Below, piece after piece: positions 1 to 64,000 of a DNA stretch of 64,000 nt. Both the position numbers and the translations under genes were made by a program. The notes below the pieces were generated by a model that saw only the letters and a list, made by a program, of their open reading frames with translations, was not told the origin of the DNA and did no database searches. The DNA comes from Siphonodentalium dalli (lineage: Eukaryota; Mollusca; Scaphopoda; Gadilida; Siphonodentaliidae). Every line of letters starts with the position of its first letter. Position 1 is the first letter of the stretch. The stretch is from contig CP136066.1 of the NCBI GenBank assembly GCA_032622095.1, forward strand, positions 157,627,152-157,691,151, read 5' to 3'.

Positions 1-127
1 TTTCACGGAAATTGATCAAAAAACGACTGAGAAAAACTCTGGACAAATTTGTGTCCACGGACGGACGACGGACGGACAAGCTGACTCCAGTATACCCCCC
101 CCCCTAACTTCGTTGCGGGGGGTATAA
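1..127 (+). repeat. Dispersed repeat F, 3' end only
   Basis: Right end of a dispersed repeat whose longer copies lie near 17172, 24456 and 29256. It contains the shared ggacggacgacggacgg run and ends in a C-run/G-run palindrome (tatacccccccc ... ggggggtata). The rest of the copy lies outside the window. No coding potential seen. Confidence 0.7.
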
Positions 128-657
128 TAATTTATTCTTTAACAGACTTATTTTGTAGGTTTAGGGCCGATGAGATCGGCCCCTGGCACTCAAAGGGTTA
201 AATAACAAATTTTAGATAGTTTCCTGGGTATGTAATAATGCGTGTGAGTTGGAAATCCCTGTCCGGAAATGCTTCTATCAATTAATATTGATTTTATTTT
301 GAATATTTTATTATATGAGATGATAAAGTGGGACACTTTATTGATCTATTTTTAGAACAAACCATTCACGCAATACCATATAGCGATAGAGATCATTAGA
401 GTGTTCCTATAGTTATAGTTCCAAAGGTCGAATGTCCCCGATTGATTGTTTGTATTCTTTTATTACCAAGGTATAAGCGATAATGAGTGTAATTAACGTT
501 TATTTGTGACAAATTACAAATAACAATTTCTGGTCTCTGTTAACAGTAACCAATATTTTTTGTTAGATATTAACAACCACACGTTTTTAGACCAGAACAT
601 ATTTGAAATATTATCAATATTAATTGATAGCAGCATTTCCGGACAGGGGTCTTCGAT
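128..657. mobile_element. AT-rich stretch with palindromic MITE (258-648)
   Basis: No gene seen. The arms at about 258-296 (ccctgtccggaaatgct...) and 612-648 are inverted copies of about 35 bp, including an attaatattga core, which bounds a ~390-bp element. I could not find a convincing target duplication, so the superfamily is open. A caaagggttaa motif near 191-201 looks like the end of a TTAA-type element truncated on its left. Confidence 0.5.
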
Positions 658-882
658 TCATATCAAATATTTTATATCATGGTAACTATATAACACATGT
701 GTACAAAGAGATAGATCATCTTTAACAGCTTTCTCAAATGCGATCTCTTGTACTCGTTTTTGATGTAAAACTGATGGATGCTTTTGAGTATTTCCGTGAC
801 GCCTGTGCCATGGGAATGATGGTGATTGCAAGTATTTTTCATATATTCTTTTGCGTGGTAAGCCGGATATTGGCTTACGAAC
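658..882 (-). other. Unidentified open frame interrupted by a MITE
   Basis: Read on the minus strand, about 74 codons stay open (includes GLPRKRIYEKYLQSP and EKAVKDD) and end with a stop at 658. The frame continues artificially into the MITE at 883-1275. The residue mix looks protein-like, but I recognise no family, and no convincing splice sites frame it. It could be a transposon coding relic or a host exon split by the MITE. The + strand is also open here, which weakens the case. Confidence 0.2.
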
Positions 883-1275
883 CAAGCATGAGTTTAGTGT
901 GCCTGTCATTTGCAGAATGAGGTCCCCAGAGGGTGAATTTAGTGATGCTATCCTGAATAGCAGGCTAGCATCACCAAATTCAACTTCTGGGGACCTCATT
1001 CTGCATGGCTTCATCTGCTATGGGAGACATAGACTCAGATTGAAGTTCCCAAAATGGTGAATATTGTGATGTACACCCATTGCGAACCTAGATTATGCAA
1101 TTTGTTGTCTGCCAGTTTGGGAATATAAACTAAATTAAAAACGAAATAGAATCTATGTGAAGAAGATTCTATAGAAATTTTATAATAAAGAATCTTTCCA
1201 GAGAAGATAGCATCACTAAATTCACCCTCTGGGGATCTTATTCTGCAAATGACAGGCACACTAAACTCAGGCTTG
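883..1275. mobile_element. Palindromic MITE, family C (hAT-like), 393 bp
   Basis: Terminal inverted repeats begin caagc(a/c)tgagtttagtg and continue through a gcagaatgaggtcccc motif. The flanks ttacgaac (875-882) and ttacaaac (1276-1283) form an 8-bp duplication with one mismatch. Eight-bp duplications are typical of the hAT superfamily; the assignment is inference. No coding capacity. Other copies lie at 16906, 22548, 23545, 24771, 41984, 45588, 48424 and 59737. Confidence 0.75.
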
Positions 1276-1283
1276 TTACAAAC

Positions 1284-2090
1284 TTTATTTCTCATTGAAA
1301 AAATTCTCAGTGACAATGATTGGAAAGATATTTACACCAACCCATATACATGTAAAGTAACCAATGATACAGGACTCCAATCATTTCAATACAAAATTAT
1401 TCATAATATCCTCTACACCAATGTAAATTATTTAAATGCAAACTTTCCGAAACAGAACTATGTACCTTCTGTGGCAACACAAGGGAGACAACCTTGCATC
1501 CATCCTCCTTGAATTCTGTGACATTATTTTGAATACAAGTAAGTACAATATATCCACAAATATCACCCCAGAATATATAATCCTTGGATTAGGAACAGAC
1601 AAATCAGACTGGGATATAATTGATATATGTTTTTTATTATTGTTGCAAAATAAGATCAATGAAGCTTACAGTCCAAGGACTTCTGGAAGTGCATCAAACA
1701 AATACAAAATCATAGAAAATGAACTTTCCTCAACTTTGAGGTCCAAGAAAGAGATCAGTTTTAAGTAAAGATGGGATAAGCTAAGAAACATCTACCCATG
1801 GTAGACAATACTAACGGGAATTTATTGCATTAATTTTGATCTAAGCACATATATACATTCCTGATAACACATAGACAATGAAAACGCCCTATTGAAAATA
1901 TATTTCACATAATTATATTTCACATAATTTATTACCCTTTTGTGATGTCAGACACAAGTCATATATATCACAGATATTATATGCTTATTGCGTAATTGTA
2001 ATTTTGTTTCATTGATGCTTTGAATCCTGCATATATATGTCATACATTGAGATCTGAATAAAAATATTTTTTTTAAATAAATAACTTTAT
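1284..2090 (+). pseudogene. Non-LTR retrotransposon C-terminal relic
   Basis: Frames switch between about 1284 and 1768. The pieces read like a LINE reverse transcriptase C-terminus: LQSFQYKIIHNILYTN, then CTFCGNTRETTLH with the CxxC of a zinc-knuckle tail, then a ~70-aa end. At least two frame shifts separate them. A non-coding tail ends in a degenerate A-rich stretch with aataaa-type words near 2055-2090. The endonuclease and catalytic RT regions are absent. The MITE at 883-1275 abuts it. Confidence 0.6.
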
Positions 2091-2108
2091 TTCAGGGACT
2101 ATAATTAC

Positions 2109-2219
2109 CTGGAATATGTCCTTAAGCTCCCGCCGTGAGTTCATATCAGTGAGAGCTCTAATCACCTGATCTTGCGTGATGTTACTGTCCGACATGAAAC
2201 CTTCCAGAAGTTCTCCAAT
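2109..2219 (-). CDS. Orphan 37-codon exon of an unidentified gene
   Basis: On the minus strand a consensus acceptor (tggtcatttcag) is followed by exactly 111 nt of open frame and a donor (CAG|gtaatt). The exon is phase 0 at both ends and reads from IGELLEGFMSDSN to RRELKDIFQ, probably helical and acidic/basic mixed. I do not recognise the family. No partner exon could be identified securely; neighbouring DNA on both sides is repeats, so the gene is either spread over long introns or a fragment. Confidence 0.55.
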
Positions 2220-3119
2220 CTGAAATGACCACACAGATATAGTAGATACAATGAAAAAGTGGACTATATGTACATGTATATCTATAAAACTGAAAATAAA
2301 CAAGAGGGCTATTAATACAAAGTGTAACTAATCAGCAAGATTCTGTTTTGAAGTAGGGATGAGCAAACAATCGGTATACTTTATAAAGTGTTTTTATGTC
2401 CATGTAGCTGGTTTTGTAGCCGATAGCCAGTTTTATAGCTGAATAGCTGTTTTCTTACTAGTTACCCAGTCATGTATATGTACTAGTAGCTAGTGTTGTA
2501 GCCGGTTGCCGTTTGTAGCCAGGTTTTTAGACATGTCACCAATTATTTTGCCAGTTTATTAAGTTTTTCGTTAATCAAAAATATTTAGCCAGTTTTGTTG
2601 CAGTAATGCCCTAAATAATCGACTCCTTAACTACAGCAGAATTATGGGTAATTTTTCAGGATTTAGTCGGAAATATGGCTTGTTGCCATTCATCGGAATG
2701 CTAAATCCTGAAAAATTGCCCATAATTCTGCTGTGGTTAAGGAGTCGATTATTTAGGGCATCACTGTAGTTTGTGATAAATCTTTCAATATAATACCATT
2801 AACCCTTTCTTTACTAAATAGAATCTCCCAATCAGTTATAACAGTACATTTATACATTGGAATGGTCTATTGTTCATCCGGAGGGGTATTCAGGGAATAT
2901 TATATAGAAGACAACAGACAGGCGAAAATATAATACATCCATGTGTAGAAAGATTTATTTTTCTTGGTGGCAAATGTTCAGATAATTAGTTGAACAACAT
3001 GATCTTACTATCTGAATATTTCCAAAGGGAATTAATCGTCAATGATTTTTCATTAAAGAATAAAAAATAAATCAGCAATTTTGTAAATTTTAACAAAGGA
3101 TTAATTATCATTTAATACA
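2220..3119. mobile_element. Intergenic stretch with palindromic MITE A (2601-2766)
   Basis: No gene seen. MITE A starts cagtaatgccctaaataatc and ends with its inverse. The right end is followed by TA; the left flank reads TG. This copy has lost the centre of the palindrome. CAGT ends with TA flanks in better copies suggest a Tc1/mariner-type MITE. At 2343-2540 there is low-complexity sequence built on a tagccagttttgtagc-like motif. Confidence 0.65.
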
Positions 3120-4000
3120 AATCAAAAGAAAGAGCAAAAACAAATTAAGTGACATATCATCAGAAACTCGGAAAACTCTGACCCAGAGGGGTGTAATATA
3201 TAAAGGGATAAAAAGTATTAAAAAGTTGATCTTGTACAACCTTAGACCAAGTCTTCTTGGTCCACAACAACTTGGGATATCAGTTGGGTTGATGCTGTTT
3301 TGGGGTCCCATCCCGTTACTCTTCTATAATGGACTTTACACCCAGAATCGTGGGTGGGAGTTATATCATGCTTGTATGTCTTTGGATTTGGTCAAATGGA
3401 TGCTTTGTATATACATGTATGAACAGAGAGAGCAGACTTTCCCCCAAGTATATTGATTATCAAACATGCTTACCGGTATATCAGAGGTTCGTTAAATGTC
3501 AAAGAAATGAGATTTATAAGTAAACAAACCCTTGTTTTCAAGAGAATTTTGATTTGTCACGCAATCAGAAAATACATGTATAAACCAGTGCATTAAACAA
3601 TTGTATCATCAAAGTTAAGTGATATATCATTTTGAAGACAGATTAATGGCGGACATGTCAGATAATTATCACATTCATGGGTTCATGTGAATTCCAGGGC
3701 TCCATGTGTACATCTTTTGAATGACAGTCTGTTATAGAAGAGTAACGGGATAGGACTCGGTACAAAACAGCATCAACTCAACCGATATCCCAAGCTGTTG
3801 TGGACTGAGAAGACTTGGTCTAGTTCAGCCCTTAGGGCAGGGAGAATGCAGTAAGAAATTCAAAGCTGGACAACACCCCCCACATCCCTGGCTGCAAATC
3901 AGACAAGAACAGGAACCCTACTGTCAACAAAGAATCAATGCCAGAAGACATCATTCATAACACTAACAAGAACATAGAGAACTGTTAAAGTGATTTGTCA
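3120..4000. repeat. Dispersed repeat P, copy 1, with inverted arms
   Basis: Starts with agaaactcggaaaactctg, shared with the copy near 4310. Two inverted arms of roughly 100 bp (about 3233-3345 and 3733-3835) share ccaagtcttctt and gagtaacggg motifs and bracket ~390 bp. The 3' part (ccctactgtcaacaa...) is shared with 4670-4715. No coding evidence. Confidence 0.55.
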
Positions 4001-4271
4001 ACAAACATTGTTAATCATGTAGTAAGTTCAAACATATTTGTCCGAATAATGATTTTCAGAATATTTTTCAATGCTTTGACCTTTTCCAATGTTTGCAATC
4101 AAGTTTTTATTAAACTATGGTATCTTATTGGACTAACTGGACTTTTATCGATAAATCCATTGTACATGTAACAGTATTGTTTACATAACAGAGGTTTTGA
4201 CAAGCAAAATTTCATTATCGGAGAGTAATTACTAATGAAAATAAGAACAAATTCAATCTATTTTTTCAGGT

Positions 4272-4715
4272 ACTATTAAAAGAGAGAGCAAAAAGAAATC
4301 AAGCGTCAAATCAGAAACTCGGAAAACTCTGACCCAGAGAGGAGTACAGTAATGCCCTAAGTAATCGACTCATTAACCACAGCAGAATTATGGGTAACTT
4401 TTCAGGATTTAGTCGGAAATATGGCTTGTTGCCATTCATTGGAAAGCTCTCACTGAAAGGTGGAAAAAAAGATGGAAAAAATATGAAATATCTGATCTCG
4501 TACAACCTTGGCCGTCAGAACAGGAAGAGTGCAGTAATTGTAAGATATTCAAAGCTGGACACCCCCCCCGGACACCCCCCCCCCCACCCGATGAATGAAA
4601 ATTCACATCCCTGACTGCAAAGCAAATCAGACAAGGACAGTTGATTAGAGGTTCACAGAATAAAGCACAGGAACCCTACTGTTAACAATGAATCAATGCC
4701 AGAAGACATCATTAA
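4272..4715. repeat. Dispersed repeat P, copy 2, with half a MITE A inside
   Basis: Second copy of the 3120-4000 repeat, shorter and without the inverted arms. A single left arm of MITE A (4347-4457) sits inside it after a TA, with the right arm lost. C-rich tracts lie at 4561-4587. The 4001-4271 interval between the copies is AT-rich and holds nothing I recognise. Confidence 0.55.
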
Positions 4716-4775
4716 TAACGAGCAATTCACCTGCCTGGATTCTGATATGGGTACAGGTGATGAGACATTAACAAC

Positions 4776-5283
4776 CTGGATGCTGAATATTGATTTGCTG
4801 GTTTACAGGAAGCTCATCAATAGCCCTTAATTTGAGAACGTTATGAGCTTTGTAATCTGCAGAAACATATGCAGAAAACTTAAAGGCACGGATGGCCTTC
4901 GCGGTGGGTATTGCTGTTAAAATTATCACACCCGTTAAAAGCTCCATAAATAGAAAGAATGTTAAAAATAGACAGACCTTGTTCTTATACCAATCATACA
5001 TATAGTATGTTATTATCAAGTTTGTATGTTTTGTTATGTAAACAAAAGCCAAAAATGCTGCAGAACCTGGCATTTGTTTACATAACAAAGCTTATGGACT
5101 TGACAATAACATTCTATTTACACGATATTTATGACTGGTATAAGAACAAAATATGCCTATATTATAATATTCTTTCTGTTTATTGCAGTGTTTATTGCAG
5201 TTTTAATTGGTGTGACTATTTTAACATCATACTCACCGCGAGGGATATCCATGCCTTTAATGCAGTTGGTTGCGACTTCAGAA
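4776..5283. repeat. Large imperfect inverted repeat with exon-like ends
   Basis: About 4849-5050 and 5090-5290 are inverted copies. They share a splice-donor-like cgcggtg(a/g)gtat motif and a gtttacataaca motif. A minus-strand reading gives two exon-like blocks (5245-5283, then 4776-4913) that join in phase (CIKGMDIPR to IPTAKAIRAFKF). Part of each block is the inverse of the other, so at least one open frame is probably accidental. I do not call a gene here. Confidence 0.4.
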
Positions 5284-5378
5284 ACAACGAACATGCAGAT
5301 GTGGTAAATAATCAATTACACTGGTGCATATAATGCCAGAGATGTGATTTGTATATCAAGATCCTAAAATATTTTCAC

Positions 5379-5622
5379 TTAACCCTCTCATGACGGGAGC
5401 TTCCTGAAATTTTATGAAAACCCGGTGCCAATGCATTCTCTTATATATGCAGGTCTCTCATAGGGAGCCTGCATATATATATATATGAGTATGCATTGGC
5501 CTAACAATATTTACCTCGACCTTTTAAGCCAGTGCATTCTCTTATATAGACTCACATATATAAGAGAATGCACTGGCACAGGATCTTTAATGCTACACGA
5601 GCACAGCTCCCAATAGGGTTAA
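5379..5622. mobile_element. TTAA-flanked MITE B with two hairpin modules
   Basis: Flanked by TTAA on both sides, with ends starting ccctctcatgacggg and inverse ends. It carries two copies of a hairpin module built on gcattctcttatata. TTAA targets plus CCCTT ends fit piggyBac-type MITEs (inference). The same design recurs near 25475, 42715, 44551, 50680, 56870 and 59314. Confidence 0.7.
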
Positions 5623-6165
5623 ATATATGTACTAATGTACTTCACTCTCTATAGATTCATGGTACAGTTCATAAAATTTCAAGCGAACAATCGGTTTGTT
5701 CGGGTACAGATTATGCAAAATAAAAGTCACGCGAACAATGGATATAAGTATGACCAAAGATACCTCTATCATGACTGACAATAGGCCTTCTAACCATGAT
5801 CTCTCATGCCAAATTTATCATTGGATAAAGACTTACGCATCCATATATATTTTATGATTGAGAATTATATGATTTATGATAATCGATATTTGTTGACAAT
5901 TCACTGTAACAGTTTTGTTTACATAACAATAGTTTCAACATGCAAAATTTATACATGTAGGAGAACTATCAATAATGAATACGGTATAAAAAAAAATTTG
6001 ATCTATTTCTCCATGTTCTTAATGGTGATGTTTTTACAGACTTGTATTTCTTGTACATTTACCCACTGTGAGCACCTTGGGTCCCTTTAACATCTAAGGA
6101 TAATGAATCAATAAGAGGCTTATTCTAATTAACTATTGTCACATGCAGGCAATAAAATACAGGTA
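5623..6165. other. AT-rich intergenic stretch
   Basis: No gene seen. A fragment near 5918-5980 (ttttgtttacataacaa) is shared with 4170-4235 and with the inverted repeat at 4849-5290, so it is part of another dispersed repeat. Confidence 0.4.
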
Positions 6166-6396
6166 CAGTAATGCCCTAAATAATCGACTCCTTAACTACA
6201 GCAGAATTATGGGTATTTAACTAACTTTTCAGGATTTAGTCGGAAATATGGCTTGTTGCCATTCATCGGAAAACTCTCAGTGTCAGTGAGAGCTTTCCGA
6301 TGAATGGCAACAAGCCATATTTCCGACTAAATCCTGAAAAGTTAGTTACCCATAATTCTGCTGTGGTTAAGGAGTCGATTATTTAGGGCATTACAG
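6166..6396. mobile_element. Palindromic MITE A, near full length
   Basis: Nearly perfect palindrome of about 230 bp with arms over 100 bp, flanked by TA. The centre is agctctcag/ctgtcagtgagagct. The best-preserved copy upstream of RTRAF; it would form a long hairpin if transcribed. No coding capacity. Confidence 0.8.
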
Positions 6397-6714
6397 TAGA
6401 TGTCATCCATCTGATGGGGAAACCATATAGAAAGGCAGAATGAACTTCATGGCACCAGATTACAAGGGGATTAATTGTATAAATATCATATAAATCTGTC
6501 TGTATCATGCGGCATAGCATAATGTAATTAATCACAAATTGAAGTCTAGTCCTAGCATATATCCGAAGAGTCACGAATCTGTGTGATTTTCCTATCGTGA
6601 TATTTATGTTGAAATCTGTTTCTGAACTAATGATGATTAGAATTCACAGAATTTCAGGAAAATGACAACATCCAATACCAAAATGTTTTTCAAGTGAAAA
6701 TGATATTTGCCTAC

Positions 6715-6828
6715 TAACCATTTCATGATGGGAGCTGCGATGGGAGCCTCGCATAAATACCGTTAAGAGAATGTATTGGCACAGGGTTTTTGCAAAATTT
6801 CAGTAAGCTCCCATCATGGAAGGGTTAA
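6715..6828. mobile_element. Short TTAA-type MITE B
   Basis: Ends taaccatttcatgatggg and atggaagggttaa are inverted. Only one damaged arm of the hairpin module remains (gaatgtattggcacaggg). The preceding 6397-6714 contains no recognised feature. Confidence 0.6.
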
Positions 6829-7499
6829 CAATATTTACCTTCAGCTGACTCTATTGTTGATGCTATTTTGTAACATCTTGAAAATCAATAAGTACTGTTT
6901 TCATTTAATATGTATTCAGGGTTCCAGACCTCCAGTTACAACAACTACATGTATGATGTTCATATATGTTTATTTCTTTGTACTAAGTTAAGGCTTTAAT
7001 TTTAAGTGTTCAATGGACACTAACTAACATTTTCCTTTCACACTTCTTTACTTAACAGAACACACGGGAGTCTGTGATGTTCATATATGTTTGTTACTTA
7101 GTACTACAATGTAACTCAAGGCTTTTACTGGAGTTTTTAATACCTATGAATATCATCTTTTCAACAACAGCAACAACAACAACACAAAACAATAATTAAA
7201 CATTGTTTTCTGCTTTGTTCTGCTAAAAAAAATTGTGTGAAAACGAAATATGACAAAAAAATAAGATTTATACCAAACAAGAAATGTCACTGTAATGTTG
7301 CGTTCTATGAAGTACTTCTGAATATAATACCCATCCGACCTTGACCTTTGACAAACCACAATGCACACATGTGACATATCGCAACACACCGTCAGTCTTA
7401 GGTTAACCATCACACCTTTTTTTAATAATAATGTTTTTTTTCCTTTTCAAATTGTTTTTTTTCTCTCCAAGATTGTTTGGTTTTTTTTGGTTAAATTGA
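6829..7499. other. Intergenic, low-complexity
   Basis: No gene seen. Two related stretches near 6950 and 7076 share gatgttcatatatgtttatt. A caacaacaacaac tract lies near 7163 and several T-runs at 7418-7485. Confidence 0.3.
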
Positions 7500-7895
7500 G
7501 CAATGTGTTAAATCTAAAATGCCGCAGTGACCACATTTTAACAAATCTGAACCCCAGTAACCAAAGGACACTCCATAACAAATATAAGCTAAATACATGT
7601 AGGCCGAATGGTTCTTGAGAAGAAGTTGTTTCAAGAATTACTTAGGAGGGAAAGAGTTACATGTATGCCCCTGGCTTCGCAACTATTTGACTCGGTGACC
7701 TCGTTCTAACAAATACAAATGTGAGTCACCAATGATCCACACAATATATGAACCCATTTGATCTTATGGTTCTGGAGAAGAAGATGATTAAAGAATTGCT
7801 ATTGGACAGATGGATGGACGGCTAGACGGATGACGAACGAGGAGTGATGACTATAGCTCCACCGGAGACTTCATCTCAGGTGAGCTAATAACTGC
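7500..7895 (+). repeat. Dispersed repeat E
   Basis: Diverged copy of a repeat that also covers parts of 17790-18607, 22271-22480, 23150-23530 and 23990-24455. Shared words are gaacaaatctgaat, accaaatatgaaccca and gatgactatagctcc. It ends in the conserved tctcaggtgagcta. Non-coding. Confidence 0.65.
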
Positions 7896-9483
7896 CGAAA
7901 AAATTAAATTAAAGCAAATCCAAGATGGCTGCCAAGGTCAAGTGACCATGTGACCCCTATGATGACCCCTATGACCTTGAATGGGCTTCCACAACGGCTA
8001 GTGATAGGTCAAATATATGCCATATATACCCACATGTGAAGTTTCAATTAAATACATCAATAATTTCCGATAGTCATTGCATTACCTACATGTATCTATC
8101 TATCTACATGTATATATCTATATTTGCGAATGTCTGTCTGTCTGTCTGTGTTCTATAGAAATTCACAGGGGATCACCTAGATGGCACAAAAGAGGTCTAA
8201 TAGGGATAACTTTTTACGAGAAAGATAATGGCAAGGGTTAGAATTTTCTAAAGTGACGCCGTTGTTGTCAGGGGCAGAAAAGGGGGAGGGGCAGAAAAAA
8301 AATTTGTCGCTGATTGCCACCAAACTTATATATAATCATCCCCATAATATAATGAATCTAATGGTGTGGTTTAAATATATCAAAAGTCGCGCCGTTCGCG
8401 TCAGGGATGCCTGGAAGGGGAGAGGGGCACCAAAATGGATCAAAATAATTTTAGTGCCGAATTCCACCAAATTGATGCACATTCTTCGGAGATATTCTCC
8501 ATGATACAACGAATCTTATTGTGTGAATTAAAGACGCCAAATTGGTGTCGTTGGGATGAGAGATTGGGGGGGGGGGGCGATGGGTGGGTACTAAATATGA
8601 TAAGAATTGGTTTAGTCGCCAATTGCCACGAAACTTATCCAAATTCATCCCCATGGTGTGAGGTGTCTAAAGGCGTGGCTTAAAGCTGTCAAAAGTGGTG
8701 TCAGTCGAGTCAGGGGTGCACTGAAAGGGAGAGGGGCACCAAAATTGATACACAATATTTTTAGCGCCAATTTCCACCAAATTGATACACATTCTTATCC
8801 ATGATATGAGGAATCTAATTGTGTGATTTTAAAGACATCATATTGGTGCTGCTTTGGTGAGAGATGGGGTGGGTTGGGGTGGGCACTAAATTCGATAAAA
8901 ATTTGTTTAGTCGTGGATTAGCACCAAACTTACAAATAATAATCCCCATGATATCAGGAGTCTAATTGTGTGGTTTAAAGATGTCAAAAGTGGGGCCATT
9001 CGAGTCAGGGGTGCCTAGAGGGTGAGAAGGACACAAATATTGATAAACCATATGTTTAGCGCCGATTTCCACCTGATTGATACATATTCTTCTCCGTGAT
9101 ACGAATAATCTAATCGTGTGGATTAAATGCGTCAAATTGGTGCCTTTTTGGGTGAGAGATATGCAATGGTGGCCCTAAATTTGATACGAATTTGTATACT
9201 CGCCAAATTATATAAATTTTATATATATTCATCTCTATAATGAGTCTAAGTGTGTGGTTTAATGATGTCAAAAGTGGTGCTGCTTGAGTCCGAAATAGGG
9301 ATGGGAGGGTCACCAAAACTTATAAAAATATGTTTAGTGCCAATTACCATCAAACTCATACATATAAACGTTCTTCTCAAATGATACAATGAATCATATA
9401 TTTGCGAATATCTGTCTGTGTTCTATACTGTATATAACTTTAAGGGTACAATAAAGAAGGCACCAACAGTGGTAACTTTTTAC

Positions 9484-10368
9484 TAGGCTTGCCGTGATTT
9501 TGGATTTTTAAAATCGATTAATCAGTGGCTATAATCGACGATTAATCGATTTTTCTACCCATGAAATTAAATATCAAATAGAGATTTAATTTGTAGTAAA
9601 TAGATGCCAAAAAGAGACTATTAAGAGGTGCATCTGGTGAGTGTAAGATGGTAAGTATAACTCCCGTTTTACGGGCACTGCACATCGGAAATGAAGGGCA
9701 TTAGTTCTGAGAATTTGCTCCCATATAAATTCAAATGCCTCTATTAAACAATAAAAACAAAATAATTACTCGTAGTTTATGAACTTTATGTAAGCACTAA
9801 GCAGATTCAGAAATCATTTTGATTAAACAAACGAAAAAATCAGAAAAATACTCCCCAACTCTCGTCGGGCCACGTGCTTCGTGAGACTGTTCGTGAATTT
9901 GGGATCGTGCATTAATTGAATTTGAAGTTCGGGATCGTGCCTTAATTCAAAGTCGGGAATCTCTCAATTCATTCAATTGTCAATATTCTTATTCAAGAAT
10001 ACGAGTTTGTCCGCGGAGTATACACATGCGTCGGCACATTAAATGAAAAACCGCCGTGACGAGAAACGAAGACGGAACTAGATTACTCTGTCGGCCCGAC
10101 CTCAACAGACGGCGCAACTGAAAGTTTCATTGTCACAAATGTTTGTGTGGGTGGGTTTCTGGGTTAGATTAGTGCTGTAAATACGGTGCAAAATATTGCC
10201 TCTTAAGTTGAGATAAGTTCTTTGCAAATACGCTGTATGCCAGCGTTCTTGTGTTGTTGTATAATATGCATTGTTATTTGAACTAAAAAAGTCGTTTTTT
10301 AAAATGAAAATCGATTAATCGGCACCACTGACGATTGTTCGATTATTCCCAAAATCGCGGCAAGCCTA
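9484..10368. mobile_element. hAT-type non-autonomous element, 885 bp
   Basis: Ends TAGGCTTGCCGTGATTTTGG and the inverse of ccaaaatcgcggcaagccta, with inner atcgattaatc repeats at both ends. Flanked by a perfect 8-bp duplication, ctttttac, at 9476-9483 and 10369-10376. The interrupted sequence (aactttttacgag) exists uninterrupted near 8208. The interior has no transposase frame. Confidence 0.85.
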
Positions 10369-11109
10369 CTTTTTACGAGTAAGATAATGGTGCGGGTTAA
10401 ATTTTCTAAAGTGACGTTGTTGGTGTCAGGGGAGTGGCTATTTTTAGCGCAGATTTCGACCAAATTGATATATTATTCTTCTCCGTGATACGAGGAATAC
10501 GTGTGATTTAAAGACGTGAAATTGGTGCCGTTTGGATGAGAGATGGGGGGGGGGGGGGTAATAACTATAGATGATAAGAATTTGTTTAGTTGCCGATTAC
10601 CACCAAACTTATATATATTCATCTCCATTATATAATGCATGCATGAGTCTAATAGACGTGGCTTAAATATGACAAAAGTGGCGTTTCAAGTCATGCATGA
10701 GGGGAGTTGCACCAAAGTTGATACAAATATATTTAGGACTGATTCCACCAAATTCATGCACGTTCTTCTCAAATGATATGATGAATTAAATCACATTTGG
10801 GGTCGTTTGGGTCATGGATGGCGAGAGGAAATTCACTAGCATTTATAAGATTGTTCAATTCGCCGATATCCAACAAAGTTATATATAGTCATCTCCCAGG
10901 CCATCTCCATGTCGTTCTAAGGAGTTTTTGGCATTCCAATTTCACAATCTCGACAAATGGTGACCCAATGAAGTCACTTGAACAATTATATCTTCTCAAC
11001 TGTCATATGTATATGGGGATGGAAATCAGGGCATTCCTATAATGATCTAGCAACACAGATACATAGAAGAAAGCATTAAAAGTATATTTATATCAATCTA
11101 TTTACTCTC

Positions 11110-12121
11110 AAATAAACGTGCAGACCCAAATAATAGTGCAGGGGGGAACTTTCATTGAAAATTAATAAACGTGCAGACCCAAATAATAGTGCAGGGGGGA
11201 ATTTCCAGCAAATGTTTATAAAATTAACAGTGAGGACGTGAAATTTTTATATTTTATACATAACTCGGCAAGCTTTTTCTTCTCCGTAAGATTATATTTT
11301 ATTTTTTTTGTTGACAAAAAGTGTCCGCCATGTTTAAATTCTCGCGGGGAAACAACAACAATTTTTACAGAAATTCCCTAAAGACAGTGCGTAATGAGGC
11401 CCCGATGTTTTATTCTACGTCCATTTTTAATTATAGACTAAGCTTCCCAACTATAAAGTAACATTTTATTACACTTTCAATGATCCAAATATTTTATAAA
11501 CCTCTAATAAAATTGTTGGATTATGGCAGTATTGAGTGTTTTATTGAGATCATTAAAACGAAAATATCTGGTGCCTAAATGGAGCCCCACACTGACACAA
11601 TAAAAAATGTGTATTCCGGTAAGCACGTGGTGCGTCTCCCCTAATAATGAGATAATCCTGATGAAAACGTCATGGATACACGGCTTAATCGGAAAGCTAT
11701 GGGTCCACTTTTAAAGGCATGCGGGGAGGGGAAATGTGTATTCTGGAAGAACATGGTGTGTCCCCCTGATAATGAGATAATCCTAACAATCATGTGCGCG
11801 AAAGTAATGGATACTCGGCTTACTAGTCGGATGCAGCCACTTTCAAATGAATGCGGGGAGGTAAACATTGCTATTTTCATTTTTGGGAATTCCTCTCAAG
11901 CGAGTAACGTATTTACTATAATAACTGTCAAACTGTTTCCCTAAATTTGAAGTGAAAAGATGTTTTACGATGGTAAAACTTTCACTTTGTTGATGAATTT
12001 GACGGTTCACTTTTGGTACAAATTATTTTACTGAAAAATAAATAAACGTGCAGACCCAAATAAGCAGCGTACAGGGGGGAATTTTCCGCCTGAAATAATA
12101 AACGTGCATGCACGTTTATTT
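11110..12121. repeat. Segment bounded by inverted aaataaacgtgca ends
   Basis: Ends carry aaataaacgtgca in opposite orientation. At the left end a ~40-bp block (aaacgtgcagacccaaat to gtgcagggggg) is directly repeated at 11112 and 11165, with a third copy at 12043. Within, 11608-11729 and 11731-11865 are a diverged tandem pair (taatgagataatcct). No target duplication found, so the class is open. Confidence 0.45.
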
Positions 12122-13118
12122 GGAGCCCGAGAGTAAGAGATACATATATTCATTCAAACTGAGGGACCTTGAATCGTCAGAGGATTGCATATTAGAATGG
12201 CTCATTATATATTATAACACGATTGAGTCTGTACCATTCAATATAGTTTCCACAAAAAAAGTTACAATTGCCAAGAGATATGGAAATGTAGAGCAGGCCT
12301 GTTTAAAAATAGTGGTCACAGTGTGCAGTCAAATATGGTTACTTCTGAGATAAAGGAAAACACAGTCCGTAGCACATGACTTTTCAGGATCCTCCAATAG
12401 TGACATCTGACAAGGGTATATCTGCCCGATACAGAGGATTTATTTAATTTTTTAGAACAGACTCATCGCCTAACATAAACAACTCAAAATCTTGCTGTGT
12501 CTGGAACATATAGCTGCTATACTTGCATAACATCATTTCTTTTAAACTGAAAATGATTAGCCAGTATATAGCACCAGAACAGAGGAGCACCTGGACAAAT
12601 CTTTAAAACATCTGTATCTTCATGAAGATATGATAAACTAGATTGATTGATTGATACATCTCTATGTAAAACACAATTGTCGTCTTTTATTTTTTCGACT
12701 AATGTGTTTATGATGTTCATATTTCATGCTATAACGTCTGAAGTACACGCAGTTGTAAATAAATAAATACCTCTTTATTGGTGGGACAGATTAAACGCGA
12801 TAAACAAAATGATAATCGCTCCGACCTGACAAGGTGAGCCACTACTTATAATATTCCATGTGTAAGAATCATGTTTTGTGATGCCATCTGGATATACAAT
12901 TTATGAGAATACTTGTGTAACCATTTTAGAGCAAGAGTATTCTCTATTCCCACCAAATATCCACAGAGGGTTTCACATCACTTTAACCGGGGCAACGCCG
13001 GGTAACCCTGCTAGTATATACATAAAATACTTGGTATTTACATCCAGAATGCTTGGCACTGGGGCGTATGTCCATGTGGTGGGGTGGCAGCAAAAGAGTT
13101 AAAGGGGAACCAATCCAA

Positions 13119-13255
13119 TGCACTTGCACATGGGTTAGTTGATATGACACGAGTGCTGGCACGGAAGGATAGAACGAGAGGCGGCAGAGGCGCGGCCTCA
13201 AGTTCTATCCTTCCACCATGGCACAAGTGCTGTTTCAACAAACCCATTATCACAT
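13119..13255. repeat. Diverged inverted repeat
   Basis: Arms of about 60 bp share gtgctggcacggaaggat/atccttccaccatggcac and surround a G/C-rich loop. MITE-like, degraded, no target duplication resolved. Confidence 0.45.
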
Positions 13256-13267
13256 GTGTTATTCTAC

Positions 13268-13733
13268 CATATGTGACCCGCCATATCAAATCCAGTCGTA
13301 AGTCGGGATTTTTTTTTACCCTGCCAATGCATTCTCTTATATATGTGAGTCGACCATAGGTCGCCTCGCATATATAAGAGAATGCATTGGCCTAACAATT
13401 TTTTATCATTTAAAAAAAAAAAATGTTTCTTAAAATTTTTAGGACATAAAATAAAAAACATCCATTACCATGCAGGGAGCCCCACACATATATAGAAGCA
13501 TATAGAAGAGTGTTGTCTGCTCATGTTTGTCTGGGGCTCTGTATGTGTGAAATTATAAAATTGTTAAAGAATACAAGAAATAATTATTAAAATTGTAAAA
13601 AATTGTTAGGCCAATGCATTCTCTTATATATGTGAGGCGACCTATGGTCGACTCGCATATATAAGAGAATGCATTGGCACAGGGTAAAAAAATCCCGACT
13701 TACGACTGGATTTGATATGGCGGGTCACATATG
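13268..13733. mobile_element. MITE J: palindrome with two hairpin modules
   Basis: Terminal inverted repeats over 40 bp (catatgtgacccgccatatc...) enclose two copies of the gcattctcttatata hairpin module and a unique centre containing agggagccccacacatatat. The centre recurs at 51230-51370. The ends are unrelated to the CCCTTTC ends of MITE B although the hairpin module is the same. Confidence 0.75.
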
Positions 13734-14065
13734 TTTATTACACGTTTATTTAGGCACATATATAATGGGCTTGTTTTGTAATGTGTGATGATGCTTTATT
13801 TTATAGTTCCGGTTTCATGGTTCCGAACACATACATGTACATGTACCAGTATGTTAAGAATGTAAACATGTAACTGTTAAGCAAACTACTATATTAGCCT
13901 CTATTGTCTGCTGAGATTTTACTCAAACATATTTGTCTGTATAATAGAATACAAAGACAGAAAGGGATTGGATGACAAGTTCTTAAAACTTACACGGACC
14001 TCCATTCCCTCTCTGTTCATCTGGTTCCCAGAGTGTTATGCTGACTAAACATTTGAACTCAAAGT
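13734..14065. other. Intergenic, nothing recognised
   Basis: AT-rich. A cacgtttattta motif at 13740-13751 resembles the element end at 12111. No gene evidence. Confidence 0.3.
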
Positions 14066-14461
14066 TTAACCCTTTACCCAACAAACCGGCCAAAACCGGC
14101 CAAATAAAGCTTCAACAGCCTAAAATATCTTCGGTCTGTCTCAATAGAACCATACAAATATGGATATCATTGGAACCGGCTCCTTGACCACATTGTGATA
14201 GTTACAGTTATGCCCTGTGCCAATGCATTCTCTTATATATGCGAGTCGACCATAGGTCGCCTCGCATATATAAGAGAATGCATTGGCCTAAAAAAAATCT
14301 TTTTTTACCATTTTTTCTTACATTCTTTAACAATTTTATAATGTTTAATGTGTTAAGCCAATGCATTCTCTTATATATGCGAGGCGACCTACATGTATGG
14401 TCGACTCGCATATATAAGAGAATGCATTGGCACAGGGCCCTTCTGTTGGGTAAAGGGTTAA
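14066..14461. mobile_element. TTAA-flanked MITE with CCCTTTACCCAACA ends
   Basis: TTAA at 14066-14069 and 14458-14461; 14-bp inverted ends ccctttacccaaca. Inside are two hairpin modules (14217-14291 and 14356-14436), each close to a perfect palindrome around tcgac...gtcga. piggyBac-type by target and end sequence (inference). The apparent open frames across the palindromes are by-products. Confidence 0.75.
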
Positions 14462-16034
14462 TAATATCCATCAGTATTTTTGGCCTATATCAAAGTTCAA
14501 GTTGAGTGTCCAGACCACCTTAATCTACATGTATCAGTGTACTTAGCCTACAATGCAGATGAAGGCAACAATTCGATCATGTATATGCATGATTGGGATA
14601 AAAATCGTGAGATGAATGGCTGCAAATATTGAGTCATTTATTTGAGCAGAATTATTCACCGATAGACATACATACAATGATACATGTACATTAATGGTTT
14701 CACCAACAGAACACTGCAGATAATTTCTTTATAAATTATTAGGCAAAAAAAACAGACAAAAATTCTGGTTCGGGTTTCCCTACCTGACCTATTTTAATTA
14801 AACCCCCTTACCCTAAAGAATTTTTCAAGAAATGTTTCTGAATTCTTTTATAAATTTTTATTTTTTTTATTTTAATGTCTCAAAATTGCTGTTATCTTTC
14901 AAAGCATTGTGGTCTTTGCAGTTCATACCAAGATAATCAAAATTAATATGATAAGAATCTTGCAGAAGACACGTAAAGAATGTAAAAAAAAACAATTTTT
15001 TTCTTTGGCCTAAGAATAACCTGTCTCCCAAATTTGGATAGAAAATTCATGACAATATTGAATAGTACTGTATTCATGTTATTACGTGCGCTCGCGCAAC
15101 AGTATGGCGATCAGACAGATTCGTAGCTTGGTAGCGTGGTAGCTTGGTGTCACACTCCATGACGTCACCAAAAACGACGTAAAACCTCGTGGCGTTCTGA
15201 CATTTTTACTGTGCCGCGTTTTTGCTATGTTTATTTTATGTGTTGTTTTCGTTTATTTGTTTGTCTCCGATATCGCCATTTGTCAGGATTCCCTGTTTCT
15301 ATATTTAAAACTGGCATGCTCGTAGTTGGCCTCGATTTCGATTTTTTCTCCCAGGTCAAAATTCGTCAGAGTTATGACAAAAATAGATCGACCTACATTT
15401 TCTCCATCAGAAATCTACACCAAAGAGTCTATAGACTCCTTCGGGACCTACATAGACTCCTTCATTTGGGTATTTCCACTTATAATTGGGAAGTTTTATC
15501 ATTTTCGGTTCGTGCGAAGACCTCTTTTTATCGTGCGGGAAAAGACAGACATTCAAAACGCGATTTTGTAATTCGACGCAATAGGCTGAATAGCCTAACC
15601 TTCAGCAGAGTTCCGGGTCAAATACGACGAATGACGTAACACAAAACAAAACGCATTTGTTAACACAAACACCGTTTTAAGAGTTTATTATTACATACAA
15701 TGATCGGTATTGATTAATTATTGATTAATTATTGATATGTATTGTTGCATATTGGAACAGTACTAATTATTTCTTATAATTGCTCCTTTGGTCAACTTTG
15801 ACTATCGGAAAATGAAAATGAAAATATGCCGCTGAAAAAAATGTAATCGATATTAAAGTCTCATCATTTCGGCAACATGGAATTGGTTTTAATTACTTAA
15901 ATGATTAATATAGTAATTTGCCTTTTATCTGTGATGAAATGAGAAATGGTAATTGTCTTTTTTTTTGCTAACATTAAATTAAATTAAATAAATTAAGTAA
16001 AATACAGTGAAATTATTTTTTAAAGTATTGTTTA
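14462..16034. other. Intergenic; CpG-richer patch near 15081-15640
   Basis: 14462-15080 is AT-rich with nothing recognised. 15081-15640 has more CpG, a cre-like tgacgtca at about 15161 and an open + frame of 142 codons at 15211-15639. That frame overlaps another open frame in a different phase and matches no family I know; I treat it as non-coding or an unknown transposon remnant. 15641-16034 is A/T-rich. Confidence 0.3.
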
Positions 16035-16756
16035 CTAGCAGGTTAGCCCGCCACTGGCAGCATTCGTCTCATGGCTTTGTTTCAGAAACATGACATTTTT
16101 TTAATTTAACCAAATTTCAAGTCGATAACTCAACCCGTTTCCGAGATCTGGTCTGCGTCACAAGGGCTCGGCGACCCGATAAAAGTCGTACCCGGGGCAA
16201 GATACATTCACCTACCAAATTTCAAGTCGATAGCTCCACCCGTTTGCGAGATAACGCATTCTTTGTTTTTCAATGAGTTAATTTATGGTACCCGTCCTCC
16301 CCGTCCTAAACTTCAGAGCGGACAGTCAATTAATCCCGTCGTGAAATCCCTCTGCATAATATTTCGAGCTCTTAGATCAATTCTGCCTTTTTAGTTGCAT
16401 TTCGTCCGCATCCGTATTTCGGACGCATGGGGTCAGTCGTTTAGCCACGTCCATTGCAATCCGCATCGGACGCATGGGGTATCGTTTAGCCACGTCCATT
16501 GCAATAAAGAGCGTTAATTGTTAAAACCTCCGTATAAGGTATAGATAAAGAGCGTTATTGCCTTAACCCCCGCCGTGCCTTTGCGGTGATTTGGGAGTGG
16601 ATAAAGGGTGCTCAGAGCTTCTCGAAAACACGACTACGGCGGTATCGGTTTATTTTACACTTACATACGAAATTTGATCTCAATCTGTACACGCGTTTTG
16701 GATTCTATGAAGTACACACACACATATATACGAAGTCTCAAAATATATAGTATAGA
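16035..16756 (-). mobile_element. Second Helitron-like element family
   Basis: On the minus strand it starts A|TCTATACTATATATTTTG, followed by a (gt)n run, and ends cctgCTAG|T. The same TC...CTAG logic and A/T insertion context as the element at 8117-13014, but little shared interior. It contains gccacgtccattgcaat repeated twice (about 16443 and 16490). About 720 bp, non-coding. Confidence 0.5.
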
Positions 16757-16905
16757 TTACATTTTTGCGCACGTTGGCATCTCTCTGAGTGCATTCTAGT
16801 TCGCTATGGGCATCTAGACACCTCAAAGGTGTCGTAACACTGCTTATGGGGATCTTTCAGTATAGGACACATGCATTCTGATGAGAATTATTTTCCGTAC
16901 ATTCA

Positions 16906-17172
16906 AGCTTGGAAATAGTGTGTCTGACATTTGCAGAATGAGGTCCCAGAGGGTGAATTTAGTGACACTATCATGCACGATGAACTATCATCACCTAATT
17001 CACCCTCTGGGAATACTCATTCTGCTTTGGACTCAACTGCTATGGGAGAACTACTTGTAGGATTGAAGTTCCCCAGTTGAAGTTGGTGATGTTCCCCATT
17101 AGTCACCTCGAATATGCATTTCATATTCTGCAAATTAGGGGATATAAAAACTGAACAGAAGGGAAAAATTAA
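16906..17172. mobile_element. MITE C, right-truncated
   Basis: Left palindromic pair (gcagaatgaggtcccagagg / ccctctgggaatactcattc) and part of the centre are present. The copy stops where dispersed repeat F starts (ctagaggtgtgactgtccc). Confidence 0.65.
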
Positions 17173-17665
17173 CTAGAGGTGTGACTGTCCCAATGGGACT
17201 ACGGATACCCCCCCCCCCCTGTATTTAAAATACTAAGATGTTTCACATGTCAGTAAATATTTAGTTAAAATAATAAAATAACAGTTCCCATTGCAGGTGT
17301 ACAACCATAACCCTAATCTTAAACCTATTGACCGAAAAATGTAGGAATAAAAGCTTGGACAAAATTATGCATGTCGAAAAAGGGGAATAACTCCACACAA
17401 AAAATGTCGGACAGACGTCATAATCGCAGGTGCACAGGTTCCCATGGTACTAAATATCAGTGCCAAGATTAAAAAACATTGACTGAAAAATGTAGGAATA
17501 AAAGCTCGGACAAAATTATGCATGTTGCAAAAACATTTCTAAGTCGAAAAAGGGGGATACCTCCACCAAAAAATGTCAGACAGACGTCATAATCGCAGGT
17601 GCACAGGTTCCCATGGTACTAAATATCTGTGCCAAGTTTAAAAAAAATTGACCTAAAAATGTATG
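17172..17665 (+). repeat. Dispersed repeat F, uninterrupted copy
   Basis: Contains gcaggtgcacaggttcccat twice (about 17427 and 17597), so the copy is partly duplicated. At 17460-17480 it holds the intact sequence (gccaagattaaaaaacattg) that is the empty version of the LINE insertion site at 29563-30120. Confidence 0.7.
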
Positions 17666-17789
17666 AACAAGACAGTCAAAGACTGTGGGGTCGATCACCA
17701 GACTGCAAAGACTGATAAGACTGGGACTTTGGAGACCATAACAGTTAGAACTTTTCATAATCACTTTAAAAAAGTAGATCTAAACAGGA

Positions 17790-18607
17790 TATGTAGATAG
17801 AGAGGCTTCATGTACCAACTGTACGCTACTGATCACTCCTTTAATGATCTTATTAGACACAAAAGTGTTAAGTCCCCATAGCCCCGTCATTTCTTAACAG
17901 GTTGCCTTATGTTAACAAATCTGAATCTCAGTCACTAAATTATCCTCCATACTATATGTAAGCTAAATAGTCCAACCTATCTTGAGAAGACATTTTAAGT
18001 ATTACTATAGAGGCATACAGTTATGTCTCGGGTCCCATCCTATATCTGATGGTAGATGAGAAGAAGTCGTTTTTAAGAATTACCATGGAGGGCAAGAGTT
18101 ATGGCCCTGGCTTCACAACCATTTGAAAGAGTGACCTCATTTGAACAAATCTGAATGTGAATCACCTAGGGAAAATCCACACCAAATATGAACCCATTCA
18201 GTCTTATGATCTAGAGAAGATGTTCACAGAATTGTTGACAGATTGATGGACGGACAGAAAGATGAACAGGTGACAGATGAGAAGTGATGACTATAGCTTC
18301 GTCTCAGGTGAGCTCAAAAATTACATTTCATTGAACAAATCTGTAAATCACCTCCCCAACACTGTGGGGACATTCCTGCAAGAATATGACATTATCTTAT
18401 TATACCAGTAGCGTACAGCATAGATACATGTAGTGTGGGTGGGGTCTCTGCCCCTATTTGAACAAACATAAATCCCCATCTCTGATATCTATTCATCTTA
18501 TAATTATAAACATTCGCTTTTAAGAGTTGAAGTTAATTGATTTTCCAAAAAGGCCCTCATTGGAACAGATCTAAACATGCCACCCAAGGACCCTGCATAC
18601 ACAAATA
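17790..18607 (+). repeat. Dispersed repeat E, split by the element at 18611
   Basis: Carries the usual E words (gaatgtgaatcacct, atgaacccattc) and an internal tctcaggtgagctc end at about 18300. The last part (cacaaatataa) continues at 22271 (gctaaataga) beyond the inserted element. Confidence 0.6.
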
Positions 18608-18610
18608 TAA

Positions 18611-21600
18611 GGCCACATAAAAATGCAACTTCGTTTCTCAAGGACCGCACCGTCTTAAAAAACTGTGCGCATTGGCACTTTTTATCGCCGGCTTATAATA
18701 AGCTTACTACCCTACCGCGCGTTCCCAATTTTCACTGTTGAGATTGGCAGGATGAAAGCAATGTAAGTATATAGAGTTATGCCTCTTTGGTGGTAAAAGT
18801 ACACCGGATTCCGGGTTGCAAGATCGAGCGCACCTCCTCGTTGTTTCCGGTATGAAAAATAGCCACGCTCGTAACTAATAAATGTTGCCGTGTTTGGAAG
18901 AAGCTGGGAGCACCTCTTCAACACCTTGTACCATGGACAGTTATACCATGCCCTAATACACTTTCTTTTCAATTCCTTCAGGAGAAAGTTATTGATGAAA
19001 AAAAAACGGATAATTCTTACTGAATACCGAGAGGAAACTCAGGCGAACAATTCTGAAATCACTTTTCACACTGTTTCAAGTTCCCGTTTCAAAATTGAAA
19101 ACATCGGATTTTTATTGTGTTGATGAACAGTTAAATGCCTCTGATGTTGCAACAACGTTCGGATATTCGGTTGATACATACAACTCGAAATAATTATAAA
19201 AAAGGATGACATTGATGTTACAGTTCCAAATTATGCTGGTGATTCATGTATTTAAAAAAAAAAACACCTTTGAACTTCTATTCTAATGAAGAAGGAAAGT
19301 ACCACATTTCCAACATACAACAGTAAACCAAGAAGAGATGATTTATCGAGAGACTTTGTGTGTTTCAATGAAATGAGAACACTTGGATTTCAAAAGGCAT
19401 GCTCTTTATCAATGAAAGTGTCAATGACACTGTAGCTCAACTTAGGTAGGGGAATAATTTTATGGTTGACAGTAAATGGAGGAATAGGAAAGGTGCTAAT
19501 TGAAATGTCTAATTAAGACAAGATGTACATGTCCATATCAACATTCATGACAAGTTTTATAATCATCGGATCAGGGATGAGGTGATTATGGTGTGCCAAA
19601 GGATTTAGTGATGCAAAGAGTAAATTCTAAATTGGCCACCGGCAGCCATGTTTTTTTCCGAATTACATCAAAATGACTCATTCCCATCTATCTACATGTC
19701 AATGTCAACAGTCTTTACAAATCTCATAATGATCTGACCAAAGGTAAGACCTGTAGCCTGTGCCAAAGGATTTAGTCATGCAAAGAGTAAAATCCAAGAT
19801 GGCTGCTGGCGGCCATGTTTTTAGGCCGAATGACCCCAAAAGGACTCGTTCCCATCTACATGTCATTATTAACATCCATAACACATTTCATGATCAGACG
19901 AACAGTACGACCTGTAGCCCGCGCCAATGGATTGAATTTTTAAATCCAAGATGGCTGCCAGCGGCCATGTTTTTTGGCCAAATGACCCCAAAATGACTCG
20001 TTCCCATCTAAATGTCAATATTCATGACAAATTTCATAAAGATTAGACCAAAGGTACGACCTGTAGCCCGTGCCAAAGGATTTAGTCATGCAAAGAGTAA
20101 AATCCAAGATGGCTGCTGGCGGCCATGTTTTTCCGCCAAACGACCCCAAAATGACTCGTTCCCATCTACATGTCATTTTTAATATCCATGACAAATTTCA
20201 TGAAGTTCCGATCAAAGCTACGACCTGTAGCCCGCGCCAAAGGATTTAGTCATGCAAAGAGTAAAATCCAAGATGGCTGCTGGCGGCCATGTTTTTTGGC
20301 TGAACGACCCCAAAATGACTCGTTCCCATCTACATGTCAATATTAACATCCATGACAAATCTCATGATGATCAGACGAACAGTACGACCTGTAGCCCGCG
20401 CCAATGGATTGAATTTTGAAATCCAAAATGATCGCCAGCGGCCATGTTTTTCAGCCGAATGACCCCAAAATGACTCGTTCTCATCTACATGTCAATGTCA
20501 ACAATCATGACATATCTCTATAAAGATTAGACCAAAGGTACGACCTGTAGCCCGCGCCAAAGGATTTAGTCATGCAAAGAGTAAAATCCAAGATGGCTGC
20601 TGGCGGCCATGTTTTTCGGCCAAACGACCCCAAAATGACTCGTTCCCATCTACATGTACATGTCATTTTTAATATCCATGACAAGTTTCATGAAGTTCCG
20701 ATCAAAGCTACGACCTGTAGCCCGCGCCAAAGGATTTAGTCATGCAAAGAGTAAAATCCAAGATGGCGGCTGGCGGCCATGTTTTTCGACCAAACGACCC
20801 CAAAATGACTCGTTCCGATCTATATGTCATTTTTAATATCCATGACAAATTTCATGAAGTTCTGATCAAAGCTACGACATGTAGCCCGTGCCAAAGGATT
20901 TAGTCATGCAAAGAGTAAAATCCAAGATGGCTGCTGGCGGCCATGTTTTTTGGCTGAACGACCCCAAAATGACTCGTTCCCATCTACATGTCAATATTAA
21001 CATCCATGACAAATTTCATGATGATCAGACGAACAGTACGACCTGTAGCCCGCGCCAATGGATTGAATTTTGAAATCCAAAATGATCGCCAGCGGCCATG
21101 TTTTTCGGCCGAATGACCCCAAAATGACTCGTTCTCATCTACATGTCAATGTCAACAATCATGACATATCTCTATAAAGATTAGACCAAAGGTATGACCT
21201 GTAGCCCGCGCCAAAGGATTTAGTCATGCAAAGAGTAAAATCCAAGATGGCTGCTGGCGGCCACGTTTTTCAGCCGAACGACCCCAAAATGACTCGTTCC
21301 CATCTACATGTCATTTTTAACATCCATGACAAATTTCAGGAAGTTCCGATCAAAGCTACGCCTGTAGCCCGCGCCAAAGGATTTAGTCATGCAAAGAGTA
21401 AAATCCAAGATGGCTGCTGGCGGCCATGTTTTTTGGCCAAACGACCCCAAAATGACTCGTTCCCATCTACATGTCAATGTCAACATTCATGACAAATTTC
21501 ATAAAGATCAGACCAAAGGTACGACCTGTAGCCTGTGCCAAAGGAAATTGTTGACGGACACACGCATACACGCACACACGGACGACGGACGCCAAACCAT

Positions 21601-22267
21601 GGCAATAGCCAATGGATTGAATTTTGAAATCCAAAATGGCCGCCAGCGGCCATGTTTTTTGGCCGAATGACCCCAAAATGACTCGTTCCCATCTACATGT
21701 CAATGTCAACATTCATGACAAATTTCATAAAGATCAGACCAAAGGTACGACCTGTAGCCTGTGCCAAAGGAAATTGTTGACGGACACACGCATACACGCA
21801 CACACGGACGACGGACGCCAAACCATGGCAATAGCTCAAACTTACAAATTAAGTTGAGCTAAAAATGTTTGAACATTTCATTGGGTATAATGACCCCAAA
21901 AATTAAAAAATAATAAAATTTGTCTGCTTCTACATGTATATCATTTCTAATTGCATATATAAATTCCTTCCCAAATGGAATATAGTTTCAGACTTTCAGA
22001 TACTTTCCCATTTCAGATCTGTTATCATTTAGCTGCATGTACTCTGTCCACCACCTACCGGTAAGGCTTTCCATGTTATATGATAAATTTGAATTTGAAT
22101 AAGGATTGTTTTGTTACACGGTATCATTAAAATAAAATTATAAAAAACAAAAACCTGCCTCCCTCATCTGAAAAATTTGAAATAAATAATAATAACATAT
22201 ACCTGCCTCCCTCATCACTTTTGAAAAAAAAATTCCTTGAGAAACAAACACCTTTTTTTATGTGGCC
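18611..22267. mobile_element. Harbinger-like non-autonomous element, 3.66 kb
   Basis: Ends ggccacataaaaatgcaac and the inverse of ccttttttta-tgtggcc; both inner ends contain gtttctcaagga. Flanks TAA (18608-18610) and TTA (22268-22270) fit a 3-bp TWA duplication, typical of PIF/Harbinger, with one mismatch. The host sequence reads continuously as repeat E if the element is removed. It carries repeat D (19411-21863). No transposase seen; the open frame at 18890-19123 is unrecognised. Confidence 0.55.
19411..21863 (+). repeat. Repeat D with ~163-bp tandem array
   Basis: Begins atgaaagtgtcaatgacac-tgtagctcaactt and ends aagttgagcta. Between about 19597 and 21832 lie some 13 units of roughly 160-165 bp (aggatttagtcatgcaaaga, cgaccccaaaatgactcgtt). 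A variant unit (caatggattgaattttgaaa) alternates with the main type, giving a higher-order pattern of about 653 bp. Other copies: 40099-41020, 54610-55334, 57585-58847. Open frames across the units are by-products. Confidence 0.8.
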
Positions 22268-22270
22268 TTA

Positions 22271-22547
22271 GCTAAATAGACTTGATGGTTCTTGAGTAGT
22301 AATAGTTGTTAGAATTACTATGGAGGGAAAACATTATGGCCCTGGCATCCCTCCTATTTGACCTGATGAACTTATTTGAACAAATCTGAATGTGAGTCAC
22401 ATACAGGTAGGGAATGGATGGATGGAAGGACACTCCGACAGACCAACAGATTTAATCCAATATACCCCCCCCCCCCACTTTTTTGTCCATAATAAGGTAT
22501 GAGGTCACATAGCTAAGTGGTTAAGAAAATAATATTGGAACACCCAA
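22271..22547. repeat. Dispersed repeat E continuation
   Basis: Continues the E copy split by the 18611-22267 element, ending in a C-run (tatacccccccccc) near 22462. Non-coding. Confidence 0.5.
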
Positions 22548-23038
22548 GCGTGAATTTAGTGTGTCTGAGGTCCCAAAAGGGTGAATGTAGTGATGCTATT
22601 CTGTAAGGTAGGCTAGCATCACCAAATTCACCATCTGGGAACCCAATTTTACTTAGTCCTCAACTGCTGTGGGAGACATAGGGACAGACAGAAGTTCTCC
22701 AGCTAAAGTTGGTGACATTACTGACATGACAGTATGCGCACCCATTTGACACCTCAATTATGCATTTTAAAATCTTAACAGAAGGGAAAAGAGCTGCTAA
22801 AAATGTCAATTTGAGACTCTAGATACTTCCCAGAAGATATGACATATGACAGTATGCGCACCCATTTGACACCTCAATTATGCATTTTAAAATCTTAACA
22901 GAAGGGAAAAGAGCTGCTAAAAATGTCAATTTGAGACTCTAGATACTTCCCAGAAGTACCCTGCCGTGCAGGGTAGCATAATTAAATTCACCCTCTGGGA
23001 ACCTCATTCTACAAATGCCAGACACACTTAAAGCTCTG
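22548..23038. mobile_element. MITE C with internal 120-bp tandem duplication
   Basis: Palindromic arms at both ends as in other C copies. The centre is duplicated: 22727-22840 and 22847-22960 are identical to the eye at a 120-bp offset (agtatgcgcacccatttgac in both). Confidence 0.7.
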
Positions 23039-24455
23039 AGAAAAGGAATTTAATCTGATATTAATGACCAGTGTAATGTAAACAATGATGGTGCTACTGA
23101 CAACTTTAGAAAACAAATTTACAACACCATTAATCTCATTTAAATTATGAATGACATGAATACACTCCCTGGGGACTCACCCAGTGACCTCATTTGAACA
23201 AATCACAGTCACCCAAGGTACGCTCATACCAAATATGAACCCATTCGGCCCGACAACTTCAGAAAAGAAGTTGTTTTAAGAATTACTATGTGGAAAAATA
23301 GTTATGGTCCTGACATCAAAACTATTTGACTTGGTGACCTCATTTGAACAAATCTGAATAAGAGTCACCTACGGAACATCCACACCAAATATAAACCCAA
23401 TCGGTCTGATGGTTTCAGAGGAGAAGGTGTTTAAAGAATTGTTGACGGACGGACGGACGGACAGACGGACGAGGAGTGATGACTATAGTGGAGCTATAGA
23501 CTTCGTCTCAGGTGAGCTAAAAAGTTGACGGACAGACGGACGGACGAGGAGTTGGCTAGTGTATTTGGTGATGCTAGACTGCTATGCAGGGTAGCATAAC
23601 TAAATTCACACTCTGGGGACCTCATTCTGCAAATGCCAGACACACTAAATTCAGGTTAGAGAACAATAATTTGTTTTGATTTTATTTTAATAACACACAC
23701 TGGCATGAGTGCTAGCTGAGAATTAGTTCACACCTGTCAGCCTGATAAACATCTCAATTGATGACTGTGTGTGTATTTAGATTAACTCTCTCTCTCTCTG
23801 TCTGTAGCTAATACAATTGACTTAATCTGCTGGTGGGAGAGATCCTGTGAGTTAGGAGATGAGATAGGGTGGAATGCTGTTGGTTGGGGGCAGGGTGGGG
23901 TTCTGGGTCATTTGGGGGAGGGTGATAATTTTTTTTTTTGTATGATAAATTGATCAAGGAGTTCCTAAATTTTTTATTTATTTTTTTGGAATTATGGCCC
24001 TGGCTCCACCTCTATTTGACCCAGTGACCCCATTTGAACAAATCCGAACCCCAGTCATTCAATGACCCCCATACCAAATATAAACTAAATCGGCATAATG
24101 GTTCTAGACAAGAAGTCGTTATAAGAATTACCAAGGAGGAATATAGTTATGGCCCTGGTTTCGCAACTATTTGACACAGTGACCTCATTTGAACAAATCT
24201 GAATGACAGTCACCTAGGGAACATCCACACCAAATATGATAAAAATGCAAAAATGTAATTTTTTTGTTTTTTGTTTTTAGAGTTATGTCCCTGGCTCTGC
24301 CCCTATTTGACCCAGTGACCCAATTTGAACAAATCTGAATGAGAGTCAGAGGTTTCAGAGGAGAAGATGTTTTTTAAAAAGTTGACGGACAGACGGACGG
24401 ACGATGAGGAGTGATGACTATAGCTCCACCAGAGACTTCGTCTCAGGTGAGCTAA
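23039..24455 (+). repeat. Mosaic of repeat E copies and a MITE C end
   Basis: E copies at about 23150-23530 and 23990-24455, both ending tctcaggtgagcta after GACG/GGAC runs. A truncated MITE C lies at 23545-23660. 23661-23989 holds a (ct)n run, G-rich sequence and T-runs with no recognised gene. Confidence 0.6.
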
Positions 24456-24905
24456 TAAAAGCTCGGACAAAAGCACACATGTTGAGAAAATTTTCTAAGT
24501 AAAAAAAGGGGGATAACTCCACCAAAAAAGGTCTGACAGACGTCATAATCGCAGGTGCACAGGTTCCCATGGTGGTTGATGTCTGCGCCAAGTTTCAATG
24601 AAATTGATCAAAAATGACTGAGAAAAACTCCGGACAAATTTGTGTCCACGGACGGACGACGGACAAGCTGACTCCAGTATACCCCCCCTAACTTCGTTAT
24701 GGGGGGGTATACTGGAGTCAGCTTGTATAACTAAAACATTGTTAATTTGAGACTATAGATACTTCCCAGAAGATGAGGCCTGAGCAGAATGAGATCCCAC
24801 AGATGGTGAATTTGATGATGCTAGCCCGCTACATGTATGCAGGGTAGAATAACAAAATTCACCCTCTGGGTACCTCATTCTGTAAATGTCAGACACACTA
24901 TTTCC
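24456..24905 (+). repeat. Dispersed repeat F then MITE C end
   Basis: F copy at 24456-24735 ends in a palindrome (ctccagtatacccccc ... ggggggtatactggag). A right-hand MITE C piece follows at 24771-24905. Confidence 0.6.
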
Positions 24906-25015
24906 CGGCTTGCAGACATTCATTGTGGGTCACTTAAACAGGCCTTAAAATCCATAAAATTTTGCAAGAATCAAAATATAGCATTTCTACAGCGCTTTTA
25001 CGAGAATTAAATATA

Positions 25016-25215
25016 CAGTAATGCCCTAAATAATCGACTCCTTAACCACAGCAGAATTATGGGTAATTTTTTAGGATTTAGTCGGAAATATGGCTTGTTG
25101 CCATTCTCGGTGAGAGCTTTCCGATGAATGGCAACAAGCCATATTTCCGACTAAATCCTGAAAAATTACCCATAATTCTGCTGTGGTTAAGGAGTCAATT
25201 ATTTAGGGCATTACT
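25016..25215. mobile_element. Palindromic MITE A
   Basis: TA-flanked left end at 25014-25015; ~90-bp arms. The right end is decayed (gggcattactttaaa). Confidence 0.75.
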
Positions 25216-25474
25216 TTAAAACTAAGAATCGTGACTGATTCTTGTCAGATTTTAAGCCCGGCTTCAGGATATGACTTGAATCTCACCAGTTTGTTGTACT
25301 CTCTGTGAAGGGCCCTGTATTGTGAACAGTCCTCAGTTGTAGGCTCGAATGCTGAAATACAGAAAATAATGAAATGGGATAATTTTAAAGCGACATACTG
25401 ATGTATTCAGAGCTTAACCAGGCACCACTACCGGTAGTTGTGTGATTGTGCCCATAACACCACTGATTAAGTTA

Positions 25475-25720
25475 TTAACCCTTTCATGACTGGAACTTCC
25501 TCAAATATTGCGAAAAGCTCTGTGCCAATGCATCCTCTTATACATGTATATATGCGAGTTGCACATAGGGCGCCTCACATATATAAGAGAATGCATTGGC
25601 CTAACAATATTTACATTGATCTTGTTAGCCAGGGCATTCTCTTATATATGCAAGGCTCCATATGGGAGACTCGCATATATAACAGAATGCACTGGCGCAG
25701 GGTCTTCATGAAAGGGTTGT
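25475..25720. mobile_element. MITE B with two hairpin modules
   Basis: TTAA at 25475-25478; the right flank has decayed to TTGT. Two hairpin modules at 25521-25601 and 25629-25698. Confidence 0.7.
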
Positions 25721-26848
25721 CTCCAGTTATAATTTAATTTTCATGATAATTACCATGTTTTTTACATGGTTCATAAAGTAAATGAGTGTATTTTATACTC
25801 ATCCATGACTCAAATTCTTTCATTTGTTGCATATATTATGTTGAGTATGAAATGAGATGGTCCCATATACATGTATGGCTGGATTTAGTGTACAGTACCC
25901 CTTTCATACAGCATAAACTGCTTTCTGCAAAATAAATCATTTGTATACTATATACATGTAGCGCTGTGTTTAAGCCCATGGGGTGCCAGTTTTTAATTTC
26001 CAAAAAATTATTAGTGACGGCTCATTTATGGATGAAATGATTTATTAATAAATATATATATAATGTATTTCATTACTAGTATAAGTAACAATTGATATCA
26101 GTTATATCGGTGGTCATCGCAATGCCATTCTCACGTCATTCTATTCATCTATGATATCGCTGGTGGACAAGAAAATGGTAAGACTAACCCGTAAGTACAG
26201 AGGCTGTCTCTGTACTTACGGGTTAGTCTTACCATTTTCTAATGTCTGAAAATTTGGGGTGGGTCCAAACGGGGATACAGCCCTCGAAAAAATATTATTC
26301 AAAAAGTTGGGAGTGAGCATAATAGCGGGCATGAGATAAACGTTATGTAGGTTTTAGCTAGCTCACACAAAATCTAAAATTAATGCATGACTTTTTAGGG
26401 CATTATCAATATTTTTCACCCCACAAGTCAATATTTCCCATCATTAAAATTAGGGAAGGTGCCAGTATGCAAGTTTTTATCCAGTCACATTCTAATGACA
26501 ATATAAGTTTTATAGGAAAGCATCCAAGATTCATGTTCTGTTCAGAGAAGCACTGGGAATTAATTTTCAATAAATGGAGTAAAAGTCCCTGTGAGTAGTA
26601 TATAATATAACAATAGACAGTGACAGGGCACATTATTGAAGATATTGAAAATATTAATGCAGCCAATTCACTTTTTGTGATACACATAATATATGCCAGG
26701 GCAGGGGATGCTCGTTTCAGGTCCTACTAGACCTACCCCTGTCTTGGAGTCCGGCAGTGGAAACTTCACTAATGATGTCCAGAGCAGTCTACCCCGTGGC
26801 AGTTTACAAATGTAATGAATACTCAAGGTTCATGGTATTACCTATTAA
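25721..26848. other. Intergenic with a perfect 33-bp hairpin (26170-26240)
   Basis: The hairpin has identical 33-bp arms and a 5-nt loop (gctgt). The rest is AT-rich; the 71-codon frame at 26383-26598 is not recognised and I do not call it. Confidence 0.5.
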
Positions 26849-27981
26849 CCCTTTGAACCCCAGCAGCCGGAATACCGGCCGCTGCGTGAACCTCCATATA
26901 CCCTGAACGCTGAACCGGCCATTATAATGACCGCCACGTGTTTATAGTTTATAGCTATGCGATTCAATAACAAATCGAAGTCTAAACTCTAGTTATATAT
27001 ATCAAATATAAAAAGCCTGTTCAAATTATATTTATATGGTGAAGGGCCTCGATCGCATATCAAGTTGATTTCTTCGCGCATGCGCAGAGCAGCGATATGC
27101 GAAATAAATGGTTTATAGCGTACTTATGCACGACATACCCACTAATATATGTTTAAATGGCCCCATAGACATCAGCGGTGGTCAGGGTGTGTATATGGAA
27201 TGTCTACCCGCTATAGTATCGGGTAGGAATATATGCGCATGCGCAGAACATAGGTTGTAAATGACAAAAACATGCATTTTAAGCGAAATGTGGTGTTATA
27301 TATAGGACATATAGCTGCATCATAATTGCAGTTTCTTGCTAATGCCGGGTAGTTGTCTGGTAACCGTTACTAAGGAGAGATTGGGTGGCAAAGTGTCCTT
27401 ATATTTTAATGATCATAGAATGGTCCTTGCATAACATACATATGTATGCACAGTTTTAAACAGGTGCCACCATTGAACATATACAGCATTATGCGACTAG
27501 ATATTGTATAAATTAAGGGAACACTACCACTTAATGGTTAGTGCAGTGGTGTCATCTGTTCATTTGTGGTACTTGATTAGCAACCGTTGCTATCTTAAAT
27601 AATTAATTTCATTCGATCTCTCTTAAATTCTTGTCGGATATATCTCAAATTTCACATTAGGGTATTATCGTCATCAAAAACGCAATCACTGGCATTGAGT
27701 TATGACATACCGGGTACCATGCTATAATTGCCTTTTCCAGTCAATTCGGGGTAGTTGCCTAGCAACCGTTACCAAGACGCTGCCGTGTGGCAAAGTCTTT
27801 CGATTTTATAATGTTCAGTGATCAATGGGGGGGGGGGGGGGGGCTGTAAAGTTTCATACATGTGTCACAAATTAAACATAACCAACACCATCCAACAAGA
27901 CACTATAAAATTTAAAGGAAAATCCCACGAGGAGCCCAGGGTCAGGGTGTCGGTCGTGGTAGGGCGTCAGGGTTCAAAGGG
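26849..27981. mobile_element. TTAA-flanked element, 1.13 kb (piggyBac-like)
   Basis: TTAA at 26845-26848 and 27982-27985. Inverted ends CCCTTTGAACCC. The interior is non-coding, with a 17-bp G run near 27826-27842 and repeated gcatgcgcag words. A gttgcctagcaac palindrome at 27754-27766 has diverged relatives near 27350 and 27575. Confidence 0.65.
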
Positions 27982-28807
27982 TTAAAGCAATAGAATATTA
28001 CCGCCCTTTGTATATAATTGTTTTTGTTCTAGTGTGCCCGCATCAGTTGTGAGCAATATGTGTAGATATGAGTAGACCAGTAGATAGATAAATTAGAAAA
28101 TCAGAGCAACCCACATACTCAACATGTAGTAAATTATTTAAAAAAACATAATTTCATATTTATTATTATAGATTTATAGATGTACCATGTATGCCAGTAC
28201 TGGAGTTGTAGTTCCCGATAATAGCATCACAAACATTGTTATATAATTATGTACATAATTGTACATGGACTTGTATGCATGTACAGGGGTCCTGGAGTTC
28301 ATGATAATATCCACCACAATCACGTCTAACATGTACTTTGCATGTAAATCATGAATAAATGCTCGCTCTGTTAATGTCACAGATATGCATGCTCGCTTCA
28401 CAGATCTCATCTACAGACCTCAAACAGTGAATTCCACACACAGTCGTGGTGCCGTTATTCTGTATATACCGGTATGACAAATGGAGTACGGTTGTTGTTT
28501 GATACATACCGTACTCCACATGACAATAGTGGACAAAATGCTCTTCATATGAATTAGCTTACACCATAGAGTTCACTTACAAAGTGCAAACATTGCAACT
28601 ACCACAGCCAAGTAACTTTATAACCCTGTGGTGACTCTAGTAGCATTCTTTAATACGTCCGCGTCCGATCGGACAGCATACTGCACACCCATGACAACAT
28701 ACCTGGACAAATGTTGTAATGGGGGAAGTCGGCATTTTACATTTGGATTTTGGATCTTTATTCAGTGATCTCGAATGAGACTTCTCAGACTGACAAACTT
28801 GGTATCT
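27982..28807. other. Intergenic, nothing recognised
   Basis: AT-rich. A short inverted pair (gagtacggttgttg... / taccgtactcc) lies at about 28482-28518. No convincing exon. Confidence 0.3.
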
Positions 28808-29255
28808 GACCGAGTTAGTCATGTTCCGATAATCGGAATCGGCCGATAATAGCCCATCAGATATTAATCGTACCTCACAGTTGAACATCGGCTTTTACCG
28901 ATTGTCAAAACAAACAAAAACATTCTAGTATCTAAGCGTTATATGCATGCTTTAATAAACGTACACAATACAACCGTAGTATTGAATGTAAAACGCAGTT
29001 GTAACAACCTAAAAAGAAGTTATTGGCATCGACCAAACAGTCTGGTATGATTATATATAAGCATGACAATTTACACCTGTGCGATATATCCCATGTAATA
29101 TGAAGTTATTGGTTCAATCCCATGGATATGACCTCATTAAAATGCACATGTAGTTTCCAATTGAGCATGTGCCATGCTGTGACGTCACATGCTATGTCAA
29201 TCATTTGAAGCACGGACTGAATGAATTAGTACAGTCGCGATCAGAACTGTCTTCA

Positions 29256-30407
29256 ACTAGAGGTGTGACTGTCCCAATGGGACTACGGATACCCCCCTGT
29301 TTTTTAAATACTAAGATGTTTCAGATGTCAGTAAACATTTAGTTAAAATAATAAAATAACAGCCCCATTGCAGGTGTACAGCCATAACCCTAATCTTAAA
29401 CTTATTGACCAAAAAATGTAGGAATAAAAGCTTGGACAAAATTATGCATGTTGCGAAAAAAAATCTAAGTCGAAAAAGGAGAATAACTCCACACAAAATT
29501 GTCGGACAGACGTAATAATCGCAGGTGCACAGGTTCCCATGGTACTAAATATCAGTGCCAAGATTAAAAGGCAAAAGGCACGCCACAATGAAGAGCTATT
29601 CCCCAATGTAGTGGAGGCAGTAAAATATGTGAAGAACCATATCAGCGATGACGAACAGATACAACATAAAATGAACAGATTGAGATCCGGACACTCCAGC
29701 TTGAAGGGACACATCGGGAAATTCATAAAGGATACCATCACAAGCTGTGTATGCGGTGACAAGGAAACGGTCTGCCATTTCATTCTGGAATGTCCATTGT
29801 ATGCTGTCGAAAGGGAAGAAATGATAAATGAGATCGAGATGGGGTTCGTTCAGACTGAAGTAGAGGTTGATAAAAGAATGATTAATGCCAGATCACTGAT
29901 TGGAGATAGCTCTTATTTAAATATAACTATGCAGCAAATTATACAGAAGGCAGTTCTAGGCTTCCTTTCGGTTACATTGAAAAGAATTTGAAAATCCGAC
30001 CTTTCCGTTATGAAGTAGAGAGTATCAGAAATTGCAGTGTTAATACCTGAGTGAACACAGTACATGGGTTCTTATTCAACGAATAGTGAATAGCGGAAGT
30101 CAACAACAACAACATTAAAAAACATTGACCGAAAAATGTAGGAATAAAAGCTCGGACAAAATTATGCATGTTGCACAAAAATTTCTAAGTCGAAAAAGGG
30201 GGATAACTCCACCAAAAAAGATCCGACAGATGTCATAATCGCAGGTGCACAGGTTCCCATGGTGGTTGATGTCTGTGCCAAGTTTCAAGGAAATTGATAA
30301 AAAAACGACTGAGAAAAACTCCGGACAAATTTGTGTCCACGGACGGACGACGGACGGACAAGCTGACTCCAGTATACCCCCCCTAACTTCGTTGCGGGGG
30401 GTATAAT
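29256..30407 (+). repeat. Dispersed repeat F split by a LINE
   Basis: Starts ctagaggtgtgactgtccc and ends cttcgttgcggggggtata. The left part (to 29569) and right part (from 30114) are collinear with the uninterrupted copy at 17172-17665 and with the 3' part seen at 1-127. Confidence 0.75.
29570..30113 (+). mobile_element. 5'-truncated LINE, 544 bp, with target duplication
   Basis: Inserted in repeat F. Duplication attaaaa at 29563-29569 and 30114-30120; the 3' end is a caacaacaacaac tail. The open frame runs to a stop at 29989-29991. It encodes the C-terminal region of a non-LTR reverse transcriptase with a zinc-knuckle-like CVCGDKETVCHFILEC motif. The RT catalytic part is missing, as expected from 5' truncation. 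About 120 nt of 3' UTR follow. The frame is intact, which suggests a recent event. Confidence 0.8.
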
Positions 30408-30705
30408 AATGACCAACGTGAGGAGGGGCATAATTAGCTTTTTCGTCTATAAGGGACAATATGGTGAGGTAGTCCCAAATTGCACATGTTTTTGTCGCTC
30501 CGCGAGTCGCCATTGTTATTATAAATGTTGCTCTCATTACAAGGTACGGCGTACGCTATGAAATATGCTTAGCTCCACATTGAACTCAGAGGCGGTCTAG
30601 CAAAAAAAATAATTGAGTAGGCGGAACTATAAAAGCTTCCCAGTTATTAAAAGACAAAAGGTGTGACCAATGGGAATTTGGGAAATCTCAGAAAAATATG
30701 ACACC

Positions 30706-30856
30706 AATTATTTATGGGAGGCCCCTTTTCACATATATTATTTATATACGCTTAAGCGCAAATAGATCATATTTGCGCTTAAGCAAATGATTTGCAAATG
30801 ATTTGCGCTTAAGCACAAATAAATAATAAATGTGAAAAGGGCCTCCCATAATTATT
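30706..30856. mobile_element. 151-bp palindromic MITE
   Basis: Arms aattatttatgggaggcccc and inverse, with ttcacatatattattta inward. The centre repeats gcgcttaagc, itself nearly palindromic, three times. No clear target duplication. Confidence 0.6.
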
Positions 30857-31262
30857 AATATTATCCATCATTCTAAATTTAGTTAATAATCATCGCATTC
30901 CATACATTGTCACAACTAACAAGTATTCAATCATTATCAAGACCTTTATACTGTGTGCAAGTGTTCCCCTTATGGTGATAACATCACTCTGATTCGACAC
31001 CTTTGATCTCTTTGTCAAAACAACTACCGGCATACATCAAAGGCAGCGCACAACTGACGTCGGCAGAAATACTATAATATATATATTTATATGTATTTGG
31101 CTTTTAAACTATACCAGGATATGGAGTGCAATGGGTGTATATAGGTCCATTATGGGAACAAACGCACAAAATATATAAACATCGGAATCGGAAGATTTGC
31201 CTCCAGTTATCGGAAATCGGTCCGATGGGATTATTCATTATTAGAACATCACTAGATCGAGT

Positions 31263-33537
31263 TCTGATATTTGTCAGAATACTCTGGATAGACCTAGGTT
31301 GCAATCTCCGGTCCGCTTCGGCGCTAGCACGAGAGACCAGTGGCAGTACGCTACCTCTCGGCTACCGACTTCCACGTTAAAGATCCCTACATTTGCGAAG
31401 TCACGGATTCGGCAAAAAAAAAGACTGAATAAATTGGGTGGTGGATCTACTCGATCTCAATGAAAACTATAGGCTACAGATACTGAGATACATAGATACT
31501 AACTTACTAAGTCTCAAGTCAAGTCACTCAAGATAGCTCGAAATTAGATGATACGGTCGTCGAAAATAATCGATCGAAATGCAAAAATTTGAAGCTAAAT
31601 TAACTGCTTATTCAACTTACTTAAACAATGGGCTTCCATGAAAGTGATCACTGGTATTTGGAAGAATGGATTTCCAAGAAAACAAAGTAAATCGTCATAA
31701 ACCACTTCATTCTTTTTGGACGACATGGTTGCAAGTACAAACAAAATTTTGTCAACACGATCACGTGGTCAAATTAATAGATTTCGACTTGTCGGAACTT
31801 ATTTTTTAATCACCGCAATATAAAATCTTTTGATTATTCGGACAAATTTTATTTTCGGACTAAAATCAATTAACACGCTCACCCAGCGTCAAAATGTAAC
31901 CATCGTGTTAACTGTGTTTCTTTTATTTTGTAGATATCACACATACAGTGATATCCCATAAACAGAGAACAGAGCGATTTAGCACTAAACGTTGATTGAC
32001 TCCAAAAAAAAGAATTAATATGACAGGCGTGTGGCCATCACGGTTAATTGATCGATTGGTGCTGGGCTCGCGTGTAAAATTCATAAGCAATACAGGGGGG
32101 GGGGGGGGGGCGTGCAAAAATTTACACACACAGGGCCCAAAGAAAAATTTACAGCCCTTTTACAGCTACCCACCCACCCTTTTTGTGCAAAAAAAATATT
32201 TTTTTCCGCCTGATTTTTTTGGACCCACCCCCTAAAATAAGAACAAAATCATTTTAAATCTATTCAAGACCAAATCAAACAGAATCAAAGGTAAGTTTTA
32301 AATTGGTCCGTTTCTGGCAGATTCCAAGTGTTCAAACAATTGAAAAACTATCAACGGTTATGATGTTGTTTTCGACATTGAAAAATACATTTTGAAATAA
32401 AAAGTGTTTTATTCTACAGTATGCACATATATTGTAAGGTAAATATTTATAGTGCCAATATATAAGCCAACATTGTGTTTAATTTTTACATAAATAATCC
32501 AGTTACTAATTAATGACTTCTTCACTGTTGTTCCCAAAAAGGTGCCACCAACCATCATATCAGAACACCTTATAGCCATACCTGCAATGACAGTTATATA
32601 GTATATAAGTATCACTCTTTGGAGCCAAATAAACAGGCTGGCATGTTTACTTTTTAATTGAGGTATTTTGTTAGCCAGCACTCTGCAGCACTAGTATTAT
32701 TTGGTCATTAGACATGCCAGAGTGAAAATGCCAGCACTATCAGGCACTATTCAATATTAATTTGAGGTGAAATGCAAACCAGCACTCCTATTCAGTCATC
32801 ACTTTTATTTGGCACAGAGAGTGCTTTATCTTATACCTACATATGTTCGTAAGTGTTGGTTAAGGTCATAATCTATGTTAGAACACATTTATTAGTGAAA
32901 ACAACTTAAAACAATGTCCATAATGTGGGTTGAAAAAAATTTGCACAAACAATTTTTTTCAGGCCTCTGAGATGCACCCACCCCGCCCGGTATAGGTATG
33001 TTTTTGGAAGATCTCCCCTGTATTACTTATATCTTATACCTACCCTGTTCCTAAGTGTCTGTAAAGGCCATAACCTGCCTTAGAACACAATTATTATTAA
33101 TGAATATATTTGAAAACAACTTAAAACAAGGGAAAAAATGTGAATAGAAAACAATTTGCACAAACTCATTTATTCGGCCCTCTTCGGACCCACCCACCCG
33201 GCCCTGTATGATAAAACTTTTGTGCCCCCCCCCCCCCCCTCAGCAATACGAAATTATATACGGAAATAATATTCAGAGCATTGATCACGCCACCAATGGT
33301 CGATTCGTGATGCTTATGCTTGGTAATATTGGAATGCACTCAATGCATATACAAAGTTCGACCGATACATATAGGCATTGGGCCTACCATGTAGGCCTAT
33401 ATATATATGATCATATATAAATTATAGATCGGATTATCTAGAACCCCCGATCGCGATGAAGACGCGTCCCATGCATGCAAATCAGATAGCATGAATGTCG
33501 GCCAACGTTGTCATAACGTGGCACGGTTTGCATCAGC
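31263..33537. other. Intergenic stretch with a tRNA-like box
   Basis: No gene seen. On the minus strand at about 31290-31372 the motif tagccgagaggtagcg resembles a pol III A box, so a SINE fragment is possible, but no good B box is visible. Homopolymer G/C runs at 32095-32110 and 33226-33239. Two related blocks near 32150-32230 and 32930-33200 share gcacaaa...cggacccaccca wording. Otherwise AT-rich. Confidence 0.3.
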
Positions 33538-36355
33538 TTCTTCTTCTTCCAATAAAATGCAACTCCCTGCAGAAGGCTTCTGTAGGAATATTATCGCATT
33601 TGTGCGCACAGGCGGATGGGGATGTCGTTAAAATCCAATATTGGTGAATTTAAAATAAGGATTGTGTATATTACAAGTAAAATCATCTTGAGTGGAGTTT
33701 TAAAAAATCTGTTCTGTCATCCTCAGTAGCCTGTTTTGAGCATCTCCTTCTGAAAGTCTTCCAGGGAGGTGCAAGCCACTGCCTCTTCAGAAAGGGCGTT
33801 CCACATCCGTATGACCGACGGAAAGAAGGAGTATTTATATGCATCTACTCGCACATGATGCTGAGTGTAGCGCTGGTTATGGCCTCGTGATCTGGCGTTG
33901 GTTTTGCTCTTCACGAGTGGAGTAGCTTGATTTGTGACGACCAGTCCTTTGATACACTTCACTTGAAGAACATAGACAAGGTGGCATCTTTTCGTCTTTC
34001 TTCAAGTGATTTCCATCCAAGGTTTTTCACCATCGTTCTTGGGCTGCTCCTCCATTGGTAGTTGTTCTGGGCCATTCTGGCTGCTCTCAGTTAAACTTTC
34101 TCCAGTTTCTCGATGTTTTACGCTGTGTGTGGGTTCCATACAGTCGATGAGTACTCTACTATTGGACACACCATGGCATTGTAACACTGCTCCTTGATGC
34201 TAGGGCTGCAGTTGTTTAGGTTTCTTCAAATAAAGGCTGTTGTAGAATTTGCCTTTTTACAGATCTTAGAAACATGGTCTATTGGTCATTCCAACTAACA
34301 TCCTCCTTGATGTTGACACCGAGATACCTTGCAGAGTTCACACATCGTAGTGGTTTCCCATGAATGGTGTACTGGGTTTCCAAGACATTTTGTTTCCTTT
34401 TGTTTGTTATACGTATGATCTCGAATTTGTCCGCATTGAATTCCATTTGCCACTTCTTTTCCCAAAGTTGAAGGTTGTCAAGGTCTTCCTTGAGCAGTTT
34501 AGCGTCTTTTTTTATTTTACTGTCCTGTACAGCAAGAAGTCATCTGCAAACAAGCGGGGTGTAGCTGTCACATATTTGGGAAGGTCGTTGATGTAGATAA
34601 GGAACAGTAACGGTCCCATAACTTTTCATTGTGGTACTCCCGATGTTACAGATGTTGCTTCGGAGAGATGACCTTCTAAGATGACTCTCTGGGTTCTGTT
34701 TGAGAGAAAATCCTTTATCCATTCCAAGATGTTGTCATTTATGCCATGTCCTGCGCACTTTTGTAGTAACCTCTGATGTACCGACCTTGTCGAATGCCTT
34801 GGAGAAGTCGAGTAGTGCCGCGTCGATCTGTTCGCCTTTAAATAGTCCTCTTGCTAGGTCATCTACCGTCAAGAGAAGTTGAGTTTCGCATGATCTGTTC
34901 TTTCTGAAGCCATGTTGAAAGTCTGTTAACTGGTCGTTTGATTCCAGATAACTGATCAGATGGTGGTGAATTATATGTTCTAGAAGTTTGCTGCAGATTG
35001 ATGTTAAAGATACTGGACGGTAGTTTGATGCAGATGTTTTATCTCCTTTCTTGTACAATGGGGTGATATATGCCTCTTTCCAGTCAGTTGGTATTTTCCC
35101 TTGGTTGATTGAGGATTGAAAGAGTTTTGTCAGCATTGGTGTAATTTCGGAAGCGACTGTTTTCAGTAGTCGTCCAGGAATACCGTCAGGTCCAGTGACC
35201 TTATGTATGTTGATGTTATTTAGGAATTTAAGTACTCCATTTTCGGTGACGATTATTTCGTCCACTTTATTCACCGGGATGGGCTCAGCGGGTATATTTG
35301 TGGTGTCTTCTGTGGTGTCTTCTGATGAAAATTGCTGATTGAGTATCTCTGCCTTTGTGTTGGCGTCGCTGTATATAATTCTTCTTCTCTTCAGTGGTGA
35401 CACTCCAGAACTATCATTCCGTTTACTCTTGATGTAAGTCCATAGTCTCTTTGATGTTCTCCTCCCATCGTTTTCAGTCACTAGATCCATGATGTATTTG
35501 GACTTGGTTGCCTTGCATTGTTTGCGACTTTGATTTTTCAGTTGTTTGAAGCGTTCCCAGTCATGTTTATTCCATGTTTTTTTGGCTTTATTGTAAGCCC
35601 GATGTTTCTTTCTTGACAAGCGCTTGATTTCTCCATTAATCCATGGTTGATGGAATCTGGTGGTGCTCATTTTGGATGGTACTAGCTGGAGAAGTTGAAT
35701 GCAGATGTCCTTGAAAGCCGACCAGAGTGTTTCAATATCGTCTTTCACTGAGTAGTTGGATCTGAAATGTTCTGTCTGGATCCTTGCTGCTAGAGATAAC
35801 TCAGTCATGTATGCCTTGGACCAGAGATATATCTTCCTTCTGGTTGGTGCCTTGTATTGTGCTGTGATGTTTGATGTCACAAAGACAATGTCATGATCAC
35901 CTAATCCCGGAGCTGGTTTACATAGGTTTATCAACGATGGTCTGTTGGTGAAGAAGGTGTCTATGATGTTATTGCCTCGTGTTGGGAATGTGACGATCTG
36001 TTTCATTCCACAGTCTTGCATAGTTTCGATGAAACCAGTGTTGATGACCTTCTGATATTGGTTTCCATCTACTGTTAGGTTTTCCCAGTTTATGTCGGGA
36101 AGGTTAGTGTCGCCTGCAATCCAGATGGTGGCATGCCTGTTTTGCTTGACTAACTTGGCTATGGCCTCACATAAGTGTTTACTGTACTCGGCGTTGTCGT
36201 CTGTCGGTCTGTAAATGGAAATAACCACAAGCTCCTGTTTGTTTTTGCAACATATTTGTACTGCTGCTAACTCAAGCATGTTGTTCGTCTCTGAGTTTTC
36301 TATCTGGATCTCATGGCATGGGATTGATGATTTAGTGGCAATGATTTGCATTTAT
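33538..36355 (-). pseudogene. Jockey-like LINE, 5'-truncated and frame-broken
   Basis: Minus strand. The long frame at 34735-36351 starts inside the apurinic endonuclease domain (IWIAGDTNLPDINW, GDHDIVFV). It then carries RT blocks: VTGPDGIPGRLLK, NYRPVSLTSICSKLLE, HGFRKNRS and LLDFSKAFDKV. A shift follows at about 34790. Further on come GVPQ, an in-frame TGA where glycine is expected, [13 protein letters not shown] and the catalytic box as FADD. The C-terminus is at 33723-33962 (HVRVDAYKYSFFPSVIRMWN). The 3' UTR ends in a gaagaag tail at 33538-33549. Missing endonuclease N-terminus, one stop and at least one shift make it inactive. Confidence 0.85.
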
Positions 36356-37193
36356 CCTGTGTACACTGCATGATTGTGTTTAGGGCCTGACCGCACATAT
36401 GATCACCGACAGAAGAAATACTAGTTCTGGTTAAAACACGGACTCGACAGCTAGATTGCAGTACTGAGTCTGAAGAATTAGGGGGGGGGGGGGGTTCCCA
36501 TTACCACTATGCAGCATGCGTTTATACGTCATTGTCAACACATCACAACATCTATTATCAAACTGATGTAGCCAATCAGGGGATGTCGGAATGCATGTAG
36601 GGTGGTAGCGGTGGATAGCTAAGTAGCGCTATGCATGTTGTGTGTATATATATATATAGGCCTACGTATTTGTCATATTGTCATACACTGCATGCATTCA
36701 ATGAAAAAGTTATTTATAGCGACACAGAACTAATGCTTGTTGGAGGTAATGGATAGCACTGCGACAGCTTCGAGTCTGTGTTTTAACCAGCTAGCTACTG
36801 AAGAAATACCTTTTATGACATTAAAATATACGCATCACAAAGGAGTGGGTGTGAGTTTTTCACTTAAATATATAACTATTTCAACGCCCCGGCCATTTAT
36901 CTTATTCTCTTATTTCTCTCTGAAATATTTCACTGTTCCACGTCCCTGACAATACTTTATTAAAAAAAAATACAAAAAAATGGAAATATGTTGACGCTGG
37001 GGGAGCTTGCATAATATCGGGTCGAAATTCATGGTCCGAATTTTGTATTATGGTGCCGACAGCAAACCGGTGTTTAAAAAACAAAATTCCAATTATTATA
37101 AAAAATTTGTTCCGTTATATTCACACGTTTTCGAGCTATTTCACAATTTTCAGCATAGTTCGCATTTTAGAGTTGTTTTTTTTTAACGGTCGT
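36356..37193 (+). promoter_or_regulatory. Upstream region of RTRAF
   Basis: Non-coding stretch between the LINE and the RTRAF start. It holds a G-run (36481-36494), a tatatatata run near 36647 and AT-rich sequence. The promoter should lie in its distal half, but no TATA box or CpG island can be assigned with confidence. The 5' UTR is undefined. Confidence 0.3.
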
Positions 37194-37196
37194 ATG

Positions 37197-37257
37197 ATGT
37201 TCAAGAGGAAATTGATAAGTCTAGATTTCCAACATCCCGAGGCTTTCAATATAAAAG
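37197..37257 (+). CDS. RTRAF: RTRAF exon 1
   Basis: 20 codons plus one nt (MFKRKLISLDFQHPEAFNIK, then G). Donor AAAG|gttata is weak, but the split Asp codon (G|AT) matches the human FNCKD junction. Phase 1. Confidence 0.9.
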
Positions 37258-40200
37258 GTTATACACGAACTTAGAAGCCGTGAATGATTTGCACGAAATT
37301 AGGAAAGTTTGATTCTGACTAGAAATTCACTTCAGTCTGCAATTTCCAAATCAATTGACAATAAAATGATTCATTAGAAATGAGGGAAGTCCATTTTGCT
37401 CTATAAGACAACTAATCCTAATGGCGGTGGTGGCTGAGAAAGGGGGGTTTGTTGTTGGCTTCGTAATCATCAGTACGTCGATAGTAGTGTCACTGTCGCT
37501 AAGCCTAAGTAATGGGGTTGTTGTCGTAATGTTTTATACATAGATGCACACCAGTCTCGCGTAGTGTCATGTGACAGGGGTCATTGCAGTGTTTTCTACA
37601 TAAATGCACACGTTTTCAGGCCTGGCAATATGGCGCGAGCGATTTTATCGCTCGCGCGTCGCCCGCGCAATTTCAATTTGGCGTGGGCGATATATCGCTT
37701 GCGCAACATTCACTACCCAACATACTTTTGCAGTCGTAATTTTGATGAGTTATCCGTTTGAAAACATATAAGGCAACGCGACATCGCATCTTTGAAGCAG
37801 GAGACACATGCTATGTTAACAGTCGGCTGCCACCGGTATATCTAATTAGGTCAAACCATGCTATACACCCGTCACCAGTGACAGACTGACGATTACATGA
37901 CCTAACTGTGAACGTGCAGTTCTACCCACAAATCATACCTTACCTACAAGGTAGTTTGATGAGCGCTGTTGACAGCGATGGGTGGGGCTACGAAGGAATC
38001 CACCAATCGCGCAACAGTGCTCGCTGACATGTAAACAAATGAGGTGAATGAAGTGACGAAAACAAAGAATAAATATCGCGATATTGTGCTATTAATTACA
38101 TGAAATGAGTGATTTATACATAGCACGGATGGGTTATGAGATGATACAAACATAGAAGTGATTTAATTTATGATAGTACGGAATAATGTATGTTTTGACG
38201 CGATAGAAGTGGACGAAATTTCACAAATGTACAGAAGCCGCGAATGTACCGATGGATTATATAGATAAAAGTATGGAACAAATAAATGCATGATATAATG
38301 ATTGATTCTGGTTAGGTAACTTGGTCACTCAGGTATAAAGGAACAAACACAAACATATCATGTGCATGTATGTACAATATATGCATGGCATAATGATTGA
38401 TTCTGGTTAACTTACAATAATATCTTACCATGATGTCACCTCATACATGTATTATACAGTATAACAGCATGTAATATATGATATAAATATATTATAATGA
38501 TTGATTGATTCTGGTTAACCATTAGGTCACTTGGATCAGGCATAAAGGAACAAACTCAACAATACCATATATGCAAGACATGGTATAACATTTATAAAAG
38601 TACTTTATTAAACATTAATAAGTTATACAACATTCATTTATAATTTCACAATTAATATATGATTATAAATTAATTAAATTTAAATATTATCACTTACCAC
38701 ATAATAAGTTACGGTATATGCAATATGACATATGTCAGTTTACTTGTATTTCATATCATGTTACAACATAAATACCCCATAAAACAGAAATTGCCCCTGC
38801 AAAATATTTTAGCCCCTGCAAAGTATTTTGGCGAGGGCGAATTTTAGCCCCTGCAGATTTTTCATAAGGCCAGCACTGCGTTTTGATATTTTTTGTAAGT
38901 TCATTTTCTTCCGTTCATCAACCAAACAACCATGCAGTTCGTTCCGTCCTTCTTCTTCCAATAAAATGCAACTCCCTGCAGAAGTATTTCCCCGTTTAAT
39001 ACTGAGAAAAATATGAGACCGATGACCAATTTTATTGCAGTTTCGTCATTGTGATAAAAGAATGCCTTTATCAGAACTTCAGAAGAAAAATAGTTATGAA
39101 TTGAAGCAGACGGCAATTATTTACGGTAACATTTCAATCTCGCGCCGACTGAGACTAGTCACTGGTGTGCATTTATGTATACAGTGCATTTATGTATACA
39201 TAAATGCACACCGTGTGCATTTATGTATAAAACGTTACGACAACGACCCCATTATCGTCACTGTCACTGTCAGAATTTTCTAATTCAAAAGTCTTATGAA
39301 CTGTAGTTTCGCCACCTCAAATTTAAATGCCTCACAGTTTTTATGAACCCAACTTTAAAATATTTTGTTTAGTACAGTAATGCCCTAAATAATCAACACC
39401 TTAACCACATCAGAATTATGGGTAATTTTCAGGTGAGAGCTTTCTGATGAATGGCAACAAGCCATATTTCTGACTAAATCCTGAAAAATTTCCCATAATT
39501 CTGCTGTGGTTAAGAAGTCGATAATTTAAGGCATTACTGTATGTCGATATTATAATGGTGTTCATCTATAAATTCTGACTGATTTTCCCCAGACACTAAC
39601 GCAACGTTATTCTAACATTGTGTTTGTTTCTGTTATGTTCAGGATATCCATTAAATAAATAGTTAAAACCTAGTTTTTATTGGCAAGAAGATCATATGTA
39701 TGGTTAAAATATGTAGGTAAACAACGTTTGATTTTAGAGTTATTCCTCCTGTATCTGGGATCTTAGCCAGTGGAGATTTACCGATCCCAACAAAGTACTA
39801 TTCGACTGTTTCCTGGGGATCTTAGTGATGGAACAATTCCAAAATTGCGGTTGGTCAACTTGGTAAAGTTTCAAGTTTGTGTGTGTCTCTGAACTCTGAA
39901 ACTTTGTAAGGTTATTCTTCGAGTTTGAAGAATTGTTTTTGGGAAATTTTGTAGATTTTGGAGGAGTGTGCAATAATAAGAAGACCAGATCTGCTTCAAG
40001 CTAATATTGTCCCATATATGTCTGCCAGTCGACCTGCTTTTCAAGCACATAAACCACATAACTTTATTAGTGGGGACTGCGTGTGTAAAAATTTTTTTTA
40101 ACTCAACTTGAAGTTAACAAAGTCAAGTTTGAGCCATTGCCATGGGTTTACTTCCGCCGTGCGTGCATGCATCAACAATTTCCTTTAGCACACCCTCATC

Positions 40201-43200
40201 CCAGAGCCATTGTTTTCTTTCTTCCGAAATTCATTAAAAAACATGGCTGCCAGCAGCCATCTTAGAATTTACTCTTTGCATGACTGAATCTTGTGGCACA
40301 ACCTTCAGGCCACATCCCTGATCTGATCACCACCAAATTGTATTTCGATCTATTCTTTGGGTGATCTCTAGAGGTGAGTCATCAATTTTTGTCCGAAATT
40401 TATTTAGAATGATGGCCGCCAGCAGCTATCATGGATTTAACATTTTCGCTATCCCAATATCTTAGCTGGTTTTCGTACGAGCAGACTTGGACTATTGCAC
40501 ACCCTGCAGCACTCATGAATATTTATAACAGAAAATTTACATGAATGTTGAGGATCACCTCTACATGGGAGCTATCACATTTTTTTTTAAGTTTGTTAAA
40601 AAACATGGCTACCGGTACTAGCAGCCATCTTGGATTTTAATCTTTGCATAACTAAATCCTTGGCATACCAGGTGACTCTACATACTATATCCCTGTTATT
40701 GGAGATTTTGTTTAGGATCACCTCCAGATTAGAGCTATCAAAATTGAATGATATTCGATTAAAAATATGGGCGAATGCAGCCATCTTGGATTGTACTCTT
40801 TGCATAACTAAATCCTTCTGCACACCCTACAGTCCTCATCCCTCATCTTAACATCATCAAACTTCATATGGAACTTCGGGGTGACCACTAGATGGGAGCC
40901 ATACAATTTTTCTGAATTTTATTGAAAAACAATTTTACTCTTGGCATGACTAAATCATTAGGCACACCCAAAGAGGTCACATCCCTCATCTAATTGTCAT
41001 AAAACTTTATATGGATCTTCAGGTGAATTTCGTTTATTTACAGATGAGAAAGAATTCAGAAATTTAATTCTCTGGTTAGAAGATCAGAAGATTCGTCACT
41101 ATAAGATAGAAGAGCGGGCCGCTTTCAGAGACATCGATAATCCAAAGTGGGAAGCGACATATTCAGAGGTAAATTTTGATGTGGAAGGTTCTATCATAGG
41201 CTTACATGTATATCTATTTATGCCGAAATAAGCTTGTGTGCCAATCCGTCTATGGGCACAATTTTGTCTGAGTTTGTAGTTATAATTTTATATCTTGCCA
41301 CAGATAATTTTGCAATTATATAGATATTAAAGGTACTCAATCCGATCAGAGCGTCCCCATCTCAACAGATTCCAACAACAATAATCCGATCAGAGCGTCC
41401 TATATTACTATTTCTTTGGCTTTGGGGGTAAAAAATATTTGATTCGAGTCGAGGAACCCATCAAACAAAGCTCAGAGTTATTAGATATTGATTTTTGAAA
41501 TTTGTTATTTTCTCGAGATGAGTACTAATAATAGCCTTCAACTGCGTAATCTGCTCGAGATGTGTACACCAAAACACTATTCAAACAGACAAGGATGGAT
41601 AACTCTAAAATCAAGTGGTAATAATAATGCAATTTTGACTGTGTTCTGGGCCAGAAAGTATTCCCGATAATGAAAAATAATAGATTTCTAAAATCGATAT
41701 CTAAAAAATCTGAGCATTGATGGGTGGCTTTCTCGACTCGAATAAAATATTTTTGACCCCCGAAGCCATTGAAATAGTAATTGAGAGGAGTTTTATCGGA
41801 TTGAGTACCTTTAAATATAACATTTAGAAAATGGATTTGTCAGTAAGCGGATGCTTTTGTGGCCATTTCCAATAGAATTTTTTAGTGGATTTATCCACTT
41901 TTATTACTTAGAAATTTATTGCGACATACATAATGTTGTCCAATCTTTTATCTATTCATTTCTTAGTTTCTACATATAATTATCAAGTCTGGATATAGTG
42001 TGTCTGCTACTTGCAGAATGAGGTCCCCAGAGGGTGAATTTAGTGACTTTCCTGCTCAGCGGGCTAAAGCATCACCAAATACAACCTCTGGGAACCTCAT
42101 TCTGCTTAGGCCTAAACTGATGTGGGAGCCCTATGATCAGATTGAAATTCCCCTGTTGATGTTGTGATGTTCACCCATTAGTCACCTCGATTATGCAATT
42201 TATCTTCTGCAAATTAAGGGATTTAGAAACTGAATAGTAGAGAAAAAGTAACTAAAACAAGTTAATTTCAGACTAGATACTTACCAGAAGATGAGGTCGA
42301 AGCAGAATGAGGTCCCCAGAGGGTGAATTTGGTGATACTAACCCTCTGTGTGGGATAGCCCACTGCGCGGGATAGCATCACTAAATTCACCCTTTGGGGA
42401 CCTCATTCTGCATATGTTAGGCACACTATGTCCAAGCTTTGGTGTTTCGGGTTCCCAGCTTGACTGTTGAAAGTTAATGTATTGAGAATATACATATTAC
42501 AGAAATCTCTCATTCGATTACGTGCGTGTGAAGTCCTCTTTAAAATCAATATTTCTCACTAAATATTTACTTTCTCTTGGTGACGAAACTTTAAGATCGT
42601 GATAATTTGTATCAGCATAAAAAAGTCAAGCTGGGTACCTAAAAACTGCGATCTCCAATGCTGGGTACCCTAAAAAAAAAAAATGTTGTGACAATGACCG
42701 GTTCAGTTTGATCAATAACCCTTCCATGACTGGGGCCTCCATAAATTTTGCGAAAACAATATGTCAATGCATTCTCTTATATATTCGAGTCTTCCATAGG
42801 GAGCCTCGCATATATAAGAGAATGCATTGACCAACAATATTTACCTTAAGTTTATAAGCCAGTGCATTATCTTATATAAGCCTATGGGAGACTCGCATAT
42901 ATAAGAGAATGCACTAACACAGGGTGTTTAATGATGCACCAGCGCAGCTCCCATCACGAAAGGGTTAATTAATCTATTCTGCTGAACTGTATTTTATCTC
43001 AATATTGCTGTTTGCAGTATCTCCGAGAACTTAACTGTCCTCACTCTCCCACTAGAAGGGTGGCCGCATGTGATTGGCTGTTGGGATACGCTGTCAGACT
43101 CGAGTATGGAGACAATGGTGAGTTCACGAAGTGTACAGTAATGCCCTAATTAATCGACTCCTTAACCACAGCAGAATTATGGGTAACTTTTCAGGATTAG

Positions 43201-46200
43201 CTTTTCGGGGAGAGCTTTCCGATGAATGGCAACAAGCCATATTTCCGACTAAATCCTGAAAAGTTACCCATAATTCTGCTGTGGTTAAGGAGTCCATTAC
43301 TTAGGGCATTACTGTATACACAATGCTGACTGTAGTCCAAGTCTTCTCGTACTAAAACTAGCTAAGATTTTGGGATGGATATGCTAGTATTTAGTCCGAG
43401 TTCCAGGCCCATGCATTCCTATGACACGAGTTACGCCCAGGATCTGTGGCGGGAATCTGTGGTGTATTTTACTCGATTCACCTAACAAAGCAGTACATGA
43501 TGCTATATACATCGGAAAGAGTGACATCTTATGGTCATAATGCTGTATAATAATCTAACTTTAATGTTAAATTACACATAGAATATTCCGGTTGATTGCC
43601 ACAAACATCGTTGTTTTTTCTGTTTGTTTACTTAACTGAGAGCCGAACTCAGGTTCCGAAGAACTTCGGCATTGTCCGGTGTTTGTTTTGGCCGAGACGA
43701 ATTTCGATACAAACAAAATGGCGGCCCCCATGATATTCTAATGCTCATTGTGTTTACACTGTTTTAAACTGTGAGATGGTTGTAATTCCCGTAATTTATT
43801 TAATGTATTACATTTATATCTTCAATATTTATTTAATCTATGTATTTATTTATTTATTGTCACGTATAATTACGATTACAATGGAGAATTCATCGTGCGT
43901 GGTTGATTGAAAATCTACGGAATATTTTCACCGGAAAATGCCGAACGCAGTTCGCAAGGTCAACTGAGTTCGCATACTTTAAAAAATATGTAAACACTGC
44001 GGCAAATGTCTCTTTTCACATTAAATTACCGCTTTCAATTCACAACCGATGTGGGTTTCAGATCAAATAGCATGTCTTCTGCGGAAAATATCCGTTTTCA
44101 TAAACAGTTCATGTCACTTTCTCCTGGATATTGTGTCCCGGCAAATTATAGTCCCGTATTTCGAAGTGAAATAAACCGAGTCATCGAAGGGAATCTGAGA
44201 AATCCATCGACTCCAATATGACATTTTATTTGCATAAATCACATTTATAAATTTTCTTATCGAAGTTGCACCAAGGTAGTACAAGCCATTGGTAGTGCAT
44301 TGCATCAGTTGTTGACCCGTCCATGATTGGAGCTTCCTGAAATTTTGCCAAAACACTGTGCCAATTCATTCTCTTATATATGTGAGTCTCCCATAGCGAG
44401 CCTCGCATATATAAGAGAATACATTGGCCTAACAATATTTATCTCCTTGACCTTTTAACATTCTACAGTTTCCTCTGCCGTTGTCAGTGACGTTGTTAGA
44501 GATGGTACAACAATTTCTCAGTATTGTTTTTTACCAGCATATTTAACCATTTAACCCTTCCATGACTGGAACTTCTTGAAATCTGTGAAACCCTGTGCCA
44601 ATGCATTCTCTTATATATGCGAGGCTCCCTATATCTACATTGGCCTAACAATATTTATCTTGACCTTGTAAGCTAGTGCATTATCTTATATATGAGACTC
44701 GCATGTATAAGAGAATGCACTGACACAGGATCTTCAATTATGCACCAGCGCAGCTCCTGTTATCAAAGGGTTAAGGTGCATGTCAAATGCATCATATTTA
44801 CATCATCCTTTGGTTCATTTCAAAAGGCCTGTTTCAAATAAAACTGGTTGTCTGAATACTTTTTCCAACTCTATTTAATTAACTCACTAAGTGCCAACTT
44901 TTTGTATGTTTCCACTTTCCGTGCGCCAAGTTTCCTGGTGGGTATCATGTTTTATTGATACACTTTCCGTTGGTTGTTCCATTCCATTCCCAAAATACTT
45001 ATTTTACTGGCTATGCGACCAGTTGTAGTCATAGGAACAACCTGTCATTGGAGCTCTTTATTCACAAAGGTTGTTGAGCAGGGAATGTTAAAGACATATT
45101 ATGTACTTATTCGGGTGCGTGAAACTAGCAAGTTAGTATTCAGGCACTATGCCAACTGGAAGAATATAGCATTCTAGTATAACATCGCCAAAAATTTCAA
45201 ACAAATCAACATTACCACTCCATAGAAAACATTGTCTGAACTACGTGCAATTGTAAATATTTACTTCTAGATTCGGGACGCAACTATCTGCGGTAAGCTA
45301 ACGAAAATGATTTCACCACCGAGAGTCACTGTATTTAATTAATATATAAGAATGACGGTGTTCAACTTGGATATAATATTTGTAAATATTACTACTTTGA
45401 GCAAGATTATTCCCCATTTCTATTTGATAACCCTACCGGAGTGTTTCACATCACTTTAAGGGTAATGAGAGTTATGTATCATGAATGGCATCACGTCTTA
45501 TTCAGGTCATCTTTGTCATATAGTGACAAAATTTTAGGCGATATTTGTTGTCTAAATGTCTGTTGTAAAATAATTCTTACCTAACCTGGAAATAGTATAT
45601 CTGATATTTGCAGAATGAGATTCCCAGATGGTGAATTTAGTGATGCTCTCCCGCACGGCAGGCTAGCATCATCAAATCCACTCTCTGGGAACCTCATTCT
45701 GCTTAGGCCTCAACTGCTATGGGAGAACTAGGATCAGATTGAAGTTCCCCAGTTGAAGTTGGTGATGTTCATCCATTTGTCACCTCAATTGTACATTTTA
45801 TCTTCTGCAAATTATGGGATATAGAAACTGAACAGAAGGGAAAAAGTATCTAAAAACAATGTTAATTTGAGACTAAAGATACTTCCCAGAAGATGAGGCC
45901 TAAGCAGAATGAGGTCCCCAGAGGGTGAATTTGGTGACATTCTGGGGACCTCATTCTGCAAATGACAAACTATTTGCAGGCTTAATTCTCATCAGACTTA
46001 CAGGCGCTATTTGGCTTTGATTTCTAATTTTATTGGTTTTCAACTGATGACTCCAAGTTATGGAATCTTTATGAAATGCAATTTGAAACAAGCCATCGGG
46101 CATATCATGCTACTGTGGTGGTGCTCTTGTTCTAAGTATTTCTCAAATCAATGCAAGAATTGTTAAAAGAAAGTCAGTAGTGTCATGGAATAAATTGTAA

Positions 46201-49200
46201 ATTAAAGAAAACTATATCTGTTACATGTATGTGAGTTCCGTTTGAGCTTTTATTACCATTGATAGTAACTATCTTGTCAATGCATTTGTCAGCTTTTCTA
46301 TATTCAAGCCACATGTCGGTTTGCACTCCAAAATACACCTTATAATATACTTTTGAAGTTTTCCCCATATCAAAATAGGTCGCTACATACCAGAACTACC
46401 TTTATATGAGCATTTATATGTCCCAGAGAGATATAAATAATGCAACATAATAGTTTTGGGCAATAGTTCGGTATACCGTTACCATTACCATCATTTTTTT
46501 CCATAATCAGTAAACCTTGAAGACAGTATTATCGTGGTTACATTCCAATATCCAACTTAACAGCACGTGCAGGGTTTATTTCAAAACTCTTGGATGTATA
46601 GCTGAATGATGCTTCCATAACTCGCAATTATTATCTGTATTTGAGATCAGCATACCTTGTCATCAATCCATGCATGATGCATGCAGACAAATGATGCATT
46701 GCCACTGTTTGTTAATCCATAATTGTATAAAACGGAGCGTTGGTGTGTGTGTTTCCTTATTTATTGTATGCTGTGTATCCATACAATTGCCTCCAAAAAC
46801 AGTTGACTTGTGTATAAAATGATCACTACTCAACAGGTTTTAAGGGATTAATTGAAATAATCGGTAATACAGTATACCGCGGTATGGTTTTAGGATTACC
46901 GCAGTATTTTTGTGCTTTAATACCGCCCAGCACTACAACATAAAGAGTCATAAAAAATACAACATCAAACACAATGATTGGGTCCCAATAAAATATTGTG
47001 ACATTTATATTCTGGAATTGGAAAGGGAATAACGGGTAACTCCTGGAAAAGTTATACAATGTATTGCAATATCTTAACATGAAACAATTTAAAAACTTCA
47101 CGCACTGCTTTCTCTTTGTTTTAATTGTTAAAATTATGTAGAACCATAAACAATTCAGAACGAAGACAGCTGTAGATGTTCTTTCCATGGTCTATGCGAC
47201 CGCTTATTAAAAAATTAAAACAGATACAAACAAAAGTATCTCAAATTTATCGAAAAAAAATAAACAAAAGACATATTTTCAGCGCTATGGAATCTTCTGC
47301 ATATGTATGTTTTGAGATACTCTTACCAAATTTTACATATTTTTGCAGTTCGAACGAGCCATGTCCGTTTAACCAATTATGAATTGGTATGTATGTTTAT
47401 TTGCAGTTGAAAAATACAAGGGCGTTGTGGCGAATGATGCAGCAAAGCCTGTTATTGTTACAAGTGCCCAGTCAACAAATCCATTAGATGCTTTAGATTG
47501 TAAGTATAACCACTAGAAAGGCAATTCAAATAAAATGTCTGTGTTCTCAGGCAATTAGATCTCAATTTTGAGATGAGGGAGGGAGGCTAATAATTTTTAT
47601 TTTTTTTAATCTGGAAAATATACTCCAGAAACAAAGCAAAAATAATTTTCGTTGCTCGAATTATTGAAAAAAATGTTTGACAAGCCTTTATAAAAGAATA
47701 TTTCAGTGACAAGGGACGTTCCTGAGAACAAATAATTTTTTGCTATTTGGCCTAACCTCTCAAGCAGGATGGTCTTCTTGCACCCATGAGAGTACAGTAA
47801 TGCCCTAAATAATTGACTCCTTAACCACAGCAGAATTATGGGTAATTTTTATGGATTTATTCGGAAATATGGCTTGTTGCCATTAATTGGAAAGCTCTCA
47901 GTGAAAGCTTTCCGAAGAATGGAAACAAGCCATATTTCTGACTAAATCCTGAAAAATTACCCATAATTCTGCTGTGGTTAAGGATTCAATTATTTAGGGC
48001 ATTACTGTACCCCTTTGTAATGTCTCTCTACTACTGATCACTTTGGATACACTTCTCATTCTTACATTTACACCAGAACTTATGGCTCATCAGTAATCTG
48101 TTTAGTAGGATACATGTACTATGATTTAATACAGGTACATTTAAATGCTTAATAAATTGCACGGTATAATATATTATCTAATATTAACTACCTAGCACCA
48201 TGTTGGATATTAAATTTCTCCCAGGTAATTAATTCAATGTTTATTGCAATATCTGCTTACAAAAAGCATACAATCTCGAGCCGGGACCACCCCCTAATGT
48301 GAACTAGATTATTAGGGAACAAGTGTAAACAGAGAAATATATTCCCTGTGTTGTTTCTTAAATGTTTATAAAGTTCCCCATCAGAATAGGTCATAACATC
48401 AAAATGTTCTTAAGTTTTGTACTCAAGCCTTCAAATAGTGTGTCTGTCATTTGCAGAATGAGGTCCCCAGAGGGTGAATTTGGTGATGCTAGCCCGCTAT
48501 GTGGGGTAGCATTACTAAATTCACCCTCTGGGGACCTCATTCTGCAAATGACAGACACACTATTTCAAGGCTTGTTTGTACTGGTGGAATATGATCTCTG
48601 TGGGCGTAGCTAGAGTAGAGATTCATGGTATGATCTAATCTACTGACAGATGAACCAATTATCTATCTGCAATATATTAATAAAACAAATTTAAATTATG
48701 TATTTGTAGTTAACGACCCTGATTTTAAAGCTTGAGTTACATCGCACACGAACCAATTATATATCTGCAATATAATAAAAAAAATTCAATGATGTATTTG
48801 TAGTTAACGATTCTGATTTTAAAGCTGGAATTACATCGCACACGAACCAATTATATATCTGCAATATAATAAAAAAAATTCAATGATGTATTTGTAGTTA
48901 ACGATCCTGATTTTAAAGCTGGAGTTACATCGCACACGAACCAATTATATATCTGCAATATAATAAAAACATTTCAATGATGTATTTGTAGTTAACGATT
49001 CTGATTTTAAAGCTTGAGTTACATCGCACACGAACCAATTATATATCTGCAATATAATAAAAAAATTTCAATGATGTATTTGTAGTTAACGATCCTGATT
49101 TTAAAGCTGGAGTTACATCGCACACGAACCAATTATATATCTGCAATATAATAAAAACATTTCAATGATGTATTTGTAGTTAACGATCCTGACTTTAAGG

Positions 49201-52200
49201 CTGGAGTTACATCGCTGGCGATGCTGCTACAAATCCCACCTTATCCAGATCACTTGGAACAACTCAAGGTTGGTGACCTTAAAGTGATAATGATAATAAT
49301 AATAATAATAATCGATCCATTTAATACAAGCATTCTACTCGTTCCTCGTTCCTATGCGTGAGACAATTATTACCCTGATGAGCCTGAACACGCAGTAACC
49401 ATCTACTGCTCCCAGTCAGGTACCCTTTTCAACGAATGGGTGGTGCGAAACGGACATAGTACGAGTGACCTTGCTCAAGGGTCACAACCTGGTGCGAAAT
49501 ATGAATAGCGTACAATCCAACAATTGCATGTCGATCAATTGGGCCAACCCACTGCTGTGTGAATCTCACACATGTTGACAGCGAAGGCAAGTCCGACATG
49601 CTAACCACTGGATCATAGAGCACGGATATTCCTATACTGTGTGCAGAGTGAAGATGTCATCTCCCCTATATAGAAAGTTAGTTAATAATGAACTGTGGGT
49701 TAGGGCTGCAACAATTCACCGCGGTTTCGGTGAATCGCGATGATTACCGGCGGTGCAATATGCAGTTCCGTAATTATTCCGGTACATTTTCTATCCACGT
49801 TTTTGTAGTCTAAACGCATGCCCAAGCACTCTGAGAGGACACCTTTCATTGGATGTAGCCGCAATAATTAAAAAATCTTGTTCTTTCGCTATCGCTAGGG
49901 TTGATATCTCGATGACCTTTGAAGTTTAAACTATAGTTGGAACTATTGGACCAGCCCTCAAAATTATGAATAATGTCGCACAGCAAATTTAATGCTGTGG
50001 CATCTTAGATTCCAAATGTTGCCACTGTTTCCACGGCATTGCTAATTACCTTGGCTAATTTTGAGAACTGATCAGACCTTGATAAAATTGACGTTCGGAG
50101 GTGGGGAAACGCCAAACATTGGCATGCCAATTTAAATTGCCTGTATGGAAACAATTTGCTTTTTTCATGCCTTTGAGAAAGACGGTGTGTGGAAAACCGA
50201 CAACACCAAAACAATATGCAAAATTTGCCAACTAGGCAAAAGTTGTAAACCGGTCCAATTTTCAGTCTGGAATGTATCGTGATACAAAAAATTGTGCACT
50301 TATCGAATCATGAGGTGGGCGTATCATTGCAGCCCTATTGGGGGTTATTTGCGTGATCAGAAGCTAGATTCAGTAGAAGAATGTTTCTTCCGAAATCACT
50401 GAATCAATTGTCATTTACACATTTTTGACTGAGAATTCAGACCCCATATTTCATGGTTTTAACACACGTTTGTGGTATGTTTTTAAAGAAATATGGGCAA
50501 AAGTTAGATAGAACGGACCGGTTTTCCATTTCAAATTTACAGTAATTGAATCTGGAAATTAGAACTGGGAATCGGGTCATTCTATCAATAAAAATTTCCC
50601 CAACAAATAAAAAGGTTGCATGCGTGAGATTCCGGGACCATGCGCACAGGTCTGGGAAACAAAAAATGACTGCCGAGGCTTAACCTTTTCATGGCGGGAG
50701 CTGTGCCAGTGTATTCTCTTATATATGCGTGTCTCCCATAGGGAGCCTCGCATATATAAGAGAATGCACTGGCTTACAGGATCAAGGTAAATATTGTTAG
50801 GCCAATGTATTCTCTTATATATGCGAGACTCCCTATGGGAGACTCACATATATAAGAAAATGCATTGGCACAGGGTTTTCGCAAAATTTCCCGCCATGGA
50901 AGTGTTAACCATATTTTATATGGATATCCCAGATATGACAAAAGAGGCTCAATGCCTTTGAAGTGGGTAAATATGAATTACAGAAATATAAAAGCCTGTA
51001 GAATCAGGTAGAATCATTGTTATCAAGAAGAATGTGAGATAATAGATGTACTTTGTTCTTATTTTCATTGCCAGTCATCCCCCAATAATGAGATGTCATG
51101 TATTGAAATCATTGTTTTGTAAACATCAACTGTCACACTTACCGTAATGTTTTCACTGCAGTTTTTTACCCTGTGCCAATGCATTCTCCTAACAATTTTT
51201 TATCATTTTTTTTAAATAAATGTTTCTGACAATTTTTAGGACATAAAATAAAAAACATCCATTACCCTGCAGGGAGCCCCACACATATATAGAAGCATAT
51301 AGAAGAGTGTCGTCTGCTCATGTTTGTCTGGGGCTCTGTATGGGTGAAATTATAGAAAATTGTGAAGAATTCTAGCCCTTTGAAATAAGATGATTAACCC
51401 TTTGGCAAGTAGAACGACATATATGTAGACATAACTTCAATTAATCATCTGATTTATAAATGAACTAGCAGGGTTACCCGGCGTAGCCCAGGTTAAAGTG
51501 ATGTGAAACCCTCTGCATGCTGTGGATATTTGGTGGGAATAGAGGAATCGTTACACGTGTTAGACGTATTCATACACGTATTCTCATAAATTGTATATCC
51601 AAATAACATCACAAAACATGATTCTTAAACATGGAATATAAGTTGTGGCTCACCTTGTCGATTGTCATTTTGTTTATCGTAAATTAATCCGTTCCACCAA
51701 TGAAGAAGTATTTATTCATTTACAACTGTGTATACCTCAGACATTATGATATGAAACATGAACATCATAAATATATTAGTTCGCAAAAATAAAAGTCGAC
51801 AATTAGGTTTTACATATATAGAGATGTATCAATCAATCTAGTGGGTTAGACTAAGATTTTGAGGACACCTGGCTATCATATCTCCACGAAGATACAGATG
51901 TTTTAAAGAAATGTCCAGGTGCTCCTCTGTTCATGGCGCTATATATTGACGAAATATTCTCAGTTTAAAATAAATGTTGCTATGCAAGTATATCAGCTAC
52001 ATGCTCCTGACAGAGCGAGATTTTGAGTGGTTTATTGTAAATTTGTATGTGGAAACTATATTGAATGGAACAGATTCAATTGTGTTCTAACATATACATG
52101 ATCCATTCTTATACATGTATGCAATCCTCTGACGGTTCGATGTCTCCCAGTTTGCAAGAATATGTGTATATCTTAAATAAAATGATAAATATATGTTTAA

Positions 52201-55200
52201 TGCTTTCTTCTATGTATCAGTTTTGCTAGCTCATTATACTTTTTTAATGCGCACGATTTGATTCGTCGTATCATTTGAGAATGACGTATATGAATTTGAT
52301 GGTGATTGGCACTAAACATATTTTTTATCAGTTTTGGTGACCCTCCTGTCCCAATTTCTGACTCAAGCGGCACAACTTTTGTCATCATTAAACCACACAC
52401 TTAAACTCATTATTGAAATGCAAATATATATATACAATTGGTGGAAATTGGCAAGTATACAAATTCGTATCAAATTTAGGGCCCCCATATCTCTCACCCA
52501 AACGGCACCAATTTGGCGTATCTAAACCACACGATTAGATTCCTCGTATCAGGGAGAATAATATGTATCAAGCTGGTGGAAATCGGCGCTAAACATACTG
52601 TTTATCCTTAAACCACACAATTAGACTCCTGATATCATGGTGCTGATTATTTATAAGTTTGGTGCTAATCGGCGACTAAACAAATTTTTATAAAATTTAG
52701 TGCCCATACCACCCCATCTCTCACCCAAACAGCACCAATATGGCATCTGTAAATCATACGATTAGACTCCTCGTATCATGGATAAGAATGTGTATCACTT
52801 TGGTGGAAATTGGCGCTAAAAATATTGCCTATCAATTTTGGTGCCCCTCTGCCCTCCTGACTCGAATGACGCCACTTTTTTGACAGATTTAAGCCACACC
52901 ACTAGACTCCTCATACTATGGGGATGATATTGTATAGGTGTGGTGGCAATCGGCGACTGAACCCATTCTTATTAAATTTAGTGCCCCACACAATCTTTCA
53001 TCTATTTGACACCCTTAAATCACACAATTAGATTCCTTGTATCATGGAAAAGAATATATATCAATTTGGTGGAAATCGGCGCTAAAATTAGTTGTATCAA
53101 TTTTGGTGCCCCTCTCCCCTTCCGTGCATCCCTGACACAAACGGCGCCACTTTTGACATATTTAAACCACACCATTAGATGCCTCATATCATGGGAATGA
53201 TTATATATAAGTTTCGTGGCAATCGGCTACAAATTTTTTTTCTGCCCTCCCCCTTTTCTGCCCCTGACAACAACGGATTCACTTTAGAAAATTCTAACCC
53301 ACACCATTATCTTTCTCGTAAAAAGTTACACCAAGTAGACCCCTTTGGTGCCATCTAGATGGCCCATCGGCGCTAACATTAGTTTCATCAATTTTGGTGC
53401 CCCTCTCCTCTTCCATGCATCCCTGACTCGAGCGGCGCCACTTTTAACATATTTAAACCACACTATTAGAATCCTTAGATCATGGGGATGATTATATACA
53501 AGTTTTGTGGCAATCGGCGACAAAAAATATTTCTGCCCCTCCACTTTTCTGCCCCTGACAACAACCATGTCACTTTAGAACATTCTAACCCGCACCATTA
53601 TCTTTCTCGTAAAAAGTTACCACTAGTAGACCACTTTGGTGCCATCTAGATGGTCCCCTGTGAATTTCTATAGAACACAGACAGACAGACAGACATTCGC
53701 AAATATAGATATAAGATTGTATAGGAGATATTTTGATTAATATAATGTCCCAATGTATAAGTGCAATAGATTATGATAGCACATGTAAACAGAAAATATA
53801 CATAAATTAAAATGAATTATTGGACCCTTTTGATCCAAACTTGTTAATAATTATTTGCTATGACGTTGACGATAAATTCACACATGACGTCATGTATAAG
53901 ATGTTATAAATACTCTCCAAAGGGTTAACCCTTCTATACTGGAGCGTTCTGAAATTTTGCGAAAACCCTGTGCCAATGCATTGTCTTGGAACAGGGTTTT
54001 CACAAAAATTCAGGAAGCTCCAGTCATGGCAGGGTTAAATAGCATGCTTACTGTTAATGAATCTGGTAAACTAGTTTCAATGACAAAACTTAAATTTATC
54101 AAATTGTTTGCACCAAATACCACAGAATGTAAATGATCTTGTTTCTTGTATTACTAAATTTCATCTTTCAGGCAATATGTTTATTGATTAAAGACAAATT
54201 GTCCAAAGAAGCCATAGAAAAATTTGAAAGCCAAACAGGAAAGGTAAATACACAACTTTATTATATTTTCATTAACTTATTCTGCCACAATAAAAATTGT
54301 ATCCCCACTCCCAAAAGCTTCAAAATGTTATCCTACACCCAGCGATGACTGACTATTTATCCAAAACTCGCGAGCATGTTCTGAGTTACATTCGTTGAAA
54401 TCATTGAATGAAATTATGTAATTTTCGTTATTTGGGGGTAGTGTCATTTGGCATCATTTTAACGGAAATGTATAGTGAAGTAATAGTAAAATCATGAATG
54501 AATATCATGATTTACTTTATATTAGATTATTTTGGTATCCTTGTTCATAATTTAACGTAAACATTAGGTTAATTTTCAGTATCTGAGACATTTTATAGAT
54601 ACCTTTTATTAGCTCAACTTGACAAAGTCAAGTTTGAGCTATTGTCATGGGTTGGCATCCGTCGTCCGTCCATCTGTGCATCCGTCTACACTTACATTTG
54701 GATACTTATGTGGCTATTAATAAGAAAAATGGATAGTTGCATGTACATGTATGTGTCTAATTTCCACATAACAGCGTTGAGATGAACCCTAAAAAATTAT
54801 CTATTTGGCCCAGATTTTGTAGTCACTCAAAAGTTGGAAACAAAAAGTCCATAGATTTAGACATCCACGATCTTCAATATGAGGTGTTTGGACAGTTATG
54901 TGGCTAGTCACCCAATCAGGAAACTGTCAGTATTACTTATTCCACTGTCCTAGTTGCTGTATACAAGTTTTTGAGTTTCATCAGCTATCAGCATATCCCT
55001 CATCTGATTGTTATTGGATGGATCTTCGTGGCACACCCAAGAGGCCACATCCCTCATCTGATCATCACCAAACTTCATATGGATCTTCGGAGTGACCTCT
55101 AGAGGGAGCCATCTTGGATTTTACTCTTTCTGTTAGTATTACTGCATTCTTTTGCACTCCATACAACCAAACTATTTCAACCGATTAATCCCAAACTGTT

Positions 55201-58200
55201 TATGGATCTTTAGGGAAACCTAATTACTAGTTACTTAAGCATATAAACTGTCCGAGTTCCTTATCGCTCTATGGACTATAATATATGGCATGATCCCTTT
55301 CCAAGTTGACCAACAGTGTCATTGACACTTTCATTAGAGTTTGGTCTGGACAATCTGTTGTGAAAAATATAATAGACACAATACCATAGTTTAACTGTTC
55401 TCAGTGACAAACAAAGTTTCTCCTCCCGTGAGATGCGAGGATTATTTTCACTTGGCTAACACCTCGTGAAAATAATCCTCCGGATATCAATCGAAGAGAA
55501 ATTTTGTTCATCACCGAGGACAGTTAATTATTGTCTATTTACTTTATTTTACCCCCGCTACAAAGTTGTTAGAGGGGCGGGGGTTATACTGGACTGATTA
55601 TTTAGGGCATTACTGTACCATGACGCAACACACCCATGTGAACTGTAAAAAACAAACAACGGATCGTACCAACGCAACATAAGAACACAATTTGGGAATC
55701 TAAACACTGATTTTTCATGCTGGAATATCTTTCAACTTTAAATTAATATTTTAACTTTTTTTGCAGAAAGAGTTTATTCCATTAGAGAAGACAGATTTAG
55801 GATTTGAAGTAGGAGGTGAGTATCATGTAATAGCTTGAACGTTATCAAACTGCGTGATTAGTTACCACTAGAGGGGTGTGTGTCTCTTTTGGGGTCCCTT
55901 TCCCCCAGCCTAAATTTCACACCGACATGATCCCCTACTCGTTCCACAGATTAATGTCTAAATCACCTGTAAATCTTCCAATAAATAAAACCAACAGGGA
56001 ATGATACACATATATACTTTGCTGACCGCTGGTGATCAAATACACAATGTATAACTTGTTTCTGAAAGACATTGAAATGGACATCGCTAAAAGCCATGTT
56101 TGATTCTGCCTGGTTGCAGTGCTATTATGTTGTCAAATAAAACAAATTCCTGTGCCGATTTATACAATTCATATAGAGCCAGTACAATCTTGCATTTTGA
56201 CGGGGCCTACAGGCACAACCACCATACCTGGCAAATGCAGGAATTTTTATCAGCCCTGTTAAAACCATGGCCCCAGTATGGAGAAAAGCCGACTAACGAG
56301 AGATTAAAGTTCAATCAGGAACATGCGAACAGTAAATAGAAATAGGTTGTATTCAGCAAAATTCTTGAAAACATGTGGGTGCAAAATCTCATGAACTTGT
56401 TAAGTTGTTCAATGTTCAACAAGTAGTTGAAATGTGTTTGAGTTAAATTTAATATCAGTATATACTTTATGAGATTGTGTTTATTATTTTGGAATATTCT
56501 ATGAAAAATAAATTGTATATGCATAATACAAAAACACAATAGAGAGACATTACAGAACATTCCCATTTGTTACAGTAATTTACAGTAATGTAATAGTGAT
56601 TTAAGTTTTTATTACAAATCTACAACATTTATACAATTTCATAAAATCAGCCCCGTCATAGAAAACACAATGCCTTTTATTAGGCCCGTGCCATTTAAAA
56701 ATCGCGAAGACTAAGCTGTTGGAGGTAAATCAGGAATAACTGAAGGTACAAATATGTTTTTATGAATATAGTGAAGTCAGGCATAAAAATAAACTTCCCA
56801 TTCTATAGTTTCGTCTGCCATTGTTGGTGATGGTGCAAAAATTTCTCAGTATAGTTTTTACCAGCATATTCAATCCTGCCATTGACTGAAGCTTCCTGAA
56901 ATTTGTGCAAACCCTGTGCCAATGCATTCTCTTATATATGCGAGTCTCTCATATATAAGATAATATTGGCCTAACAATATTTACTTTGACCCTGTAAGCC
57001 AGTGCATTCCTATTCATATATATAAGAGAATGCACTGGCGCATGATATTTAATGGTTTACCAGCGCAGCTCCCATCATGAAAGGGTTAAACTTGACATAA
57101 AAAACATTATTACGATTCATTTATTTTATATTTTTATATCACCATGGACATTCAGAGTTTGGTAAAGACAGTCGGAATGAAAGCACTTGCCAATTGATTC
57201 TCGGCTTATGCCACAGCGGTTGGTTGTGATTGTGTCACGTACAGTGAATGGGATTCCTACTTCTACTCGATAAAAACACACATTCATTGTATTGCTTTCA
57301 CATCACCAAACATTAGTTTGGACACACATCCTATATCAGACTTTGCATAAACACTGTATTGTGAACCCGTGTTGACTGGACTGTGAGAAGGCCTTCTCGT
57401 ACCAACCAACATTTGATCAAAGATAAACTACGACACAGACTATCTGTTCTACATTTTATTAATTTATTAATGAAAACTGCAATTGAAGGCCCTCCAATGT
57501 AAGACTTTTATTTTGGCAAAGCATTTAAATATCTGGATGATGTAAAATCTCGCAGAATTTTCTATGTTTGATTACTAATATTGTTAGCTCAACTTTACTT
57601 TGTAAAGTTTGAGCTATTGCCATGGCTTGGTATCCGGTGTGCGTGTATGCGTGATTCGTCAACAATTTCCTTTAGCGCGGGCTACAGTTCGTACCTTTGG
57701 TCCGATTATTATGAAATTTGTCGTGGATGTTGACATTGACATGTAGATGGGAACAAGTCATTTTGGGGTCATTCAGATAAAAAACATGGCCGCCAGCGGC
57801 CATCTTTGATTTCAAAATTCAATCCATTAGCACGGGCTACAGGCCATACTGTTCGTCTTATTGTCATGAAATTTGTCATGGATGTTAATATTGACATGTA
57901 GATGGGAACGAGTAATTTTGGGGTCATTCTGCTAAAAAACATGGCCGCCGGCAGCCATCTTAGATTTTACTCTTTGCATGACTAAATCCTTTGACACGGG
58001 CTACAGGTCGTAACTTTGGTTGGATCATCATAAAATTTGCAATGGATGTTAACAAAGACATGTAGATGGGAACTAGTCATTTTTGGGTCATTCGGGCAAA
58101 AAACATGGCCGCCAGCAGCCATCTTGGATTTTACTCTTTGTATGACTAAATCCTTTAGCACGGGCTACAGGTCGTACCTTTAGTTTGATATCATGAAATT

Positions 58201-61053
58201 TGTCATGGCTGTTGAAATTGGAATCTAGATGGGAACGAGTCATTTTGGGGTCATTCGGACAAACAACATGGCCGCCAGCGGCCATCTTGGATTTCATAAT
58301 TCAATCCATTAGCACGGGCTACAGGTCGTACTGTTTATCTGATCATCATGAAATTTGTCATGGATGTTAATATTGATACGTAGATGGGAACGAGTCATTT
58401 TGGGGTCATTCGGCCAAAAAATATGGCCGCCAGCAGCCATCTTAGATTTTACTCTTTGTATGACTAAATCCTTTAGCACGGGCTACAGGTCGTACCTTTA
58501 GTCTGATCATCATAAAATTTGTCATGGCAGTTGAAATTGACATGTAGATGGGAACGAGTCATTTTGAGGTTATTCGGCATTAAAACATGGCTGCCAGCAG
58601 CCATTTTGGATTCTATTCTTTGCATGACTAAAGCTATCAAATTTTTTGGAATTGTTGGAAAACATAACCGCCAGCAACCATCTTAGATTTTACTTTTATA
58701 TACATGTATATACATTGTATATATCTCTTCATGTTGATAAACTAGTATTAGACATTCAACTTTCCACATTCCTAATCACTCCATCGACAGTAACACATTA
58801 AATTATTCCCTTTCCAAGTTGAGCTACAGTGTCATTGACACTTTCATTTTTGTTTATATTGTTGTTTTACCTACCAGAACTTTTTATATTATATTAGAGT
58901 AAGTATATGAGTTAATTAGCTTGTGTTGTTCTTTGAATATGTTTAAATCAAAGTGCCTCCAAAAAATATGGGTTGAAAAAATGTGGCTCAAGTATATGAA
59001 AAGTGGCTCAAAAAAATTCACATGTGGCTAAGGCGGTGGCTCAAGCAAATTTTGGGCCAGTGTGAACACTGCTGATATACTAATACCAGAAACAGCGGGT
59101 TTCATCCACTGAGGTTTCCCCCAGTGGATATAGGGGTCCCATTCCACCAAACCTAGCATAAACCGTGGCGTAATTGCCTAAATGCAGTGCAGTCCGGTGT
59201 TGTTCCGATTTCCTTGTACTGAAGACAAATTTTTGGGAAGATTTATTAGAGAAGGCAAATTATGAGAGAATTGGATATGTGAGTTGTAAACATACTGTTA
59301 ATATCTTTACATGTTAACCCTTTCATGACGGGAACAGAGCTGGTGCAGTAAGATCCTGTGCCAGTTTATTCACTTATGTATGCGAGTCTCCCATAGGGAG
59401 AATGCACTGGCTTACAAAGTCTAGATAAATATTGTTAGGGCAGTGTATTCTCATAAATATGCAAGGCTCCTTATGGGAGACTCGCATATATAAGAGAATG
59501 CTTTGGCACAGGGTTTTCGCAAAATTTCAGGAAGCTCCAGTCATGGAAGGGTTAATACAGTGTCTAATCAGATCCTTTTTGAGGATTTCCTGAACCTGTG
59601 AAATAATGAAATAAGCATTCTGCTGGAGGTAGTGTGCATATCTCTGTTTTTAACCCAAACATAGGCCAAAATGCTTTATCAGGTTCTGCATTGGCCCAAA
59701 ATTAATATTTGCCAATTGTTTTGTCAAATGAAAAGCGGGCTAGCATCACCAAATTCACCCTCTGGGGGACCTCATTCTGCTTAGGCCTCATCTTCTGGGA
59801 AGTATCTATAGTCTCAAATTAACATTGTTTTTAGTTACTTTTTCCCTACTGTTTGGTTTCTATATCCCCTAATTTGCAGAAGATAAATAGCATAATCGAG
59901 GTGACTACTGGGTGAACATCTACTTCAACTGGGGAACTTCAATCTGATCGCAGGTCTCCCATAGCAGTTGAGACCTAAGCAGGATGAGGTTCCAAGAGGG
60001 TGAATTTGGTGATGCTAGCCTGCCGTGTGGGATAACGTAACTAAATTCACCCTCTGGGGACCTCATTCTGCAAATGGCAGACACTATATCCAGACTTGCA
60101 TTTGGCAGTGTTAGATCATGCCACAAATCTCTACTCTGGCTAATGCCCGCAGAGATCATACAAAACCTTGGAGATTTTTGATGTTTTTGACAGGGAACCT
60201 TATAAAGTCCAAAAATTTACACTGGCAATATATTTCTTAGTTATTATCTGTCCTCAATACTGTACTTCAATGGAGGTGAATTTTCCAACCCAAACTTGCA
60301 TTATTTTACGTGACTTTAACATTGAATTTAATTACCCAGGAGAAATGCCATAATTGTAAGTGACGGGATGCAAAATCGCTCACAAATTCACTTAAATCGT
60401 GAGTATGCAAGGGTCCCTATTGGAGACTCACATATATAAGAGAATGCATTAGTACAGAATTTTCACAAAATTTCAGGAAGCTCCAGTTATGGAAGGGTTA
60501 AATATGCTGGTAAAAATCTACACTGAGAAATTTTTGTACCATCACCAACAACGGCAGACGAAACTATAGAATGGGAAGTTTATATTTATGCCTGACTTCA
60601 CTATATTCATAAAACATATTTTTACCATCAGTTATTCCTGATTTACCTCCAACGGCTCAGTCTTCACGATTTGTAAATGGCAATAAGAAACTAAGAAATA
60701 TATTCCCCGCACTATTTTTTTACTTTATAAGGTTCCCTGTCAAAAAGTTCCAAGGTTTTTTATTTGTACTGGCGGAATATGATCTCTACAGGCGTTAGCC
60801 ACAGTAGAGATTCATGGCATGATCTAGTGGCAGTGTGAACCCTGTCCCTGATACTTCACTCTTGTTTATGATTATTCTCAATCTTTTTTTTATTACAGAT
60901 TATATTATGGCTGATGCAGCGAAAATTCTACGTCTTCTTTATATTAAAGACTTGAGAATTATGCAGACTAATATAAACCATGCCATTGTGGCCGTACAGG
61001 CACTAATTGCAAATCCAAAGACTGATTCTCGACTTGGAAAAGTCGGAAGATAG
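37197..61053 (+). CDS. RTRAF: RTRAF (C14orf166/hCLE), eight exons, 247 aa
   Basis: Join 37197-37257, 41044-41168, 43018-43117, 47407-47499, 49180-49268, 54172-54243, 55767-55815, 60899-61053. In vertebrates RTRAF belongs to the RTCB-DDX1-FAM98-Ashwin tRNA-ligase complex, binds RNA polymerase II and shuttles in RNA granules. The joined protein follows the RLL family along its whole length: MFKRKL start, LEDQKIRHYKIE (about residues 32-43), VRLEYGDN (about 88-95), NDPDFKAG (about 128-135), AIVAVQALI and the RLGKVGR C-terminus. All junctions have GT/AG and agreeing phases. No frame damage seen, so it is probably functional. An ATG directly 5' (37194) would add one Met; 37197 has A at -3 and matches the human MF start. 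Confidence 0.95.
39375..39539. mobile_element. MITE A in intron 1
   Basis: TA on both sides (39373-39374 and 39540-39541). The centre is deleted: the left arm stops early and the right arm is longer. Confidence 0.75.
40099..41020 (-). repeat. Repeat D fragment abutting exon 2
   Basis: Diverged, several units (atggctgccagcagccatct, ctttgcatgactaaatc). It starts at the aactcaactt end and is cut off about 20 nt before the exon 2 acceptor; the polypyrimidine tract follows directly. Confidence 0.65.
41044..41168 (+). CDS. RTRAF: RTRAF exon 2
   Basis: Acceptor tttatttacag; donor GAG|gtaaat. 42 codons including the one split with exon 1 (DEKEFRNLILW ... ATYSE). Includes the highly conserved LEDQKIRHYKIE. 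Ends in phase 0. Confidence 0.97.
41169..43017 (+). other. RTRAF intron 2: MITEs
   Basis: 41340-41810 contains a pair of related blocks (ccgatcagagcgtcc twice near 41341 and 41388) and a later inverse-like block. MITE C at 41984-42438 with both palindromic ends. MITE B at 42715-42968 with two hairpin modules and TTAA on the right. No coding exon seen. Confidence 0.65.
43018..43117 (+). CDS. RTRAF: RTRAF exon 3
   Basis: Acceptor tgctgtttgcag; donor AATG|gtgagt (strong). 33 codons plus one nt (YLRELNCPHSPT ... VRLEYGDN). WLLGYAVRLEYGDN matches the human WLLGLAVRLEYGDN. Phase 1. Confidence 0.97.
43136..43314. mobile_element. MITE A beside the exon 3 donor
   Basis: TA flanks at 43134-43135 and 43315-43316. 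Arms of about 80 bp. Starts 18 nt downstream of the exon 3 end, so the hairpin would form next to the 5' splice site in the pre-mRNA. Confidence 0.8.
46451..46935. mobile_element. hAT-type MITE, 485 bp, perfect 8-bp duplication
   Basis: Perfect flanking duplication caacataa at 46443-46450 and 46936-46943. Ends TAGTTTTGGGC and inverse of TAGTGCTGGGCGG, with ggtataccg-type subterminal repeats at both ends. Non-coding. Confidence 0.8.
47407..47499 (+). CDS. RTRAF: RTRAF exon 4
   Basis: Acceptor tttgcag; donor GATT|gtaagt (strong). 31 codons including the split Val (VEKYKGVVANDAA ... NPLDALD), plus one nt. This linker is the least conserved part compared with human, as expected. Phase 1. Confidence 0.93.
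47500..49179 (+). other. RTRAF intron 4: MITEs and decoy acceptors
   Basis: MITE A at 47795-48007 with TA on both sides. MITE C mini-copy at 48424-48574 with a perfect 8-bp duplication. A 94-bp tandem array of exon 5 acceptors runs from about 48648 to the true exon. No extra coding exon. Confidence 0.8.
48424..48574. mobile_element. MITE C, 151-bp mini-copy, perfect target duplication
   Basis: Ends caagccttcaaatagtgtg and inverse. Duplication tttgtact at 48416-48423 and 48575-48582. Only the outer palindrome remains. The uninterrupted target (tttgtactggcggaatatg) is present in a related repeat near 60760. Confidence 0.85.
48648..49203 (+). repeat. Six-copy 94-bp tandem array of the exon 5 acceptor
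   Basis: Acceptor plus exon start (tatttgtag|ttaacga) recurs with first exon-like bases at 48710, 48804, 48898, 48992, 49086 and 49180, exactly 94 bp apart. Each unit holds ~58 bp of intron (gaaccaattatatatctgca...) plus the first ~35 nt of exon 5, breaking in gagttacatcgc. Only the last copy continues into the full exon and a donor. Copies 1 and 4 have a TGA (gcttga) where the others read gctgga. Copies 2 and 4 share gattctg, 3 and 5 gatcctg, hinting at duplication by pairs. Confidence 0.95.
49180..49268 (+). CDS. RTRAF: RTRAF exon 5
   Basis: Sixth and only complete copy of the 94-bp unit. Acceptor tatttgtag; donor AAG|gttggt. 30 codons including the split Phe (FNDPDFKAGVTSLA ... HLEQLK), matching human NNPDFKAGVMALANLLQI. 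Ends in phase 0. Confidence 0.95.
49283..49645 (-). repeat. tRNA-derived SINE at the start of intron 5
   Basis: On the minus strand the head reads tccagtggttagcatgtcgg, a good pol III A-box context, followed by a weak B-box-like gtgagattcac. The body contains gggtacctgactgggagcag. The 3' end is an (ATT)n tail, seen on + as (aat)n at 49285-49311. It begins about 15 nt after the exon 5 donor. Confidence 0.6.
49701..50337. mobile_element. hAT-type element with BED-finger relic, 637 bp
   Basis: Ends TAGGGCTGCAACAATTCACC and inverse of TAGGGCTGCAATGATACG. Flanks ctgtgggt (49693-49700) and ttgggggt (50338-50345) agree at 6 of 8. On the + strand at about 50145-50250 two frames carry VWKQFAF and then KDGVWKTDNTKTICKICQLG: the W, F and CxxC pattern of a BED zinc finger from a hAT transposase. 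The rest of the transposase is missing. Confidence 0.7.
50680..50908. mobile_element. MITE B with two hairpin modules
   Basis: TTAA at 50680-50683 and 50905-50908. Hairpin modules at 50697-50773 and 50798-50875. Confidence 0.75.
50909..51393. repeat. Intronic stretch with MITE J fragment
   Basis: 51165-51370 matches the inside of the 13268-13733 MITE (agggagccccacacatatat), but the hairpin module has been deleted to a stub (gcattctcctaac). 50909-51164 shows nothing. Confidence 0.6.
51394..53928. mobile_element. TTAA-flanked element hosting a Helitron-like copy
   Basis: TTAA at 51394-51397 and 53925-53928. Short inverted ends ccctttgg. Apart from the 2.2-kb Helitron-like insertion at 51465-53709, only about 285 bp belong to it. 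The inverted ends are short, so this is tentative. Confidence 0.4.
51465..53709 (-). mobile_element. Helitron-like element, copy 2 (inverted)
   Basis: On the minus strand it starts A|TCTATATTTGCG with a (gtct)n run and ends accctgCTAG|T, the same ends as 8117-13014. It has several sub-repeats (gtggaaatcggcgctaaa), no hAT insertion, and lacks the 11110-12121 segment. It thus gives the uninterrupted structure of the family, about 2.25 kb. Confidence 0.6.
53925..54038. mobile_element. MITE B mini-copy without hairpin module
   Basis: 114 bp including flanks; TTAA at 53925-53928 and 54035-54038. Only the outer arms (gaaattttgcgaaaaccctg and inverse) remain. It shares its left TTAA with the preceding element. 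Confidence 0.7.
54172..54243 (+). CDS. RTRAF: RTRAF exon 6
   Basis: Acceptor ttcatctttcag; donor AAG|gtaaat. 24 codons, phase 0-0 (AICLLIKDKLSKE ... SQTGK), aligned with human AIRILVQERLTQD. Confidence 0.95.
54244..55766 (+). other. RTRAF intron 6: repeat D, palindromes
   Basis: Repeat D (minus) at 54610-55334, with aactcaactt-type start and gtgtcattgacactttcat end. A palindrome at about 55390-55528 (ttaactgttctcagtgac and inverse, inner gattattttca). A C/G-run end of an E/F-type repeat (acccccgc ... gcgggggt) at 55552-55585, and a 23-bp right end of MITE A at 55593-55615. No coding exon seen. Confidence 0.6.
55767..55815 (+). CDS. RTRAF: RTRAF exon 7
   Basis: Acceptor ctttttttgcag; donor GGAG|gtgagt (strong). 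16 codons plus one nt (KEFIPLEKTDLGFEVG), aligned with human ALDKHILGFDTG. Phase 1. Confidence 0.93.
56870..57089. mobile_element. MITE B, decayed
   Basis: Right TTAA at 57086-57089; the left end is decayed (caatcctgccattgactgaa). Two damaged hairpin modules. Confidence 0.6.
57585..58847 (-). repeat. Repeat D, full-ended copy
   Basis: Minus-strand copy with both ends (tagctcaactt at 57585; gtgtcattgacactttcat at the other). About eight units of ~160 bp with the atggccgccagcggccat motif. Shorter than the 19411-21863 copy and without its recent duplications. Confidence 0.75.
59314..59555. mobile_element. MITE B in intron 7
   Basis: TTAA at 59314-59317 and 59552-59555. The first module has lost its right arm; the second (59438-59510) is near complete. 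Confidence 0.7.
60899..61053 (+). CDS. RTRAF: RTRAF exon 8, C-terminus and stop
   Basis: Acceptor ctttttttattacag. 51 residues including the split Asp, then TAG at 61051-61053 (ADAAKILRLLYI ... RLGKVGR). The last 20 residues are nearly identical to vertebrate RTRAF (AIVAVQA, DPKTDHRLGKVGR in human). Confidence 0.97.
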
Positions 61054-61741
61054 TGCGTGAATTCTTTAGGATCATATCAAACTTCTTCTGTCAGACAGTG
61101 TCCTGGAAAGAAACCTCATCTACAGTAATGGGTTTTGATAGCCCTGGTCACAAGTAATTGAGTGCGGTGAACATCCGGGAAAGGTCTCCGATGTGATGCT
61201 CAGCAGGATGGATTGTGTGATGGTTTTGACATGGATTATTATTTCCCCTTGCCTTTGGAATATCGGAATGGAGTTGTCAACATTGTCAACATATACCTGG
61301 AGTTTTAATTTTTCGCACCCATAAATGCAAAATCCGATTTCAAATGCCATAAACACTCATAAATAGTTATCCCTTAGGAAATGTTAAGATAATAAATTCA
61401 ACAAACGACCATAGGTTATTTGTTGAACTTATTATCTGAACATTTCACACCAAGGAATGTAAATCATTCAGCTCTTACATTATCTGTTTTTCTCTCTGTC
61501 ATCACAGTATAGAAAGGATTAATGCAGTTCATCAATGAAAGAATCGAAAACTTTGGTTGAGACGCTGATAAATAAAAACATTTAACATTTAATCCCATTT
61601 TTTTAACATACATTTCGTAGGGTTGCTGCTTTTTGCAACCCTTTCATAACACAACCAAAGCTCTGATCAATTTCTATTGATAACACTTGACTGAATATCT
61701 GGTCTAATCGAAAAACAATAAAAAGAATGGCCTTGAAATAT
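61054..61741 (+). other. RTRAF 3' region with candidate poly(A) signals
   Basis: AATAAA at 61391-61396, 61571-61576 and 61717-61722. The first sits inside an imperfect inverted repeat (about 61371-61457, ataataaattcaacaaa and inverse). A small gggttgc...gcaaccc hairpin lies at 61620-61641. Which signal is used cannot be told from sequence. Confidence 0.45.
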
Positions 61742-63173
61742 GTCCCATTTTATTTTGATTTATTTCCAAATTTGGCAGTGTAGAAAAAATGCATACTGGG
61801 AAGGATATAAGATTACCGTGAAGTGGAATTTCCACAAAAGCACATTTAAGTTATTACACAGTGCTCCATATATCATAAAAACTGATGTATTATGGTATGA
61901 ACAAAATTGTAAAAATTCAAATAAAAAGTGCTAAATTGTTTTGACAAATATTGTTTTAGTTGTATTTGATATTGACCAATAGTCTGTGCTGTTTTGATGT
62001 TTGTGATAAAATTTTGCCTTACTGGACATCTTGGGTTATATGACAAACTTTCTTATGTCATTCCTAAAGCTGGAGTCTTTGGTCCGATTGTTAAAGATGC
62101 TCTATATCTTCCTGCCAGCACTTCCAACAACAACAAGATTTCTATGGAATTCTTTCGGACTGTGGTTGTGAGTATGGTTGAAGATGGTCTTACCACTTCC
62201 CTGAACTTTTTGTTTAGATTGGGGATGTAAAATAATAATTGTGAGTCAACTGGAGCTTCTGTCACTAGGAAATGATTTTTTTCATGAAGTTATTATCTTT
62301 GAATCGGGGACAGTTCATGTGGTATTTATATAATATTGCAACATTTTGATTGAAAATTTATCTTTTTAAACACTTTTATGAGAAATATTTGTAACATAAG
62401 ATATTTCTCATGTGTTTGTTTGGGAACAGCATTGCTGAGGTGCCTTCAAAATAGGTTTCCTAGAAATTGTTTTGTTGTTGTAGAAAGTGGTGACAGGAAG
62501 AGATATACCATCTTTAAAAGATATATTTTCAATGGAGAAATATACATGTACATACATGATAGCTATAATGTTCTAAAATAGCAATTTGTTTTATCTCAAT
62601 TTGTAGAAAAAATTATTTTCTAGCGACAAAATCTCCTGCTGAGGTAAAATTTCACTGAGGTAAAATGTGCGGTAGTGTAGAAATGACTGAGATTCTGGTG
62701 TCGATTAGTCGAACCCCAAAAGTCGAGTCAATATCGACTAGTCGGTACCTGCATCAAAAAATTATATACATGTAGCTATACCCATATCCTTATTTCCCTC
62801 AACACAACAGGTACAAAAATAATTGTAGAGTATCAGCTATTTCGCATTCTACTAAACCAGAAGTATTTAATCACGTTATTTTGATAAATCAGGGTTCTTC
62901 AACCAATAGTCCAGTGCATTTATGGTTTCACCTCAAAATAATTGCAACACAAAGTTTCTCAGTGGGAATAAGTACTTTAACCCATCACAAACAACATACT
63001 AAAAATCAAAAAGAATCAAGAAAGGCGAAATTGATGAATTTTGTGAAATAATTTTGTCAAAATTTGGTAAAATACTTCATTTCACAAGGCCTTCCATTTA
63101 TATATCCATGTTGTAGAGTACACAACCCTGATTACAGAACAGAAAACCTTTCCCAGATACGTTGAGTATTTTT
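61742..63173. other. Downstream stretch, nothing firmly recognised
   Basis: AT-rich. An open frame at 61994-62230 (+, 78 codons; KAGVFGPIVKDALYLPAST) overlaps one of 70 codons on the minus strand (NSIEILLLLEVLAGRYRASL). The block is less AT-rich than its surroundings and could be a coding or transposon relic, but I know no family. A gtcgattagtcgaacccc motif near 62700 resembles a hAT subterminal repeat, without a partner. Confidence 0.25.
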
Positions 63174-64000
63174 AGTCGAGTTTTTCAAAAACTCGACTTA
63201 TGGTTTGACGAGGGACGGTTGGCGGGCGGGCGGGCGGACCTAAAGAATGCCTTATAACTTTGACATTTGTGAAAGGATTAAAAAAATTTTGGTATGGCAG
63301 TTGCTCCCAATGACTATTTACTGCCTGTAGGAAATGGGTCCCGTCCCGTTCGAAAACCAGGTTTGTCCGAATTTATTTCTTAGTTTGTCTATTTTTAGCA
63401 ATTTTATCACCGTTAGCACGATAACTCGATGAAATATAAACCGATTTCAACAATATTTTGTATATGAGTCTCCTGCAAAAATATCTCGGACGAGTTCGAA
63501 AACCAGGTTTCACGAATTTTTTTCCGCGGAATTATGGGTCTTAGTTTGTCTATTTTTAGCAATTTTAGCACGATAACTCAATGAGATATTAACCGATTTC
63601 AACAATATTTGGTATATGAGTCTCCTGCAATAATATCTCGGACGAGTTCGAAAACCATGTTTGTCCGATTTTTTTTTCGTGCAGTTATGGGTCTTAGTTT
63701 GTTTATTTTTAGCAATTTTATCACCGTTAGCGCGATAACTCGATGAAATATTAACCGATTTCAACAATATTTGGTATATGAGTCTCCTGCAACAATATCT
63801 CGGACGAGTTCGAAAACCAGGTTTGTCCGAATATTTTTTCGCAGAGTTATGGGTCTTAGTTTGTCTATTTTTAGCAATGTTATCACCATTAGCGCGATAA
63901 CTCAAGGAAATATTAACCGATTTCAACAATATTTGGTATATGAGTCTCCTGCAACAATATCTCGGACGAGTTCGAAAACCAGGTTTGTCCGAATTTCTTT
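63174..64000 (+). repeat. Dispersed repeat with ~162-bp array, running off the end
   Basis: Starts with a perfect 25-bp palindrome (agtcgagtttttc... at 63174-63198), then (ggcg)n, then units with atatctcggacgagttcgaa at about 63481, 63633, 63795 and 63957 (spacing 152, 162, 162). The long minus-strand open frame across the units (63510-63929) is a by-product of the repeats. Confidence 0.75.

Follow-up and report, generated by a model that had tools for sequence, protein, structure and literature searches.

Minisatellites (VNTRs) expand by unequal exchange or slippage. A duplication that takes in a splice junction has been described in potato RdRp, where two tandem copies span the boundary between intron 1 and exon 2 and a cryptic GTAAG donor gave rise to a new intron, confirmed by RNA-seq (PMC4974935). 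For novel introns in Drosophila, NMD has been proposed to remove the mis-spliced products of weakly spliced introns (PMC2809761). Literature searches by name yielded no direct account of decoy-acceptor arrays. Here we analyze a six-copy tandem array over the junction of intron 4 and exon 5 of RTRAF in Siphonodentalium dalli. Unless otherwise indicated, coordinates are those of the whole 64,000-nt stretch of DNA analyzed (the window; CP136066.1:157,627,152-157,691,151, forward strand).

RTRAF and the Array at Exon 5

RTRAF belongs to the RTCB tRNA-ligase complex (PMC8668186). A tblastn search with human RTRAF matched exons on both sides of the array, and exons 4, 6, and 7 were located by frame scan. 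The spliced ORF of eight exons is intact (744 nt with stop, 247 amino acids, C-terminus ...KTDSRLGKVGR). Exon 4 joins exon 5 in frame (...DALD-F-NDPDFKAG...), and the full ORF passes through copy 6 of the array, so that this parental junction still serves an intact RTRAF. In a Pfam profile search of the 2.2-Gb genome, RLL (PF10036) matches were confined to this locus, suggesting that RTRAF is single-copy. The gene features are as follows:

37197..61053, + strand, RTRAF (hCLE/CGI-99/C14orf166) gene with 8 coding exons (tblastn with human RTRAF, frame scan, spliced ORF)
37197-37257, 41044-41168, 43018-43117, 47407-47499, 49180-49268, 54172-54243, 55767-55815, 60899-61053, + strand, RTRAF exons
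47500..49179, + strand, intron 4, 1680 nt, phase 1 (donor ATT/GTAAGT, 7.97 bits; frame check)
49180..49268, + strand, exon 5, 89 nt, with donor AAG/GTTGGT at 49269 (7.86 bits)

The array and its copies are located at the following positions:

48652..49215, + strand, six-copy 94-bp tandem array over the intron 4/exon 5 junction (TRF and sequence)
48652..48745, + strand, copy 1, diverged; decoy acceptor end 48709 (8.0 bits, top of the six); branch-point-like TTAAT 30 nt upstream; TGA 48733
48746..48839, + strand, copy 2; decoy acceptor end 48803; TGA 48884
48840..48933, + strand, copy 3; decoy acceptor end 48897; TGA 48978
48934..49027, + strand, copy 4; decoy acceptor end 48991; TGA 49015
49028..49121, + strand, copy 5; decoy acceptor end 49085; TGA 49166
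49122..49215, + strand, copy 6; true acceptor end 49179 (6.2 bits) and first 36 nt of exon 5

TRF described the array as 94 bp x 6.0 (94% matches, 0% indels, score 987), in agreement with the sequence, in which six TTTGTAG/TTAACGA acceptors are spaced at exactly 94 bp. The first-pass annotation had reported this spacing in front of exon 5, with the whole exon and a donor on the last copy only, and both observations were borne out, since exon 5 and the donor at 49269 follow copy 6. The 94-bp unit that it described stands for the acceptor spacing and needs correction as to uniform make-up. Copies 2-6 consist of a 4-nt ACAC filler, 54 nt of intron, and 36 nt of exon, whereas copy 1 lacks the filler and has an intron part of 58 nt, which offsets the missing filler and keeps the acceptor spacing at 94 bp. 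Compared with copies 2-6, the intron part of copy 1 shows 5-6 substitutions and one 4-nt indel, and its exon part 2-4 differences; copies 2-5 differ from one another at 1-4 sites. At the sensitivity of the genome search, the array unit had no match besides itself. An origin from a dispersed element or retrocopy was rejected, as at that sensitivity the unit is unique in the genome and RTRAF has no other match.

The copies had also been suggested to have arisen by duplication in pairs (2/4 and 3/5), which conflicts with the mosaic sharing of variants. Copies 3 and 5 have only the majority state in common; one variant site is shared by copies 2 and 4, another by copies 2 and 3, a third by copies 4 and 6, and the TGA by copies 1 and 4. 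At unit offsets 38 and 66, all four combinations are present across copies. This conflict and the mosaic are signs of exchange between copies or of recurrent change rather than of neat pair duplication. Exon-part variants in copies 2-5 include P>S, G>stop, and V>I; over the decoy exon parts as a whole, a stop is found twice, along with two missense changes. Two synonymous differences (GAC/GAT and AAG/AAA) distinguish copy 6, the real exon 5, from decoys 1-5. The decoy exon parts thus seem to have changed like non-coding DNA, the direction expected if copy 6 alone codes, although the numbers are small.

Other repeats were observed in intron 4 and in the window. At 48437-48568 lies a near-perfect, MITE-like inverted repeat with an acceptor-like CATTTGCAG, and related sequence occurs in an intron at locus L069. 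A second long inverted repeat occupies 47790-48012, with arms of roughly 100 bp (ACAGTAATGCCCTAAATAATTGA...), part of which recurs near 43140, just after exon 3. Adjoining the array at 48600-48645 is a stretch of ~40 bp that was matched at dozens of genome sites (a dispersed repeat end). Arrays of ~162-164-bp units are present at 19595-21545, 57668-58632, and 63378-64000; arrays of period ~164 were also seen at L027, L036, and L055, which suggests a dispersed tandem-repeat family.

Splice Signals in the Array and in Intron 4

Acceptor and donor matrices were built from this genome, using exons of CCT and proteasome genes and RTRAF. The true acceptor (copy 6) scored 6.2 bits, which places it near the 14th percentile of the 139 acceptors sampled; their scores lean high because boundaries were picked by the best score near each protein match and not by transcripts. 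Copies 4 and 5 scored the same as copy 6, copies 2 and 3 slightly lower, and copy 1 reached 8.0 bits. Outside the array, AGs of intron 4 at 48134 (9.2), 47706 (7.3), and 48076 (6.6) scored above the true site. A high acceptor score does not by itself mean that a site is used.

The decoys had been said to lack a nearby donor, and the scan agreed: between 48652 and 49268, no GT reached more than 2.2 bits, compared with 7.9 bits for the real donor at 49269 and 3.2 bits for the lowest sampled donor. Mini-exons from array donors were discarded on the same ground. Recursive or ratchet splicing between units was also rejected, as the end of exon 4 (...GATT) and the decoy start (TTAAC) regenerate no GT.

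Branch-point-like motifs (TTAAT, CTGAC, and CTAAT) were found 30-72 nt upstream of the copy 1 acceptor only; for copies 2-6, none was closer than a CTGAT at 82 nt. We considered branch-point loss in copies 2-6 as an explanation and set it aside: the loss is real, yet 43 of the 139 sampled acceptors equally lack yTnAy in their search zone (the AG exclusion zone plus 15 nt, after PMC1431707). The contrast was therefore given little weight.

Predicted Products of Decoy Use

To predict the products, exon 4 was joined to each decoy and read through to the exon 5 donor, giving extended exons of 183 to 559 nt. The first-pass annotation placed a TGA within nine codons of copies 1 and 4 and had the remaining decoys run into a TGA in the intron part of the next unit. 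The spliced reading matches this, with the TGA at the 8th codon after decoys 1 and 4 and at the 27th codon after decoys 2, 3, and 5. Measured from these stops, the exon 5/6 junction would follow after 100-533 nt and the last junction after 221-654 nt; hence, by the usual rule, all five decoys are predicted to yield NMD-eligible stops.

Junction Duplications Elsewhere in the Genome

To place the array in context, 147 conserved exons with 267 junctions were sampled from CCT, proteasome, Ras, and myosin genes, in two stages: 44 CCT and proteasome exon loci, then 103 exons from Ras, myosin, and the remaining CCT genes. A junction passed the strict test if at least 24 of the 30 bases across it were repeated within 260 bp. 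Junction-spanning tandem copies were present in 5 of the 44 first loci, and tandem arrays make up about 6.7% of bases over all 44. Over the whole sample, a local direct copy was found at 5/267 junctions by the strict test (1.9%) and at 8/267 by hand (3.0%, 95% CI 1.3-5.8%); as the sample comprises four gene families, ~3% is a rough estimate for this one genome.

The pass rate in the strict test was 2.2-3.7% for intron positions 30-200 nt from a junction (Fisher p = 0.32 against 5/267) and 6.5% for deep intron positions, which are clustered and not independent; none of the 147 exon centres passed. Duplications across junctions are therefore roughly as frequent as those in nearby intron, and exon interiors are spared. 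Enrichment of junction arrays at exons is refuted by the similar rate in nearby intron. As the junction rate is below that of deep intron (1.9% vs. 6.5%), some selection against junction copies is possible.

Donor-side copies were found at L066 (58 bp x 7), L041 (39 bp x 3, one donor broken), L069, L155, L037, and L044, and acceptor-side copies at L023 and L038, the latter degenerate. One parallel in layout is a proteasome gene:

G000:C9:184587463-184587678, - strand, PSMB7-like exon (L066), with the array at about 1666-2074 of the strand-corrected locus

Here the last ~45 nt of the exon and the donor GGTAAGA are present in seven copies that run into the intron with a spacing of 58 bp, and every decoy donor is intact. 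At L037 and L041, use of the decoy donors would give in-frame (3n), stop-free insertions, which are NMD-invisible, indicating that shelter by NMD is no general requirement here. Tandem junction copies in CCT and myosin genes were noted at L037, L041, L069, L155/L170, L044, L023, and L038. In two myosin paralogues that are 97% alike, the junction duplication is common to both, and one carries a further tandem copy of ~100 bp within an intron. Global alignments of CCT paralogue pairs, made for tandem-copy turnover, were noisy. About ten near-identical myosin-head genes are clustered at G000:C4:274.2-275.5 Mb, and CCT genes often occur in close pairs 40-170 kb apart, which are either real duplicates or retained haplotypes.

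Origin and Maintenance of the Array

The array is best explained as a tolerated minisatellite-type expansion whose occasional decoy products are removed by NMD (probability roughly 0.8). A tandem duplication would have taken in the end of intron 4 (~54 nt) together with the opening 36 nt of exon 5. Unequal exchange or slippage may then have raised the number of units to six, with patches of sequence exchanged among the copies. The innermost acceptor alone would keep the full exon and donor, and exon-defined splicing would mostly select copy 6, the outer copies being intronic and spliced out with intron 4. Tolerance may be explained by the innermost acceptor being the only one near a donor. The introns flanking exon 5 (1680 nt and 4903 nt, or 1.7 and 4.9 kb) suit exon definition. 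Where flanking introns are long, human transcripts favour the splice sites that lie nearest across the exon, and the upstream preference of 3' sites under exon definition is reduced, not abolished (PMC9225289). Because this preference is only reduced, some leakage to copies 5, 4, or the strong copy 1 is plausible; given 8.0 vs. 6.2 bits and the sole branch-point-like motifs in reach, leakage to decoy 1 could be large. Occasional decoy use would lead to a premature stop and NMD, at a small cost with which the array could persist. The array would then be nearly neutral, one probable case of frequent tandem duplication in this genome, tolerated at junctions at about the rate seen in nearby intron.

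Against a neutral reading, all five decoys are NMD-visible, which a regulatory design would also require. Under regulated unproductive splicing, selected decoys would act as a rheostat, with NMD of decoy mRNAs and with copy number or trans factors setting RTRAF output. Such a design would be in keeping with an NMD-eligible stop from every decoy and with a weak true acceptor (about the 14th percentile of the high-leaning sample) beside a stronger decoy 1, and the place of RTRAF in the RTCB tRNA-ligase complex (PMC8668186) makes RNA-level feedback conceivable. On the other hand, duplicated intron should contain non-3n frames and stops by chance, the intact AGs of the nearly identical copies 2-5 are uninformative on selection, and the similar arrays at a few per cent of junctions in proteasome, CCT, and myosin genes make a cause specific to RTRAF unnecessary. 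We judge this explanation unlikely. The tuning of RTRAF level by unproductive splicing that had been suggested for the array gained no positive support, in view of the ~3% base rate, the other high-scoring AGs, and the unconstrained decoy exon parts; the young neutral expansion proposed beside it holds up. A copy-number-variable version, in which the decoys, chiefly copy 1, divert a fixed share of transcripts to NMD and unit number sets RTRAF output, seems quite improbable. If it were true, splice-site copy number would be a genome-wide source of expression variation in S. dalli.

Tandem arrays are generally prone to copy-number errors, and misassembly or collapsed reads could have produced the array from a single-copy junction. 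The copies, however, carry distinct variants, copy 1 being diverged by 5-6 substitutions and indels in its intron part; similar arrays are present at many unrelated loci, and one is common to two myosin paralogues. An artefact is very unlikely on this evidence, though the number of copies may still not be exact. Intron gain under way, with a decoy acceptor and a donor in the exon part defining a mini-exon, would follow the potato precedent, in which the same duplication class made a new intron (PMC4974935). Nevertheless, the GTAAG donor of potato pre-existed in the exon and has no equivalent in the RTRAF array, where no GT exceeds 2.2 bits against 3.2 for the lowest sampled donor, and we give this possibility almost no credence.

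With tolerated expansion as the preferred reading, the RTRAF locus itself is ordinary for this genome, and the class of junction arrays is the more useful object. If the ~3% holds, the genome sets near-identical splice sites in natural competition with one another at many places, where RNA-seq could test proximity across the exon, copy number against leakage, and the hiding of cost by NMD. Ambiguous junction reads are also to be expected when genes are annotated or RNA is mapped in genomes of this type.

Comparison with Known Systems

Like minisatellites, the RTRAF array has near-identical head-to-tail units, mosaic variants (a pattern of exchange that recurrent mutation could mimic), a diverged edge copy, and a unique locus. 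In contrast to them, its unit includes a splice acceptor and the start of a coding exon, as seen in one assembly only. The PSMB7-like array resembles it in carrying an exon edge and splice site head-to-tail into the intron, and differs in lying on the donor side with all GGTAAGA kept. As in the novel introns of Drosophila (PMC2809761), mis-splicing would give stops and NMD may hide the cost, but those are new introns, whereas none is predicted here. The potato RdRp duplication likewise holds the 3' end of an intron, its acceptor and tract, and the 5' part of the exon; it has two copies and a usable GTAAG, whereas the RTRAF array has six and lacks a usable donor. Without such a donor, the array represents no intron gain on present evidence. 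Judged by its sequence, it is of an already known kind, a tandem duplication across an intron-exon boundary.
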